Assembly (NCBI RefSeq): GCF_000016645.1
Contig: NC_009441.1
Location: 1,054,001-1,118,000 of the forward strand
DNA from: Flavobacterium johnsoniae UW101
GTDB lineage: Bacteria > Bacteroidota > Bacteroidia > Flavobacteriales > Flavobacteriaceae
Reading direction: 5' to 3'
DNA: 64,000 nt
Shown: positions 1 to 64,000 of the stretch, in pieces
How the letters are laid out: each line of letters starts with the position of its first letter
How positions within the stretch are numbered: the first letter of the stretch is position 1
Program-made: the position numbers and the translations under genes
The notes under the pieces: model-generated
Database searches by the model: none
Told to the model about the DNA's origin: nothing
Seen by the model: only the letters and a program-made list of their open reading frames with translations

Positions 1-541
1 CATCAATTAAAAACGGACATTGCTCTGCATTTGGATCTTCAGTTCTGTTAAAATACAAACTCAACAATTCGTATCCTTTTCCTTTATAATAAAGGTTTTT
101 TATGGATGGGTGAAGATTGTAATGAAACAACTGACTCAGCACAATTGCCATTGACGGACTGATATTTCCTTCGTTATAATATTTCTTATCCTTATTATCC
201 GGACTTAGAAAAGTGATATAATCGGCTTCGGCAGAAAATAAAGCGTGAAATTTCTTAATCGATACAATTACTGAAATCGCCCACGAGTTTGGAGCCAGCT
301 CTAAATTAAGCGGTAATTCTTTTTGTGGGTTGTATAAAAGAAGTGATTTTTCCTCTTTCAATTCTAAAGCATAGCTGCCCTGATTGAATAAAAATTTTGC
401 ATTTCCTTTTATCCCGAAGTGAAACTGTATCAGGCCCGTACCTATTATTTCGTGCTGTGCATAAAAAGGTTCTGAACCATCATTTTGAAAACGAATCAGC
501 GTAAAGTCGTCTTCAATTTTTATAACTTCTTGAGAACTCAT
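1..541 (-). CDS. AraC-family transcriptional regulator, N-terminal part (runs off the window)
   Basis: A leftward reading frame starts at an ATG (complement of 539-541) and stays open to the window edge, giving 180 codons. The translation begins MSSQEVIKIEDDFTLIRF and reads like the cupin-type sensing half of AraC/PchR regulators. A stretch just before the edge (HPSIKNLYYKGKGYELLSLY) resembles the linker that precedes the helix-turn-helix in that family. The DNA-binding half lies outside the window, so the assignment rests on the N-terminal half only. It is divergent from hemA and shares a 227-bp spacer with it, so control of haem synthesis is a reasonable guess but not shown. Confidence 0.7.
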   Translation of the reverse strand, partial: MSSQEVIKIEDDFTLIRFQNDGSEPFYAQHEIIGTGLIQFHFGIKGNAKFLFNQGSYALELKEEKSLLLYNPQKELPLNLELAPNSWAISVIVSIKKFHALFSAEADYITFLSPDNKDKKYYNEGNISPSMAIVLSQLFHYNLHPSIKNLYYKGKGYELLSLYFNRTEDPNAEQCPFLID

Positions 542-634
542 AGCGATATTTTTTTGAAACGAAAATCAAAACAAACTCAAAATGTTATTTAGAACGACTC
601 TAAACTAATCACTTCAAAGGAGTTGATTTTGCTA

Positions 635-642
635 CAAAAGTA
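635..642 (-). promoter_or_regulatory. Putative -7 box of the AraC-type gene
   Basis: CAAAAGTA on the plus strand reads TACTTTTG on the minus strand, matching the Bacteroidota TAnnTTTG box. It lies about 95 bp upstream of the start codon. No clear -33 TTG was seen. Confidence 0.4.
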
Positions 643-736
643 GTCCTTTTTACTCAAAAACACCTATTTAGGTTCAAAAAAACATACAGCGACATAAAAA
701 GTACTTTTAGCGTTATTTTTATCAATGCTATAGTAA

Positions 737-744
737 TAATTTTG
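737..744 (+). promoter_or_regulatory. Putative -7 box of hemA
   Basis: TAATTTTG matches the Bacteroidota TAnnTTTG box. Transcription would begin near 750. This places the in-frame TTG at 742 upstream of the transcript and supports the ATG at 769 as the hemA start. Confidence 0.55.
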
Positions 745-768
745 TTGCACTTTTATGAAAGTGAATTT

Positions 769-2019
769 ATGGAAAACAATAACGTACCGAAACACCTTTA
801 TTTTTACTCAGTTGGTCTGAGTTATAAAAAAGCTGATGCTGAGGTTAGAGGTCAATTTAGTTTGGATGCCGTTGCCAAAACGCGATTGCTGGAACAAGCT
901 AAAAACGATGGAATAGAAAGTTTACTAGTTACTTCAACTTGCAACAGAACCGAAATCTACGGTTTTGCCGAACATCCATTTCAATTAATAAAACTTATCT
1001 GCGATAATAGTAACGGATCTGTAGACGCTTTTCAAAAAGTTGGTTTCGTTTACAAAAATCAGGAAGCGATTAATCATATGTTTCGCGTAGGAACTGGTTT
1101 AGACAGTCAGATCTTAGGCGATTTCGAAATTATATCTCAAATAAAAACATCTTTTACGCATTCAAAATCAATGGGATTAGCCAATGCTTTTATGGAAAGA
1201 TTGGTAAATGCGGTAATTCAGGCAAGCAAAAGAATTAAAACGGAAACAGAAATCAGTTCTGGTGCTACTTCAGTTTCTTTTGCATCTGTACAATATATTT
1301 TGAAGAATGTTGAAGATATCAGTAACAAAAACATTTTACTTTTTGGAACTGGTAAAATCGGAAGAAATACGTGTGAGAATTTAGTAAAACACACTAAAAA
1401 CGAGCATATCACTTTAATCAACCGAACTAAAGATAAAGCAGAGAAATTAGCAGGAAAGTTAAATCTTATTGTTAAAGATTATTCTGAATTACACTTAGAA
1501 CTTCAAAAAGCTGATGTTGTAGTTGTAGCAACCGGCGCGCAAAACCCAACGGTTGACAAAGCAATCTTAAATCTTAAAAAACCTTTGTTGATCCTGGATT
1601 TATCGATTCCGAAAAACGTAAATGAAAACGTTGAGGAATTAGAAGGTGTAACTTTAATTCACATGGATTATTTGTCTCAATTGACAGATGAAACTTTGGA
1701 AAACAGAAAATTACATATTCCCGCTGCTGAAGCAATCATCGAAGAAATCAAAGAAGAATTTGTTACTTGGATGAAAGGAAGAAAGTTCGCTCCAACAATC
1801 AATGCTTTAAAAGAGAAATTAAACGCTATTAAAGCTTCGGAACTAGATTTTCAAAGCAAAAAAATCGCCGATTTTAATGAAGAGCAAGCTGAAATTATCA
1901 GTAACAGAATCATTCAAAAAATCACTACACATTTTGCAAATCATTTAAAAGACGACGATACTATGGTCGATGAAAGTATCGAATGGATCGAAAAAGTCTT
2001 CAAAATAAAAGCATCTTAG
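769..2019 (+). CDS. hemA: Glutamyl-tRNA reductase
   Basis: This enzyme reduces glutamyl-tRNA(Glu) to glutamate-1-semialdehyde with NADPH, the first committed step of the C5 route to haem. The protein (416 aa) carries the catalytic-cysteine motif TSTCNRTEIYG near residue 60, a nucleotide-binding GTGKIGR near 195, and a helical C-terminal dimerisation region. Length is normal for the family. The frame is open from a TTG at 742, but the -7 box at 737-744 and the normal N-terminus (MENNNVPKHLYFYSVGLSYK) favour the ATG at 769. It heads a cluster with hemC, hemD, hemE and hemF and is divergent from an AraC-type regulator. Confidence 0.97.
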   Translation: MENNNVPKHLYFYSVGLSYKKADAEVRGQFSLDAVAKTRLLEQAKNDGIESLLVTSTCNRTEIYGFAEHPFQLIKLICDNSNGSVDAFQKVGFVYKNQEAINHMFRVGTGLDSQILGDFEIISQIKTSFTHSKSMGLANAFMERLVNAVIQASKRIKTETEISSGATSVSFASVQYILKNVEDISNKNILLFGTGKIGRNTCENLVKHTKNEHITLINRTKDKAEKLAGKLNLIVKDYSELHLELQKADVVVVATGAQNPTVDKAILNLKKPLLILDLSIPKNVNENVEELEGVTLIHMDYLSQLTDETLENRKLHIPAAEAIIEEIKEEFVTWMKGRKFAPTINALKEKLNAIKASELDFQSKKIADFNEEQAEIISNRIIQKITTHFANHLKDDDTMVDESIEWIEKVFKIKAS

Positions 2020-2031
2020 TTTTTAATTTAA

Positions 2032-2155
2032 ACCATTAAGATATTAAGGAAATTAAGACCAAGCTTTGTCAAGAGAATTAAGCAACGCTATAACGCAAAG
2101 CTTAATAATCTTAAATTCAACACAAAAGCTTAATTCTCTTAATGCCCTTAATGGT
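2032..2155. repeat. Palindromic ATTAAG repeat, copy A
   Basis: The left arm contains spaced ATTAAG words after ACCATTAAG. The right arm contains CTTAAT words and ends CCTTAATGGT, so the 124-bp block is an imperfect palindrome. A second copy lies on the other side of the GxxExxY gene. Confidence 0.75.
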
Positions 2156-2173
2156 AAAAAACAAAAAAGTTCT

Positions 2174-2578
2174 ATGACAAAAAAAGAGGTTACACAATTG
2201 GCTTATGAAATTACAGGTTTTGTTATAAAAGTGCACAAAGCTTTGGGACCTGGACTTTTAGAAAGCATATATGAAAAGTGCCTCAAATATGAATTAGAAC
2301 GAAATGGATACGATGTAAAACAACAATTAGTTGTTAAAATTGATTATTACGATCTTGAATTTGAATCAGATTTAAGAATTGATTTACTTGTTAATGATTG
2401 TGTGGTTGTTGAATTAAAAGCTATAGAAAACCTATTGCCCATTCACGAAGCGCAATTATTAACTTATATGAAATTATTACAAAGACCTCAGGGTTTATTA
2501 ATCAATTTCAACACAACAAATATCACAAAATCAATGAAACCTCTTGTGAATGATCATTTTGCAAGATTAATAGATTAA
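2174..2578 (+). CDS. GxxExxY family protein (PD-(D/E)XK nuclease-like fold)
   Basis: The 134-aa protein carries the family signature GLLESIYEKCL near residue 32 and a later RIDLLV...VELKA arrangement. That is the D...ExK pattern of the PD-(D/E)XK nuclease superfamily, to which GxxExxY proteins are assigned. Biochemical function is unknown. The frame is open from a TTG at 2066, but that stretch is the flanking palindromic repeat read through, so the ATG at 2174 is chosen. The gene splits hemA from hemC and has copies of one palindrome on both sides (2032-2155 and 2587-2746), unlike a normal haem operon member. It may be a small inserted element. Confidence 0.85.
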   Translation: MTKKEVTQLAYEITGFVIKVHKALGPGLLESIYEKCLKYELERNGYDVKQQLVVKIDYYDLEFESDLRIDLLVNDCVVVELKAIENLLPIHEAQLLTYMKLLQRPQGLLINFNTTNITKSMKPLVNDHFARLID

Positions 2579-2586
2579 AATATTGA

Positions 2587-2746
2587 ACCATTAAGGACAT
2601 TAAGAAAATTAAGTCAATCTTTGCCAAGAGAATTAAGTTTAAAAATCTTTTCAAACTTATTAATCTTAAATTCATACAAAGCTTAATTTTCTTAATGGTA
2701 AGAAAAAAATCAACGTAAAGCTTAATGAACCTTAATACCTTAATGG
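2587..2746. repeat. Palindromic ATTAAG repeat, copy B with an extra right arm
   Basis: ACCATTAAGG at 2587 opens the left arm. CTTAATTTTCTTAATGGT closes the palindrome at 2699, and a further right arm ends CCTTAATGGT at 2746. It matches copy A in word order, including the central TTTG(T/C)CAAGAGAATTAAG block. Confidence 0.75.
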
Positions 2747-2761
2747 TAAAAATAAAAAAAC

Positions 2762-3685
2762 ATGGCTGAAAAAACAATCAGAATTGGAACGCGTGACAGC
2801 GAATTAGCACTTTGGCAGGCACATAATGTCGAGAAAAAACTAAACGATTTAGGTTATAAAACCTCAATTGTTGCGGTTAAATCTCAGGGCGATATTATTC
2901 TGGATAAACCTCTTTACGAATTAGGGATTACCGGAATTTTTACCAAAACGCTTGACATTGCTATGATCAATGGCGATATTGATATTGCGGTGCATTCTAT
3001 GAAAGATGTTCCAACGGCTTTACCAAAAGGTATCGTTCAGGGTGCTGTTTTACCACGAGCCAATGTTCTGGATATTTTAGTTCATAAAGGAAATCCTGAT
3101 TTTACAAATCCAAGTACCATCGCAACAGGAAGTTTGCGTCGTCAGGCACAATGGTTTAATAAATACCCAAATCATACGGTTGTTGATTTACGCGGAAACG
3201 TGAATACACGCATGCAAAAATTACAAGACAATAATTGGGACGGAGCTGTTTTTGCTGCTGCAGGTTTGGAGCGCATCAACTTAAAACCAGAAAATTATAT
3301 CAATTTAGATTGGATGATTCCGGCACCGGCACAAGGAGCAATGCTTGTGGTGGGAATGGAAAATGACAATTATACATTGGATGCTCTTTCTCAGCTAAAT
3401 GATATTGAAACAGAAATCTGTACACATATCGAACGTCAGTTTTTAAGAACACTTGAAGGCGGATGTACAGCCCCAATTGGAGCTTTAGTAACGTATAACG
3501 AGGACGAAGATACTTTGCATTTTCAAGGTGTTTTACTTTCTATTGACGGAAAACAAAAACTGGAAATCAACAAAACCGTTGATATTTCGGAGTGGAAAAA
3601 ACTAGGTTTCAACTCAGCTCAGGAAATCTTGAACAATGGCGGAACGGAATTAATGCAAAAGATTAAAGAATCCCTGAAAAAATAA
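2762..3685 (+). CDS. hemC: Porphobilinogen deaminase (hydroxymethylbilane synthase)
   Basis: It polymerises four porphobilinogen molecules into hydroxymethylbilane in the cytoplasm. The 307-aa protein starts with the family's IRIGTRDSELALWQA stretch, has the substrate and cofactor region SLRRQAQW near residue 122, and the cofactor-carrying cysteine in EGGCTAPIGA near 236. Length is typical. The stop overlaps the hemD start by one base (TAATG), which indicates translational coupling. Confidence 0.97.
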   Translation: MAEKTIRIGTRDSELALWQAHNVEKKLNDLGYKTSIVAVKSQGDIILDKPLYELGITGIFTKTLDIAMINGDIDIAVHSMKDVPTALPKGIVQGAVLPRANVLDILVHKGNPDFTNPSTIATGSLRRQAQWFNKYPNHTVVDLRGNVNTRMQKLQDNNWDGAVFAAAGLERINLKPENYINLDWMIPAPAQGAMLVVGMENDNYTLDALSQLNDIETEICTHIERQFLRTLEGGCTAPIGALVTYNEDEDTLHFQGVLLSIDGKQKLEINKTVDISEWKKLGFNSAQEILNNGGTELMQKIKESLKK

Positions 3686-4350
3686 TGGCAAACCCAATTC
3701 AGATATTATCTACTAAAATACTATCGCCTCTTCATAAACAAGAGTTGGTTAAAATTGGCATCGAAGTAATCGAAGCTGATTTCATTAAAACAGAAAACAA
3801 ACCTTTCGAATTAAAAGACCTTAACGAAAGTCTGATTTTCACAAGTCAAAATGCCGTTCACAGTGTTTTATCAAATCCAAAATCCGAAGAACTTAAAAGC
3901 AAAAATGTGTATTGCGTTGGACTTAAAACCAAAACGCTTTTAAGCGATAATGGCTTTAATGTTGTGGCTTATACAGGTTACGCATCTGATTTGGCAGAAA
4001 TTATCACTTTGATTTATGGAAATGAAAGTTATACTTTTTTCAGCGGCAACTTAAGAAGAGATACTTTGCCAGAAGCTTTGAAAGAAGCCGGGATAAAACT
4101 CAATGAAATTCAGGTTTATGAAACTACACTGCAGCCACAAAAAATAAAAGCAAATCCAGAAGCACTTTTGTTTTTTAGTCCATCTGGAGTAAAAAGTTAT
4201 CTGAAAGACAACACCATAAATAAACAGCTTTGTTTCTGTATTGGAGAAACCACCGCAGAAGCTTTACATAAAATCACCAAAAACATCATTATCGCAGATC
4301 AGCCCACAATTGAAGACGTGATCGAAGATGTAATTCAAGAATATAAATAG
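3685..4350 (+). CDS. hemD: Uroporphyrinogen-III synthase
   Basis: This enzyme cyclises hydroxymethylbilane with inversion of ring D to give uroporphyrinogen III. The 221-aa protein is divergent, as the family usually is, but shows the expected LIFTSQNAV and LLFFSPSGVKSYL segments of the two HemD domains. The later segment CFCIGETTAEAL is the usual conserved C-terminal motif. The gene overlaps hemC by one base, and together with hemA and hemE upstream and downstream this makes the assignment firm. Confidence 0.93.
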   Translation: MANPIQILSTKILSPLHKQELVKIGIEVIEADFIKTENKPFELKDLNESLIFTSQNAVHSVLSNPKSEELKSKNVYCVGLKTKTLLSDNGFNVVAYTGYASDLAEIITLIYGNESYTFFSGNLRRDTLPEALKEAGIKLNEIQVYETTLQPQKIKANPEALLFFSPSGVKSYLKDNTINKQLCFCIGETTAEALHKITKNIIIADQPTIEDVIEDVIQEYK

Positions 4351-4355
4351 CAATA

Positions 4356-4429
4356 AGCTTTAGGCAGTAAGCCGTAAGCAAAAAATCATAGTTAAACAAG
4401 CTTAAAGCCTAAAGCTTAAAGCCTAAAGC
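4356..4429. repeat. Short AAGC/CTAAAGC repeat with inverted arms
   Basis: AAGCTTTAGGC near 4356 is mirrored by GCCTAAAGCTT at 4407 and again by GCCTAAAGC at 4421. It fills most of the hemD-hemE spacer. It could fold into a hairpin; no U-run follows, so it is not an obvious terminator. Confidence 0.55.
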
Positions 4430-4439
4430 AAGGAAAAAA

Positions 4440-5465
4440 ATGTTAAAAAACGACCTATTTTTAAAAGCATTAAAAGGAGAAACCGTTCAGCGTCCGCCAG
4501 TATGGATGATGCGTCAAGCTGGAAGATATTTACCGGAATTCATCGAATTACGTGATAAATATGATTTCTTCACACGTTGTCAGACTCCAGAATTAGCTGC
4601 TGAAATTACTGTACAGCCAATCCGCAGAATTGCTCCAGATGCCGCTATTTTGTTCTCAGACATTTTAGTTGTTCCGCAAGCAATGGGAATCGAAGTTTTA
4701 ATGAAAGAAAATATCGGTCCATTCATCCCAAATCCAATTCGTTCAATGGCTGATGTTCAACGAGTTTACGTTCCGGATATTCAGGAAAGTCTTGGTTATG
4801 TAATGGATGCAATCAAATTGACTAAAGAAATGCTGAACGACGAAGTTCCATTAATTGGTTTTGCTGGTTCGCCATGGACAATTTTCTGCTACGCTGTTGA
4901 AGGAAGAGGTTCTAAGAGTTTTGATATGGCAAAAGGATTCTGCTTTTCAAATCCGGTTGCAGCACATACTTTATTGCAAAAAATCACTGATACTACAATT
5001 TTATACTTAAAAGAAAAAGTAAAAGCGGGAGTTGATGCCGTTCAGATTTTTGATTCTTGGGGAGGAATGCTTTCTCCTGTTGATTATCAGGAATTCTCAT
5101 GGAAATACATCAACCAAATCGTCGAAGCTTTGGCTGATTTAACTCCGGTTATTGTTTTCGGAAAAGGATGCTGGTTTGCTCTTGGCGAAATGGGTAAAAG
5201 CCGTGCTTCTGCTCTTGGAGTAGACTGGACTTGTTCTGCAAGAAATGCCCGTTACTTGTCTGGTGGAAACATTACACTACAAGGAAATTTTGATCCTTCA
5301 AGACTGCTTTCTCCAATTCCAACAATCAAGAAAATGGTTCACGAAATGATCGATGAGTTTGGAAAAGATAAATATGTTGTAAATTTAGGACACGGAATTT
5401 TACCAAATATTCCTGTAGATCACGCAAAAGCGTTTATCGACGCGGTTAAGGAATACGGACAATAG
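4440..5465 (+). CDS. hemE: Uroporphyrinogen decarboxylase
   Basis: It removes four carboxyl groups from uroporphyrinogen III to give coproporphyrinogen III. The 341-aa protein contains the signature [15 protein letters not shown] near residue 20, the aspartate-containing [13 protein letters not shown] near 71, [12 protein letters not shown] near 142 and the C-terminal NLGHGILP. Length is typical. It follows hemD after an 89-bp repeat-bearing spacer, so co-transcription with hemACD is likely. Confidence 0.97.
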
Positions 5466-5467
5466 TC

Positions 5468-5534
5468 GTTGATAGTTTATGATTGATAGTTGTTGGATAC
5501 GAATACTATCAACCATAAACCAACAACCATCAAC
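5468..5534. repeat. Inverted repeat after hemE (GTTGATAG type)
   Basis: GTTGATAGTTTATGATTGAT on the left is mirrored by ACTATCAACCATAAA and by CCAACAACCATCAAC on the right. The hairpin occupies nearly the whole 77-bp spacer and may act as a processing or attenuation site. There is no terminal U-run. Confidence 0.5.
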
Positions 5535-5542
5535 TTAAAAAT

Positions 5543-6220
5543 ATGCTAGCAAACCTAAACCTCAGCAGAAACTCACCGTTTTCATTTATCGAATACGGAT
5601 TTCAGGCTTATTATGCTTATGTGTTTTTGATGGTTTGGACGCATCCGGAACTTCACCCTGTAAGTCTCATAAATGATCTTGCTGTTTTAATGACTTTTGA
5701 GTTTATAATGGTACATTCGGGAGTTTTTATGGCGGTTATGCCCAAAAAATGGTCGCTTTTTGTCTTTTTCCCTTTATACGGAACATTTGCCTATTCGTTC
5801 AATGAATCGGTTATCAATACTAATATTTTATTTATCTATCTGCTGACGGTTTTAAATCGAATGCGATTTGCGTTTTCAAACGTAACTCCTGATGTCAGAA
5901 TGATGCAGATAGGAAAATCAGTTGTAAAAGTCATTTTCTATTTCTTCTTAATTATGATTCTTGCAATTGGAAATAAATATGTTCCTCCGTTTGGATTGAC
6001 AAATGAATTTTTAGAAAAGTCTCATTATTTCCAAATGGTCAAGTCGAGCGGGTTATTTATAGAAAAGCCTTATGTTCCTATTTGTATGGGATTCATTTAT
6101 TATTCAGTTCCTGTTTTGTATTTTATTTACCGAATAATTAAGAACTTTGGTAAAGAAGAAACTTCCCAAAAAGGAAAATTAGTTTTCAGTAAAACCACAT
6201 TCAAATCTAATAAATACTAA
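5543..6220 (+). CDS. Hypothetical integral membrane protein
   Basis: A 225-aa protein with about six hydrophobic segments (residues roughly 10-32, 40-62, 68-85, 92-105, 128-148, 175-197) and a basic C-terminal tail. No signature motif was recognised, so no function is proposed. It sits two bases before the next small gene, which in turn nearly touches a GNAT gene that overlaps hemF. The four genes therefore look like one transcription unit downstream of hemE. Confidence 0.7.
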   Translation: MLANLNLSRNSPFSFIEYGFQAYYAYVFLMVWTHPELHPVSLINDLAVLMTFEFIMVHSGVFMAVMPKKWSLFVFFPLYGTFAYSFNESVINTNILFIYLLTVLNRMRFAFSNVTPDVRMMQIGKSVVKVIFYFFLIMILAIGNKYVPPFGLTNEFLEKSHYFQMVKSSGLFIEKPYVPICMGFIYYSVPVLYFIYRIIKNFGKEETSQKGKLVFSKTTFKSNKY

Positions 6221-6222
6221 GA

Positions 6223-6600
6223 ATGCTTAATAAAGGTTTAAGAGACGAAGAGAAAATCAGAATCGACAATGTTTTAAAAACATTGCGAACTCTTGTTTAT
6301 GTTCCTTATCCGCTAAGTCATTTACAAAAATCAGATATTGAGAACCAATTAAAAGAGTTTGGACTAAATATTCAAACGCTAATTGATTATTCTCATGAAG
6401 AATTAATCAACTTATTAATCCGTCTTCATTTTGACTGGGATCAATTAGAGCAATTTGGAGATATTTTAATCGAATTCTCTAAAGAAGAAAATTATAATCT
6501 TACTGATAAAGCTTTGGCTGTTTACCAATATATCCAACATGAAAGCAAGGTTTTTTCTTTTGGAATCAACACTAAAATTGCTTCTCTTAAAAATAAATAA
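6223..6600 (+). CDS. Hypothetical small cytoplasmic protein
   Basis: A 125-aa protein without signal peptide or membrane segment, predicted mostly helical, with repeated acidic and leucine-rich stretches (SHEELINLLIRLHFDWDQLE). No family was recognised. The tight spacing with the membrane-protein gene upstream (2 bp) and the GNAT gene downstream (2 bp) supports it being a real, co-transcribed gene. Confidence 0.65.
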   Translation: MLNKGLRDEEKIRIDNVLKTLRTLVYVPYPLSHLQKSDIENQLKEFGLNIQTLIDYSHEELINLLIRLHFDWDQLEQFGDILIEFSKEENYNLTDKALAVYQYIQHESKVFSFGINTKIASLKNK

Positions 6601-6602
6601 AG

Positions 6603-7148
6603 ATGGATTTTACAGACTGGAAAACCGATCGAATTGAACACATTCTTCCCAATGAGTTTTATGAACTAATTGATAAGAATAGAGATCATATCGGACATAC
6701 TTTCCCAGTAACTCTTGCAAATTCTGATTCACCGGAAAATGCAGAAAATTTTATCTCGGTCAGCAAAGACAGAGAAAAAAACAGTGAAGGTTATTATTTT
6801 TATGCCCGAGATATTAAAACCAATAATTTGATTGGTTATTTATGTGTAAAAACAATAGATTATCGCATTTCTAAATGTGAATTAGGGTATTTTATTGATA
6901 AAGATTACCAAGGAAAAGGTATTACATCAAAAATGGTTTCTGATGCACTTGAATTCTGCTTTAAAGAATTGATGATGAACAAGGTTTTCATTTGTACATC
7001 AGAAGTTAATTTAGCAAGTCAAAGAATTGCATTGAAACATAATTTTAAACAAGAAGGAATATTAAGAGACGAATTTAGAAACGGCGATGGGCAATTGCAA
7101 AATACCGTTTATTTCGGACTTCTTAAATCAGAATATATTAAATCATGA
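6603..7148 (+). CDS. GNAT family N-acetyltransferase (RimJ/RimL-like)
   Basis: A 181-aa single-domain GNAT. The acetyl-CoA loop is visible as KDYQGKGITSKMV near residue 100 (Q-x-x-G-x-G type), preceded by the ELGYFID strand. The C-terminal part (NLASQRIALKHNFKQEGILR) is typical of the RimJ/RimL branch that acetylates protein N-termini or small amines. The substrate cannot be told from sequence. Its stop overlaps the hemF start by four bases (ATGA), indicating coupling to hemF. Confidence 0.88.
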   Translation: MDFTDWKTDRIEHILPNEFYELIDKNRDHIGHTFPVTLANSDSPENAENFISVSKDREKNSEGYYFYARDIKTNNLIGYLCVKTIDYRISKCELGYFIDKDYQGKGITSKMVSDALEFCFKELMMNKVFICTSEVNLASQRIALKHNFKQEGILRDEFRNGDGQLQNTVYFGLLKSEYIKS

Positions 7149-8047
7149 AAGATAAATTTTACGCATACATACAAAATTTACAAGACCAGATTTGCGCTGG
7201 ATTAGAAGCTGTTGACGGAACTGCAAAATTCCGTGAAGACTTATGGAAACGTCCTGAAGGCGGAGGCGGAAGAACACGCGTTATTGAAAACGGAGCCGTT
7301 TTTGAAAAAGGCGGTGTAAACATTTCAGCCGTTCATGGAAAACTTCCTGAAACAATGCAGAAAATGTTCGGTGTTGGCGAAGCCGATTTCTTTGCGTGCG
7401 GATTAAGTCTGGTGATTCACCCGAAAAATCCAATGGTTCCTACTGTCCACGCCAATTGGCGCTATTTTGAAATGTACAACGAATCTGGAAAAGTTATCGA
7501 ACAATGGTTCGGCGGCGGACAGGATTTAACGCCTTATTATTTGTTTGAAGAAGATGGCAAACATTTTCATCAAACCTGTAAAACCGCTTGTGATAAACAC
7601 AATCCGGAATTTTATCCAAAATATAAAAAACAATGCGACTCGTATTTCTGGAACGCACACCGAAATGAAGCCCGTGGACTTGGCGGTTTATTCTTTGACT
7701 ATTGCAAGGCAAATGAGCAAATGCCAATGGAAAACTGGTACGATTTTGTAACTGAAGTTGGAAACAGTTTCCTTGAAGCCTACGTTCCGATTGTAGAAAA
7801 AAGAAAAAACTTAGAGTATACATCAGAAAACAGAAATTGGCAGGAAATCCGCCGTGGCCGTTATGTTGAGTTTAATCTGGTTCATGATAAAGGAACTTTA
7901 TTCGGCTTAAAAACCAACGGAAGAATCGAAAGTATTTTAATGAGTCTGCCTCCGCATGTACAATGGGTTTACGATCATCATCCAGAAGCAGGAAGTGACG
8001 AAGAAAAATTGATTAATGTATTGCAGAACCCGATTGATTGGATTTAA
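7145..8047 (+). CDS. hemF: Oxygen-dependent coproporphyrinogen III oxidase
   Basis: It converts coproporphyrinogen III to protoporphyrinogen IX using O2. The 300-aa protein has GGGGRTRV near residue 39, the histidine-rich stretch VHANWRYFE near 100, QWFGGGQDLTPYY near 120, and GRYVEFNLVHDKGTLFGL near 238. All are hallmark motifs of the aerobic enzyme. The presence of HemF rather than HemN implies aerobic haem synthesis. It ends the hemE-side run of genes and is followed by a REP-rich, gene-free region. Confidence 0.97.
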   Translation: MKDKFYAYIQNLQDQICAGLEAVDGTAKFREDLWKRPEGGGGRTRVIENGAVFEKGGVNISAVHGKLPETMQKMFGVGEADFFACGLSLVIHPKNPMVPTVHANWRYFEMYNESGKVIEQWFGGGQDLTPYYLFEEDGKHFHQTCKTACDKHNPEFYPKYKKQCDSYFWNAHRNEARGLGGLFFDYCKANEQMPMENWYDFVTEVGNSFLEAYVPIVEKRKNLEYTSENRNWQEIRRGRYVEFNLVHDKGTLFGLKTNGRIESILMSLPPHVQWVYDHHPEAGSDEEKLINVLQNPIDWI

Positions 8048-8079
8048 TTTTTATTAAATGAATTCGGATTAATAGATGC

Positions 8080-8935
8080 CGCTCCGTTGGAGCTTTTATC
8101 TAATCTTTATAAATATCTAGACATATAATGCTCCTCTGGAGCATTTTTTATATACACTAGTTCTAAGAGATTTTTTAACTAACATCTAAAGCTTCGGAGA
8201 AGCCAAATATTTATAGCCCCGGAGGGGTGATATATTGCTAAGCATTTTAAAGAAAAACCTATATTAAATAACCACAAAATATCTATATCGCTCCGCTGGA
8301 GCTTTTGAAAATGTCGATGTTTTTTCTATAAACATTTTGCTCCTCCGGAGCATTTTTTATATACACTAGTTCTAAGAGACTTTTAACTCACATCAAAGCT
8401 TCGGAGAAGCCAAATATTTATAGCCTCATTTAGCAATCTCTACATAGAGCTCCAGCGGAGCGAAATATTTATAGCCCCATTTAGCAATCTTTTCATAAAG
8501 CCCCAGAGGAGCGACATATTTATAGCGAAAATTTATATCTCCCTAATATAAAACCCCAGAGGGGTGATATATATTGTTACGCATTTTAAAGAAAAGCTAT
8601 ATTAAATAACTACAAAATATCTATATCGCTCCGCTGGAGCTTTTGAAAATGTCAATAATTTTTTTCTATAAATATTTTGCTTCTCCGAAGCATTTTAAAA
8701 TGTGCTAAAAAAATTTATACCAATACGACCAATCTCACATTATCAAACAGAGAAAACTATTTTACATCAAAAGCTTCGGAGAAGCCAAATATTTATAGCC
8801 TCATTTAGCAATCTCTACATAGAGCTCCAGCGGAGCGAAATATTTATAGCCCCAGAGGGGCGACATATTCTTTACCATAAAAAACAATACTTATCTTACA
8901 AAATTAAAATTATTAATTAGCTTTACCTTTTGTAA
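8080..8935. repeat. REP-type hairpin cluster upstream of the RAYT gene
   Basis: This gene-free stretch holds about a dozen 13-base hairpins in both orientations, among them GCTCCGCTGGAGC at 8290, GCTCCTCCGGAGC at 8339, GCTTCGGAGAAGC at 8191 and 8398, and GCTCCAGCGGAGC at 8449. Longer segments are duplicated: 8129-8210 resembles 8339-8417, about 8270-8350 resembles 8605-8690, and 8398-8476 resembles 8770-8852. Spacers share the words AAATATTTATAGC and CTATAAA. The pattern is that of REP elements served by the adjacent tyrosine transposase. Confidence 0.85.
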
Positions 8936-8948
8936 TTTTAATTAAAAC

Positions 8949-9407
8949 ATGGCAGACACTTACTCTCAACTGTACATTCAAATTGTTTTCGCTGTAAAAG
9001 GAAGGCAGAATTTAATCTCTAAAAAATGGAAAGATGAAATTTACAAATACATTACAGGAATTATTACCAATCAGAAACAAAAATTGATTGCAATTAACGG
9101 AATGCCAGATCATATTCATATCTTAGTTGGAATAAAACCAAATATTTCATTATCTGATTTAGTAAGAGATATTAAATCAAGTTCATCTAAATTCATCAAT
9201 GAACAAAAATGGATTAATGGAAAATTTGAATGGCAGAATGGTTTTGGTGCTTTTTCATATGGGCATTCGCAATTGACTAATGTCATAAAATATATCGAAA
9301 ATCAAGAAGAGCATCATAAAACCAAAACATTCAAGGAAGAATATATCGCATTTCTAAAATTATTCAATATTGATTTTAAAGATGAATATATTTTTAAAGA
9401 ATTTTGA
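8949..9407 (+). CDS. IS200/IS605-like REP-associated tyrosine transposase (RAYT)
   Basis: A 152-aa HUH single-strand transposase of the Y1 type. The HUH pair is H55-I-H57 in MPDHIHILVG, and the nucleophile is probably Y115 in VIKYIENQEEHH. WQNGFGAFSYG near 95 and the C-terminal FKEEYIAFLKLF are typical of the family. No tnpB and no IS-type terminal repeats are visible. Instead the gene is embedded in many short hairpins (8080-8935 and 9417-9480), the arrangement of REP/RAYT systems in which a solitary TnpA relative handles REP hairpins. It appears intact. Confidence 0.88.
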   Translation: MADTYSQLYIQIVFAVKGRQNLISKKWKDEIYKYITGIITNQKQKLIAINGMPDHIHILVGIKPNISLSDLVRDIKSSSSKFINEQKWINGKFEWQNGFGAFSYGHSQLTNVIKYIENQEEHHKTKTFKEEYIAFLKLFNIDFKDEYIFKEF

Positions 9408-9416
9408 TTTTATGCC

Positions 9417-9485
9417 GCTCCGCTGGAGCTTTAGATTTCATTTGGTTATTTTAATTGTTAGAAAATATTTTGCTTATCCGAAGCA
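9417..9485. repeat. REP-type hairpins downstream of the RAYT gene
   Basis: GCTCCGCTGGAGC at 9417-9429 and TGCTTATCCGAAGCA at about 9470 belong to the same hairpin family as the cluster upstream of the transposase, so the gene is flanked on both sides. Confidence 0.75.
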
Positions 9486-9500
9486 TTTTTCAAATAAAAT

Positions 9501-10439
9501 ATGGCTTTGAAACTGATTTACATAGGATTCTTTATCAGCATTTTTGGATGTTTCGCCCAAAACGATTCTGTACAGAATCCGTATTTCAAATCTTATAGTG
9601 ATAAAATTACGGGCAGTGTTTATTATTTAGACACTTCAAACAGCTTTCAAATTGCTTCGGGAAGTCAGGATTCAAAAATATTTGTAAATCTTATTCCAAA
9701 CCGAAGAGAACAGATAGGCTTTAACTTAAACTATAAAATTATTGATGTTGGTTTTGGCTTTGCACCCAAATTTCTGAGTCAGAACAAAGGCGATTCGCAT
9801 TCCAAGCATTTTAATTTCAATACCCGTTTTTATTTAAAAAAATGGATGCAGTCTTTTACTTATATCAATCAAAAAGGATTTTATATTAGTGATGACAATA
9901 TTACGGCACAACTGCCTGATATGCGGACTATGAAAATTGGCGGATCGACGGCTTACGTTTTCAATGATAAATTTTCTTTCAAGACACTGGTTAGTCAAAA
10001 CGAATGGCAGACCAAAAGTTCCGGAAGTTTTATTCCAACTTTCTCTTTTTATTACACCAATTTAGATTTAAATACACCCGATTCATCGCCAGGAGACATG
10101 TATGTTTTTACGCTGGCACCTTCCTATTTCTACAATTTTGTTATTAGTGATCGGGTTTTAATTGGCGCCGGGCTTGCTTTGGGAGCCGGACTCAATATGA
10201 TTGATAAAGATACCTCAGCTTTATATCAAGCTGATTTCAATTTAAAATTAGCTTACAATAATGACCGTTTTTTTGCCTTTGCTACTTTAAATACTATCAG
10301 TTTTGCCCAAGATGAAAAAGTCGATCCACGATTGAATGATAATATCGCGACTTTAAAACTTTCTGCAGGTTACAGATTTGATCCTCCAAAAAAAGTAAAG
10401 GAAGTTTATGATAAGGTAAATGAGAAAATCGGCCTTTAA
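9501..10439 (+). CDS. Secreted beta-barrel-like protein, probable DUF4421 family
   Basis: A 312-aa protein with an N-terminal signal peptide (hydrophobic run, then cleavage near CFAQ at residue 20). It is followed by alternating aromatic strands such as IGFNLNYKIIDVGFGFAPKF, as in outer-membrane barrels. The overall pattern resembles the DUF4421 family of Bacteroidota, which I assign tentatively. Its function is unknown. The start ATG follows a REP hairpin directly, so promoter elements were not evident. Confidence 0.65.
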   Translation: MALKLIYIGFFISIFGCFAQNDSVQNPYFKSYSDKITGSVYYLDTSNSFQIASGSQDSKIFVNLIPNRREQIGFNLNYKIIDVGFGFAPKFLSQNKGDSHSKHFNFNTRFYLKKWMQSFTYINQKGFYISDDNITAQLPDMRTMKIGGSTAYVFNDKFSFKTLVSQNEWQTKSSGSFIPTFSFYYTNLDLNTPDSSPGDMYVFTLAPSYFYNFVISDRVLIGAGLALGAGLNMIDKDTSALYQADFNLKLAYNNDRFFAFATLNTISFAQDEKVDPRLNDNIATLKLSAGYRFDPPKKVKEVYDKVNEKIGL

Positions 10440-10518
10440 AAAACCTGCCGTCTCATAATCAATAAGTTGTGAAAATTGCTTAAATTACATGGATTTATAA
10501 AAACTAAAATTCATTATT

Positions 10519-11415
10519 ATGGCAAATGTGAACCAGGAACAATTAAATCGTATGCATTCTGGCAAAGGATTTATCGCAGCATTAGATCAAAGCGGCGGGA
10601 GCACACCAAAAGCATTATCGCAATATGGCGTTCAAGAAAACAGCTATTCTAACGACGAAGAAATGTACACTCTCGTACACGAAATGAGAACCAGAATTAT
10701 TAAAACTCCAGCTTTTGACAGCGAATATATTCTAGGTGCTATTTTGTTTGAAAATACAATGGACCGTAAAATTGATGGTCTGTGGACTGCAGATTATTTA
10801 TGGGAAAAGAAAAATATAGTTCCGTTTCTAAAAGTAGACAAAGGCCTGGCAGATCTTGCCAGCGGAGTACAATTGATGAAACCTATTCCAAATCTGGATG
10901 AACTGCTGAACAGAGCCGTAGAGCGAAATGTTTTTGGAACAAAAATGCGTTCGGTTATTAAAGAAGCAAATCCAGATGGAATCCGCGATATTGTAGAACA
11001 GCAGTTTAGGGTTGGTTTGCAGATTTTCGAAAAAGGATTGATTCCAATTATTGAACCTGAAGTTGATATTTACAGTGCTGACAAAGAAAAATCAGAAGAA
11101 ATTCTAAAAAAAGAAATTCAGAAACAGCTTAACGCCCTGGATAAAGATGTAAAAGTAATGCTGAAACTTTCTATTCCAACTGTTAATAATTTCTACAGCA
11201 GTTTAATCTCTGATCCGCATGTAGTTCGTGTTGTGGCATTGTCCGGCGGTTATTCGCGAGAAGAAGCCAATACAAAACTGGCTCAAAACCATGGCTTAAT
11301 TGCCAGTTTCTCCAGAGCATTGTCCGAAGGTCTCAGCGCAGGTCAATCTGATGCTGATTTTAATGCTGTTCTTGGCGATACCATAAAAACCATTTACAAC
11401 GCTTCCATTACTTAA
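10519..11415 (+). CDS. Fructose-bisphosphate aldolase, class I
   Basis: It cleaves or condenses fructose-1,6-bisphosphate via a Schiff base, in glycolysis and gluconeogenesis. The 298-aa protein matches the short bacterial class I type: [17 protein letters not shown] near residue 18, [13 protein letters not shown] near 74, FGTKMRS near 137, IIEPEVDI near 179, and the lysine of [11 protein letters not shown] near 215 as the likely Schiff-base residue. It is a single gene with its own terminator at 11628-11664. Confidence 0.93.
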
Positions 11416-11448
11416 AAGCTATTCTTAATCTGTGGGCATAATTATTTC

Positions 11449-11583
11449 AACACATAGAAACATAGTTTATTAAAGATGTAAAAAAGGCGTTTCACTTGCA
11501 TTAATGCACATAGTTAGCTATGTGTGGAAACTAGTTTCTTCTACTCTCTTTTTTCAATATAAAAATCTATGTTTCTATGTGTT
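11449..11583. repeat. Nested palindromic element with CACATAG arms
   Basis: A perfect 17-bp inverted pair (AACACATAGAAACATAG at 11449 and its complement at 11567-11583) encloses a second inverted pair, CACATAG...CTATGTG, at 11507-11524. Nothing coding lies inside. It resembles a degenerate MITE-like insertion. Confidence 0.7.
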
Positions 11584-11627
11584 AAAATATACTCGTTTTA
11601 ATTTCATCCAACAGATTCTTTTACAAA

Positions 11628-11664
11628 CAAAAATCCCCGAAATCTAATGTTTCGGGGATTTTTG
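11628..11664. terminator. Bidirectional Rho-independent terminator
   Basis: The stem CAAAAATCCCCGAAA / TTTCGGGGATTTTTG has a 7-base loop and U-runs on both strands. It separates the rightward aldolase gene from the leftward gene ending at 11674. Confidence 0.9.
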
Positions 11665-11673
11665 TTTTGAACT

Positions 11674-13536
11674 TTATTTTGAAGCCATCATATCATTGGC
11701 CAAATCTAATGTCTGCAAAATGATATTTTTATCGGTTTGTAAAGAATTCAATTTCAGTACAAACTTGAATTTATTATCAATCAGCTTTTTAGGCGATTCC
11801 ATGGTAAAATCTGAAAACTGCGATGCAATTCTATTCAGTTTGTTTAAATCGTCTTCTTTTGCATTTTGTCCAAAAGCTTTAACCGTGTGCGAAATATTAA
11901 GTTTTCCAAAGATAACATTCTTGCTCAGGTCTTTCTTTGTTTCTTTAACAAAAGCACCGCTTCCTTTACTAAAATAATCCAATGTATTACTTACCGTAAC
12001 AACGTCTTTATCTTTTAGAATATAAATATCTCCATATTCTTTAGTTCCTGAAATTTGGTAATAATTTCCGTTTTGAGTCAGTATTTTTTTGCGAACGCCT
12101 AACTGCAGCAATTTATCTCCAAAAGTGGGATGAGTTGATGTAAAAACTACCGAAAACAGCGGAATTGTCTTTTTCACCTTTTCCTCTGTAATTTTTTCCT
12201 CGTAATTTTCATCATAACTATATTTTTTGGTCATTACCTCAACTTCTTTCACATTGTATAAAAAAGCACTTAAATCACCATCGAAAAGCTTTGCCGTGGC
12301 TTCTTCATCGACAATTGTAGATATTAAATCCGTGATGATTGCGATATCCTCTTTTGCAAATTTTGTATTCTGAAACATATCACTCATCAACGACGGAAAC
12401 TTTTCAAGCGCCGCTTTGGTATTAATGTGATATGACATATATCCCAATGGTTTTTCAGACGGGAAATAATTAAAGATATTTTTATTTATTTTTCTATCTC
12501 CAATTTTGCCGACAGCATCGGCAATTTCTTTAGAATACTCTACAATTTCTTCGATTCTTGCATTGTCATTATCAAAATAGAAATCAAAGTTTATTCCTTT
12601 TACAAAATCCCCAAAGTTTTTCTGCATCGGCAAATATTTATCATAACCTCCAAACAATGCCATTGGAAGACTATATGCAGAATAAAAAGTAGAAATCATA
12701 CTGCCGTAATCAACCCAGGTCGAAATATCTGCGCCAATATTAATCTTAGCTGAATTTGGTGCCGCAAAACCATTTTCGAATAAATGCTTTATAATTTCAC
12801 TTTGGTTTTCTGCCAGTTTTCTATCAAATTCTGCTTGCTCAGCAGTATATTCTTCGTATGGATTTCCATCATACTGATACTCTTCCTGCACAGCATCTGT
12901 AAAAACTACAGGGTCATTTTTAGATACTGAAGGCTCTGCAATTTTTGGCGGACTTGGAACTGGAATTGCCGGATCACCATATGCAGGTGCTTCAACAATA
13001 GTATCGTTTTCATAATAATCTACTGCAGCAACAGAATCCATTACCGCAGTTGAAGTTGTTTCTTCATAATATTTCTTTGGAAGTCTTTTTGTTAATTCAA
13101 ATATTACCAGAAATTCATCATTCCATGCCAGTGTTTTTTTAACTCCTTTTGGTGTAAAAACAGAATATTTACCCAAATCCTGGATAGCATTGTTCTCAGT
13201 TCCTGCTCCTAATTTTTCAGTTAAATACTGCTTTACAGCTTCTTTGCCTTTTATGGGAATCGTAAATTGGTAATACGGAACGCTGTCTAAAAAACTTCCG
13301 TGAATTGTAATTTTCTGATCTAATTTGATAATTGAGGTATATTTTCTCAAATCAAAATCTGGTTTCTTACTAATGTATTTTGTAATAATTGGATGATTGA
13401 GTACTTGGTTGATATCGACTTTTTTGGAAAGCTGATTTCCGTTAAACTGTACAAAATAATCGTATTTCTCCTGATTAATCTGAGCAAAAGAAAATTGTAT
13501 GGCGAATATTAGAAATAAAGAATAAAATTGTTTCAT
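11674..13536 (-). CDS. Hypothetical secreted protein, possibly DUF4836-like
   Basis: A 620-aa protein with a clear signal peptide (MKQFYSLFLIFAIQFSFAQ). A low-complexity acidic and proline-containing segment lies around residues 170-240, followed by a long region of mixed alpha/beta character. No catalytic motif was seen. The layout recalls Bacteroidota DUF4836 envelope proteins, but I am not certain. It is the second gene of a leftward pair and starts 3 bp after the upstream lipoprotein gene, so the two are surely co-transcribed and probably act together in the envelope. Confidence 0.6.
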   Translation of the reverse strand: MKQFYSLFLIFAIQFSFAQINQEKYDYFVQFNGNQLSKKVDINQVLNHPIITKYISKKPDFDLRKYTSIIKLDQKITIHGSFLDSVPYYQFTIPIKGKEAVKQYLTEKLGAGTENNAIQDLGKYSVFTPKGVKKTLAWNDEFLVIFELTKRLPKKYYEETTSTAVMDSVAAVDYYENDTIVEAPAYGDPAIPVPSPPKIAEPSVSKNDPVVFTDAVQEEYQYDGNPYEEYTAEQAEFDRKLAENQSEIIKHLFENGFAAPNSAKINIGADISTWVDYGSMISTFYSAYSLPMALFGGYDKYLPMQKNFGDFVKGINFDFYFDNDNARIEEIVEYSKEIADAVGKIGDRKINKNIFNYFPSEKPLGYMSYHINTKAALEKFPSLMSDMFQNTKFAKEDIAIITDLISTIVDEEATAKLFDGDLSAFLYNVKEVEVMTKKYSYDENYEEKITEEKVKKTIPLFSVVFTSTHPTFGDKLLQLGVRKKILTQNGNYYQISGTKEYGDIYILKDKDVVTVSNTLDYFSKGSGAFVKETKKDLSKNVIFGKLNISHTVKAFGQNAKEDDLNKLNRIASQFSDFTMESPKKLIDNKFKFVLKLNSLQTDKNIILQTLDLANDMMASK

Positions 13537-13539
13537 AAA

Positions 13540-14172
13540 TTAAGGCGTTAATTGGATCGTATTATTCATTAAAGTCGACTTTTTTAATACACTGTACATG
13601 CTTTGTTTTAAAAAAACGGTCTTTTTGTTTTTTGAGATTTTGCTGTTTGCATTGTTTACCGAAAGAATATCTTTATCGAAAGTATAGATTGCAATTATGC
13701 TGGCTTCTTCGAGATCTTTCTTTTTTTTAGGATCGTTCACTACTTTTTCGGGAATTGGATAAGATGCAATTCTTTCAAAGTTTTTGGCATTACTGCTAAA
13801 GTGAATTTGTTCGCGCTGATTGTTGATCGAATTTACCACTGTATTTAATGCTTTTAGATTAGCATAATTGAGTTTGATGATAAATACATAATTGTCAAAA
13901 TCTGCTTTTGTGGACACATTCGAAATGCCATCAATCTTAGAAGCTTTGATTTTAAAATCATCCAGTTTTTGGGAGATTTCCTGTTCGTTTGGGATTTTTA
14001 CGCCATCGACTTCTTCAAGCCAAATAGCCGATTTTGTTTTAAACCATGATCGCGAAAAATCGATCATCAAAGTATATTCGCCACTTTGATCGTCGTGATG
14101 TTTGATTCTTTCTGTAATCTCAAAACAACTTGTTAAGAGCAGACAGCAGCAGAAAGCGAGAAATTTCTTCAT
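13540..14172 (-). CDS. Hypothetical lipoprotein
   Basis: A 210-aa protein whose N-terminus carries a lipobox (LLLTSCF, lipid-modified Cys at about residue 16). The mature part is rich in lysine and serine with beta-strand-like stretches (DNYVFIIKLNYANL). No family was recognised. It is immediately upstream of the 620-aa secreted protein (3-bp gap), forming a two-gene unit. Confidence 0.65.
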   Translation of the reverse strand: MKKFLAFCCCLLLTSCFEITERIKHHDDQSGEYTLMIDFSRSWFKTKSAIWLEEVDGVKIPNEQEISQKLDDFKIKASKIDGISNVSTKADFDNYVFIIKLNYANLKALNTVVNSINNQREQIHFSSNAKNFERIASYPIPEKVVNDPKKKKDLEEASIIAIYTFDKDILSVNNANSKISKNKKTVFLKQSMYSVLKKSTLMNNTIQLTP

Positions 14173-14246
14173 TATACAAATTTAGACGGAAATATTTGAA
14201 AAACCATGATATGTCTAAATTCTTAGTTTGCTAGCGAGGATTGTAT

Positions 14247-14585
14247 TTACAATTCATTCATCAAATAATCAAAAAGCTTTTCTGCAAAAAATTGCTCATG
14301 TCCCTCTTTTATCAACATAGAAAAAAAATAATTTTGACTTAAATAAGACTCGTATTCATAATAAGGAATCAAAAGAAACTTCACATAACTTAAATAAATG
14401 TTTTTGATTTCATCTGAGACGCTATTTAAATCAACTTTCGTATTTGTAATATCATAAAAGACTTCAAAAAAAGATTTATTTTTTCTTTTAACTGTGATGT
14501 ATGGGATTTTATTCTTTTCACAATATTCCCAATGATCATTTGTAAACTTTGAATCATCAATATAAATAAACTTTCTCATTTTCAT
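14247..14585 (-). CDS. Hypothetical small protein
   Basis: A 112-aa frame if read from the ATG complementary to 14583-14585; an in-frame GTG six bases upstream and an ATG six bases downstream are alternatives. The sequence (MKMRKFIYIDDSKFTNDHWE) is aromatic and acidic with no signal peptide or known motif. It lies alone between two oppositely oriented units. It has Flavobacterium-like codon use and is plausibly real, but no function can be given. Confidence 0.5.
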   Translation of the reverse strand: MKMRKFIYIDDSKFTNDHWEYCEKNKIPYITVKRKNKSFFEVFYDITNTKVDLNSVSDEIKNIYLSYVKFLLIPYYEYESYLSQNYFFSMLIKEGHEQFFAEKLFDYLMNEL

Positions 14586-14729
14586 GCTCACTTTATAAAA
14601 AACTTATTAAAAAGAAAGGTTTTTCTTGGTTTTGCGAATCTAATTTAAATAACAAAACCCAACCAAATTTTTAGATAATATTAACGGATTCTGTTATGGG
14701 CTAAACGCCTTATTCTGTTCCTTTTTCTT

Positions 14730-14737
14730 TAACTTTG
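14730..14737 (+). promoter_or_regulatory. Putative -7 box of hemB
   Basis: TAACTTTG matches TAnnTTTG exactly. It predicts a 5' leader of roughly 130 bases that includes the CTAAAAT tandem repeat before the hemB start. Confidence 0.5.
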
Positions 14738-14840
14738 CACCACTTATTAAAAAGTAAAAACAAACTTCAAAAAAATAAAAATAACTGCTGTTTTAGAAAT
14801 AGATTCTAAGTCTGAGTTTCAAAGAAATCAACTAAAAAAT

Positions 14841-14868
14841 CTAAAATCTAAAATCTAAAATCTAAAAT
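14841..14868. repeat. CTAAAAT tandem repeat in the hemB leader
   Basis: Four perfect head-to-tail copies of the heptamer CTAAAAT end 3 bp before the hemB ATG, so the repeat covers the ribosome-binding region. The same word recurs at 29564-29615. Confidence 0.85.
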
Positions 14869-14871
14869 TAT

Positions 14872-15867
14872 ATGTTCCCATTACAAAGAGGCAGAAGATT
14901 AAGAGTAAATGAGTCTATTCGTTCTTTAGTACGCGAAACCAGTTTAAGTCCGTCGGATTTTATGTTTCCAATGTTTATTGCTGAAGGAGAAAATGTAAAA
15001 GTCGAAATTCCGTCAATGCCGGGAATTTTCAGAAGATCAATAGATTTAACAGTTGAAGAAGTAAAAGAACTTTACGATTTAGGAATTCGCGCCGTAAATA
15101 TTTATGTAAAAGTCAGCGAAAACCTAAAAGACAATACTGGAAAAGAAGCATGGAATTCTAACGGATTAATGCAGCAAGCTATTCGTGCCATAAAAGCCGC
15201 TTGTCCGGAAATGATCGTTATGCCAGATGTCGCATTAGACCCATACTCTATTTACGGTCATGACGGAATTATAACAAATGGTGATGTAGAAAACGACAGT
15301 ACAGTTGATGCTTTAGTAAAAATGGCTGTTTCACATGCAGAAGCTGGTGCCGATTTTGTTGCGCCAAGTGATATGATGGACGGACGTGTTTTACGCCTGC
15401 GCGAAGGTTTAGACGCTGCCGGTTTCCAAAATGTGGGAATCATGAGTTATTCGGCTAAATATGCTTCAGCTTTTTATGGTCCTTTTAGAGATGCTTTAGA
15501 TTCGGCTCCAAAAGAAGCGGATGTTGTGGTTCCAAAAGACAAAAAAACATATCAAATGGATTATGCTAATCGTATTGAAGCGATTAAAGAAGCTTTGTCT
15601 GACGTAGAAGAAGGTGCAGACATGGTAATGGTAAAACCCGGAATTGCTTATTTGGATATTGTTCGCGAAATAAAAAACACGGTACATGTTCCTGTAACTG
15701 TTTATCAGGTTTCTGGAGAATATGCCATGATTAAAGCCGCATCTGAAAGAGGCTGGCTTGATCACGATAAAATTATGATGGAACAATTAATGTGCATTAA
15801 ACGTTCTGGTGCTAATCTTATTTCGACATACTTCGCAAAAGAAGCTGCAATTTTATTGAATAAATAA
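14872..15867 (+). CDS. hemB: Delta-aminolevulinic acid dehydratase (porphobilinogen synthase)
   Basis: It condenses two 5-aminolevulinate molecules into porphobilinogen. The 331-aa protein shows both Schiff-base lysine regions (MSYSAKYASAFYGPFRDA near residue 193 and MVMVKPGIAYLDI near 252). The metal site reads MPDVALDPYSIYGHDG, where zinc-type enzymes have cysteines (DVCLCPY...GHCG). It should therefore belong to the zinc-independent, magnesium-responsive class. It is separated from the other hem genes by about 6.8 kb and is followed by a cytochrome c gene with a 1-bp gap. Confidence 0.97.
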   Translation: MFPLQRGRRLRVNESIRSLVRETSLSPSDFMFPMFIAEGENVKVEIPSMPGIFRRSIDLTVEEVKELYDLGIRAVNIYVKVSENLKDNTGKEAWNSNGLMQQAIRAIKAACPEMIVMPDVALDPYSIYGHDGIITNGDVENDSTVDALVKMAVSHAEAGADFVAPSDMMDGRVLRLREGLDAAGFQNVGIMSYSAKYASAFYGPFRDALDSAPKEADVVVPKDKKTYQMDYANRIEAIKEALSDVEEGADMVMVKPGIAYLDIVREIKNTVHVPVTVYQVSGEYAMIKAASERGWLDHDKIMMEQLMCIKRSGANLISTYFAKEAAILLNK

Positions 15868-15868
15868 T

Positions 15869-16267
15869 ATGAAAAAAATAGTATTCTTATCTGCCGTTTT
15901 AGCTTTTTCGTCTTGCAAAAAAGAAGTTTCAGAAAATACCGATTCCAAAACAGAAACCTATTCTGAAGGCGAATCGGCGAAAGCCAAAACTCCGGAAGAT
16001 TTAGGAAAAGAACTTTTTGAAGGAAGAGGAAATTGTACAGCATGCCATTTACCAGATCAAAAAGTTATTGGACCAAGTATTAAAGAGATTGCCAAAATCT
16101 ACAAAGACAAAAATGCCGACATTGTAACTTTCTTAAAAGGAAATGCAGATCCAATTGTCGATCCAAGTCAGTTCTCAGTTATGCAGACTAATTTTGGAAT
16201 AACAAAAGCAATGTCTGATGAAGAATTAAAAGCTATTGAAACTTACATTTATAGTCATTTGAAATAA
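15869..16267 (+). CDS. Monohaem cytochrome c lipoprotein
   Basis: A 132-aa protein with a lipobox (LAFSSCKK, Cys about residue 16), an acidic linker, and one class I cytochrome c domain. The haem-binding motif is CTACH near residue 56 and the probable axial methionine lies in FSVMQTNF near 104. It would be anchored to the periplasmic or outer-membrane leaflet and carry electrons in respiration. It begins 1 bp after hemB, so haem precursor synthesis and a haem protein share a transcript. Confidence 0.9.
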   Translation: MKKIVFLSAVLAFSSCKKEVSENTDSKTETYSEGESAKAKTPEDLGKELFEGRGNCTACHLPDQKVIGPSIKEIAKIYKDKNADIVTFLKGNADPIVDPSQFSVMQTNFGITKAMSDEELKAIETYIYSHLK

Positions 16268-16284
16268 TCAAATTATGTTGTAAA

Positions 16285-16481
16285 GCTTCGGAGAAGCGAT
16301 ATATTAAAACGTAGAAAAATATGTCGCTCCTCCGGAGCTTTATCAATATCGCAAATTGAATTTTCTATAAATATGCCGCTCCTCCGGAGCTTTATGACAT
16401 TGTAAAATTAAATTCCTATAAATATATCGCTTCTCCGAAGCTTTATCATACTGTACATTGAATTTCTATAAATATCTACAG
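16285..16481. repeat. REP-type hairpins flanking the array, left side
   Basis: GCTTCGGAGAAGC, two copies of GCTCCTCCGGAGC and GCTTCTCCGAAGC occur at spacings of roughly 40-65 bp, separated by CTATAAATAT-containing spacers. They belong to the same family as the hairpins around the RAYT gene at 8949. Confidence 0.8.
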
Positions 16482-17721
16482 CATAACGTTTCGGAGAAAC
16501 GACATATTTATAGCAAACGATAAACATCCCCAACATAGAGCTCCAGCGGAGCGACATATATTAAAACGGTAGAAAAATATACCGCTCTTCCGAAGCTTTA
16601 TCATATTGTACATTGAATTTCTATAAACATCTACAGCATAACGTTTCGGAGAAACGAAATATTTATAGCAAACGATAAACATCCCCAACATAGAGCTCCA
16701 GCGGAGCGACATATATTAAAACGGTAGAAAAATATACCGCTCTTCCGAAGCTTTATCATATTGTATATTGAGTTTCTATAAATATCTACAACATAACGTT
16801 TCGGAGAAACGAAATATCTATAACAAACGATAAATATCCACAACATAGAGCTCCAGCGGAGCGACATATATTAAAACGGTAGAAAAATATACCGCTCTTC
16901 CGAAGCTTTATCATATTGTATATTGAATTTCTATAAATATTTACAGCATAACGTTTCGGAGAAACGAAATATTTATAGCAAACGATAAATATCCGTAACA
17001 TAAAGCTCCAGCGGAGCGACATATATTAAAACGGTAAAAAATATATCGCTACTCCGGAGCGTCATCATATTGTACATTGAATTTCTATAAACATCTACAG
17101 CATAACGTTTCGGAGAAACGAAATATTTATAGCAAACGATAAATATCCACAACATAGAGCTCCGGAGGAGCGACATATATTAAAACGGTAGAAAAATATA
17201 CCGCTCTTCCGAAGCTTTATCATATTGTACATTGAATTTCTATAAACATCTACAGCATAACGTTTCGGAGAAACGAAATATTTATAGCAAACGATAAATA
17301 TCCACAACATAGAGCTCCAGCGGAGCGACATATATTAAAACGGTAGAAAAATATACCGCTCTTCCGAAGCTTTATCATATTGTATATTGAATTTCTATAA
17401 ATATTTACAGCATAACGTTTCGGAGAAACGAAATATTTATAGCAAACGATAAATATCCACAACATAGAGCTCCAGCGGAGCGACATATATTAAAACGGTA
17501 GAAAAATATACCGCTCCTCCGGAGCTTTATCAATATTGTAAATTGAATTTCTATAAACATCTACAGCATAACGTTTCGGAGAAACGAAATATTTATAGCA
17601 AACGATAAATATCCACAACATAGAGCTCCGGAGGAGCGACATATATTAAAACGTAGAAAAATATGTCGCTCCTCCGGAGCTTTATCAATATTGCAAATTG
17701 AATTTTCTATAAATATACCGC
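16482..17721. repeat. Eight tandem units of about 155 bp built from REP hairpins
   Basis: The word CATAACGTTTCGGAGAAACG recurs at 16482, 16637, 16792, 16947, 17101, 17256, 17411 and 17567, giving spacings of 154-156 bp. Each unit carries three hairpins: CGTTTCGGAGAAACG, GCTCCAGCGGAGC (or GCTCCGGAGGAGC) and a GCTCTTCCGAAGC type. AT-rich spacers join them. Overlapping short frames on the minus strand repeat with the same period and are an effect of the repeat, not genes. Confidence 0.92.
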
Positions 17722-17832
17722 TCCTCCGGAGCTTTATGATACTGCAAATTGAATTCCTATAAACATCTGCTATAATATGTCGCTCCTCTGGAGCTCTACA
17801 TTGATTTTCTACAAATATTTTGCTCCGCTGGG
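17722..17832. repeat. REP-type hairpins flanking the array, right side
   Basis: GCTCCTCCGGAGC, GCTCCTCTGGAGC and a partial GCTCCGCTGGGG continue the family to the terminator of the leftward peptidase gene. Confidence 0.7.
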
Positions 17833-17840
17833 GGAATTAA

Positions 17841-17879
17841 AAAACCGGGGCTGACTCAAATTGAGACAACCCCGGTTTT
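17841..17879 (-). terminator. Rho-independent terminator of the M13 peptidase gene
   Basis: The stem AAAACCGGGG / CCCCGGTTTT is extended by an inner TCAA-TTGA pairing. It lies 23 bp after the stop codon of the leftward gene. Confidence 0.85.
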
Positions 17880-17902
17880 ATTTTGTAACAGAATAAAATT
17901 GA

Positions 17903-19966
17903 TTACCAGATTTTAACTCGTTTTTCTGGACTTATATACATTTTGTCACCACTTTTAATTCCAAAAGCCTGATAAAAAGCATCAACGTTTTGGATTGGCA
18001 CAACTGCTCTGTACATTCCCGGTGAGTGTGGATCTGTTTTTACCTGACTCTTAATTGCTTCGTCTCTTGATTTTGTTCTCCAAACTGTCGCCCAGGAAAT
18101 AAAGAATCTCTGTTCTGGAGTAAATCCATCAATTAAACCCGGATTTCCATTTTCTTTCAGGTACAACTGCAATCCGTCATAAGCTGCATTGATACCGCCT
18201 AAGTCTCCAATGTTTTCTCCTAATGTAAATTTACCATCTACAAAAATTCCCGGAAGCGGTTCAAGCGCACTGTATTGTGCAGCAAGTTCGCCGCCAAGAG
18301 CTGTAAATTGTTTTAAATCATCAGCAGTCCACCAGTCTACTAAATTTCCATCGGCATTGTATCTTGCTCCTGAATCATCAAAACCATGTGAAATTTCATG
18401 TCCGATAACCGCGCCAATACCTCCATAATTTACAGCTTCATCAGCCTGATAATTATAGAAAGGCGGCTGCAGAATTGCGGCAGGAAATACAATTTCGTTA
18501 TAAGATGGGTTAAAATAAGCGTTTACCGTTTGCGGAGACATTCCCCACTCTGTTTTATCAACCGGCTTTCCTAATTTTGCCAAACTTTGAGCGTAAGACC
18601 ATTTTGATACATTTTTCATATTATCAAAATAAGTTCCTCCTTCGTTTATATTTTTAAGTTCCAGTGCTGAGTAATCTTTCCATTTATCAGGATATCCAAT
18701 TTTAACGGTCAGTTTTTTTAATTTCTCAATAGCTTTAGATTTTGTTTCTGCAGACATCCATGGCAGCGCATTGATTCTGTTTTCATAAGCCAGCATTACG
18801 TTAGCAATCATTTTCTTTGCTTTTTCTTTTGCTTCGGCTGGAAATAATTTCTCAACATACAGTTTTCCTAAAGCTTCACCAGTTGCTCCGTTGATAACCT
18901 GAAGCGCTACTTCTTCACGCGGACGTTGTTTTAAAGCTCCAGTTAATGTTTTTCCGTAGAAATCAAAATTGGCATTTTCTATATCTGTACTTAATGTTGA
19001 TGCTGTACGGTTTAGTAAAGACCATTTTAAATATTCTTTCCAGGCTTCAACTTTTTTCTCTGTAAAGGTTTTTTCCAAAGCAGTCATATAACGTGGCTGC
19101 GCAACATTTACCGTATCTAGTTTTGTTATTCCAATTCCTGCGAAATATTTTTCCCACTGAATTGAAGGAGTATTCTTTTTTAAATCGGCGATTGCTGTTG
19201 GATTGTATTGTTTTCTACGGTCTCTTCTTTCAACACGATCAAGCCTTGGAGCAGACATTTCGATTTCTAATGCTACAATCTGCTTTGCGCTTTCTTTGGC
19301 TTTTGCCGGAGATTCGCCAATATACTGTAACATTCTGGCAACATGAACTTCGTATTTTTCACGTTTTTCTTTAGAATCTTTATCATCAGAATTGTAATAA
19401 TCTTTATCAGACAATCCTAAAGTTCCCGGACTTAATGTTACCGAATTTTTATTACTGTTTTTAGCATCGGCACCAACATACACGCCAAAAAAACCAAGAC
19501 TATTGCCCTGCGCCTGCATTTCGGTAAGGAAGTTTTGTAAATCGGTTACGTTTTTAATTGCATCAATCTTTTTTAAAGTTGGCTGCAATGGTTTTATTCC
19601 CTGTTTGTTTCTTCCAACAGTATCTAAGATCGTATTGAACAAAGCAATCGCTTTTCCCTGATCTGTATTTGATTTGTATTTTGGATTTTTTGAAGCTTCT
19701 TTTAAAATCGCCAATGCATTATCATCTGTTTTTTGACGCAATTCATTAAAACTTCCCCAAGAATTTCTGTCGCTTGGAATTTCTGTTTGATCCAGCCAGG
19801 TTCCGTTTACATATTTAAAAAAATCCTCACTTGGACTAATTTTAGTATTCATGTATGAGACATTAATACCGGGTTCTTTTACTTCTTTAGTCTGTGCATG
19901 CATTGCTGTAAATGAAACCATTACAGAAAAAGCACAAAATAAGGGTCTGCTTAATTGTTTTTTCAT
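17903..19966 (-). CDS. M13 family zinc metalloendopeptidase (PepO/neprilysin-like)
   Basis: An exported peptidase of 687 aa. The signal peptide (MKKQLSRPLF...MHAQ) is followed by the M13 N-terminal domain. The zinc site is VIGHEISHGFDD, with the third ligand in ENIGDLGGI about 60 residues later. NAYFNPSYNEIVFPAAILQPP and the C-terminal KRVKIW are family hallmarks. The frame is open from 19999, but a -7 box at 19993-20000 puts that codon upstream of transcription, so the ATG at 19966 is used. Confidence 0.95.
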   Translation of the reverse strand: MKKQLSRPLFCAFSVMVSFTAMHAQTKEVKEPGINVSYMNTKISPSEDFFKYVNGTWLDQTEIPSDRNSWGSFNELRQKTDDNALAILKEASKNPKYKSNTDQGKAIALFNTILDTVGRNKQGIKPLQPTLKKIDAIKNVTDLQNFLTEMQAQGNSLGFFGVYVGADAKNSNKNSVTLSPGTLGLSDKDYYNSDDKDSKEKREKYEVHVARMLQYIGESPAKAKESAKQIVALEIEMSAPRLDRVERRDRRKQYNPTAIADLKKNTPSIQWEKYFAGIGITKLDTVNVAQPRYMTALEKTFTEKKVEAWKEYLKWSLLNRTASTLSTDIENANFDFYGKTLTGALKQRPREEVALQVINGATGEALGKLYVEKLFPAEAKEKAKKMIANVMLAYENRINALPWMSAETKSKAIEKLKKLTVKIGYPDKWKDYSALELKNINEGGTYFDNMKNVSKWSYAQSLAKLGKPVDKTEWGMSPQTVNAYFNPSYNEIVFPAAILQPPFYNYQADEAVNYGGIGAVIGHEISHGFDDSGARYNADGNLVDWWTADDLKQFTALGGELAAQYSALEPLPGIFVDGKFTLGENIGDLGGINAAYDGLQLYLKENGNPGLIDGFTPEQRFFISWATVWRTKSRDEAIKSQVKTDPHSPGMYRAVVPIQNVDAFYQAFGIKSGDKMYISPEKRVKIW

Positions 19967-19992
19967 TAATACATAGTTTTTGAGTGTAAACA

Positions 19993-20000
19993 CAAACATA
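19993..20000 (-). promoter_or_regulatory. Putative -7 box of the M13 peptidase gene
   Basis: CAAACATA on the plus strand reads TATGTTTG on the minus strand. It lies 27 bp upstream of the chosen start. Confidence 0.5.
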
Positions 20001-20229
20001 TTGTTAATATTTGAAACTCTATGTTAAAATTTTTGCAATAATCGCAGCGTTGATTTTAATCTCGCAAAGACAAAGAGGCACAAAGTTTTTATTTAAGATT
20101 AATCTTTACAGACTTAAAAAGACAAAACTTATAAAACCTGAACCTGGCACCTCTGCCCCATTGTGATAGTACAACGTATTCTGTCTGTTAAAAAGTGTTA
20201 GAACCGCCGCTTTTAAAATGCTCTTTTCG

Positions 20230-20237
20230 TATTTTTG
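20230..20237 (+). promoter_or_regulatory. Putative -7 box of the SCO-like gene
   Basis: TATTTTTG lies 15 bp before the ATG at 20253 and covers the alternative TTG at 20235, which can therefore be ruled out as a start. Confidence 0.5.
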
Positions 20238-20252
20238 CGCCAAATTATTTTT

Positions 20253-20918
20253 ATGAAATCGCTTCTTTACAAATACCGCAAATTCTTTATTGTATTAATT
20301 GTATTTTCTGCAGTCACTATATCTTTATTTTATTCGGCATTAAAACCGCAAAAAACACTTCCAATTTACAATCCGTCTGATGTAAATCCTGAATTGGTAG
20401 ACAGTACGATTCAGTACAAAAGCAAATACCATACAATTGCTGATTTTAAATTTGTAAACCAAAACGGCGATACGATTACCCAAAAAGATTATGAAGGCAA
20501 GATTTATGTTGCTGATTTCTTTTTTACAACCTGCGGTTCTATCTGCCCAAAAATGTCAACCAATCTGGCTGATGTTCAAAAGGCGGTTTTAAATAATCCA
20601 AAAGTAAAATTGCTTTCTCATACGGTATTTCCGGAAGTAGACAGTGTTTCGGTTTTAAAAGCGTATGCGGTAAAATATGGTGTTGTTGACAGCAAATGGA
20701 ATTTGGTTACCGGCGATAAAAAAGAAATTTACACTATGGCCAGAAAATCGTATCTGGCGGTAAAACTGGGAAGACCAGATCAGCTGTATGATATGGTGCA
20801 TACCGAGAATTTTGTTTTGGTAGATCAAAAAAGACGAGTGCGCGGTTTTTATGACGGAACCAAAAAAGAAGAAATCCAGCGTTTGTTAGAAGACATAGAT
20901 TTCTTATCAAAAGAGTAA
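20253..20918 (+). CDS. SCO1/SenC family copper chaperone-like protein
   Basis: A 221-aa membrane-anchored thioredoxin-fold protein. One N-terminal transmembrane segment (residues about 10-30) precedes the SCO domain. The copper-binding cysteines are in TTCGSICPKM and the third ligand is the histidine in MVHTENFVLVD. Such proteins help assemble the CuA site of cytochrome oxidase or act as periplasmic thiol-disulfide proteins. The substrate is not evident here. It sits 104 bp upstream of feoA with a separate promoter between them. Confidence 0.9.
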   Translation: MKSLLYKYRKFFIVLIVFSAVTISLFYSALKPQKTLPIYNPSDVNPELVDSTIQYKSKYHTIADFKFVNQNGDTITQKDYEGKIYVADFFFTTCGSICPKMSTNLADVQKAVLNNPKVKLLSHTVFPEVDSVSVLKAYAVKYGVVDSKWNLVTGDKKEIYTMARKSYLAVKLGRPDQLYDMVHTENFVLVDQKRRVRGFYDGTKKEEIQRLLEDIDFLSKE

Positions 20919-20967
20919 AATCCCTTATTTTTAGAAAGTTTTAGCATTTTCAAAAGCGATTATTGCC

Positions 20968-20996
20968 TTGAGATAAATAATTATTGCCTATTTTTG
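20968..20996 (+). promoter_or_regulatory. Putative promoter of the feo operon
   Basis: TTG at 20968-20970 and TATTTTTG at 20989-20996 are separated by 18 bp, close to the -33/-7 spacing of Bacteroidota housekeeping promoters. No obvious Fur box was identified. Confidence 0.5.
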
Positions 20997-21022
20997 CAAT
21001 CTAAATTCAATCTAAATAAGCT

Positions 21023-21262
21023 TTGCAGAATACAATCCATACCCTGAAAAAAGGCGATAAAGCCATTATCAAAGATTTTGATATCGATTTGATTCCTTTA
21101 AAATTATTAGAAATGGGTTGTCTGCCTGGCAGCTTAGTCGAACTGCTTCAAATTGCTCCTTTTGGAGATCCTCTATATCTAGACATTAACGGTTCGCATG
21201 TTGCTATTCGTGTTGAAACTGCTCGTGAAATTGAAGTTGAACTTATCCAAAACAATTTATAA
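21023..21262 (+). CDS. feoA: Ferrous iron transport protein A
   Basis: A 79-aa SH3-like protein (KKGDKAIIKDF..., LKLLEMGCLPGS, DPLYLDINGSHVAIR) that supports FeoB-mediated Fe(II) uptake at the cytoplasmic face. No ATG is available at the proper N-terminus, so a TTG start at 21023 is inferred from family alignment and the promoter about 27 bp upstream. Its stop overlaps the feoB start by one base (TAATG). Confidence 0.9.
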   Translation: MQNTIHTLKKGDKAIIKDFDIDLIPLKLLEMGCLPGSLVELLQIAPFGDPLYLDINGSHVAIRVETAREIEVELIQNNL

Positions 21263-23361
21263 TGAGCATTCAGAATATCAATGTTGCCCTTATTGGAAAC
21301 CCAAACACAGGAAAAACTTCTGTATTTAATCAGTTAACAGGTTTAAATCAACAAGTTGGGAATTATCCCGGAATTACGGTCGAGAAAAAAATCGGGTTTT
21401 GTAAATTACCTCAAAACATAAAAGCGAACATTCTCGATTTACCGGGAACGTATAGTTTGAATGCAAGTTCAATGGACGAAAGTGTGGTAATTGAACTTTT
21501 GCTCAACAAAAACGACAAATTATATCCGGATGTTGCCGTTGTGGTAACTGATGTTGAAAATCTAAAAAGAAATTTACTGATTTACACTCAGATAAAAGAC
21601 CTTGAAATTCCAACGATTTTGGTTATCAATATGTCTGATCGTATGGAAAGCAAAGGAATTTCATTAGATATTCCGTATTTAGAAGAAAAACTAAAAACCA
21701 AAATTGCTCTGGTAAGTTCGCGCAAAGGTTTAGGAATTGAAGAATTAAAAGAACTTATTGTTTCGTATAAAACGATCACGCATGAACCTTGCTTAAACGC
21801 TTCGGTAATTGATCCTGAATATTTTGAAAAACTGCAGCATGCTTTTCCAAATCAATTAATGTATAAATTGTGGCTGGTAATTACGCAGGATGTTAACTTT
21901 TCGAATTTAGACCGAAATGAAATCCGCAATACGTTTACCAAATCACATTCAGAGTTAAAACGTTTACAGCAAAAGGAAACCATCAAAAGATATCAGTTTA
22001 TAAATGATGTTTTAAAAGAAGGTTTAAAAGTTGATGCATCTGCTGCTACAGATTTCAGGGCAAAACTAGACCGTGTTTTAACCCACAAGTTTTGGGGTTA
22101 TGCTATTTTCCTTGGTATCTTATTTATTATTTTCCAATCGATTTTCAGCTGGTCAACTATTCCTATGGATTTTATTGATGCCAGTTTTGCTTCATTAAGC
22201 AGCTGGGTTTCTGAAGAACTGCCAAGCGGTATTTTAACCGATTTGCTTTCGCAGGGAATCATTCCGGGAATTGGCGGCGTTATTATTTTTATTCCGCAGA
22301 TTGCCTTTTTGTTCCTCTTTATTTCCATTCTCGAAGAAAGCGGTTATATGAGCCGTGTGGTATTTTTGATGGATAAAATAATGCGCAAATTTGGACTTTC
22401 CGGAAAAAGCGTTGTGCCATTAATTTCGGGAACGGCTTGTGCTATTCCGGCTATTATGGCAACCCGAAATATCGAGAACTGGAAAGAACGCCTAATTACG
22501 ATCTTAGTAACGCCATTCACGACTTGCTCGGCAAGATTACCGGTTTATGCAATTATGATTTCATTGGTAATTCCGAATAAACGAGTTCTTGGATTTTTAA
22601 ATCTTCAGGGATTATCCTTGATGTTACTGTATCTGTTAGGATTCGTAGCGGCGATAATCTCGGCTTATATTTTAAATAAAGTTTTAAAGCTGGATTCAAA
22701 AACGTATTTCGTTGTCGAAATGCCAAGTTATAAATTACCGCTTTTAAAGAATGTTGGAATTAATGTGGTAGAGAAAACCAAAGCTTTCGTTTTGGGTGCG
22801 GGTAAAATTATCTTAGCAATATCGGTTATTTTATGGTTTTTGGCTTCATTTGGTCCCGGAAAAGAATTTAATGATGCTGAGACTATTGTTAAAGAAAGAT
22901 TTGCAAATACCACTTTAGACGAAACTCAGTTTGAAAATGAAGTAGCTTCTCAAAAAATAGAAAACTCTTATATCGGGATTATGGGTAAAGCTATTGAGCC
23001 TGTAATTTCTCCTTTGGGTTACGACTGGAAAATAGGAATTGCGATTATCAGTTCGTTTGCAGCGCGTGAGGTTTTGGTTGGTACATTGGCGACAATTTAC
23101 AGTGTGGGAGACAGCGATAACGAATCGACTATTAAAAGCCGAATGCAGAAAGAAGTAAATCCGGAAACAGGCGAAAAGATATTTAACTTTGCAACCGGTA
23201 TTTCGTTATTGCTCTTTTATGCCTTTGCCATGCAGTGCGCCAGTACATTAGCGATTACCAAAAAAGAAACCAATTCATGGAAATGGCCTGTTATGCAGTT
23301 GTTTTTTATGACTGGACTGGCTTACATTTCGGCGCTTATAGCGTATCAATTTTTAAAGTAA
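21262..23361 (+). CDS. feoB: Ferrous iron transport protein B
   Basis: A 699-aa Fe(II) permease with an N-terminal G domain (G1 GNPNTGKTSVFNQLTG near residue 11, G3 DLPGTYSL near 59, NMSD near 123). The membrane part carries the Gate motifs, visible as VPLISGTACAIPAIMATR and FTTCSARLPVYA with the conserved cysteines. Length is typical of the Bacteroidota type. It is co-translated with feoA and followed after 6 bp by the small cysteine-rich membrane protein gene. Confidence 0.97.
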   Translation: MSIQNINVALIGNPNTGKTSVFNQLTGLNQQVGNYPGITVEKKIGFCKLPQNIKANILDLPGTYSLNASSMDESVVIELLLNKNDKLYPDVAVVVTDVENLKRNLLIYTQIKDLEIPTILVINMSDRMESKGISLDIPYLEEKLKTKIALVSSRKGLGIEELKELIVSYKTITHEPCLNASVIDPEYFEKLQHAFPNQLMYKLWLVITQDVNFSNLDRNEIRNTFTKSHSELKRLQQKETIKRYQFINDVLKEGLKVDASAATDFRAKLDRVLTHKFWGYAIFLGILFIIFQSIFSWSTIPMDFIDASFASLSSWVSEELPSGILTDLLSQGIIPGIGGVIIFIPQIAFLFLFISILEESGYMSRVVFLMDKIMRKFGLSGKSVVPLISGTACAIPAIMATRNIENWKERLITILVTPFTTCSARLPVYAIMISLVIPNKRVLGFLNLQGLSLMLLYLLGFVAAIISAYILNKVLKLDSKTYFVVEMPSYKLPLLKNVGINVVEKTKAFVLGAGKIILAISVILWFLASFGPGKEFNDAETIVKERFANTTLDETQFENEVASQKIENSYIGIMGKAIEPVISPLGYDWKIGIAIISSFAAREVLVGTLATIYSVGDSDNESTIKSRMQKEVNPETGEKIFNFATGISLLLFYAFAMQCASTLAITKKETNSWKWPVMQLFFMTGLAYISALIAYQFLK

Positions 23362-23367
23362 AATGTC

Positions 23368-23490
23368 ATGGTGCAAGAAATTATTGCCTTTTCTATATTA
23401 GGTATTGCCGTTGCTTTTTTGATCAGAAAGTTCTTTTGGAAATCAAAAAAGAAAAAAGACTGCGGCGACGGAAACTGTGGATGCAGTTAG
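23368..23490 (+). CDS. FeoB-associated Cys-rich membrane protein
   Basis: A 40-aa peptide starting MVQEIIAFSILGIAVAF, with one transmembrane helix, a basic stretch (KSKKKKDC) and a C-terminal cysteine cluster DCGDGNCGCS. This is the pattern of the small FeoB-associated proteins found directly after feoB. The cysteines could bind iron or sense redox state. The last 45 bp are duplicated at 24696-24740 with three changes, one of which would alter the last residue from Ser to Gly. Confidence 0.88.
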   Translation: MVQEIIAFSILGIAVAFLIRKFFWKSKKKKDCGDGNCGCS

Positions 23491-23561
23491 GTTTTTTTTC
23501 TAAGGTTCTAAGGTGCTGAGGTTCTAAGGTTCTGAGGTGCTAAGCTTCTAAGAATTCACAA
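23446..23561 (+). repeat. Direct repeat, left copy (att-like)
   Basis: It comprises the last 45 bp of the FeoB-associated gene, a run of Ts, CTAAGGT(T/G)-type heptamers and AATTCACAA. The right copy is at 24696-24829. The first 45 bp match with three substitutions; the heptamer part varies in copy number. Confidence 0.85.
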
Positions 23562-23844
23562 CTCATAACTCACAATTAATAATTCATAATTCATAATTAA
23601 CAATAACTATTTCAGACCATTAACGTCTTGTTTGTAAGTATTATCTGTTTTTATGTTTAATGAATACTTATTCAAATATCAAAATTTCATATAGTATACT
23701 ATTTACTTTATTAATCAATCAATTCCTTTAAAAACAATACTTTAGCACTTTTAATTATTCTATTTTTACGTTTTTTTTTAATAGTAAATAAAAAATTGAA
23801 AAAAAATGTCTTGCCAAATGTATGTTTTATACATCTACATTTTG

Positions 23845-23852
23845 TATGTTTG
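23845..23852 (+). promoter_or_regulatory. Putative -7 box of the antitoxin/GNAT pair
   Basis: TATGTTTG matches TAnnTTTG. The leader of about 105 bases contains a 7-bp hairpin (ATCTTTC / GAAAGAT, 23872-23895) that could serve as a control element. The rest of 23562-23840 is AT-rich with ATTCATAATT-type short repeats and no gene. Confidence 0.4.
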
Positions 23853-23962
23853 TCGAGTAATAAAACCGCATATCTTTCTTACAAAAACGAAAGATTAAAG
23901 TCAGTGCACACTAAAATGTGGTTTTCCGTACAAAAAAATTTATTAATCAAATATTCATCACA

Positions 23963-24124
23963 ATGGCAAAACCAATCAAAAATACTCCTGTTTTAAGAGG
24001 TAAAGAGGCCATTAACTTTTATAAATCTATTGATTCTAATAGAGATAAAAAAGTTAGTGCTGATACTTTGAATTCAATTAGAACTGACGCGAGTAAATTA
24101 AGAGAAATTCTAAAGGAAAAGTAA
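23963..24124 (+). CDS. Small antitoxin-like protein next to a GNAT
   Basis: A 53-aa basic, helical protein (MAKPIKNTPVLRGKEAINFY...) coded from the ATG at 23963; the frame is open further upstream but that part lacks a plausible start. Its stop overlaps the GNAT start by one base (TAATG), the arrangement of toxin-antitoxin operons with GNAT toxins. I do not recognise a known antitoxin domain, so the role is inferred from size, order and coupling. Confidence 0.6.
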   Translation: MAKPIKNTPVLRGKEAINFYKSIDSNRDKKVSADTLNSIRTDASKLREILKEK

Positions 24125-24695
24125 TGCCTTTAACTGGTTTTTCATTTTCAAAATTAAATACTACAACAAACATTCTTCCTTTTGAATGTGGAGACGATGA
24201 TTTGAATAGCTTCCTTAGCAATAAAGCTATTCCATATAAAAAAGAACTCTTAGCTACTACATATTTACTTGAAAGTGAAGATAAAACTATTGCTTATTTA
24301 AGTATTTACAATGATGCTTTAGCTGTTCAGGAAAAAGATTTCGCTTCAAAAGTACTTTCAATAGATTATTAAAAGAAATCATTTCTCATCCAAAAAGACA
24401 TTTACGACAATTCCCCGCAATTAAAATTGGAAGACTAGCTGTCTGTGAATCAACAAAAAAAGAGAGAAAAGGAATTGGCAGAGCGTTAGTGAATTTTGTT
24501 ATTAATTTAGCATTAGAACAAAACAGCAATTGCGCATGCCAACTAATAACTGTTGATGCTTATAGTCAATCATTAAATTTTTACACAAAACTAGGATTCA
24601 AGTTTCTTTCAGATAGTGATAAAGGAGATGATACGAGACAAATGTATCTTGACCTTAGACCACTAATGAATACAGCGTATGATATATCTGCATAG
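24124..24695 (+). pseudogene. Frameshifted GNAT acetyltransferase (toxin-like)
   Basis: The first frame gives 82 residues with the N-terminal pattern of GNAT toxin-like proteins (FECGDDDLNSFLSNKA, TYLLESEDKTIAYLS) and stops at 24370-24372. The rest of the domain continues in the -1 frame: IKIGRLAV, then the acetyl-CoA loop KKERKGIGRALV, then SLNFYTKLGFKF. A single missing base in the A-run at 24348-24351 would restore about 190 aa. Programmed -1 slippage on that run or a sequencing error are alternatives. The partner antitoxin-like gene remains intact. Confidence 0.75.
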
Positions 24696-24829
24696 AAAAA
24701 GAAAAAAGACTGCGGCGACGGAAACTGCGGGTGCGGTTAGTTTTTTTTCTAAGGTGCTGAGGTTCTTCTAAGGTGCTAAGGTGCTAAGATGCTAAGGTTC
24801 TAAGGTGCTAAGCTTCTAAGAATTCACAA
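24696..24829 (+). repeat. Direct repeat, right copy (att-like), truncated gene end
   Basis: AAAAAGAAAAAAGACTGCGG... repeats the 3' end of the FeoB-associated gene without its 5' part, starting 3 bp after the stop codon of the GNAT remnant (24693-24695 ends its frame). It is followed by the same CTAAGGTG heptamers and AATTCACAA. The offset from the left copy is 1,250 bp. Confidence 0.85.
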
Positions 24830-24860
24830 TTAATAATTCACAATTAACAATTAACAATTA

Positions 24861-24905
24861 AAAAAAGCTGCTTCATAGGTAATTCTATGAAGCAGTTTTT
24901 TTTTA
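24861..24905 (+). terminator. Rho-independent terminator, probably the original feo terminator
   Basis: The hairpin GCTGCTTCATAG / CTATGAAGCAG is flanked by A- and T-runs. It follows the right copy of the duplication, as expected if the cassette was inserted between the feo operon and its terminator. Confidence 0.85.
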
Positions 24906-24925
24906 GAAGATATCTTAAAAAGTAA

Positions 24926-24994
24926 AAAATGTCTTTTTTTAATACTTATAAAACTTTTACGGGTCATTAAGCGAAATGATTCGAGATAATTTTG
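24926..24994 (+). promoter_or_regulatory. Conserved upstream element plus -7 box, first secreted paralogue
   Basis: AAAAATGTCTTTTTTTAATAC begins at about 24926 and the -7 box TAATTTTG is at 24987-24994. The GTC of the element is 56 bp before the -7 box. Confidence 0.5.
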
Positions 24995-25032
24995 TGCACT
25001 TTTAATTTTAACTATATAGATAAACTTTTACT

Positions 25033-25989
25033 ATGAGAAAAATTGCACTATTATTATTATTTAACTACGGCTTTATGTCTGCGCAGACTAAAACGGTAGT
25101 TACTGTATATGGAGAAAAAGTAACCATTAACCCTAACGGGATTGGTGATAATTTAGGAAATCATACTGCTACAACGACATTAAATTTGAATAACAACAAC
25201 ATCGATAATGTCTCAACCATTTTTGTAAAAAAAGAAGCCCGGCTGTTAGATAAAAATGCAGGAAACAGTAATTATTTTTCTATAAATAAAAACAATGCCA
25301 TTTTTGGAATTTACAATTCGCTAACGGCCGGCAATGCTTTATCAATAAGCGAAACAAGTTCTAAAACTACATTTGTTACAACGCAGATAACAAAAGGTAC
25401 AGACGGATCATTGCCTCAAAAAGACAATGTGCTGACATCTACAGATACAAATGGAAACACTGCCTGGACACCTTTAATTAAAGTTAAAAATGCTTTAACC
25501 TTTCAGTTCCTTAACTACAGTACGGGCAGCTCTCAATACAATGCAGCCGCGTTTAACGAGGTTCCCGGTTTAACGGTTACCTATACAGCACCCGCTACAG
25601 GAGTCCTAAACCTATGTGCTAATTTGTATAGTATGGTTCCAAACGGTGTGGTGACCAAAACCCCAACCTCTGTTAAAACCGAAATGCACATTACCCTAAC
25701 GTCTTCTTCGGTTGGAAACGATATCCTTGGAGGTGGTGCATCTACCATTACAACAGCACTGCCTTCGGCTTTTACTAACGGCGGCGGAAACTTTCCTGCT
25801 GTTACCACCATTATATCCCAAATGCCTGTAACAGAAGGGCAGACCTACACCTTTACGGTTCTGGCCAAAACAGCAGATACCACGACTGCCGGTGTGGGCA
25901 GTGCTGTAGGAAATTATACAAACGGCTCTGTTACGACCTATTCAACGCTAATGGGAACTCTAGCCACAGATCCAGGCTATTTTCGTTAA
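25033..25989 (+). CDS. Secreted protein, first of three paralogues
   Basis: A 318-aa protein with a signal peptide (MRKIALLLLFNYGFMSAQ). The N-terminal half holds DNLGNHTATTTLNLNNNNI and IYNSLTAGNALSISETSS, also found in the two following genes. The C-terminal half is Thr/Gly-rich and reads as a beta-sandwich (PGLTVTYTAPATGVLNLCAN, PVTEGQTYTFTV). Similar LGNHTAT segments occur in Bacteroidota surface and tail-fibre-like proteins. No type IX C-terminal signal was seen, so its final location is unclear. No enzymatic function is suggested. Confidence 0.75.
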   Translation: MRKIALLLLFNYGFMSAQTKTVVTVYGEKVTINPNGIGDNLGNHTATTTLNLNNNNIDNVSTIFVKKEARLLDKNAGNSNYFSINKNNAIFGIYNSLTAGNALSISETSSKTTFVTTQITKGTDGSLPQKDNVLTSTDTNGNTAWTPLIKVKNALTFQFLNYSTGSSQYNAAAFNEVPGLTVTYTAPATGVLNLCANLYSMVPNGVVTKTPTSVKTEMHITLTSSSVGNDILGGGASTITTALPSAFTNGGGNFPAVTTIISQMPVTEGQTYTFTVLAKTADTTTAGVGSAVGNYTNGSVTTYSTLMGTLATDPGYFR

Positions 25990-26033
25990 CAAGTGAAATG
26001 TTTTTAGTTTTTTTAAAGAATTTCTTAGAGATT

Positions 26034-26102
26034 AAAAATGTCTTTTTTACTGCTTATCAGCTTTTAAATACTCTTACACAAAAACGGTTCAAAATACTTT
26101 TG
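26034..26102 (+). promoter_or_regulatory. Conserved upstream element plus -7 box, second secreted paralogue
   Basis: AAAAATGTCTTTTTTAC at about 26035 precedes the -7 box TACTTTTG at 26095-26102. The GTC-to-box distance is 55 bp. Confidence 0.5.
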
Positions 26103-26137
26103 TCCGTTTTAAATAAAATCATTTATATAAACTTATT

Positions 26138-27085
26138 ATGAAAAAAATAGCATTACTCATAGTACTCAACTGCGGCCTAATGTGCGCGCAGACCAAAACC
26201 CTAGTTACGATTAATGGAGAAAGGATAACCATAGACCCGAATGCCGGCGGCGACAATTTAGGAGACCATACTGCCACCACAACATTAAATCTCGATACAC
26301 ACGATATTAGCAGCGCCGCCACTGCTTTTATTAAAAAAGACGCGCAGTTTTTTGACACCAATACGGCCAACAGTAATACTTTTACCGTAAACAAAAACAA
26401 CGGTACTTTTGGTATTTACAATTCCAGTGCTGGAGCCAATGCCTTATCTATAAACGAAACCAGCTCTAAAACGACTGTAGTAAGTGCCCAAATAAAACAA
26501 GGCGCAGATTCGCCTGCCTCAACACCAGATAACAGTTATGTAGCGGTTGCGGGCGATACCAATGGAAATGTAAGCTGGAAACCTTTATACAAAGTAAAAG
26601 GCGCTACAACTGACATCACTCAAATCTACTCTATAGACTTTACAAAAATCAATACCTCAACTTTCACTCCTATTGGTAATTTTAGCATGCGTTTAACTGC
26701 ACCTGCTACAGGAGTACTCTATATTAAAGCTGCTATGATTAATTTCATTATGCTTGCCTATACAACGCCAACATCTATTAAAACCGAAATGGTTATTGCG
26801 GTAAATGGAGTACCCATACCTGAAGGTTATGGTGTTTCTTTTATTACAACAGGCGCCACTTCGGCCTATGCAAATAAAACGAATTATCATCCTACTTCTA
26901 CGAATATCTATTGCCTGTATCCCGTAACAGAAGGACAAACCTACATTTTTTCGGTTATGGCCCGTGTCGCAGATTATACAGATAGTGCTGCTCTTCCATT
27001 CAATTATGTTGGCACATATGTCCCAACAGATAGAACAGATAAATATTATAACTCAAGAATGCAAGCAACTCTAGTTGCAGACTAG
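26138..27085 (+). CDS. Secreted protein, second of three paralogues
   Basis: A 315-aa relative of the preceding gene, with signal peptide MKKIALLIVLNCGLMCAQ and the shared blocks DNLGDHTATTTLNL, FGIYNSSAGANALSINETSS and LTAPATGVLYIKA. The N-terminal half is closely conserved, while the C-terminal half diverges in loop lengths, as expected if it carries the variable binding surface. It has its own upstream element and -7 box rather than being read from the first gene. Confidence 0.75.
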   Translation: MKKIALLIVLNCGLMCAQTKTLVTINGERITIDPNAGGDNLGDHTATTTLNLDTHDISSAATAFIKKDAQFFDTNTANSNTFTVNKNNGTFGIYNSSAGANALSINETSSKTTVVSAQIKQGADSPASTPDNSYVAVAGDTNGNVSWKPLYKVKGATTDITQIYSIDFTKINTSTFTPIGNFSMRLTAPATGVLYIKAAMINFIMLAYTTPTSIKTEMVIAVNGVPIPEGYGVSFITTGATSAYANKTNYHPTSTNIYCLYPVTEGQTYIFSVMARVADYTDSAALPFNYVGTYVPTDRTDKYYNSRMQATLVAD

Positions 27086-27227
27086 TATACTTTTTACAAA
27101 AAGCTTCTTTAAAGAAACGTAATACACAAAGCCGGGCAGAAACCATTTTTTACAAATTTTTTGCGACTCTAACAAATTCTTATTTCTTTTCTGCCCGCTT
27201 TATATAACTCATTAAGATAAAATTATT

Positions 27228-28166
27228 ATGAAAAAAATAGCATTTTTACTCGTACTCAGCAGTGCCTTTATGTCTGCACAAATTAAAACTGTACTAAGCC
27301 CATACGGCGAAAAAGTAAACATAAATCTCAGCCCGCCGGGCGATAATTTAGGAAATCATACTGCCACTACAACCTTAAATTTAAATAATAATGATATTAG
27401 TAATATAGCTGATATTTATATTAAAAAAGAAGCCCAATTTTTAGATCAAAGCGGCACCAACACTAATTATTTTTCATTAAAAAAAGACAACGGTACTTTT
27501 GGCATTTACAATTCACTTGTTGGAAGCAATGCCTTGTCTATAGACGAAACCACCTCTAAAACTACCGTGGTTTCTGCACAAATACCAAAAGGTACAGATG
27601 CCTCACTGCCGCAGAAAGATGATATAGCGGTTTCTACCGATGCAAACGGAAACGTAATCTGGAAACCTCTAGTGAGAATTAAAGGCGCCACCATGTTCCA
27701 GTTTTTCGTTAGGGCAGATCAAAATTCAAAATTTAACTCTGCGGTTTTTAATCCTGTTTCCAGAATGGAAAACATTCCTTATACTGCTCCTGTAAACGGG
27801 GTATTGTATCTTGAGGCCAATTTAATTTCTACCGTTCCGGATATTTTTCTTACCAAAAGCCCAACGGTGGTTAAAACCGAAATGGCAGTTATGGTAGACG
27901 GTACACCTATTGGGTATGGTTCTTCTTTAATTACTACAGCACCAGTTTCTACTTTTGCCAATAAAACAGATCTCTTTCCAGCCACTACCACTATTTACTG
28001 CCAGATACCGGTAACAGAAGGAACAACCTACAGCATTTCTGTTCAGGCCAGAACACCAGACCAGACCAATGGCGGCAGCTATGTGGGACTTTACAAAGGT
28101 AAAGATTCTGACGGAGGTCCTACTGCTATACTATCATCCTTGATGGGAACACTGGTTACAGACTAG
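27228..28166 (+). CDS. Secreted protein, third of three paralogues
   Basis: A 312-aa protein, signal peptide MKKIAFLLVLSSAFMSAQ, with DNLGNHTATTTLNLNNNDI, FGIYNSLVGSNALSIDETTS and the same beta-rich C-terminal half (PYTAPVNGVLYLEANL, IPVTEGTTYSISV). It differs from its relatives in lacking the conserved upstream element. The spacer before it instead contains an inverted pair CGGGCAGAAA / TTTCTGCCCG at about 27133-27205. The gene may be read from the second paralogue or from an unrecognised promoter. Confidence 0.75.
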   Translation: MKKIAFLLVLSSAFMSAQIKTVLSPYGEKVNINLSPPGDNLGNHTATTTLNLNNNDISNIADIYIKKEAQFLDQSGTNTNYFSLKKDNGTFGIYNSLVGSNALSIDETTSKTTVVSAQIPKGTDASLPQKDDIAVSTDANGNVIWKPLVRIKGATMFQFFVRADQNSKFNSAVFNPVSRMENIPYTAPVNGVLYLEANLISTVPDIFLTKSPTVVKTEMAVMVDGTPIGYGSSLITTAPVSTFANKTDLFPATTTIYCQIPVTEGTTYSISVQARTPDQTNGGSYVGLYKGKDSDGGPTAILSSLMGTLVTD

Positions 28167-28203
28167 TTTAATTTTTACAAAGTCTATCTAAACGAATTTA
28201 TAA

Positions 28204-28243
28204 ACACAAGCTTCATAGAGATTTTCCTTTATAAAGCTTGTGT
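28204..28243 (+). terminator. Probable terminator after the third paralogue
   Basis: ACACAAGCTT at 28204 is mirrored by AAGCTTGTGT at 28234-28243 with a 20-base loop. The following T-run is short, so strength is uncertain. Confidence 0.45.
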
Positions 28244-28269
28244 ATTCTTAATCAGCGATAATTAGGCAT

Positions 28270-28339
28270 AAAAATGTCTTTTTTTAATGCTAAAAAAACT
28301 TCTACAGCCTGTTTTTGTGTTTTACACAATTTAATTTTG
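28270..28339 (+). promoter_or_regulatory. Conserved upstream element plus -7 box of the 37-aa gene
   Basis: AAAAATGTCTTTTTTTAATGC starts at about 28270 and TAATTTTG is at 28332-28339. The GTC-to-box distance is 56 bp, the same as for the first two secreted paralogues. Confidence 0.5.
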
Positions 28340-28363
28340 CAATGTAAAAAAACTATCTAAACA

Positions 28364-28477
28364 ATGACAAAGTTCGAAAAACAAGAAATAGTAAGAGACA
28401 ACAGGGTTGCCAGATTACTATGGTTTTCAATAGGCTTCTTATGTGCTTTTGGGATAATGTCCTTTTTAAAAGGTTAA
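28364..28477 (+). CDS. 37-residue single-pass membrane peptide
   Basis: The frame from the ATG at 28364 encodes MTKFEKQEIVRDNRVARLLW followed by one hydrophobic helix and ends FLKG. It is preceded by a good -7 box (28332-28339), the upstream element shared with the secreted paralogues, and is followed by a strong terminator, so it looks like a complete small transcription unit. No family was recognised. Confidence 0.6.
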   Translation: MTKFEKQEIVRDNRVARLLWFSIGFLCAFGIMSFLKG

Positions 28478-28512
28478 TTACAGGGTATTATATCCAATAA
28501 ACGTTTGAAAAC

Positions 28513-28544
28513 AAAAACGGTCTCAGAATATGAAACCGTTTTTT
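28513..28544. terminator. Bidirectional terminator
   Basis: AAAAACGGT / ACCGTTTTT arms with a short loop and U-runs on both sides lie between the rightward 37-aa gene and the leftward HD-domain gene. Confidence 0.8.
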
Positions 28545-28564
28545 TATTTATAAAAGAACAAAGC

Positions 28565-29218
28565 TTATTTTAATCCTTCCCACTCTGCATAGAACTGAGC
28601 AAGGAATAATTCCATAAAATGATGGCGTTCTGAGGCAATTTGTTTTCCTTTTTCGGTATTCATTTTATCTTTTAAAAGTAAAAGCTTTTCATAGAAATGA
28701 TTAATAGTCGGGCCATTATTGTTTTTATACTCCTCTTTGGTCATATTGGTTACCGGGGCAATTTCGGGGTTGTACAGAGTTCTGTTTTTAAATCCGCCAT
28801 AATTAAACGCTCTTGCAATCCCAATTGCACCTATTGCATCTAAGCGATCAGCATCCTGAACAACATCTAATTCGACAGATGAGAATTTCTTTTCAAAATT
28901 TCCGCCTTTATAAGAGATATTTTCAATGATATTAACCACATGAAGGATAATGTCTTCAGAAACGTTTTCTGACTCTAAAAACAAACGTGCTGTTTTTGGG
29001 CCAATGGTTTCGTCTCCGTTATGAAATTTGCTGTCGGCAATATCATGCAGTAAAGCCCCTAACTGAACAATAGTAAGATCGCAGCTGGTATCACTGGCAA
29101 TTAAAAGTGCATTTTTGTAAACACGTTCGATATGAAACCAGTCGTGTCCGCCTTCGGCATCGTTTAATTTCTCTTTTACAAAAGCGATTGTTTTAATTAT
29201 AAGTTCAGAATTATTCAT
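28565..29218 (-). CDS. HD domain phosphohydrolase
   Basis: A 217-aa cytoplasmic metal-dependent phosphohydrolase of the HD type. Metal ligands are visible as the histidine in GGHDWFHIERV near residue 20, the HD pair in LGALLHDIAD near 53, and the aspartate in VVQDADRLDAIGAIG near 118. This pattern fits the YedJ-like subgroup. The natural substrate is unknown, with nucleotides as usual candidates. It is a single leftward gene. Confidence 0.88.
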   Translation of the reverse strand: MNNSELIIKTIAFVKEKLNDAEGGHDWFHIERVYKNALLIASDTSCDLTIVQLGALLHDIADSKFHNGDETIGPKTARLFLESENVSEDIILHVVNIIENISYKGGNFEKKFSSVELDVVQDADRLDAIGAIGIARAFNYGGFKNRTLYNPEIAPVTNMTKEEYKNNNGPTINHFYEKLLLLKDKMNTEKGKQIASERHHFMELFLAQFYAEWEGLK

Positions 29219-29339
29219 AAATGTATTTGTTTTGTGGTGAAATGGCGCGCTGATTTTACTGATGCAGCAAATTTACACTGGTATTTTTTATAGTTTAAAT
29301 AAAAAATGTTGATTGTTAAAGCTTTAAAACTTCAACAAT

Positions 29340-29468
29340 CAACAATGTTTTCTATATCAATTGCAAAAATCAATTTCAATGGCAATGGCAAAAATCAATA
29401 TCAATAGCAATGGCAATGGCAATGGCAATTTCAATATCAATGGCAATGGCAAAAATCAATTTCAATTT
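29340..29468. repeat. Low-complexity CAATGGCAATGGC / AAAATCAAT tract
   Basis: Hexamers of the type CAATGG and ATCAAT are repeated irregularly over about 120 bp. Nothing coding is seen in 29219-29606 apart from this tract and the two repeats that follow. Confidence 0.75.
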
Positions 29469-29474
29469 ATGTCT

Positions 29475-29540
29475 TCCTGAGCGAAGTCGAAGGACATACA
29501 GTATTTGATTTAGCATGAAATCCTTCGACTTCGCTCAGGA
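29475..29540. repeat. Perfect 20-bp inverted repeat (TTCGACTTCGCTCAGG type)
   Basis: TCCTGAGCGAAGTCGAAGGA at 29475-29494 and its exact complement at 29521-29540 enclose a 26-base loop. This word is familiar as a scattered intergenic repeat in Bacteroidota genomes. It could act as a terminator-like hairpin for the leftward desaturase gene. Confidence 0.8.
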
Positions 29541-29563
29541 GGACAAGCTTCATAAATCATATA

Positions 29564-29615
29564 TCTAAAATCTAAAATCTGCAATCTAAAATCTGCAATC
29601 TAAAATCTACAATCT
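29564..29615. repeat. CTAAAAT/CTGCAAT tandem repeat at the desaturase 3' end
   Basis: Heptamers alternating between TCTAAAA, TCTGCAA and TCTACAA run into the coding end, so the stop codon of the desaturase gene (29607-29609) is made of repeat sequence. The same heptamer occurs in front of hemB. Confidence 0.75.
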
Positions 29616-30599
29616 AGCAGGTTCTACCCATTTAAAGATGTGTGATTCTTGTGGAATTACAATTCTTTCTGAAATTTTAGCCATACGGGCTGGTAATTTC
29701 ATTAGGTAATCACGTGCTTTTTCGGCTTCGTCTGTTAAGTTGGAGATTTTATCAATTTCCCATTTGTTGATTAACTTCTGCATAATTTCAACATAATCAG
29801 TAGCTGTGTAAACTCCAATACGCTGTGCAGAATCAGAAAACTGTTCAAAAGCAGAACTGATCTTTTGACCTGATTCTCTTAAAAAGTGAGCCGGCATAAC
29901 GATTTTCTGTTTCATCATGTATTGAAAAGCCAGCATCATTTCGCTAGGATCAACCTGAAAAATTCTGGTTACAAATTCACTGTAAGCATGGTGATGACGC
30001 ATTTCGTCACCTGCAATCATTTTACACATTTTAGACAGCTTGTTATCTCCAAATTTTTTCGCAATCTGCGATACTCTGTTGTGAGAAACATAAGTTGCTA
30101 ATTCCTGAAAACTAGTGTATACAAAGTTTTTGTATGGGTCAGTTCCAGTTCCAATATCAAAACCGTCGTTGATTAAATGCTGTGTTGTCATTTCGATTTC
30201 ACGCATGTTAACACGACCAGACAAATACAAGTATTTATTTAAAAGATCACCGTGGCGGTTTTCTTCTCCGGTCCATTGTCTGATCCATTTAGACCATCCA
30301 TTACCGCCGTTTTCCACCTGATCTACTCCTTCTACATCCATTAACCAAGACTCGTATGTTGGCAAAGCTTCTTCGGTAATTGTATCACCTACAAGAGTTA
30401 CCCAGAAATCGTATGGAAGTTCTTTCGCAATTTCGCGTAGTTCCTTAACCTCCTCAAAGAAGTTTTCTCCTTCAGAATTAGGCAGGAAATCTGACGGCTG
30501 CCAAATTTTTTCCACCGGAATTAAATACTGTTCAACGAAGCTGTCCACGTTTTTTTCCAAAAACTGCATCACTTCTAATCGAATGTTTTTTATAGACAT
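29607..30599 (-). CDS. Acyl-[ACP] desaturase (soluble di-iron, stearoyl-ACP type)
   Basis: It introduces a double bond into acyl-ACP to supply unsaturated fatty acids. The 330-aa protein shows both di-iron motifs of the family, EENRHG near residue 112 and DEMRHHHAY near 198, plus the conserved N-terminal glutamate region. Length is normal. The stop codon lies inside a heptamer repeat. It is the downstream partner of plsC (45-bp gap), so fatty-acid desaturation and phosphatidate synthesis are probably co-transcribed. Confidence 0.93.
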   Translation of the reverse strand: MSIKNIRLEVMQFLEKNVDSFVEQYLIPVEKIWQPSDFLPNSEGENFFEEVKELREIAKELPYDFWVTLVGDTITEEALPTYESWLMDVEGVDQVENGGNGWSKWIRQWTGEENRHGDLLNKYLYLSGRVNMREIEMTTQHLINDGFDIGTGTDPYKNFVYTSFQELATYVSHNRVSQIAKKFGDNKLSKMCKMIAGDEMRHHHAYSEFVTRIFQVDPSEMMLAFQYMMKQKIVMPAHFLRESGQKISSAFEQFSDSAQRIGVYTATDYVEIMQKLINKWEIDKISNLTDEAEKARDYLMKLPARMAKISERIVIPQESHIFKWVEPARL

Positions 30600-30644
30600 T
30601 ACTTATTTTAAATTTGGGTTGTACGTTTCAGCTCGGACTAAAAC

Positions 30645-31391
30645 TTAAACCTGTTTATACTCATTTACTCCTTCTTTTACTGCTTTTTCAGTAATTTCCA
30701 TTAATTCTTCAAACTTATAATCTTTTACAGCCAGCGCTTTGTGAGCTGTAAAGGTTAGATGGTTTCCTAAACCTACGGGAAACATTCCGTAACGAACCAT
30801 CTTCCATGAATTATTGATGCTGACAGGTACTACATACGCTGATGGCGCATATTTACATAAGATTTTTAAACCGCTTTGAGCGAATTCTTTTGGTTTCCCG
30901 GTTTTACTGCGGGTTCCTTCCGGAAAAATTACTGCAGATCTAGTGTTTTTTTCTATATATTCAGACAAGCCTTTGATTACTGGAATCGCTTGTTTAGGGT
31001 CTTTACGGTCAATTAAAACAGAACCTCCGTGGCGTAAATTAAAAGATACACTCGGGATTCCGCTTCCTAACTCCTTCTTACTTACAAATTTACAATGAAA
31101 ACGTCTAAAGTACCAAATCATTGCCACGATATCGTACATACTTTGGTGATTGGCAACAAAAATAATGGGAACACCACTAGGAATAGTCTCTACACCTGTA
31201 ACTTTATAAGTAGTTCCAACAAGGTTGGTGCATCTTAAAAGACAGAAATTTAAATAATCGACACTTTTTTTGTGTGCCTGATATCCAAAAAGATTAAGGC
31301 AGATCCACTGTATTGGGTGAAAAACTGCCAGACAAAATCCAAAACATAAATAATAAATTACCGATATTGGATATGAAATTATCTTTTGCAT
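30645..31391 (-). CDS. plsC: 1-acyl-sn-glycerol-3-phosphate acyltransferase
   Basis: It acylates lysophosphatidate to phosphatidate at the inner membrane. The 248-aa protein has an N-terminal membrane anchor, the catalytic NHQSMYD (H-x4-D) near residue 82, and the substrate motif FPEGTRS near 156. A -7 box (TACTTTTG, complement of 31411-31418) lies about 20 bp upstream. The gene is divergent from rnpA. Confidence 0.93.
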   Translation of the reverse strand: MQKIISYPISVIYYLCFGFCLAVFHPIQWICLNLFGYQAHKKSVDYLNFCLLRCTNLVGTTYKVTGVETIPSGVPIIFVANHQSMYDIVAMIWYFRRFHCKFVSKKELGSGIPSVSFNLRHGGSVLIDRKDPKQAIPVIKGLSEYIEKNTRSAVIFPEGTRSKTGKPKEFAQSGLKILCKYAPSAYVVPVSINNSWKMVRYGMFPVGLGNHLTFTAHKALAVKDYKFEELMEITEKAVKEGVNEYKQV

Positions 31392-31410
31392 GCTTGAAAA
31401 AATTTAACGC

Positions 31411-31418
31411 CAAAAGTA
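31411..31418 (-). promoter_or_regulatory. Putative -7 box of plsC
   Basis: CAAAAGTA on the plus strand reads TACTTTTG on the minus strand, 20 bp upstream of the plsC start. Confidence 0.45.
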
Positions 31419-31478
31419 GTAAATATATTTTTAGCGGTATAAAATTTGAAAACAATAACCGTTTTTATGGTTTAATTG

Positions 31479-31486
31479 TACCTTTG
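31479..31486 (+). promoter_or_regulatory. Putative -7 box of rnpA
   Basis: TACCTTTG matches TAnnTTTG and lies 32 bp upstream of the rnpA ATG. No clear -33 element was seen. Confidence 0.45.
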
Positions 31487-31517
31487 CCCTTGAAATTGCA
31501 ACTTTTTTCTGAATTAA

Positions 31518-31916
31518 ATGAACTTCACATACCCTAAAAATGAACGCTTAAAGAGCAAAACAACGATTGGATTACTGTTTTCTGAAGGGAAATCGGTTTC
31601 AAAATATCCGCTTCGTTTGGTTTACCGTCAGGCGGAAGAAGCATATCAGGGAAATACTAAAGTGGGCGTTTCGGTTTCTAAGAAATACTTTAAAAAAGCA
31701 GTTGATAGAAATTATTTCAAAAGAGTTTTACGAGAAACTTACAGGCTTAACAAACATCTGCTTCTCGATAATCTCGATAAGCCGTATTCTTTCATGCTTT
31801 TTTATCAGTCAAAAGACCGATTGTCTTATGAAGAAATTAATACTAAAACAATTCAGCTGTTTGAGAAATTTGTACTGCAGATTAACAAACCCGCAGATTC
31901 TGAAAAAGAGAACTAA
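31518..31916 (+). CDS. rnpA: Ribonuclease P protein component
   Basis: It assists the RNase P RNA in 5' maturation of tRNAs. The 132-aa basic protein begins in the usual way (YPKNERLKSKTTIGLLF) and carries the family core VGVSVSKKYFKKAVDRNYFKRVLRE near residues 50-75, with the RNR-type basic motif. Length is slightly above the bacterial average, with a short acidic tail. rpmH is not next to it here. Confidence 0.95.
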   Translation: MNFTYPKNERLKSKTTIGLLFSEGKSVSKYPLRLVYRQAEEAYQGNTKVGVSVSKKYFKKAVDRNYFKRVLRETYRLNKHLLLDNLDKPYSFMLFYQSKDRLSYEEINTKTIQLFEKFVLQINKPADSEKEN

Positions 31917-31993
31917 GCCCTGACTCTCAAAAGGTAAGATAATTAATCAGATTAGATAAAAAAATCGTAGTTTTAGCTTTAAATTGAAATTTT

Positions 31994-32842
31994 ATGCGAA
32001 ATATTTTCTTTTTGTCTGTTTTCTTCCTGATTTTTTCCGGATGCAGTAAATCTAATGAACCGCAGAATGAATCGATGATGATTTCTGCTGTAAAATTACC
32101 TGCAAAAGCAAATGTAAATGCAAATGTAAATGCAGAATCTGATTCTTATGATCGCAATCCGGATTTGTCTGCTCCAAAAATAGAACAGAAAATCATTAAA
32201 GAAGCCACTTTACGATTTGAAACCGATGATTTAGAAAATACTTTCAATCAAATTCAAAAAGCGGTTACGGCTGGCAAAGCCACAATTATAAACGATTCTG
32301 AAGGAAAAGATTATGGAACCGTTTTTAGAAACCTTACGGTAAAAGTACCAAGCCAGAATTTTGATCGTTTTATAAATGATATTTCAAAAGGTGTATCGTA
32401 TTTTGAAATTAAAAACATTTCTGCACAGGATGTTACAGAGCAGTTTATAGATTTAACTTCAAGATTAAATACTAAGAAAAAACTTGAAGAACGTTATCTT
32501 CAAATTTTGCAGAAAGCGGTTAAAGTGAGTGAGATTTTAGAAATTGAAAAACAAATTTCAGTTATTCGCGAGGAAATAGAAGCCAAAGAAGGCCAATTAA
32601 AATATTTGCAGAGCCGTGTTTCTGAAAGCACTGTTACCATAGAATTTTACAAAACAACCGCCGAAAAAGAAGGTGTAAAAATATCCTACGGTTCAAAAAT
32701 CTGGACAGCAGTAAAATCAGGATTCTTTAGTTTATCTGATTTCTTAATTTCGCTGATCAGCGTTTGGCCGTTTATTATTATATTTTGTGTATTAGCCTAT
32801 TTTATTAGAAAAAGATTTAAAAGAAAAAAACAACAATCATGA
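31994..32842 (+). CDS. DUF4349 domain lipoprotein
   Basis: A 282-aa envelope protein: lipobox FSGCSKS (Cys about residue 18), low-complexity Asn/Ala linker, then the DUF4349 region (LRFETDDLENTFNQI, DLTSRLNTKKKLEERYLQIL, coiled coil about 165-215) and a C-terminal transmembrane helix with a basic tail. The domain is found in lipoproteins of unknown function. It overlaps the S41 protease gene by four bases (ATGA), implying a joint envelope role. Confidence 0.85.
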   Translation: MRNIFFLSVFFLIFSGCSKSNEPQNESMMISAVKLPAKANVNANVNAESDSYDRNPDLSAPKIEQKIIKEATLRFETDDLENTFNQIQKAVTAGKATIINDSEGKDYGTVFRNLTVKVPSQNFDRFINDISKGVSYFEIKNISAQDVTEQFIDLTSRLNTKKKLEERYLQILQKAVKVSEILEIEKQISVIREEIEAKEGQLKYLQSRVSESTVTIEFYKTTAEKEGVKISYGSKIWTAVKSGFFSLSDFLISLISVWPFIIIFCVLAYFIRKRFKRKKQQS

Positions 32843-34476
32843 ATCGTTATTTCAAAAAGAAATTCATTATACCAGCTGTTGCTGCAGGTTTTTTATTTAT
32901 TGGAACCAGTTTCAAAGAGGACTTTTTTGAGATTGCCAAGCAAATTGAAATCTTCACAACCTTATTCAAAGCCGTAAACACGAATTATGTAGACGAAACC
33001 AATCCGGGTGATTTGATGGACAAAGCCATTAAAAGCATGCTGGGAAGTTTAGACCCGTACACGGTTTATTTTAACGAACAGGATGTTGTAAATTTTAAAA
33101 TCAACAATACGGGAGAATATACGGGAATTGGCGCCATGATTGCCCGCAAAAAAGACCGCCTGATTGTTCGCGAACCTTATAAAAATTATCCGGCAGACAA
33201 AGCAGGATTAAAAGCGGGTGACGAAATTATACAAATTGGTGATGTTTTAATTGCTGATTTTAAAGATGATGCTTCGCAGCTGCTGAAAGGAACTAAAAAC
33301 ACAAAGATCTCAATAAAATACCTGCGTCAGGGAAAAACGTATACGACAGAACTGGTTTTGGACGAAGTCGATATTAAATCGGTTCCGTTTTATGGAAAAA
33401 TCGATGAGAAAACCGGATATATTGTTCTGGCACATTTTAGCAGAAAGGCTTCTGCCGAAGTTAAAGATGCATTGGAAAAATTAAAAGCGGACGGTGCCAC
33501 TCAAATTGTTCTGGATTTAAGAGGTAATCCGGGCGGACTTTTAAATGAAGCTATTGATATTTGTAATTTGTTTGTTCCAAAAAATGAAGTTATTGTAACG
33601 ACAAAATCAAGAATTGAAAAACACAATAACACTTATAAAACAACAAAAGAACCAATTGATACTCAGATTCCGCTTGCTATTTTGGTAAATGGAAGAAGTG
33701 CATCGGCATCTGAAATCGTATCGGGAGCTTTGCAGGATCTAGACCGTGCTGTAGTTTTAGGAAGCAGAAGTTTTGGTAAAGGTTTAGTACAGCGTTCTGT
33801 TGATTTGACTTACGGAACTCAGTTGAAGGTTACGATTTCCCGTTACTACACTCCATCAGGACGATGCATACAGGCACTTGATTATGCGCACAAAGATAAA
33901 AACGGTGTTGCCCAAAAAACAGATGCGAAAAATTTTAATGCTTTTAAAACCCGAAAAGGAAGAACGGTTTATGACGGCGGCGGTGTTTTACCGGACATTG
34001 AACTTGAAGAAGCCAAAATGAGCCCCATTACGAGCGCTCTGTTGAAAAATGACGGGATATTTGACTACGCAACATCTTATTACTATAAAAACCCAAATCT
34101 GGGCGAAAAAATACCCGTTGTTACTGATGCTGATTATTCGGCCTTCAAACAATACTTAAAAGCGAACAAAATTAGTTTTGATACCGAAACTGAAGTTGCT
34201 TTAAAAAATACTTTGGCAGCAGCCAAAAATGAAAAAATTGACGAGACTATTGCTCCCGAATATCAACAATTATTAGCCGCATTAGAGAAAAGTGAGAATA
34301 CGCTCCTTGACAAAAACCAAAAAGAAATTAGAGGTTTAATTCAGGAAGAGCTTATTAAAAGATACCAATACCAGGAAGGTTTGTATCAGTTATACATTAA
34401 GAACAATTCAGAAATTAAGAGAGCAGTAAACGTATTGAATAATCAAACTGAATATAAAACGATTTTAAAAATGTAG
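32839..34476 (+). CDS. S41 family C-terminal processing peptidase
   Basis: A 545-aa periplasmic serine protease of the CtpA/Prc type. An N-terminal anchor is followed by a helical region, a PDZ domain (about residues 85-165, KAGLKAGDEIIQIGDV) and the S41 catalytic domain with Ser in GRSASASEIV near 288 and Lys in RSFGKGLVQR near 313. DLRGNPGGLLNEAI is typical. Such enzymes trim C-termini of exported proteins. It is coupled to the DUF4349 gene upstream and to the OmpA-like gene 3 bp downstream. Confidence 0.94.
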   Translation: MNRYFKKKFIIPAVAAGFLFIGTSFKEDFFEIAKQIEIFTTLFKAVNTNYVDETNPGDLMDKAIKSMLGSLDPYTVYFNEQDVVNFKINNTGEYTGIGAMIARKKDRLIVREPYKNYPADKAGLKAGDEIIQIGDVLIADFKDDASQLLKGTKNTKISIKYLRQGKTYTTELVLDEVDIKSVPFYGKIDEKTGYIVLAHFSRKASAEVKDALEKLKADGATQIVLDLRGNPGGLLNEAIDICNLFVPKNEVIVTTKSRIEKHNNTYKTTKEPIDTQIPLAILVNGRSASASEIVSGALQDLDRAVVLGSRSFGKGLVQRSVDLTYGTQLKVTISRYYTPSGRCIQALDYAHKDKNGVAQKTDAKNFNAFKTRKGRTVYDGGGVLPDIELEEAKMSPITSALLKNDGIFDYATSYYYKNPNLGEKIPVVTDADYSAFKQYLKANKISFDTETEVALKNTLAAAKNEKIDETIAPEYQQLLAALEKSENTLLDKNQKEIRGLIQEELIKRYQYQEGLYQLYIKNNSEIKRAVNVLNNQTEYKTILKM

Positions 34477-34479
34477 AAA

Positions 34480-35283
34480 ATGAAACTTTCCCGGGTCCTT
34501 TTTTTGTTTATTATTTACAATTTAGCGGCACAGCAAAAACCAATCGAAACCGTATATTTTGATTTCGACAAATACAATCTTACTGAATCGCAGAGCAAAG
34601 TTGTAAATAATTTTATAAAATCGATAGACACGGCAAAAGTTGAATCTATACAAATTTACGGTTACTGTGATGACCGCGGCACTGACGATTATAATTTTCG
34701 TTTGTCTCACGACCGGGTTAATACGATACAAAATTTATTAGTTTCATCAGGGTTTAAGGAAAGTAAAATTGTTATTCTTGAAGGAAAAGGCCGTGTTGTG
34801 GTAAGGCCTGATACAGTCGAAAATCTTTATGAAACCCGATTACGAAACAGACGCGTTGATTTGATTGTGGTAAAACGCAACAGTTTTGGAAAAGATATTT
34901 ACTCTTCTTTTAAAGACAAATTAAAGGTTGGCGACAAAATATATCTTGAAAGCATTTTGTTTGATATGGGAAGTGCCAGACTCACTCATAATTCGAAAAG
35001 GGAACTGGATAAAATTGCACTGACTCTTTTAAAGCAAAAAAACATACAATTTGAAATACGCGGCCACGTTTGCTGCACTCCTGAAATTTACAGTGACGGA
35101 ATTGATAAAGACACTAAAGAAAGAAGGCTTTCGTGGAACCGTGCAAAAAACGTTTTTAATTATCTGAGTTCTAAAAAAGTTTCTAAAAACAGAATGCGGT
35201 ATCAAGGCTGCGGCAATAAATTTCCTCTAAGAATGGGCGATAATTACGATCGGCGGGTTGAGTTTTTGATCACGAAAATCTAA
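34480..35283 (+). CDS. Protein with two tandem OmpA-like (peptidoglycan-binding) domains
   Basis: A 267-aa exported protein. After the signal peptide (to about AAQ at residue 18) come two OmpA C-terminal-type domains. The first has VYFDFDKYNLTESQ and GYCDDRGTDDYNFRLSHDRV, ending RNRRVDLIVV near 127. The second has ILFDMGSARLTHNSKREL, GHVCCTPEIY and NYDRRVEFLI. There is no barrel, so it is a soluble or loosely anchored peptidoglycan binder. The second copy is degenerate in the TD.xG motif. Confidence 0.85.
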   Translation: MKLSRVLFLFIIYNLAAQQKPIETVYFDFDKYNLTESQSKVVNNFIKSIDTAKVESIQIYGYCDDRGTDDYNFRLSHDRVNTIQNLLVSSGFKESKIVILEGKGRVVVRPDTVENLYETRLRNRRVDLIVVKRNSFGKDIYSSFKDKLKVGDKIYLESILFDMGSARLTHNSKRELDKIALTLLKQKNIQFEIRGHVCCTPEIYSDGIDKDTKERRLSWNRAKNVFNYLSSKKVSKNRMRYQGCGNKFPLRMGDNYDRRVEFLITKI

Positions 35284-35460
35284 ACCATTATTCTAATTAT
35301 ATTGAGATTTTCATATTCTATTTTTCCTTAACCAATACTTCAAACAATAGTTATTACTTGGCTGTATTTAAATGTTTTATATATAAAAAATAAAGCAAAA
35401 TTAAAAAGTACAAAATTACTTATTGCAACATTGTTGCTCAATATAAAAACCCTTAAAATT

Positions 35461-35496
35461 AAAAATCCCGATCGCATTTTACGATCGGGATTTTTT
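35461..35496. terminator. Bidirectional Rho-independent terminator
   Basis: AAAAATCCCGATCG / CGATCGGGATTTTTT forms a strong hairpin between the rightward OmpA-like gene and the leftward DUF1579 gene. Confidence 0.9.
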
Positions 35497-35518
35497 AATT
35501 TTTCTAGTAAACAGCACA

Positions 35519-36160
35519 TCATTTTTTCTTCATGATAATTTCCATGCTTTTATATTCTGTTCCGTTTTTAGTGTCGAACATTTCCATTTTTCGAGTTGTG
35601 GGATCAACAATAGTATAAACTTCTCTGTAAGGTGTTTTCTTACCGTTTAACGGGTTAACCATTTCGCCTTTTAGTTCCATGCTTTTGGTTTTCTCATCGT
35701 ATTTTCCCATTGCCACCATCATTCCGGTTCCCATATTATCTATAAAGGTTGTCGTGTATTCCTGACTGGCATTGTTGTAGGCTAAAGTACTTTTGCCTTC
35801 AAACGGCTGTCCCATCATGGTTCCTTTATAATCAGCTTCCTGATAGCGTCCGCCCAAAATCATTCTAACAACTGCTATTGAAGCTGCTTTTTCTGATTTT
35901 CCGTTTGGTTCAGACCAAAAAGTCATATCGCAGTTCCAGGTTCCCACTTCGTCTGCCATCATTTTGTGCGGGTTTCCCGGAGTTGCATAAGCCTGCCAGG
36001 CTTTCATTTGTGCCGCCGAGTCTAAGACTGGTTCTGCTTCAGCTTGTTCTGTTTTTACAGTATCTGAATCTTTTTCTGTTATTGTTTCTGTCTTTATTTC
36101 TTTTTTACAAGAAACAAAACACATTGCAAACAGTACTAATGCTGTGGTTAATTTTTTCAT
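35519..36160 (-). CDS. DUF1579 domain lipoprotein
   Basis: A 213-aa protein with lipobox CFVSCKKE (Cys about residue 18), an acidic linker and a lipocalin-like DUF1579 domain (VGTWNCDMTFWSEPNGK, MILGGRYQEADYKGTMMGQPFEG, GMMVAMGKYDEKTKSM). Function is unknown, although the fold suggests binding of a hydrophobic ligand. It is a single leftward gene that uses the terminator at 35461-35496. Confidence 0.85.
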   Translation of the reverse strand: MKKLTTALVLFAMCFVSCKKEIKTETITEKDSDTVKTEQAEAEPVLDSAAQMKAWQAYATPGNPHKMMADEVGTWNCDMTFWSEPNGKSEKAASIAVVRMILGGRYQEADYKGTMMGQPFEGKSTLAYNNASQEYTTTFIDNMGTGMMVAMGKYDEKTKSMELKGEMVNPLNGKKTPYREVYTIVDPTTRKMEMFDTKNGTEYKSMEIIMKKK

Positions 36161-36240
36161 AAGTCTTTGTTTTTATGTTTGTTATAAAAACAAAAGTAAG
36201 AAATATATTAACCACAATAACTTAACTTAAGTTTAGAAAA

Positions 36241-37209
36241 TTATCGCTTGTCTATTTTTACTGATTTTATAATTGCTTCGAGATCGAGCATTAGATCGCG
36301 TTCCTGATTTGAGGGAGAATAGCAAAATCCTTCAATTACCAGGATTCGGTTATAAAGAGGATCAACAATAGCGTAATTAATAAAAGGACCGGCCATAAAA
36401 TCATTTTTCAGCTCCCATGTACCTTTGGTCTCAAAAGCTTCTTTATCGTCTAAATGAGTGGCAGAAAAATAAGGCGCGTAAGCTTCGCCGGTAATCATGG
36501 GTGTGTTTGGTTCACGCCCTTTAATATAACGGCCAACAGAATCTCTCATTTTGATAATATTGCCCACTACATTGCCCTTTGTTTTAAAATTGTGCAATGG
36601 AATTTGGTATATCAACAAACTGGTGTTGCCGCTAATAATGTCTTTTTTTAGCCAGATAAAATTTTTCTTATGCAAGACATATTCGTATCCTGTTGGAATT
36701 TGAATATCGATGTGAAATTTGTTTTTTATAACAGCAGGATTTAAAAGTGATTTGCTGTTGTCTTCCTGAATTTTTTCGATTTCGGCATCACGGATCATTT
36801 TGATAATCTGTGCCGAATTTAATTCGATACTGCAGATAATATCGTCTATAGATTTTCCGTAAATGCGAAACGTGTTGTGAGGTAAAGCTTTACTGTGGGT
36901 AATTTCAAACTTTTCGTTTGCTGTTTTTTTTACTACAATAATGCTTCGGCTGTCGGTTACAAATCCTTCCAGAAGTTTGGCAGGATATTGATTAATTGTA
37001 AAGAGTGGTTCTTCCTGAGTTAGACCTAAAACAGGAGAGGCAAATTTATTTCGGATGGTATCACCAACTTCTCCATACCATAATTGATCGTCGATAATTA
37101 TGGAAATGGTATTTGTTTTTCCGGAAACGGGCTGCGACTGCTTGTCTGATTTTAAACAAGAAATCAACAGAAACGGAAGTATTAGAAATAAAAAATGGGT
37201 TTTATTCAT
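36241..37209 (-). CDS. DUF4837 family lipoprotein
   Basis: A 322-aa protein with lipobox LLISCLKS (Cys about residue 18). The body matches the DUF4837 pattern (IIIDDQLWYGEVGDTIR, a middle coiled segment, FHIDIQIPTGYEYVLHKKNFIWLKKD, ending in KGTWELKNDFMAGPFINYAI). Function is unknown. It follows the lytic transglycosylase gene by 48 bp, so the pair may act on the cell wall together. Confidence 0.8.
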   Translation of the reverse strand: MNKTHFLFLILPFLLISCLKSDKQSQPVSGKTNTISIIIDDQLWYGEVGDTIRNKFASPVLGLTQEEPLFTINQYPAKLLEGFVTDSRSIIVVKKTANEKFEITHSKALPHNTFRIYGKSIDDIICSIELNSAQIIKMIRDAEIEKIQEDNSKSLLNPAVIKNKFHIDIQIPTGYEYVLHKKNFIWLKKDIISGNTSLLIYQIPLHNFKTKGNVVGNIIKMRDSVGRYIKGREPNTPMITGEAYAPYFSATHLDDKEAFETKGTWELKNDFMAGPFINYAIVDPLYNRILVIEGFCYSPSNQERDLMLDLEAIIKSVKIDKR

Positions 37210-37257
37210 TTTTTTGATTTAATGAAATAAAACCCAAATTTAAATAAGATTTTTTTA

Positions 37258-39090
37258 TTATCCGTTTATTTTAAGTTTCATTCCCGGTTTAATATCTTCA
37301 TCTTTAATACCATTCCATTTTTTAATATCTGAAATTGTTACTCCAGGATATTTTTTAGAAATACTGTACAAAGAATCACCTTTTTTTACGTAATAATCTT
37401 CGCTTGCACTTTTAGCCGATGGAGCTTTTTTCTTGAAAGCGTCTACAGAGTTTGAAGCAATCGCTGTTGTAACAGGCTCTTGAATCTCTGTAACAATTTT
37501 AGAAACTACTAATGTTTTTCCTAAACCAATATTATTAGACGTAAGATCATTTAATTCTTTTAAGTCCGCAATAGTCGTACCGAATTTTTTAGCAATGCTT
37601 CCTAAATTGTCTCCGGCAGCAACAACGTACTCTACAGTTTGAATTGAAACTTTATCTTTATCATCGTTAGAAGCAATTGCTTCTTCTGTATTTTTCTCGA
37701 TTGCAGGTATAGATTTAGGTTCTTTAACCACTTTTGCCGAGGCATCTATATCTGATTTAATTTTTAGGGTTCTTCCTAATGCGATTGCATTTGTTTTAAG
37801 ATTATTCCATTTTTTTAAATCTGAAATATTTACATTGTACTTATCTGCAATCGTTCCTAAGTTGTCTCCTTTTCTAACTTTATAAAACTGAATGTCTTTT
37901 GAAGATTCTACAGCTTCTCTAACTGATTTCCCTTTTGGAGCAATTTTAGCTGCTAAACGGGTTGGAATTGTTTTAACCAGAGATTCATGTTCTACATAAG
38001 CATAAATTTTATCTTCGTTTGAAACAAAAGCTGCAATTTTATCTTTTGGCAGACGAAGGAAATTCATTTCTCCATGATAAGCCGGGACTATATTCAGTTT
38101 GTAAGATGGATTTAAAAGCTGCAGCTGCGATTGCGGCATATCTAATAAATCTGCTAACTGCTTAAATGAGATTTGATTTTTGATTCCAACAGTGTCTGTT
38201 TCAAAGTTTTTAACCACTGCTCTTTCCGGATTGATTCCGTGCTCTTTGTGGTATTCAAAAAGGTACATAGTAGCATAAAATGCCGGAACGTATCCTTGTG
38301 TTTCTTTTGGAAGATAATTACGAATATCCCAGTATCCTGTTTTACCTCCGGAACGGCGGATTGCTTTTGTAACGTTTCCTGGTCCTGAATTGTAAGATGC
38401 TAAAACTAATTCCCAGTCGTTAAAAACGCTGAACATTCTGGTCATGTAATCTGAGCATGCTGCAGTAGCTTTAAGAGGGTCGCTTCTTTCATCGATATAA
38501 GAATCGATTTTTAAAGCGTATTGTTTTCCGGTTCCGTACATAAACTGCCAAAGTCCCGTGGCGCCCATTTTAGAAACTGCTTTAGGGTTTAAAGCAGATT
38601 CTACAACGGCTAAATATTTTATTTCCAATGGGATTTTTTCTTTAGCGAAAGTTTCCTCGAATATTGGAAAGTAGTATTCTGATAAAGCCATTAATCGAGA
38701 AAACGATTTTTTACGATTCTTAAGGAATGACTTTATTATATTTTCTAATCCTTGATTGTATTCTATCTCAAAAGGAGATTTAGCATTCATTGCTGCCAAA
38801 CGCTGTTTTAAAAGTTCAGTTGGCAGTTCTTCGTCTACTGTCACATCCTTATTAATGGTTTGAATATCTTTTGTCAAATCATCGTAGATGTCTAAGCTTA
38901 CTAACTCATTCATCCAAAGACTGTCTACTCTTGAAGCAAGATCGTCTTTTTTGAATGTGCTTTTAATAGAATCTAAATAGGACAACTTTACTTCTGGCTT
39001 TATTTCCTTTGCATGTTCTGAAGTTTCCTGCGCAAACATCGACATTGAAAACAAAGCGGCAACCACTAAGGAGATTTTCTTTACAATCAT
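37258..39090 (-). CDS. Membrane-bound lytic murein transglycosylase D-like protein with three LysM domains
   Basis: A 610-aa exported muramidase that cleaves peptidoglycan to anhydro-muropeptides. After the signal peptide (MIVKKISLVVAALFSMSMFAQ) comes an SLT domain with the catalytic Glu in YLAVVESALNPKAVSKMGA near residue 170 and GLWQFMYGTGKQYAL. Three LysM modules follow (FYKVRKGDNLGTIADKYN, YVVAAGDNLGSIAKKFG, YYVKKGDSLYSISKKY). The frame is open 19 codons further up, but the ATG at 39090 gives the proper signal peptide. Confidence 0.93.
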   Translation of the reverse strand: MIVKKISLVVAALFSMSMFAQETSEHAKEIKPEVKLSYLDSIKSTFKKDDLASRVDSLWMNELVSLDIYDDLTKDIQTINKDVTVDEELPTELLKQRLAAMNAKSPFEIEYNQGLENIIKSFLKNRKKSFSRLMALSEYYFPIFEETFAKEKIPLEIKYLAVVESALNPKAVSKMGATGLWQFMYGTGKQYALKIDSYIDERSDPLKATAACSDYMTRMFSVFNDWELVLASYNSGPGNVTKAIRRSGGKTGYWDIRNYLPKETQGYVPAFYATMYLFEYHKEHGINPERAVVKNFETDTVGIKNQISFKQLADLLDMPQSQLQLLNPSYKLNIVPAYHGEMNFLRLPKDKIAAFVSNEDKIYAYVEHESLVKTIPTRLAAKIAPKGKSVREAVESSKDIQFYKVRKGDNLGTIADKYNVNISDLKKWNNLKTNAIALGRTLKIKSDIDASAKVVKEPKSIPAIEKNTEEAIASNDDKDKVSIQTVEYVVAAGDNLGSIAKKFGTTIADLKELNDLTSNNIGLGKTLVVSKIVTEIQEPVTTAIASNSVDAFKKKAPSAKSASEDYYVKKGDSLYSISKKYPGVTISDIKKWNGIKDEDIKPGMKLKING

Positions 39091-39200
39091 ATAACATTTT
39101 TTTAAAATTCTATAATTCAACCAATTATAGGACTTGTATTTTTGCAAACTTAAAGAGTTTATGCATTAAAAATATGCAAAAAAATGTTAATTGTGATATT

Positions 39201-40388
39201 TTAGTCTAAAATCGCAGCGATTCCAGGTAAAATTCTTCCTTCTAACATTTCAAGCATTGCCCCGCCGCCAGTTGATACATAACTCATTTTATCTTCAAAT
39301 CCGAACTGTTTTACTGCTGCAACAGAATCACCTCCTCCTACTAGAGAAAATGCTCCGTTTTTAGTTGCTTCTGCAATAAAATCACCTAAAGCGATAGTTC
39401 CTTTTGAGAAAGTTTCCATTTCAAAAACTCCTAATGGACCATTCCAAAGAATTGTTTTTGACTCTAAAATAACTTTTTTGAAGTTCTCTAAAGATTTTGG
39501 ACCTGCATCAAGACCCTGCCATCCATCAGGAATTGCAGTTACGTCTACAATTTGTGTATTTGCTGTATTTGAAAAATCGTCAGCAGCTACAACATCAACA
39601 GGAATGTGCACCTGTACGTTTTTCTCTTTTGCCAATCTCAAAATTTCAAGTGCTAAATCTAGTTTATCATCTTCGCAGATTGACTCACCAATTTTTCCAC
39701 CTTGTGCTTTAATGAACGTAAAAGTCATTCCACCACCAATAATCATGTGGTCTACTTTGTCTAAGATATTCTCGATAACTGTAATTTTTGAAGAAACTTT
39801 AGATCCTCCTAAAACTGCAGTAACAGGTTTTTCGCTGTTTTTAAGTACTTTGTTTAAACTGTCAATTTCTTTTGCCAATAAAGTTCCAAAACATTTATCG
39901 TTTGGAAAAAACTGTGCAATAATTGTTGTTGAAGCGTGTGCTCTGTGTGCTGTTCCAAAAGCATCATTCACATAGATATCTCCAAGTGAAGCTAATTCTT
40001 TGGCAAAAGCAACATCTCCGGCTTCTTCTTCAGCATGAAAACGTAAATTTTCTAATAATAAAACTTCTCCTGGCTGCAGGTTTTTAGCTGCTGTCTGAGC
40101 TGGTTCTCCAATGCAGTTTTCAGCAAACTTAACCTGAACGCCTAAAATTTCAGAAGCTGTTTTTAAAATATGTTTCAAAGAGTATTTTTCTTCAGCACCT
40201 TTTGGTCTTCCTAAATGTGACATTAAAATTACACTTCCGCCCTGAGCTAAAATAGCATCGATAGTTGGTTTTGCAGCTTCAATACGTGTTGTATCTGTTA
40301 CATTAAAATTTTCATCTAACGGCACATTAAAATCAACACGGATAATTGCCTTTTTATTTTTAAAGTCGAAATCGTTTAGAGTTTTCAT
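39201..40388 (-). CDS. pgk: Phosphoglycerate kinase
   Basis: It transfers phosphate between 1,3-bisphosphoglycerate and ADP in glycolysis. The 395-aa protein begins [20 protein letters not shown] and carries [10 protein letters not shown] near residue 57, [14 protein letters not shown] near 155, [11 protein letters not shown] near 193 and the ATP-site region GPLGVFEM and [12 protein letters not shown]. Length is typical. A -7 box lies at 40421-40428. Confidence 0.97.
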
Positions 40389-40420
40389 TTGATAATTTTT
40401 TAGTTTTTTTGAAAGAAAAA

Positions 40421-40428
40421 CAAATATA
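40421..40428 (-). promoter_or_regulatory. Putative -7 box of pgk
   Basis: CAAATATA on the plus strand reads TATATTTG on the minus strand, 32 bp upstream of the pgk start. Confidence 0.5.
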
Positions 40429-40557
40429 GGACATTTCGGCTTGTGTTAAATTCGAAAAAAACGAAAAATAGTGCATCATTACAACGAAAACGATGTAAAC
40501 ACTGAAAAAAAACAAAAATTTAGGAAATAAAGAAAAAAATCGATCTTCTTTAAAATA

Positions 40558-40593
40558 TAAAAACTTACTGTATTTGATTTACAGTAAGTTTTT
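40558..40593 (-). terminator. Rho-independent terminator of the spr operon
   Basis: AAAACTTACTGTA / TACAGTAAGTTTTT forms a hairpin with a U-run on the minus strand, beginning 12 bp after the sprF stop codon. Confidence 0.85.
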
Positions 40594-40604
40594 AATTGTA
40601 ATTA

Positions 40605-41579
40605 TTAATCGTGAACCGGGCTTTGCGTACAAGGACAGTTACTAATCGATTGTAAGAAATCAAATCCAATAGTTACGACATGCGTACCTGTATTGTAGGC
40701 TCCCAAATCGTTAAACATAACCTGATATGAATATCCAAAATAGAATTTAGATTTCATGAAACCAGCCATTGGCCCAACTGATAAAGGTTTTGGAAACTGG
40801 TCGTTTAGGAAACGATACGAAACTCCAATCCAATAGTAATCTTCGTAACGATTGTATCTTCTGTATTTGAAGTTAAAATCGGTAGTAGAACGTTTATCAC
40901 TCGCAAAATACTGGTAGTAAATAGATGGTTCATATTCGATACGTCTGTTTTCAGCATCTTTGAAAATCATACCTGTATAAACCTGATAGTTTGAAAGCAG
41001 GTCTGGCTCAACTCCGCGGTATTTGTTTGTGTTTTTCTTTAAAACGTTATTTGCGTTAAAACTGATATAGAAGTTTTTGTTACGATACAAAGCACTAATA
41101 TCAAAGTTATTATTTGTTGTATAACGATTGTCTGTTACAGACGGATCCAGAATTGGGTGTTCGATTGTGTTGTTAAACTCATCGATATCAATTCTAAATG
41201 TATTAAAGTTATACGAAAGACCAAATGACAAATACTGCTCACCGTAATAATCTAAAATAAGGTGGTGTGCAAAAGAGACTTTGGCTCCTGTTTGTTTAGT
41301 ATATCCATTTTTATCATTGTACATAGAGATACCAACACCTGAACGATCCAGGATTCTAAAATCGGCATAAAGAGACTGGTTTTGCGGTGCATCTTTAATT
41401 CCGACCCATTGTGTTAATCCATTGGCTCTAATACGAAGGTTATCTCCAATACCTGCATAAGCAGGAGAAAGTACAAAAGGGTTATCAGCTAAATACTGAG
41501 TAAACACCGGTAGGTTTAACTCTTGGCTGTAACTTGTTGTTACAGCCATGAGTACTAAGGATAAAATAAACTTTTTCAT
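40605..41579 (-). CDS. sprF: PorP/SprF family outer-membrane protein required for SprB export
   Basis: A 324-aa protein with signal peptide (MKKFILSLVLMAVTTSYSQ) and the PorP/SprF barrel pattern: LPVFTQYLADNPFVLSPAYAG near the start, LRIRANGLTQWVGIKDAPQ, and a C-terminus with FYFGYSYQVMFNDLGAYNTGTHVVTIG. In F. johnsoniae, SprF is needed for type IX secretion of SprB, which uses a type B C-terminal signal. It lies 43 bp after sprB. The frame extends 32 codons upstream, but the ATG at 41579 yields the signal peptide. Confidence 0.92.
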   Translation of the reverse strand: MKKFILSLVLMAVTTSYSQELNLPVFTQYLADNPFVLSPAYAGIGDNLRIRANGLTQWVGIKDAPQNQSLYADFRILDRSGVGISMYNDKNGYTKQTGAKVSFAHHLILDYYGEQYLSFGLSYNFNTFRIDIDEFNNTIEHPILDPSVTDNRYTTNNNFDISALYRNKNFYISFNANNVLKKNTNKYRGVEPDLLSNYQVYTGMIFKDAENRRIEYEPSIYYQYFASDKRSTTDFNFKYRRYNRYEDYYWIGVSYRFLNDQFPKPLSVGPMAGFMKSKFYFGYSYQVMFNDLGAYNTGTHVVTIGFDFLQSISNCPCTQSPVHD

Positions 41580-41622
41580 TGTAATAATTTTTTTAGATAA
41601 CATCATAGGGGCTATTATTTTG

Positions 41623-44600
41623 TTATCTGTATAAAGTGAAATGTCCAACAAACTCTCTTCCATCATTCTCGTCATTTAGTTTAAGAACATACCAGTAATC
41701 ACCAGAAGGTAATTCCTCGCCATTGTATCTACCATCCCATTTTTGACCGTAAGTGTATTTCGCAATTACACGACCGTATCTGTCGAAGATAGAGAACTTA
41801 AGGTGGTTGTAAATGTTTGTACATCCAGGACCCCAAGTATCGTTAACTCCATCACCATTTGGTGTAAAGTAGTTGTCAAGACAAACGTCTACGTACTCGA
41901 TGTAATAATCTTTCGTATCTGTACATCCGTTTTTGTCTCTAACTGTGATCGTATAAGTACCTGTTTTGTAAATTTTGAATTTAGTTTCTGAACTAAAGTT
42001 TACACCGTCGATACTGTATACATATTCACCTCCGCCGCCTACAGCTGAAGCTGTAATTACGTTCCAAACACCTTTTTCTTCGGTTAATGTTAATTGTAAT
42101 GGAGCGTATCCAATAATGTTGAAATCAACATCTGCTGTACAGCCATTAGTATGTCTTACTCTAATAGTGTGATCTCCGGCAGGAATATTAGTGAAAATGT
42201 TTCCTGGCTGGATAGTACCGCCATCAAGAGAGTAATCAATATCTGCAGGGTTATTGCTTGGATCAATTGTAATCACCACCATATTAGACTGTGCATTGTT
42301 AACACAATCGTAAGATACTGTATACTTAGGATCAAGAACAACTGATTCCGGCATATTAACTTCTACAGGATAAATACATCCGTTGCTGTCTTTAATAAAT
42401 ACTGTATGTCTTCCTCCAGATAAACCAGTGTAATCAACCGTAGTTGCAAGAACTGGATTAAATGGTCCATTGTCTTTATCTAAACTTTCAAAGTATGGAG
42501 CTGTACCACCTTGAATCTCGATTGTAAATGCACCATCTTTATCACCTTTACAAATTTCAGGAATCATAGATCCTGGTACTTCGTAAGCTGTTAAGATATT
42601 AGGCTGAACAACGTCAATTTCATAAATGATATTACATCCTGCAAGATCCTGAACGATTACAGTATATGTACCAGCTGTTAATCTTTCAAAAGTTCCACTT
42701 TCAAAGAACTGATCCAGGTTAGGTTCAATCGCATATTTAATTGTTCCTGTTCCTCCAGATGCAGTAACAACAATTTTACCATTGTTATCTCCAAAACATT
42801 TCACAGGTACTACAGTATAATCTCCAGTTAAAGCATTTTCCGGCTGACTAACAACGATAGTTGTTGAATTTGCCTCACAGTCAACACTCTTAACATGAAC
42901 TGTATAAGTTCCAGCAGGAAGATCTGCGAAAACTCCATCAGGCTGTGCCGGTCTAATTTCTGTACCTGCACCATCTAATAGTGAATATTCATAGTTTCCT
43001 AAACCACCTACAGCTTCAGCAACGATTAATGCAGTGCTTTCATCTTTACAATTAACTTTTGCATTATCTGTATTCAATTCAACTGTTAATGGAGTTACCG
43101 GAATTACTTCAAAATCATTTGATACATAGCTGATACATCCAACGTTATCTTTTACAAAGTAACGGTGTAATCCAGGAGTAACTTCAAAAGTAACTGATGA
43201 ATTAAAACTTGTTACACTATAATTAGTACCATCTTCACTATAAGTATAAGGACCTGTACCTCCTGTAACACTTAACGTAAGTCTTGCGTTAGTTAAACAA
43301 GTGATTGCTTTATCTAAAGAAAGAGTCGGTTCTATGATAGTCGGGTTAGCAATAGATATTACTGCTGACGTTGCTTCACAAGTAAATCCGTCTTTAACTG
43401 TTACAGTATAATCTCCTGCACCTAAATTTGTAAATACATTAGATGACTGTGGTCCTACAAAAACAGCTTCACCGTCTACCGTATAATTTAAAGTATACGT
43501 GTAGTTACTTCCCTGACCTCCAGTAGGAGCTGATACTGTAATTGTCGCATCTTGTCCTCCAAAACATGACAACACAGTTACGTCTGCTGCTGCTGTAAAT
43601 GTAATTGGATCCGGCTTAGTTAAGGTTATCGTTTGGATATCCATACAACCTTTGCTATCCTTAACTGTAATTGTATATGTACCTTCTCTTAAATTTTCAA
43701 ATTTATACTGATCAGAGTAATTAATTGTTCCGTAAGGTCCAACTAATTCGAATTGATAATCTCCTTCCCAGCCTCCAGTTGCAGTCGCTGTGATAGTACC
43801 ATCATCGTTACCAGATACACATGTAATTCTAGTCTGTTCAAGACTTAATGCAAGTGGTTCTAGTGGCTGCAGAATTGAGAATACAGTTTCAACTGTACAT
43901 TCTGGTGTACCTCTTAATTTAGCAACAACTTTATAATCACCTGCGATAAGATTAGAAATCCTAACTGGTCCAGCATTTGTTGTACTTTCAGTTATATCTG
44001 GCATTGGTCCAGAAATTGTATAATCAAACGGTCCTGCTTTATCTGTTGGATTTGGCAGATTGTCAATGAAAGTTAAATCTACACTTCCATTAGTTGCGCC
44101 ATAACAAATTTCTGCATTAACAGCTGCCGCTACAATATTAAATGTATTTGGATTAATTACATTATGGAATTGTCTCAACATACAATTTGTTACTCTATTT
44201 TCAACAGTTATAAAATAACTTCCAATACCTAAATCTGTGAAAGTTCCAGTTGTATTGGTTTGGTTGTATCCATTTCCTGTTACAGTATAATACAATGTAG
44301 GCGGTGTACCTCCTGTAGTTGTAACCGTAACCTGAATAGACTCATCAGCCACACAAGTTATTGGTGTAACTGCTATTGCCATATTATCCAAACTAATAAA
44401 TGGATCAATTGTAATTGGTGCTGTTGTAACACCACTACATCCTTTACTATCTAAAACTTTTACAGAATAACTTCCTCCAGCATAATCTGTTTCTGTATAA
44501 GAATTAGAAAGTCCTCTTTGTACAACAGTTGTACCTCTTGTAAATTCGTAAATAACATAATTATTAGATCCACCATTTACAGAATTAACTGTAATTGTAG

Positions 44601-47600
44601 CTCTGCTTGATGTATTTGTTCCGGCAGCACAAACATATTGTGTTACAAGAGGAGCATCTACAACAATTGGAGCCGGCTCATCTACTGTAATTGTAGCTGT
44701 ACCTGGACAACCTCTTCCTGAAGTTACTGAAACAGTGTATGTACCAGCTGACAATCCTGAGAATAAAGTACTGTCCTGAGGTCCAACTGTTAACGGTACA
44801 CCCGCTATCGTAGCTGTTAAAGTATATCTATAAATAGGGTTATTATTCGAAGCATCTAATTCAACCGAAATTGTTCCATCAGAACCGCCATTACAAGACA
44901 CTGCTGTTGGTTTTAACGTAATTCCAGTAACAACTGTAGCGTTTTCAATAATCTGAGTTACTTCTTTTTCACAATTTGTTACAATATCTCTTACTCTGAA
45001 AGTATAACTTCCAGGAGCTAAACCTCCAAAGACTGGACTAGATTGAGATGTTGCCCAATTATTCATTGTGTAAACATAACTGCTTGGAGTAGAAACTGTT
45101 CCACCAGAAGCAAACAATGTTATATCTCCACTAGGGTTGTTACAAACCGGAGTAAGCGTAATTTCAGAACGTAATTCAAGTGGTGCTAAAATTGGCACAG
45201 TAACTGTGTTACCGCATCCGTTTTTATCTTTTATCTCAATTGTATGACTGCCTGATGATAAGCCCGTGATGCTGAATGGTGCCGTACGTGACTGGAAGGC
45301 GCCGCCGTCAACACTAAATGTATATGGCGAAACTCCTGCTGTTGGAACCGTAACATTAATCACAAAGTTACCCTCTGTAACATTACACTGTGCAGCTAAC
45401 ACTGCAGCCACAACTGGTGAAGGGTCTAAACCAAGTATAACATTTACTGAACTTGGACAATCTCTTGAATCTTTTACATAAACTGTATAGTTTCCAGATT
45501 CTGCATTTAAGGTAGTAACAGTACTCCATCCTGCATCTGTTACCAAAGGAGCCGGGCTTCCTTGTGGTAAAATCTGGTAGTAATATGGTGCTGTTCCGCC
45601 ATGACCCTCTGCAATGATCTGTCCGGCATTTGTACCGCAGTTATCATTAACTGTTGAAGCTGTTACCGAAACTGCTTCACTTGGAGAACCAATCGTTACA
45701 GCGTTTGTGGTTACTGAACAGTACGGACTTGCCGTTTCTGTTACAACAACTGTATAGTTTCCTGCTGATAATCCTGAAATACTTCTTGGATTTACAGTAG
45801 TATCTGATCCTATAGGTCCCATTACTGATGTACCGGCACTGTTAAATACCTCATAAGTATAAGCTCCTGTATAACCTGTAACATTGATTGCTAATGCTCC
45901 ATTAGCATCGCCAAAACAGTTTACCGGTGTAGTTGCTGTCGCAACTGCTTTAATCGTATTATAAGGTGCTACTCTGAATACCGGAGCATCAAAATAACAA
46001 TCTGTATCGTTATCAATTACTCTAAAGTAATAATCTCCAGGGGCTGTAATTCCAAAGAAATTATCTACCTGAGGCGCTCCGCTTGGCAGAAGCTGATAAC
46101 TAAAGTTACCTGAACCTCCTAAAACAGTGATATCTGCTCTACCATTATTTAAACAGTCAATAGCCGTTCCTGCAACTGTAACAGTCGTAATTCTTGTAAG
46201 TCTAGTGATCAGAACTGATCCAATAGCAGAACATCCATTAGCATCTTTTACATAAACCGGAAGGTTATAAGTTGTACCGTTATCTGCAACAGTAAAGGTA
46301 TTTGTTGGATAAAAATCAACATTATTAATACTGTATGTATAATCTCCAAATCCACCTGAACCATTTATTGTTACTATAGTTGTATTCGTAGAATTATCAG
46401 GCGCACATTTAAACGGTGCCGCTGCTGATGAAGCATCAACTGAAAGAACAGGAGGCTGTCCTACCGTTATTGTCTGAGGTGTACTACAGCCTAATCTGCC
46501 TGAAGCAACACTAATGCTGTAATCTCTCGCTGATAATCCTGTAAACAAATTACTTGTCTGAGGACCTACAACTAAAGCAGGACCTGAAAGCGCTGTTAAA
46601 GTATAAGTATAAACAGGGTCTGTATTACCTGCACCTAAAGTAACTTTAATTGTTCCGTTGCTTCCACCGTTACAGCTCACATCTGTTGGAGAAGCTGTAA
46701 AGTTTACAGGTGCCGGTGATGTCAATAGAATTGGTTTAACCAAAGCACATGTTGTTGTAACATCAGTAACTCTTACCTGGTAACTTCCTGCCGCAACTGC
46801 ATTAAATACATTAGAAGCCTGAGGACCTGCAAGTACAGTTGATGCTGATGCATCTAATAACTCATAGCTGTAAGTAGATGATCCTCCTGCAGCAGTTACT
46901 GTTATCTGACCGTCATTATTTGGACATGTCGGAAGGGCTGTAACCTCTGGTGTAAATCCTAATGGTTTTAAAATTGGTACAGTAACTGTGTTACCGCATC
47001 CGTTTTTATCTTTTATCTCAATTGTATGACTGCCTGATGATAAGCCCGTGATGCTGAATGGTGCCGTACGTGACTGGAATGCCCCGCCGTCAACACTAAA
47101 GGTATATGGCGAAACTCCTGCTGTTGGAACCGTTACATTAATCACAAAACTGCCCTCTGCAACATTACACTGTGCAGCCAATACTGCTGCCACAACTGGT
47201 GAAGGGTCTAAACCAAGTATAACATTTACTGAACTTGGACAATCTCTTGAATCTTTTACATAAACTGTATAGTTTCCAGATTCTGCATTTAAGGTAGTAA
47301 CAGTACTCCATCCTGCATCTGTTACCAAAGGAGCCGGGCTTCCTTGTGGTAAAATCTGGTAGTAATATGGTGCTGTTCCGCCATGACCCTCTGCAATGAT
47401 CTGTCCGGCATTTGTACCGCAGTTATCATTAACTGTTGAAGCTGTTACCGAAACTGCTTCACTTGGAGAACCAATCGTTACAGCGTTTGTGGTTACTGAA
47501 CAGTACGGACTTGCCGTTTCTGTTACAACAACTGTATAGTTTCCTGCTGATAATCCTGAAATACTTCTTGGATTTACAGTAGTATCTGATCCTATAGGTC

Positions 47601-50600
47601 CCATTACTGATGTACCGGCACTGTTAAATACCTCATAAGTATAAGCTCCTGTATAACCTGTAACATTGATTGCTAATGCTCCATTAGCATCGCCAAAACA
47701 GTTTACCGGTGTAGTTGCTGTCGCAACTGCTTTAATCGTATTATAAGGTGCTACTCTGAATACCGGAGCATCAAAATAACAATCTGTATCGTTATCAATT
47801 ACTCTAAAGTAATAATCTCCAGGGGCTGTAATTCCAAAGAAATTATCTACCTGAGGCGCTCCGCTTGGCAGAAGCTGATAACTAAAGTTACCTGAACCTC
47901 CTAAAACAGTGATATCTGCTCTACCATTATTTAAACAGTCAATAGCCGTTCCTGCAACTGTAACAGTCGTAATTCTTGTAAGTCTAGTGATCAGAACTGA
48001 TCCAATAGCAGAACATCCATTAGCATCTTTTACATAAACCGGAAGGTTATAAGTTGTACCGTTATCTGCAACAGTAAAGGTATTTGTTGGATAAAAATCA
48101 ACATTATTAATACTGTATGTATAATCTCCAAATCCACCTGAACCATTTATTGTTACTATAGTTGTATTCGTAGAATTATCAGGCGCACATTTAAACGGTG
48201 CCGCTGCTGATGAAGCATCAACTGAAAGAACAGGAGGCTGTCCTACCGTTATTGTCTGAGGTGTACTACAGCCTAATCTGCCTGAAGCAACACTAATGCT
48301 GTAATCTCTCGCTGATAATCCTGTAAACAAATTACTTGTCTGAGGACCTACAACTAAAGCAGGACCTGAAAGCGCTGTTAAAGTATAAGTATAAACAGGG
48401 TCTGTATTACCTGCACCTAAAGTAACTTTAATTGTTCCGTTGCTTCCACCGTTACAGCTCACATCTGTTGGAGAAGCTGTAAAGTTTACAGGTGCCGGTG
48501 ATGTCAATAGAATTGGTTTAACCAAAGCACATGTTGTTGTAACATCAGTAACTCTTACCTGGTAACTTCCTGCCGCAACTGCATTAAATACATTAGAAGC
48601 CTGAGGACCTGCAAGTACAGTTGATGCTGATGCATCTAATAACTCATAGCTGTAAGTAGATGATCCTCCTGCAGCAGTTACTGTTATCTGACCGTCATTA
48701 TTTGGACATGTCGGAAGGGCTGTAACCTCTGGTGTAAATCCTAATGGTTTTAAAATTGGTACAGTAACTGTGTTACCGCATCCGTTTTTATCTTTTATCT
48801 CAATTGTATGACTGCCTGATGATAAGCCCGTGATGCTGAATGGTGCCGTACGTGACTGGAATGCCCCGCCGTCAACACTAAAGGTATATGGCGAAACTCC
48901 TGCTGTTGGAACCGTTACATTAATCACAAAACTGCCCTCTGCAACATTACACTGTGCAGCCAATACTGCTGCCACAACTGGTGAAGGGTCTAAACCAAGT
49001 ATAACATTTACTGAACTTGGACAATCTCTTGAATCTTTTACATAAACTGTATAGTTTCCAGATTCTGCATTTAAGGTAGTAACAGTACTCCATCCTGCAT
49101 CTGTTACCAAAGGAGCCGGGCTTCCTTGTGGTAAAATCTGGTAGTAATATGGTGCTGTTCCGCCATGACCCTCTGCAATGATCTGTCCGGCATTTGTACC
49201 GCAGTTATCATTAACTGTTGAAGCTGTTACCGAAACTGCTTCACTTGGAGAACCAATCGTTACAGCGTTTGTGGTTACTGAACAGTACGGACTTGCCGTT
49301 TCTGTTACAACAACTGTATAGTTTCCTGCTGATAATCCTGAAATACTTCTTGGATTTACAGTAGTATCTGATCCTATAGGTCCCATTACTGATGTACCGG
49401 CACTGTTAAATACCTCATAAGTATAAGCTCCTGTATAACCTGTAACATTGATTGCTAATGCTCCATTAGCATCGCCAAAACAGTTTACCGGTGTAGTTGC
49501 TGTCGCAACTGCTTTAATCGTATTATAAGGTGCTACTCTGAATACCGGAGCATCAAAATAACAATCTGTATCGTTATCAATTACTCTAAAGTAATAATCT
49601 CCAGGGGCTGTAATTCCAAAGAAATTATCTACCTGAGGCGCTCCGCTTGGCAGAAGCTGATAACTAAAGTTACCTGAACCTCCTAAAACAGTGATATCTG
49701 CTCTACCATTATTTAAACAGTCAATAGCCGTTCCTGCAACTGTAACAGTCGTAATTCTTGTAAGTCTAGTGATCAGAACTGATCCAATAGCAGAACATCC
49801 ATTAGCATCTTTTACATAAACCGGAAGGTTATAAGTTGTACCGTTATCTGCAACAGTAAAGGTATTTGTTGGATAAAAATCAACATTATTAATACTGTAT
49901 GTATAATCTCCAAATCCACCTGAACCATTTATTGTTACTATAGTTGTATTCGTAGAATTATCAGGCGCACATTTAAACGGTGCCGCTGCTGATGAAGCAT
50001 CAACTGAAAGAACAGGAGGCTGTCCTACCGTTATTGTCTGAGGTGTACTACAGCCTAATCTGCCTGAAGCAACACTAATGCTGTAATCTCTCGCTGATAA
50101 TCCTGTAAACAAATTACTTGTCTGAGGACCTACAACTAAAGCAGGACCTGAAAGCGCTGTTAAAGTATAAGTATAAACAGGGTCTGTATTACCTGCACCT
50201 AAAGTAACTTTAATTGTTCCGTTGCTTCCACCGTTACAGCTCACATCTGTTGGAGAAGCTGTAAAGTTTACAGGTGCCGGTGATGTCAATAGAATTGGTT
50301 TAACCAAAGCACATGTTGTTGTAACATCAGTAACTCTTACCTGGTAACTTCCTGCCGCAACTGCATTAAATACATTAGAAGCCTGAGGACCTGCAAGTAC
50401 AGTTGATGCTGATGCATCTAATAACTCATAGCTGTAAGTAGATGATCCTCCTGCAGCAGTTACTGTTATCTGACCGTCATTATTTGGACATGTCGGAAGG
50501 GCTGTAACCTCTGGTGTAAATCCTAATGGTTTTAAAATTGGTACAGTAACTGTGTTACCGCATCCGTTTTTATCTTTTATCTCAATTGTATGACTGCCTG

Positions 50601-53600
50601 ATGATAAGCCCGTGATGCTGAATGGTGCCGTACGTGACTGGAATGCCCCGCCGTCAACACTAAACGTATATGGCGAAACTCCTGCTGTTGGAACCGTAAC
50701 ATTGATCACAAAACTGCCCTCTGTAACATTACACTGCGCAGCCAATACTGCTGCCACAACTGGTGTAGGATCTAAAGGAATAACTTTAACTGCTGCCGGC
50801 TGAATACAACCATTAGCATCTTTAGCGTAGGCAATGTAATTTCCTGCAGCTAAATTGAAAGAGCTGCCGTCTACCCAAGCATCACCTGCTGTTGGTGCTG
50901 GTGCTGTATCTGATAATACTAAATATTTATATGGAGCCGTACCACCTTGAGCAGAAACACTAATATTTCCTAATTCATTACAGTTTTGATTTTTATTTAC
51001 TGTTGCATTAACTAAAACTGGAACAACAGACTGTGTAATTGTAAATGTTCTAGATGAATTTGTACAACCAGGAGTTGAACCTCCAACTTCTGTAAATAAA
51101 ATATAATATGTTCCTGGAACAAGAGGACCTGCTGTCTGTACCGGGCTGGTAACATTTCCATTCAATCCAGTAACAGAACCTGTAATAGCAGGAACTACTG
51201 GTTGATTAGTCTGAGAATTATAAACTTGATAATTTACAGTTGTTGTTGTTGTATAGTTTTTCGTAAATGTAAACGAAACACTTCCGTCTCCAGCATTCAT
51301 ACAAGTTACATTTGACTCTGTAAGATCACTTGTTAATGTCGATAAAGTAGGTGTTTTTGTGTCTGCCTGTTTAAAGAAATAACAATTTGTTGATTCATCA
51401 TAAACAATGAAAGAATATAAAACTCCAGGATTTAATCCTGTAAAAGTAGATTTTAATAAATCTGGATCTCCAGGTGATGCTGGCGGTGATACCGCATCTG
51501 CATCCTGATAAGATGCTGAATATGTTGCATAATCGTAATTATTTGGATTAGCAGGATCAACAGGATATAATGCAAAATGATATGGTCCTCCAGGAATTGG
51601 CGGTGTTACACTTACTACAATAGTTGCAGAAGTACATGATGGTGTACCTTGCGTAACATCAATAATCATATCTTCAGGTGGTGAAGCGATATTAATAGTT
51701 TTTGTAACAGAACAACCGTTAAAATCAGTAACTGTTAATTCGTATATACCAAAATTTAAAATTTGGAAACTATGATTTTCTCTGCCATCAGGAGTAAACG
51801 TTTGTGTTGGGCTTGTATTACTAGTTAAAGTATAAATAAATCCAGATTTAGCAGGTAAAGCTAGTCCTGAAGTTGTACCACCTGCTAAGGCAGTTACACC
51901 AATTGAACCTAAAGCTGTACCAGCACCTCCACCAATACATTTAATCTGTTGAATATCTTCTGTGAAAACAATCGGATCTGGTTGTGCAATACTTACATTT
52001 CTATTTAAAGAACATCCATTAGCATCAGTTACAGTAACAATGTAATCACCACCTGGAAGACCAGTTGTTTGAGTACCGTAATTTACATTTGGTGTTCCTA
52101 ATGCCGTATTGTCTTTTACCACATTTATTACATATGGACCAACTCCAACTGTTGTATCAATATTTACATTGATAGATCCAGTTTCCTGACCGCTGCAATA
52201 AATAAGATTTCCTTGAACTGCTGTAAAATCAGGATTTGTCTTAGGCTGAACAACAACTGTTGAAGTTGCGTTACAACCTGAATTATCTGTAAATGTAAAT
52301 AAATAGGTTGTTGTTGTTGTTGCTGTAACTGCTGTAGCATCTGTATAAGTAAATGTAGTTCCTGCTACAGTATGCACAGTTGGATCTAAAGTTCCATTTA
52401 TTGTTACAGTATAATTATAATTTGCTGTACCTCCGTTTATTGTACCATCAATAGTGATATTTGGAGAAGTACATTTTGGACCGTCTGTTAAAACTGTTGC
52501 TACAGTAAATTCATTAGCAATAGTCTGAGCAATAGCTGTAGAAGTACATCCAAAAGCATCTTTTACCAAAACAGTGTAGCTTCCCGGAAGAAGATTCGCA
52601 AAAGTACCGCTTGACTGGTAGCTTGTTCCATTATTGATACTGTACTGGTATGGACCAACTCCACCTGAAGCTGTAACTGTTATTGTTGCCTGGTTATTAG
52701 CATCATAACAAATATCAGATCCTGCAATACTTGCCGACGGAGCTGAAGGTGTGCTTAATGTAAATGTGCTTGAAGCAATACAGTTATTCGCATCTGTAAC
52801 ATTGGCTGTATAGCTTCCTGTCTGAGTCAGATTCGCAAAAGTACCTGTATTCTGAGGACCTAAAACTGTTCCGTCTGGCTGAGTTAAACTATAAGTGTTT
52901 CCTCCCCAGCCTCCTGAAGCTGTCAGAACAACACTTCCCGGCGCATCACAAGTGATTGCAGAAGGTGTATTGTTTAATGTTAAAGCTGCTGCCGGAGCTG
53001 TAATAGTTACAGAAGCCGATGCTTTACAGTTAGTTGCTGTATTAGTAATTTCAACAGTGTAAGTACCTGCCGCCAATCCTGTTAAGCTGATTGGTGAAGT
53101 ACCTGCTCCCTGTGAAACTGTATTTAATGTATAAGTAAATCCTGTTGAACCTGAAACGGTAAACTGTGCTGTTCCTGTTGATGAACCAAAACACTGAACA
53201 TTAGTGTGGGTGCCCACAACCGTTAAAGCTGGAAGAGGTGCAACTGTATATGAATCTTCATATTTACAGCCTTTTGCATCTGTAACTTCAAACTTGTAGG
53301 TTCCCGGATCTAAATTAGTAAAAGTACCTGTAGTTAATCCTGATGTGTTCCCTGAAGCTGAAGCTGGCTCAACAATACGATAGCTTAATGCTCCTGACCC
53401 GCCTGTAGTTGTTACTGTTATACTTACTTTATTTGTAGGACAGCTTAAGGCTGTATTACTGAAGCTTAATGCCGTTGGAGGCGTTAATGGATCCAGAGTT
53501 ACAGGCGCTAATGTGTTTGTACAATTATTAGCATCTCTAACCGTAATTGTATAAGTGCCATTTGTTAATCCTGTAAAAGTAGTACCGGCCTGGAATGTGG

Positions 53601-56600
53601 TGCCATTAATACTGTACTGGTAAGTTCCTGTTCCGCCTGATATGCTTGTTACTGTAATACTTCCTGTCTGTAAACAAGTGTAAGGTGTAAATGAAGTGGT
53701 TCCCGTTATAGGATCCGGCTGGCTTAAAGTAATAGTACCAGGTGCTGATAAACACTGGTTAAAATCTCTTACCTGATATGAATAAGAAACTCCTGCTGAT
53801 AAACCGGTATAAAAGGACTGGTTTGAGAAAGCTCCTCCGTTAAAACTAAACATATACGGACCCACTCCGCCTGAACCTGATAACTGTACTGAACCATTAG
53901 TACCCCCATTACATGTAGGATCAACCGGTGCAGCTGATGCAATAACCGGAACTAAAGCATCTATTTTAACTGATGTAGAAACAGCCGGACAGTTGTTAAC
54001 ATCATTAACTTGAAACTGATACTCTCCTGCTGTTGTTGTGTCGTATGTAAAAGTAGTTCCTGTAACTGCTCCTAATGATGTATAAGCACCTCCGTTAACA
54101 GAAACGCTGTAAGTATAAGGTGCAGTTCCGCCAGAAATTGTTCCTGTAATTCTCGCTGCCGGAGGTGTCTTACAGTCTAATGTTTTTGTTAGTACTGCAT
54201 CAACCTGAAGCTGATTTGCAATAACCTGAGCAATAGCTGTAGAAGTACATCCAAAAGCATCTTTTACCAAAACAGTGTAGCTTCCCGGAAGAAGATTCGC
54301 AAACGTATTACCAGACTGGTAGCTTGTTCCATTATTGATACTGTACTGGTATGGACCAACTCCACCTGAAGCTGTAACTGTTATTGTTGCCTGGTTATTA
54401 GCATCATAACAAATATCAGATCCTGCAATACTTGCCGACGGAGCTGAAGGTGTACTTAAGGTAAATGTGCTTGAAGCAATACAGTTATTTGCATCTGTAA
54501 CATTTGCAGTATAATTTCCTGTCTGAGTCAGGTTTGCAAAAGTACCTGTATTCTGAGGACCTAAAACTGTTCCATCTGGCTGAGTTAAACTATAAGTGTT
54601 TCCTCCCCAGCCTCCTGCAGCTGTCAGAACAACACTTCCCGGCGCGTCACAAGTGATTGCAGAAGGTGTATTGTTTAATGTTAAAGCTGCTGCCGGAGCT
54701 GTAATAGTTACAGAAGCCAATGCTTTACAGTTAGTTGCTGTATTAGTAATTTCAACAGTGTAAGTACCTGCCGCCAATCCTGTTAAGCTGATTGGTGAAG
54801 TACCTGCTCCCTGTGAAACTGTATTTAATGTATAAGTAAACCCTGTTGAACCTGAAACGGTAAACTGTGCTGTTCCTGTTGATGAACCAAAACACTGAAC
54901 ATTAGTGTGGGTGCCCACAACCGTTAAAGCTGGAAGAGGTGCAACTGTATATGAATCTTCATATTTACAGCCTTTTGCATCTGTAACTTCAAACTTGTAG
55001 GTTCCCGGATCTAAATTAGTAAAAGTACCTGTAGTTAATCCTGATGTGTTCCCTGAAGCTGAAGCTGGCTCAACAATACGATAGCTTAATGCTCCTGACC
55101 CGCCTGTAGTTGTTACTGTTATACTTACTTTATTTGTAGGACAGCTTAAGGCTGTATTACTGAAGCTTAATGCCGTTGGAGGCGTTAATGGATCCAGAGT
55201 TACAGGCGCTAATGTGTTTGTACAATTATTAGCATCTCTAACCGTAATTGTATAAGTGCCATTTGTTAATCCTGTAAAAGTAGTACCGGCCTGGAATGTG
55301 GTGCCATTAATACTGTACTGGTAAGTTCCTGTTCCCCCTGATGTGCTTGTTACTGTAATACTTCCTGTCTGTAAACAAGTGTAAGGTGTAAATGAAGTGG
55401 TTCCCGTTATAGGATCCGGCTGGCTTAAAGTAATAGTACCAGGTGCTGATAAACACTGGTTAAAATCTCTTACCTGATATGAATAAGAAACTCCTGCTGA
55501 TAAACCGGTATAAAAGGACTGGTTTGAGAAAGCTCCTCCGTTAAAACTAAACATATACGGACCCACTCCGCCTGAACCTGATAACTGTACTGAACCATTA
55601 GTACCCCCATTACATGTAGGATCAACCGGTGCAGCTGATGCAATAACCGGAACTAAAGCATCTATTTTAACTGATGTAGAAACAGCCGGACAGTTGTTAA
55701 CATCATTAACTTGAAACTGATACTCTCCTGCTGTTGTTGTGTCGTATGTAAAAGTAGTTCCTGTAACTGCTCCTAATGATGTATAAGCACCTCCGTTAAC
55801 AGAAACGCTGTAAGTATAAGGTGCAGTTCCGCCAGAAATTGTTCCTGTAATTCTCGCTGCCGGAGGTGTCTTACAGTCTAATGTTTTTGTTAGTACTGCA
55901 TCAACCTGAAGCTGATTTGCAATAACCTGAGCAATAGCTGTAGAAGTACATCCAAAAGCATCTTTTACCAAAACAGTGTAGCTTCCCGGAAGAAGATTCG
56001 CAAACGTATTACCAGACTGGTAGCTTGTTCCATTATTGATACTGTACTGGTATGGACCAACTCCACCTGAAGCTGTAACTGTTATTGTTGCCTGGTTATT
56101 AGCATCATAACAAATATCAGATCCTGCAATACTTGCCGACGGAGCTGAAGGTGTGCTTAATGTAAATGTGCTTGAAGCAATACAGTTATTCGCATCTGTA
56201 ACATTGGCTGTATAGCTTCCTGTCTGAGTCAGATTCGCAAAAGTACCTGTATTCTGAGGACCTAAAACTGTTCCATCTGGCTGAGTTAAACTATAAGTGT
56301 TTCCTCCCCAGCCTCCTGCAGCTGTCAGAACAACACTTCCCGGCGCGTCACAAGTGATTGCAGAAGGTGTATTGTTTAATGTTAAAGCTGCTGCCGGAGC
56401 TGTAATAGTTACAGAAGCCAATGCTTTACAGTTAGTTGCTGTATTAGTAATTTCAACAGTGTAAGTACCTGCCGCCAATCCTGTTAAGCTGATTGGTGAA
56501 GTACCTGCTCCCTGTGAAACTGTATTTAATGTATAAGTAAACCCTGTTGAACCTGAAACGGTAAACTGTGCTGTTCCTGTTGATGAACCAAAACACTGAA

Positions 56601-59600
56601 CATTAGTGTGGGTGCCCACAACCGTTAAAGCTGGAAGAGGTGCAACTGTATATGAATCTTCATATTTACAGCCTTTTGCATCTGTAACTTCAAACTTGTA
56701 GGTTCCCGGATCTAAATTAGTAAAAGTACCTGTAGTTAATCCTGATGTGTTCCCTGAAGCTGAAGCTGGCTCAACAATACGATAGCTTAATGCTCCTGAC
56801 CCGCCTGTAGTTGTTACTGTTATACTTACTTTATTTGTAGGACAGCTTAAGGCTGTATTACTGAAGCTTAATGCCGTTGGAGGCGTTAATGGATCCAGAG
56901 TTACAGGCGCTAATGTGTTTGTACAATTATTAGCATCTCTAACCGTAATTGTATAAGTGCCATTTGTTAATCCTGTAAAAGTAGTACCGGCCTGGAATGT
57001 GGTGCCATTAATACTGTACTGGTAAGTTCCTGTTCCGCCTGATATGCTTGTTACTGTAATACTTCCTGTCTGTAAACAAGTGTAAGGTGTAAATGAAGTG
57101 GTTCCCGTTATAGGATCCGGCTGGCTTAGAGTAATAGTACCAGCTGCTGATAAACACTGGTTAAAATCTCTTACCTGATATGAATAAGAAACTCCTGCTG
57201 ATAAACCGGTATATAAGGACTGGTTTGAGAAAGCTCCTCCGTTAAAACTAAACATATACGGACCGACTCCGCCTGAACCTGATAACTGTACTGAACCATT
57301 TGTGCCCCCATTACATGTAGGATTAACTGGTGCAGCTGATGCAATAACCGGAACTAAAGAGTTCACTACACCATCAATAGTTGCAATACAACCGTTATCG
57401 TCTTTTACATCAAATGTATAAGTTCCCGGGTTAGCTGTTGAATAAGTAAATGTTGGACCAGTAATAGAAGAACTGGTATATAATAATGCTCCTGTTGTTT
57501 TATTTTTAACGGTATAAGTGTATGGTGCTGTTCCTCCAGAAATAGTTACTTCAATAGTTGCATCCGGATTTGCAGGATCACAAGTTAAAGAGTTTCTAAT
57601 TGCAGTAGTAGCTGTAATTTTAGGGTCAATTCTTTGACTTACTGCTATTGCATTACAACCATTATGATCTGTAATTAAGAAACTATAAGTTCCAGGAGCT
57701 GCAGCTGTATAATTAAAACTAGTAGCATTAGAAGGCGTACTTGGAGCACTGTATGCTCCTCCATTGTAACTTACACTATAGCTATAAGGTGCTGCGCCGT
57801 CTCTAATCGTAACTGTTATTGTTGCATTAGTACCAAAACACAAACCAGTATTTTTAGTTATATCAGCTTTTGGAGGAATAGTACCATTAATAACCAAACT
57901 TGTACTTCCTGTTGCCGGACAGCCTCCTCCATCAGTTCCAGAAATCGTATAAGTTCCAGGACGTACTACACCTGACAAAACTAAACTTGGTGGAAAAGTA
58001 ATTTGGGTATTATCTGCATTGTTAGTAAGTACAAGATTATAAGGTTGTGTTCCGCCTGAAGTTGCACTTGCATCAACACTACCTAAACCGCCAGTGCTGC
58101 ATAATGCATCTTTCCCTGTAGCTGCAATTACAAATTTTGTAGGAGATGTAATTACTGGATTAAGTGTTAATTCACACCCAGCAACGTTAGTACCTGTTCT
58201 ACGAACACGAACATCATAAGTTTTAGGCTGCAATCCCGTTACAGTAACTTCTGATGTAGTAGACGGAATCCAAGGACCAGCAGATCCATTTAATGAATAT
58301 TCAAAACTAGTTCCAAAATTTGTAGCAATAATTTTGAATGATCCATTATTTGCACCGTTACAGGTAACATTAGAAACTGGTACTATTTCGGCCTTGAAAG
58401 CTTTATCATCCAGAACTTCAAATTTAAAAGGATCGGCAAAAGCACAAGCTCTAGGAACCTGATATACTGTAATATCATCTAATGTCAAGTCATTTCCAAA
58501 ATCAACAGCACTATAAGATCGTATTACAAAATCTAATGTAGAATACGATCCCGGATTTAAACTCATGTTGTAGTTTTCCCATTTATTACTTTTAGGTACT
58601 ACCCCCGTTTCCTGAGATGCTACTAAGGTTTGTGTTGCTAATCCATAATCCGCAATTAACTGAATTGTAATATTAGGATCATCGTTTCCTGCGTTCTGCG
58701 GAAGATTATTAATTAGGTTGGCAACCCAAAAAGAAATTTTTACATCTTGATTTGGAATTACATCATAAATTGGTTTTCTGTAAATAATACCTCCAATTCC
58801 AGCAACTCCACCAATATTAATAGCTAAGAATCTTCCTTGTGTATCCGAACCACCGCTGGTATGATCTCTCATATCCAGCCAGCTTCCAAATCTAGGATTA
58901 ATTCTATTAGTTACTGCATATTCACCATCGTTAATCTCATTATCTAAATTACATGCATAACCCGGAGGGTGTACACCTGACTGATTCTCAAAACAATAAG
59001 CTGGATTAATACCCGGAGAGGTAGTTGGATTTCCTCTTCCAAAATCTTCTTTTAATAAATTACTATATGTTGATACATTAGCTAATTTATAAACGACTTT
59101 AATATTATGGTCTCCTGCACCAATATTAATGAATTCATTAGCTGGAACATTGGTATTTTCAACATCATCTAATAAATAAGTATATGTATAATTTGATCCT
59201 ACTGGGCTTGTTACTATAGCTTTCATAGAAGCAATACCATTACAATCATAAGTAGGTCCCTCATATGTAATACGAGGAGGTGTAGGCACTGGGTCTATAA
59301 TAATACCCGTCATTGCATATACGCAAGGAGTTGGCGACGAATCTCTAATGTATACTGTATAACCCGGAGCATTATTTGGAGCCATGTTAGCTTCGTTTGA
59401 AGCACCCCAAGTTGTTCCATTAAAACTATATTGGTAAGGAGGTACACCTCCTGATGGGTTTGTTATTCTAACTATACCTGTTCCATTTGGTCCGCAGCCG
59501 GCCAATGCAGCCACACCTGCAGATGCAGTTAAACCATTAGGGGCATCTAAAATAGTAACTACGTTAGTATCTGTACACCAGCTATTGTTATTGTTTAATC

Positions 59601-61116
59601 TATATCGTACTTCTACTGTATAGTTACCCGGACCAAGATTACTCCAGGCTTTTGTAGATCCCCAAGAACCGTTATTAATTCTATATTGAATAGTATAACT
59701 ATTCGCATTGATTAAATTAACAGTAATTGATCCTGTAGTAACGCTGCAATTTGGACTGGTTGTTGTAAAATTATAATTTGGTTTTGTAACTGTATTTACA
59801 GTATAAGATGCTGTAGCCGTACAACCATTGATATCCTCTACACGAACCTGATAAGTTCCAGGAGTGGTAACAACTATAGTGTTTCCAGATGTATTAGGAA
59901 CAAAACCTGCATTGTTTACATTAACAAAATATTTATAAGGAGAAGTTCCTCCGCTAGGATTTGCCTGCAGATTTCCTGTAGAGCAGCCTGAGTTTGCGGA
60001 TTGATTACTTATAGATAAAGTTAAAAGATTTGGTGCATTATTAACTGTTCTGTTACTTATCGAATTTGATACACAAGCATTACTTACAGTAACTACTGCT
60101 CTATAATTTGTTGCCGGGTCTAAACCTGTAAAAGTCCATTCTGGAGCTGCTACGCCCTGAATATTACCAACTTGAGTTGTACCTCTGAAAAGAGTATAAT
60201 CATAACGAAGACCTAAATCACTTGTTTTTACAGTTATACTTCCTTTATCACCATTACATTTTGGATGATTAATCGTTGTTGAAATGGTAAGATTAGCTGC
60301 TGTGATAGCAATATTTCTAACTCTGAAAACACAAGTTCCTGTAACATTTTTTAATCTTACAAAAACATTATATGTCGCTGCTGTAGTAATATTGGCAAAA
60401 ATATTACTGTCCTGCCATCCAGATGTTGGTGTTGTTGTACCAGTACTTATTGCATACTCATATTTAGAACCAAAACCTCCAACAGTTATTCTTCCTGGTA
60501 TAGAACAACCACTTCCATTTAAAATATTACTCTTGGATATATTAGTAGGATCAAGATCATTTGTATAAACATTAAAATAGAAAATGAAAACGGTACCATC
60601 AGAATAGGTAATTCTAAGTCTGTACTCACCTGCTGCATTAGCACTGTAATTTGCTCCAGTTCCTACTGTTGTCCACGTACAGTTTGTTGCTTCATTAGCA
60701 CAATTTACGTTTGCAAAAGCAGTACAGCCGCCAGTGAGTCTCGCCCAATTAAAAGAGGAAGCATTTGTAATACCCGTTTCGATTAAACGAGCATCATTAG
60801 AACCACATAAAAATAATTTAGGAAGCTCTTTTCCATCATTCGGACAGATGGATATAATACCCGCATACTCTCCTTGTGCGTACTTAAGTACAGGGTTGGG
60901 AATGGTAGGTACTGCTACTTTTTCAACAATTCCACTTAAATGAGTAGTATCGCTGATTTGACTGTTGGGCTGATTACTTGCTTTTAGAAAGATATTTTCC
61001 TTCAAGTTTTTATCAAACTTTGAATTAAAAGAAATTAAATTTTGCGAGTAGGAGGCAAAATTTAACATCATTGCTAAAACAAAAATCAGCGTTCTTAAAA
61101 TAGTAGGTTTTTTCAT
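41623..61116 (-). CDS. sprB: Giant gliding-motility adhesin SprB
   Basis: A 6,497-aa surface adhesin propelled along the cell during gliding. It has a signal peptide (MKKPTILRTLIFVLAMMLNF), an N-terminal region with a jelly-roll-like insert (residues about 690-910), and dozens of SprB-type repeats of the kind GGTxPYxYSxxxG...LxxGxYTVxVxDxxGC. The last 90 residues are a type B type IX secretion C-terminal domain (YFTPNGDGVNDTWGP, WDGRYNGEELPSGDYWYVLK). Two blocks are near-identical long-period repeats: 567 aa about 2.8 times and 594 aa about 3.1 times. The ATG at 61116 is preferred over an in-frame GTG at 61122. Length equals what I recall for F. johnsoniae SprB. Confidence 0.95.
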   Translation of the reverse strand: MKKPTILRTLIFVLAMMLNFASYSQNLISFNSKFDKNLKENIFLKASNQPNSQISDTTHLSGIVEKVAVPTIPNPVLKYAQGEYAGIISICPNDGKELPKLFLCGSNDARLIETGITNASSFNWARLTGGCTAFANVNCANEATNCTWTTVGTGANYSANAAGEYRLRITYSDGTVFIFYFNVYTNDLDPTNISKSNILNGSGCSIPGRITVGGFGSKYEYAISTGTTTPTSGWQDSNIFANITTAATYNVFVRLKNVTGTCVFRVRNIAITAANLTISTTINHPKCNGDKGSITVKTSDLGLRYDYTLFRGTTQVGNIQGVAAPEWTFTGLDPATNYRAVVTVSNACVSNSISNRTVNNAPNLLTLSISNQSANSGCSTGNLQANPSGGTSPYKYFVNVNNAGFVPNTSGNTIVVTTPGTYQVRVEDINGCTATASYTVNTVTKPNYNFTTTSPNCSVTTGSITVNLINANSYTIQYRINNGSWGSTKAWSNLGPGNYTVEVRYRLNNNNSWCTDTNVVTILDAPNGLTASAGVAALAGCGPNGTGIVRITNPSGGVPPYQYSFNGTTWGASNEANMAPNNAPGYTVYIRDSSPTPCVYAMTGIIIDPVPTPPRITYEGPTYDCNGIASMKAIVTSPVGSNYTYTYLLDDVENTNVPANEFINIGAGDHNIKVVYKLANVSTYSNLLKEDFGRGNPTTSPGINPAYCFENQSGVHPPGYACNLDNEINDGEYAVTNRINPRFGSWLDMRDHTSGGSDTQGRFLAINIGGVAGIGGIIYRKPIYDVIPNQDVKISFWVANLINNLPQNAGNDDPNITIQLIADYGLATQTLVASQETGVVPKSNKWENYNMSLNPGSYSTLDFVIRSYSAVDFGNDLTLDDITVYQVPRACAFADPFKFEVLDDKAFKAEIVPVSNVTCNGANNGSFKIIATNFGTSFEYSLNGSAGPWIPSTTSEVTVTGLQPKTYDVRVRRTGTNVAGCELTLNPVITSPTKFVIAATGKDALCSTGGLGSVDASATSGGTQPYNLVLTNNADNTQITFPPSLVLSGVVRPGTYTISGTDGGGCPATGSTSLVINGTIPPKADITKNTGLCFGTNATITVTIRDGAAPYSYSVSYNGGAYSAPSTPSNATSFNYTAAAPGTYSFLITDHNGCNAIAVSQRIDPKITATTAIRNSLTCDPANPDATIEVTISGGTAPYTYTVKNKTTGALLYTSSSITGPTFTYSTANPGTYTFDVKDDNGCIATIDGVVNSLVPVIASAAPVNPTCNGGTNGSVQLSGSGGVGPYMFSFNGGAFSNQSLYTGLSAGVSYSYQVRDFNQCLSAAGTITLSQPDPITGTTSFTPYTCLQTGSITVTSISGGTGTYQYSINGTTFQAGTTFTGLTNGTYTITVRDANNCTNTLAPVTLDPLTPPTALSFSNTALSCPTNKVSITVTTTGGSGALSYRIVEPASASGNTSGLTTGTFTNLDPGTYKFEVTDAKGCKYEDSYTVAPLPALTVVGTHTNVQCFGSSTGTAQFTVSGSTGFTYTLNTVSQGAGTSPISLTGLAAGTYTVEITNTATNCKALASVTITAPAAALTLNNTPSAITCDAPGSVVLTAAGGWGGNTYSLTQPDGTVLGPQNTGTFANLTQTGSYTANVTDANNCIASSTFTLSTPSAPSASIAGSDICYDANNQATITVTASGGVGPYQYSINNGTSYQSGNTFANLLPGSYTVLVKDAFGCTSTAIAQVIANQLQVDAVLTKTLDCKTPPAARITGTISGGTAPYTYSVSVNGGAYTSLGAVTGTTFTYDTTTAGEYQFQVNDVNNCPAVSTSVKIDALVPVIASAAPVDPTCNGGTNGSVQLSGSGGVGPYMFSFNGGAFSNQSFYTGLSAGVSYSYQVRDFNQCLSAPGTITLSQPDPITGTTSFTPYTCLQTGSITVTSTSGGTGTYQYSINGTTFQAGTTFTGLTNGTYTITVRDANNCTNTLAPVTLDPLTPPTALSFSNTALSCPTNKVSITVTTTGGSGALSYRIVEPASASGNTSGLTTGTFTNLDPGTYKFEVTDAKGCKYEDSYTVAPLPALTVVGTHTNVQCFGSSTGTAQFTVSGSTGFTYTLNTVSQGAGTSPISLTGLAAGTYTVEITNTATNCKALASVTITAPAAALTLNNTPSAITCDAPGSVVLTAAGGWGGNTYSLTQPDGTVLGPQNTGTFANLTQTGNYTANVTDANNCIASSTFTLSTPSAPSASIAGSDICYDANNQATITVTASGGVGPYQYSINNGTSYQSGNTFANLLPGSYTVLVKDAFGCTSTAIAQVIANQLQVDAVLTKTLDCKTPPAARITGTISGGTAPYTYSVSVNGGAYTSLGAVTGTTFTYDTTTAGEYQFQVNDVNNCPAVSTSVKIDALVPVIASAAPVDPTCNGGTNGSVQLSGSGGVGPYMFSFNGGAFSNQSFYTGLSAGVSYSYQVRDFNQCLSAPGTITLSQPDPITGTTSFTPYTCLQTGSITVTSISGGTGTYQYSINGTTFQAGTTFTGLTNGTYTITVRDANNCTNTLAPVTLDPLTPPTALSFSNTALSCPTNKVSITVTTTGGSGALSYRIVEPASASGNTSGLTTGTFTNLDPGTYKFEVTDAKGCKYEDSYTVAPLPALTVVGTHTNVQCFGSSTGTAQFTVSGSTGFTYTLNTVSQGAGTSPISLTGLAAGTYTVEITNTATNCKASASVTITAPAAALTLNNTPSAITCDAPGSVVLTASGGWGGNTYSLTQPDGTVLGPQNTGTFANLTQTGSYTANVTDANNCIASSTFTLSTPSAPSASIAGSDICYDANNQATITVTASGGVGPYQYSINNGTSYQSSGTFANLLPGSYTVLVKDAFGCTSTAIAQTIANEFTVATVLTDGPKCTSPNITIDGTINGGTANYNYTVTINGTLDPTVHTVAGTTFTYTDATAVTATTTTTYLFTFTDNSGCNATSTVVVQPKTNPDFTAVQGNLIYCSGQETGSINVNIDTTVGVGPYVINVVKDNTALGTPNVNYGTQTTGLPGGDYIVTVTDANGCSLNRNVSIAQPDPIVFTEDIQQIKCIGGGAGTALGSIGVTALAGGTTSGLALPAKSGFIYTLTSNTSPTQTFTPDGRENHSFQILNFGIYELTVTDFNGCSVTKTINIASPPEDMIIDVTQGTPSCTSATIVVSVTPPIPGGPYHFALYPVDPANPNNYDYATYSASYQDADAVSPPASPGDPDLLKSTFTGLNPGVLYSFIVYDESTNCYFFKQADTKTPTLSTLTSDLTESNVTCMNAGDGSVSFTFTKNYTTTTTVNYQVYNSQTNQPVVPAITGSVTGLNGNVTSPVQTAGPLVPGTYYILFTEVGGSTPGCTNSSRTFTITQSVVPVLVNATVNKNQNCNELGNISVSAQGGTAPYKYLVLSDTAPAPTAGDAWVDGSSFNLAAGNYIAYAKDANGCIQPAAVKVIPLDPTPVVAAVLAAQCNVTEGSFVINVTVPTAGVSPYTFSVDGGAFQSRTAPFSITGLSSGSHTIEIKDKNGCGNTVTVPILKPLGFTPEVTALPTCPNNDGQITVTAAGGSSTYSYELLDASASTVLAGPQASNVFNAVAAGSYQVRVTDVTTTCALVKPILLTSPAPVNFTASPTDVSCNGGSNGTIKVTLGAGNTDPVYTYTLTALSGPALVVGPQTSNLFTGLSARDYSISVASGRLGCSTPQTITVGQPPVLSVDASSAAAPFKCAPDNSTNTTIVTINGSGGFGDYTYSINNVDFYPTNTFTVADNGTTYNLPVYVKDANGCSAIGSVLITRLTRITTVTVAGTAIDCLNNGRADITVLGGSGNFSYQLLPSGAPQVDNFFGITAPGDYYFRVIDNDTDCYFDAPVFRVAPYNTIKAVATATTPVNCFGDANGALAINVTGYTGAYTYEVFNSAGTSVMGPIGSDTTVNPRSISGLSAGNYTVVVTETASPYCSVTTNAVTIGSPSEAVSVTASTVNDNCGTNAGQIIAEGHGGTAPYYYQILPQGSPAPLVTDAGWSTVTTLNAESGNYTVYVKDSRDCPSSVNVILGLDPSPVVAAVLAAQCNVAEGSFVINVTVPTAGVSPYTFSVDGGAFQSRTAPFSITGLSSGSHTIEIKDKNGCGNTVTVPILKPLGFTPEVTALPTCPNNDGQITVTAAGGSSTYSYELLDASASTVLAGPQASNVFNAVAAGSYQVRVTDVTTTCALVKPILLTSPAPVNFTASPTDVSCNGGSNGTIKVTLGAGNTDPVYTYTLTALSGPALVVGPQTSNLFTGLSARDYSISVASGRLGCSTPQTITVGQPPVLSVDASSAAAPFKCAPDNSTNTTIVTINGSGGFGDYTYSINNVDFYPTNTFTVADNGTTYNLPVYVKDANGCSAIGSVLITRLTRITTVTVAGTAIDCLNNGRADITVLGGSGNFSYQLLPSGAPQVDNFFGITAPGDYYFRVIDNDTDCYFDAPVFRVAPYNTIKAVATATTPVNCFGDANGALAINVTGYTGAYTYEVFNSAGTSVMGPIGSDTTVNPRSISGLSAGNYTVVVTETASPYCSVTTNAVTIGSPSEAVSVTASTVNDNCGTNAGQIIAEGHGGTAPYYYQILPQGSPAPLVTDAGWSTVTTLNAESGNYTVYVKDSRDCPSSVNVILGLDPSPVVAAVLAAQCNVAEGSFVINVTVPTAGVSPYTFSVDGGAFQSRTAPFSITGLSSGSHTIEIKDKNGCGNTVTVPILKPLGFTPEVTALPTCPNNDGQITVTAAGGSSTYSYELLDASASTVLAGPQASNVFNAVAAGSYQVRVTDVTTTCALVKPILLTSPAPVNFTASPTDVSCNGGSNGTIKVTLGAGNTDPVYTYTLTALSGPALVVGPQTSNLFTGLSARDYSISVASGRLGCSTPQTITVGQPPVLSVDASSAAAPFKCAPDNSTNTTIVTINGSGGFGDYTYSINNVDFYPTNTFTVADNGTTYNLPVYVKDANGCSAIGSVLITRLTRITTVTVAGTAIDCLNNGRADITVLGGSGNFSYQLLPSGAPQVDNFFGITAPGDYYFRVIDNDTDCYFDAPVFRVAPYNTIKAVATATTPVNCFGDANGALAINVTGYTGAYTYEVFNSAGTSVMGPIGSDTTVNPRSISGLSAGNYTVVVTETASPYCSVTTNAVTIGSPSEAVSVTASTVNDNCGTNAGQIIAEGHGGTAPYYYQILPQGSPAPLVTDAGWSTVTTLNAESGNYTVYVKDSRDCPSSVNVILGLDPSPVVAAVLAAQCNVTEGNFVINVTVPTAGVSPYTFSVDGGAFQSRTAPFSITGLSSGSHTIEIKDKNGCGNTVTVPILAPLELRSEITLTPVCNNPSGDITLFASGGTVSTPSSYVYTMNNWATSQSSPVFGGLAPGSYTFRVRDIVTNCEKEVTQIIENATVVTGITLKPTAVSCNGGSDGTISVELDASNNNPIYRYTLTATIAGVPLTVGPQDSTLFSGLSAGTYTVSVTSGRGCPGTATITVDEPAPIVVDAPLVTQYVCAAGTNTSSRATITVNSVNGGSNNYVIYEFTRGTTVVQRGLSNSYTETDYAGGSYSVKVLDSKGCSGVTTAPITIDPFISLDNMAIAVTPITCVADESIQVTVTTTGGTPPTLYYTVTGNGYNQTNTTGTFTDLGIGSYFITVENRVTNCMLRQFHNVINPNTFNIVAAAVNAEICYGATNGSVDLTFIDNLPNPTDKAGPFDYTISGPMPDITESTTNAGPVRISNLIAGDYKVVAKLRGTPECTVETVFSILQPLEPLALSLEQTRITCVSGNDDGTITATATGGWEGDYQFELVGPYGTINYSDQYKFENLREGTYTITVKDSKGCMDIQTITLTKPDPITFTAAADVTVLSCFGGQDATITVSAPTGGQGSNYTYTLNYTVDGEAVFVGPQSSNVFTNLGAGDYTVTVKDGFTCEATSAVISIANPTIIEPTLSLDKAITCLTNARLTLSVTGGTGPYTYSEDGTNYSVTSFNSSVTFEVTPGLHRYFVKDNVGCISYVSNDFEVIPVTPLTVELNTDNAKVNCKDESTALIVAEAVGGLGNYEYSLLDGAGTEIRPAQPDGVFADLPAGTYTVHVKSVDCEANSTTIVVSQPENALTGDYTVVPVKCFGDNNGKIVVTASGGTGTIKYAIEPNLDQFFESGTFERLTAGTYTVIVQDLAGCNIIYEIDVVQPNILTAYEVPGSMIPEICKGDKDGAFTIEIQGGTAPYFESLDKDNGPFNPVLATTVDYTGLSGGRHTVFIKDSNGCIYPVEVNMPESVVLDPKYTVSYDCVNNAQSNMVVITIDPSNNPADIDYSLDGGTIQPGNIFTNIPAGDHTIRVRHTNGCTADVDFNIIGYAPLQLTLTEEKGVWNVITASAVGGGGEYVYSIDGVNFSSETKFKIYKTGTYTITVRDKNGCTDTKDYYIEYVDVCLDNYFTPNGDGVNDTWGPGCTNIYNHLKFSIFDRYGRVIAKYTYGQKWDGRYNGEELPSGDYWYVLKLNDENDGREFVGHFTLYR
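45180..50765 (-). repeat. 1,782-bp (594-aa) tandem repeat within sprB, three copies plus a partial
   Basis: The same segment recurs at exact 1,782-bp steps (for example ATGCTGAATGGTGCCGTACG at about 45269, 47051, 48833 and 50615). The units are nearly identical at the nucleotide level, with a handful of substitutions confined to the segment near each unit start. Residues are about 3450-5310 of SprB. Confidence 0.92.
52500..57340 (-). repeat. 1,701-bp (567-aa) tandem repeat within sprB, about 2.8 copies
   Basis: TAACTGTACTGAACCATT recurs at 53881, 55582 and 57283, exactly 1,701 bp apart. Intervening sequence is almost identical, with a few synonymous and isolated amino-acid changes (for example LSAAGT versus LSAPGT). 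Residues are about 1260-2870 of SprB. Confidence 0.9.
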
Positions 61117-61200
61117 AATCACTCTATTGTTTACTTACATTTCTTTTCTGAGGGGCATCAGAAGAAAAATAATTAGTATTTAAAACATTTTATATCTGTT

Positions 61201-61222
61201 GGCTTCTGGGTTTCCAGAAGCC
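61201..61222 (-). promoter_or_regulatory. Hairpin between sprD and sprB (attenuator-like)
   Basis: GGCTTCTGG / CCAGAAGCC with a 4-base loop sits 20 bp after the sprD stop in the 125-bp sprD-sprB spacer. No strong U-run follows on the minus strand, so partial termination or mRNA processing is more likely than full termination. Confidence 0.5.
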
Positions 61223-61241
61223 TCTTTATATTTTATATTTA

Positions 61242-64000
61242 TTAATTCTCAACTTTTACGATTGCCATTTTCCCGTTATATGGCTTAGATCCTTTTGCTT
61301 CAAGTGCTTTTGTAGCCTCTTGTAAACCGTCGAATTTCTCGTAATAGATATAATACTTACTTGTTGTTACATTGTAAAAGAAATTAATATCTGTAAGTCC
61401 TGCTGCTACAGCTTTCGTTAAGAACTGATCCCTTTTCTCTACACTATTATGAACTGCAAGTATCATATAAAAACCACTTTCAGAATTTTTAATATTCTTG
61501 ATAATCTGCATATTTGACTGATCTTCTCCAAAATCAAAATCACTTGCTGTTAGTGGTGTACTGCTTACTTTTGTTGTTTCCTTAATACGTTTAAGAGCGG
61601 CAACGTCCTGAGCATATCTTCCTTCATCATTTTCATAAGCTGCACGTTTAATTCTACGTTTTTTCTCAATCTCAGTTTCCGTTTTAATTCGTTCTAAATC
61701 GGCTAACAGTGCTGCTCCTTCCATTTCCATTTTCAATTGAGCTGCTTTTAACTGATTTATCTTTTCCAGATAAGCTTTGTTTAAAGCGTCATTCTTATTA
61801 GGAACTTTTTTAAGCCTTTCGTTATATAAATTCGTCAGCTTGGCAATTTCATCTTTCTGAATTCGGCTGGCATCTGCAAGCTGTGCTTTTAAAGCTTCCA
61901 GCTGGCTGTTTTCAGCAGCAACACTCTTGAACGGTTTCGGCTCTCTATAAATTCCTTTTTCGCTTAAGTCATTCTCTTCTTTTAAGTCATTCAAGTCTTT
62001 TTGTTTATTTGCTACAGTTGCTTTAAACTGGTCTAATAAATCATTCTGAGTTTTACTTGTACCCTCAATAGATTGAGTCAGATTTTCAATTGCTTTTGCC
62101 GTTTCGTCTTTTGCAGCTGCTGCTCTGGCTGCTGCCTCAGCATCAGCTTTTGCTTTTTCTGCTGCTAATCTTGCCTGACGTTCTTCTTCTTCTTTTAATT
62201 GTCTTGTTTCTTCTTCAGCTCTTAATCTTTCTGTTGCTTCTGCATCAGCTTTTGCTTTTGCATCTGCTAATAATTTAGCTTGAGCAGCTTCCATATCAGC
62301 TTTAGCTTTTGCATCTGCTGCTAATTTTGCTTGAAGAGCTTCTGCATCTGCTTTCGCTTTCGCCTCTGCTGCTTGTTTTGCCTGAAGGGCTTCTGCATCG
62401 GCTTTTGCCTTAGCATCAGCTGCTAATTTTGCTTGCAATGCTTCTGCATCGGCCTTAGCTTTTGCATCTGCTGCTAACTTAGCCTGACGTGCCTCTTCAT
62501 CTGCTTTAGCTTTTGCTTCTGCTGCTTGTTTTGCCTGAAGGGCTTCTGCATCAGCTTTTGCCTTAGCATCGGCTGCTAATTTTGCTTGCAATGCTTCTGC
62601 ATCGGCCTTAGCCTTTGCATCTGCAGCTAACTTAGCCTGACGTGCCTCTTCATCTGCTTTTGCTTTTGCTTCTGCTGCTTGTCTTGCCTGAAGGGCTTCT
62701 GCATCAGCTTTTGCCTTAGCATCGGCTGCTAATTTTGCTTGAAGTGCTTCTGCATCGGCCTTAGCCTTTGCATCTGCAGCTAACTTAGCCTGACGTGCCT
62801 CTTCATCTGCTTTTGCTTTTGCTTCTGCTGCTTGTCTTGCCTGAAGGGCTTCTGCATCAGCTTTTGCCTTAGCATCGGCTGCTAATTTCGCTTGCAATGC
62901 TTCTGCGTCTGCCTTAGCTTTTGCATCTGCAGCTAACTTAGCCTGACGTGCCTCTTCATCTGCCTTCGCTTTCGCCTCAGCTGCTTGTTTTGCCTGAAGC
63001 GCTTCTGCATCGGCTTTTGCCTTAGCATCGGCCTCTAATTTCGCCTGACGTGCTTCTTCCTCTTCTCTTAATTTTTTCGCTTCAGCTTCTGCTTTTGCTT
63101 TCGCTGTAGCTTCTGCGTCGGCTTTCACTCTTGCATCTGCTAATAATTTAGCTTGAGCAGCTTCCATATCAGCTTTTGCTTTTGCATCGGCTGCTAGTTT
63201 AGCTTGTAATGCTTCTGCATCGGCTTTTGCTTTAGCATCTGCAGCTAACTTAGCCTGACGAGCTTCTTCATCTGCTTTTACTTTCGCTTCAGCCGCTTGT
63301 TTTGCCTGAAGGGCTTCTGCATCTGCCTTAGCTTTTGCATCGGCTGCTAATTTCGCTTGTAAAGCTTCTGCATCAGCTTTGGCTTTCGCTTCTGCAGCTA
63401 ACTTAGCCTGACGAGCTTCTTCCTCTGCTTTTACTTTTGCTTCAGTCGCTTGTTTTGCCTGAAGAGCTTCTGCATCTGCCTTAGCTTTTGCATCAGCTGC
63501 TAATTTCGCTTGTAATGCTTCTGCATCAGCTTTTGCTTTCGCTTCTGCAGCTAACTTAGCCTGACGAGCTTCTTCCTCTGCTTTTACTTTTGCTTCAGCT
63601 GCTTGTTTTATTTTCAATGCTTCTGCATCGGCCTTAGCTTTTGCATCGGCTGCTAATTTCGCTTGTAAAGCTTCTGCATCAGCTTTGGCTTTGGCTTCAG
63701 CATCTAATTTAGCCTGAGCCTCTGCTGCCGCTTTGGCTTTTGCTTCTTCTGCTTGTTTTATTTTCAATGCTTCTGCATCAGCTTTGGCTTTGGCTTCAGC
63801 TGCAATAATTGCTTGTCTTGCTTCTGCATCGGCTTTTGCTTTTGCTTCAGCTGCTAATTTTTCTTTTAGAGCCGCTTCTTCTGCTGCTTTCGCTTTTGCA
63901 TCGGCTGCTAATTTTGCTCTGTTTGCTGCATCTATTGAAGCTTTAGTTTTAGCTTCTGCTGCTGTTTTTGCTTTTGCATCAGCAGCTAATCTTGCTTGTA
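61242..64000 (-). CDS. sprD: Large Ala/Lys/Glu-repeat protein of the sprB operon, C-terminal part (SprD)
   Basis: The frame is open to the right window edge, giving at least 919 residues of the C-terminal part. About 600 residues form a 17-residue repeat of the type AKLAADAKAKADAEALQ, arranged in a 51-residue (153-bp) super-repeat, predicted to be one long helix or coiled coil. A charged helical region follows (about 62000-61650), then a C-terminal SPOR-like fold (SGFYMILAVHNSVEKRDQFL...YYIYYEKFDG). sprD precedes sprB in the F. johnsoniae sprC-sprD-sprB-sprF operon, and the name is given on that context. Its exact role in SprB function is not known from the sequence. Confidence 0.75.
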   Translation of the reverse strand, partial: QARLAADAKAKTAAEAKTKASIDAANRAKLAADAKAKAAEEAALKEKLAAEAKAKADAEARQAIIAAEAKAKADAEALKIKQAEEAKAKAAAEAQAKLDAEAKAKADAEALQAKLAADAKAKADAEALKIKQAAEAKVKAEEEARQAKLAAEAKAKADAEALQAKLAADAKAKADAEALQAKQATEAKVKAEEEARQAKLAAEAKAKADAEALQAKLAADAKAKADAEALQAKQAAEAKVKADEEARQAKLAADAKAKADAEALQAKLAADAKAKADMEAAQAKLLADARVKADAEATAKAKAEAEAKKLREEEEARQAKLEADAKAKADAEALQAKQAAEAKAKADEEARQAKLAADAKAKADAEALQAKLAADAKAKADAEALQARQAAEAKAKADEEARQAKLAADAKAKADAEALQAKLAADAKAKADAEALQARQAAEAKAKADEEARQAKLAADAKAKADAEALQAKLAADAKAKADAEALQAKQAAEAKAKADEEARQAKLAADAKAKADAEALQAKLAADAKAKADAEALQAKQAAEAKAKADAEALQAKLAADAKAKADMEAAQAKLLADAKAKADAEATERLRAEEETRQLKEEEERQARLAAEKAKADAEAAARAAAAKDETAKAIENLTQSIEGTSKTQNDLLDQFKATVANKQKDLNDLKEENDLSEKGIYREPKPFKSVAAENSQLEALKAQLADASRIQKDEIAKLTNLYNERLKKVPNKNDALNKAYLEKINQLKAAQLKMEMEGAALLADLERIKTETEIEKKRRIKRAAYENDEGRYAQDVAALKRIKETTKVSSTPLTASDFDFGEDQSNMQIIKNIKNSESGFYMILAVHNSVEKRDQFLTKAVAAGLTDINFFYNVTTSKYYIYYEKFDGLQEATKALEAKGSKPYNGKMAIVKVEN

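Follow-up and report, generated by a model that had tools for sequence, protein, structure and literature searches.

A toxin-antitoxin-like gene pair between two copies of a gene end behind feoB of Flavobacterium johnsoniae UW101, probably inserted by illegitimate joining

Tyrosine-recombinase islands integrate in the 3' ends of genes, where the gene end is restored and the old end is displaced. Insertion with long target duplication was described for restriction-modification genes of Helicobacter pylori by Nobusato, Uchiyama, Ohashi, and Kobayashi in 2000, according to PMC1643837 and PMC3031569. A toxin-antitoxin review cites the H. pylori work where it states that restriction-modification systems share the addiction and apparent mobility of toxin-antitoxin systems (PMC2654758). 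Homology-facilitated illegitimate recombination is reported from three naturally competent species and from conjugation in E. coli (PMC3240628).

Here we examine a window of 64,000 nucleotides, positions 1,054,001-1,118,000 of the single-contig, 6,096,872-bp genome of F. johnsoniae UW101, in which a small gene pair stands between two copies of a gene end behind feoB. We consider "insertion with long target duplication" the best label for this locus. As in that class of event, a small selfish-type unit adjoins a long target duplicate (146 and 164 bp here), the insert carries neither transposase nor integrase, and the insertion was detected against relatives without the insert. Unlike in the H. 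pylori cases, the unit is a toxin-antitoxin-like pair and not a restriction-modification system, the host is a Flavobacterium, the duplicate holds a gene end together with a repeat array, and the comparison is across species rather than strains. The likeness to elements that integrate in gene 3' ends is that the feo gene end is restored and the old one displaced; the locus differs from them in that the insert has no integrase frame and the other sites of the pair share no att site. Homology-facilitated illegitimate recombination, with one homologous and one illegitimate side, would likewise give a displaced end. However, the donor arrangement, in which the pair would follow feo with no second gene end, was absent from all 31 feo loci read, and PMC7965970 reports that F. 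johnsoniae lacked natural competence in the conditions of its test, so that DNA would have had to enter by conjugation or in some other way.

All features of the feo locus lie on the plus strand. A feoA-like gene (21023-21262) is located 5' of feoB (21262..23361, 699 amino acids); both are open reading frames whose names were taken over from the initial annotation and not from a family search. The last 253 residues of FeoB are matched at E ≤ 1e-60 in 243 of 249 genomes of the genus, its own genome counted. Downstream of feoB is a small cysteine-rich gene (23368..23490) encoding 40 amino acids that end in KKKKDCGDGNCGCS. It has no match in Pfam or NCBIfam, and it is present at the same place in the feo loci of all 29 relatives searched. 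As the initial annotation had noticed, the last 45 bp of this gene recur 1,250 bp downstream with three substitutions (42 of 45 positions agree). The left copy (23446..23490) belongs to the working gene; the right, displaced copy (24696..24740) starts directly after the stop codon of the inserted GNAT gene, inside an A-rich run that is common to the tail of the cassette. Both copies are followed by a T-run, by arrays of CTAAGGTx and by AATTCACAA, an arrangement that had also been recognized before, except that the array units are octamers and not heptamers. The left array (CTAAGGTK units) occupies 23500..23552 and is followed by an AT-rich repeat to approximately 23591-23605; the right array occupies 24749..24820, with the AT-rich repeat reaching approximately 24859. 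According to BLAST, the duplicated homology with gaps comprises 23446-23591 and 24696-24859 (146 and 164 bp; 80% identity over 164 columns). Judged by eye, the left duplicate perhaps reaches about 23605, and in total the left and right copies share approximately 150-160 bp, gapped. They differ at 3 of 45 nucleotides in the gene end and by indels in the array. The repeat of the feo gene end exceeds chance: the best second match to 33 nucleotides 3' of the small gene is 30/33 in the window, compared with 15-18/33 in the loci of the 29 relatives.

The octamer arrays belong to a family with members scattered through the genome. When gene end, array and AT-rich repeat were combined in a query of 141 nt, at least 53 matches were obtained, both feo copies among them, a lower bound because 40 of 106 candidates were scored; two of the 53 cover just the AT-rich part of the query. 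Several of the dispersed arrays form closely spaced inverted pairs, for example at 4727257/4727338 and 5638708/5638826. Of 29 relatives, 7 have octamer cores 3' of the small gene, compared with 0.6% of random 100-nt windows (plus strand of the window), which suggests that the array behind the small gene is probably old. A native-type terminator, consisting of a long hairpin and then a T run (24860..24903, plus strand; -25 kcal/mol, z -9.6), is found after the right copy only, and the 200 nt behind the left copy contain no hairpin of terminator type. This bears out the earlier proposal that the original feo terminator lies behind the right copy. Further downstream, three tandem paralogous proteins of 312-318 amino acids with signal-like starts are encoded at 25033-28166, the first two preceded by an alike stretch containing AAAAATGTCTTTTTT; a similar stretch (AAAATGTCTTAT) comes after the feo terminators of several relatives. 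Elsewhere in the window, 16281-17766 is a tandem array with units of approximately 155 bp and hairpin-like sequence (CTCCGGAGC), and 45173-50792 and 52513-57359 are very long tracts in which units of 1782 and 1701 bp follow one another in tandem at 98-99% identity.

The inserted DNA comprises approximately 1.09 kb (23606..24695, plus strand); its left border can be placed to within about 15 bp. Positions 23712-24706 have relatives in other species, at other sites. Apart from the part shared with Flavobacterium sp. HTF, the first stretch of the insert (23606-23711, about 106 bp) had no convincing relative in 16 genomes, the matches being weak, AT-rich and at E values of about 0.001 or more. An intact antitoxin-like gene of 53 amino acids (23963..24124, plus strand) lies inside a longer GTG frame, and its end is overlapped by a GNAT toxin-like gene (24124..24695, plus strand). 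The initial annotation had placed an antitoxin-like and a GNAT toxin-like gene between the copies. The pair is indeed present, but the GNAT gene is broken here by a frameshift: its open frames 24124-24372 and 24489-24695 differ in frame, whereas the gene is one intact frame of 190 amino acids in Flavobacterium sp. HTF and in F. ginsenosidimutans. We propose that the GNAT gene has decayed since insertion. Among the frames of the insert, family scans covered the antitoxin-like gene and both parts of the GNAT gene. The GNAT parts and the intact HTF protein match Pfam acetyltransferase models, and the closest solved sequence to the latter is KacT (E = 0.001). The 53-aa protein has no match in Pfam, PADLOC or NCBIfam, and no recognized antitoxin family was found upstream of the GNAT gene. 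The pair thus resembles type II GNAT systems such as KacT in this match of the intact HTF protein and in the small ORF overlapping the GNAT start codon, and differs from them in a 53-aa partner that belongs to no family model and in the broken GNAT frame of the window. We regard it as a putative toxin-antitoxin-like pair. Besides the antitoxin-like and GNAT frames, the only frame of at least 60 amino acids in the insert is one of 66 (TTG start, 23796-23996), which overlaps the start of the antitoxin-like gene; none of the frames encodes an integrase or transposase, in agreement with the earlier reading that an integrase is missing. In a narrow literature search, the one paper found for toxin-antitoxin and GNAT genes in F. 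johnsoniae is, by its title, on Stenotrophomonas.

To compare the site with that of other genomes, all of them from other species, we read the 29 feo loci that scored best by FeoB besides the window, and those of HTF and F. ginsenosidimutans. A single gene end without the cassette was observed in 31 of 31 loci, and thus the arrangement of the window is not one that all relatives share. By a strict test, 20 of the 29 relatives have a terminator-like hairpin in the 200 nt that follow the small gene, and nine did not pass. In HTF and F. ginsenosidimutans, the single gene end is followed by a hairpin, and the best second match is 19/33 and 18/33, respectively. A strict gene-end pattern, applied to 398 Flavobacterium genomes, matched twice here and once in each of 49 genomes; the other 348 genomes contain no match and carry no information either way. 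Different cargo between two feo ends, which the initial annotation had expected in other strains, was not seen in the 29 loci or in the pattern search, which is silent for 348 of the 398 genomes. These comparisons support the view that, measured against other species, DNA was inserted at the 3' end of this gene; the left copy preserves the complete gene and the right one is the displaced end. To this extent the initial reading of an integration into a gene 3' end stands, with a restored end on the left and a displaced end on the right; its att and integrase part is not supported.

Among 249 genomes, 10 others carry both genes of the pair, in different surroundings. In 8 of these 10, FeoB is encoded on a different contig or at a distance of over 1 Mb; G146 and G241 are the two without a listed FeoB position. 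A scan of named genomes for the pair gave 18 loci, seven of which were used (L100, L101 and L106-L110), L102-L105 being taken as genomes already counted and L111-L117 having an identity of 42% or less. The closest cassettes are those of Flavobacterium sp. HTF and F. ginsenosidimutans. The DNA identity to HTF is 94.6% for the GNAT gene and 93.8% for the antitoxin gene, compared with 79.3% for the feoB part; the corresponding values for F. ginsenosidimutans are 89.0%, 90.7% and 80.4%. HTF shows a clear contrast between cassette and core; in F. ginsenosidimutans the contrast is weak, because other core stretches of this species are 84-91% alike to the genome of the window. The genome closest by FeoB (G102, 96% of residues) carries the pair elsewhere, at only 78% alike. 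Judged by these identities, above all 94.6% in the GNAT gene against 79.3% in feoB with HTF, the pair is horizontally acquired and has moved between species. Carriage by a phage or plasmid was rejected: no relative was found on viral contigs, and among plasmids and phages the intact HTF GNAT has matches of at most 35% identity.

The homology of the cassette extends from 23712 to 24706 with HTF and from 23763 to 24705 with F. ginsenosidimutans, in both cases past the GNAT stop codon into an A-rich tail. Between this tail and the lysine codons of the small feo gene (AAAAAGAAAAAA) there is an overlap, and AAAAGAAAAA is common to the HTF tail and the lysine run. The right joint is situated among these lysine codons, 5' of the octamer array. 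Since the A-rich tail of the cassette itself overlaps the lysine run, the joint has the look of a microhomology joint of about 10 nt. This is suggestive, although the identity is A-rich and of low complexity in a genome that is A-rich too, and could be coincidence. The left joint, for which no mechanism could be named, counts against the reading that follows. We consider it likely that a horizontally acquired antitoxin/GNAT pair was inserted behind the small feo gene by illegitimate joining, the right joint having probably been made at the approximately 10 identical A-rich bases of cassette tail and lysine codons. After the insertion, the left copy would have preserved the gene, the right copy would be the displaced end, and the GNAT gene would have decayed later. 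The route of joining and the order of steps are inferred.

Integration by a site-specific recombinase, as the initial annotation had proposed, would involve a non-autonomous cassette, an att site formed by the 3' end of the small gene and the array, and an integrase supplied in trans. A restored gene end with a displaced old one is the expected product of such an event, and the insertion is missing in relatives. We nevertheless consider it unlikely. When direct repeats were sought around the pair at 17 other loci, in flanks of 1.5 kb (just 263 bp downstream in L100), 12 loci had none, two had repeats of 17-19 nt and three had unrelated repeats of 36-86 nt. These three are L084 (G126:C1:217000-227500), where an 86-bp direct repeat (92% identity) flanks the pair and the sequence is also present upstream of the pair in L083; L086, with terminator-like repeats of 41 and 37 bp; and L108, with a 36-bp repeat at 78%. 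None of the repeats at the 17 loci is the feo gene end, and no shared att core was found. No gene-end-like sequence adjoins the cassettes of HTF and F. ginsenosidimutans, two ends were observed in just 1 of the 50 genomes with a pattern match, the insert has no integrase frame, and the two copies differ by 3 of 45 nucleotides and by indels in the array. An att site at the gene end thus finds no support, given that the same pair occurs elsewhere without the feo end and that the right joint coincides with the cassette's own A-rich tail; neither does mobilization in trans by an integrase, from what the insert and the other locations of the pair show. The expectation that the same pair would be found elsewhere with flanking repeats of its own did not hold for 12 of the 17 loci.

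The dispersal of octamer arrays in the genome, and how often they follow the small gene (7 of 29 relatives; 0.6% for random windows), are what could be expected if a circle or fragment of the form array-cassette-array had entered by homologous recombination between arrays. The duplicate, however, starts 54 bp upstream of the array, in the coding region, and a crossover between arrays gives no gene end before the right array unless the donor carried one. The right joint in the lysine run, upstream of the array, also speaks against this idea of the initial annotation, and we judge it improbable. A right copy without the 5' part of the gene would likewise result if the small gene or its end had been duplicated in tandem and the pair had then landed in the second copy, deleting its front. 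This is very improbable in our view: the first 78 nt of the small gene left no trace in the 4 kb downstream, where only the last 45 nt recur, two copies were seen in none of the relatives, and two events would be required. For lack of a 5' remnant, the right copy is also unlikely to be what is left of a full tandem duplication of the small gene, the explanation that the initial annotation had put forward as an objection to its own proposal.

A scan for copies of gene ends behind genes covered 2.01 Mb of the 6.10-Mb genome, the scanned part including 16 kb of N; it produced 19 candidate genes, and all 19 were examined. An orphan end copy of at least 45 nt was found only for the small feo gene and for one other gene, which we take to be FabF-like. 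The remaining candidates were rejected: full-length or near-full paralogous matches at 2139833, 2443974, 2729029, 3005851, 1648556, 1704278, 1750348, 2809222 and 2810190, a paralogous match in part behind the gene at 1588209, a paralogous match over the last 965 of 5040 nt at 1344533, tandem-repeat arrays at 1071095, 1071405, 1278263 and 2605635, three copies of 34-36 nt at 2606617, and one match of 24 nt at 2064322. The recG locus (1370004-1370991) was a candidate third case, its repeat consisting, however, of a terminator and a leader-like stretch with a further copy elsewhere. The recG region matched little in 8 relatives, the adjoining DNA resembles a gene fragment by eye, and we regard this locus as ambiguous. 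As a separate observation outside the window, the recG-end repeat (G000:C1:1369940-1371060; 80 bp, 95%) surrounds a 207-aa gene and fragment-like DNA, and a longer form of it seems to be present near recG in G209 (L258).

The FabF-like end duplication is located on the minus strand at 1236390-1237326 (within G000:C1:1235363-1238397), outside the window. The order is FabF-like gene, DUF5984 gene, copy of the last 69 nt of the FabF-like gene (63/69 identical), RhuM gene; DUF5984 and RhuM were assigned by family search. Seven other genomes that carry both flanks on one contig have a single end of the FabF-like gene. In one of these, G205, the conserved gene that follows lies about 96 bp from the FabF-like gene. 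In each of the other six, the stretch behind the FabF-like gene measures 0.5-1.07 kb and holds reading frames of another sort, mostly of different kinds; in two of the six, we presume from its motif that one of them is Fic-like. Compared with F. ginsenosidimutans, the displaced end differs at 2 and the working end at 4 of 69 positions. Among the codons changed between the two ends, 4 of 5 are synonymous, compared with 23-35% expected under neutral change. The two ends therefore look like different alleles, each of which may have existed as coding sequence until the two met, by the small numbers available. The feo copies differ in 3 codons, two synonymously and one not, too few to separate a donor allele from an aged self-copy. 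Unlike the FabF ends, the two feo copies differ less between themselves, at 3 of 45 positions, than either does from the end of any of 25 relatives (at least 6 differences, ungapped), a comparison from which 4 of the 29 relatives are missing as their ends do not match the search expression.

Two routes of illegitimate joining can be envisaged. In homology-facilitated illegitimate recombination, incoming DNA carrying a feo end would have recombined homologously on the left and illegitimately on the right, and the left end would come from the donor and the right end from the recipient. In template switching, a replication fork would have jumped to the cassette and then back to an upstream point, and both ends would be copied from one. 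The FabF case favours homology-facilitated illegitimate recombination, because its displaced and working ends look like different alleles; the feo case does not decide.

How small defence and toxin genes spread without mobility genes of their own is an open question on which the feo case touches. The scar was known from restriction-modification genes of H. pylori, and here the same scar accompanies a toxin-antitoxin-like pair in Flavobacterium. From the FabF-like locus of this genome it appears that a displaced end can be another allele. If this allele reading holds, displaced ends would reveal such gains in any genome and name the donor lineage. As a tentative and rather doubtful extension, the 3' ends of Flavobacterium core genes might be recurrent docking points at which single defence- or toxin-type genes are swapped without an integrase, displaced ends being the fossils of these exchanges: homologous exchange in the core gene would import the cargo, and illegitimate joining would strand the old end behind it. 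If true, displaced gene ends would constitute a readable record of cargo turnover at sites such as those behind feoB and the FabF-like gene, the latter with cargo in six of seven genomes.
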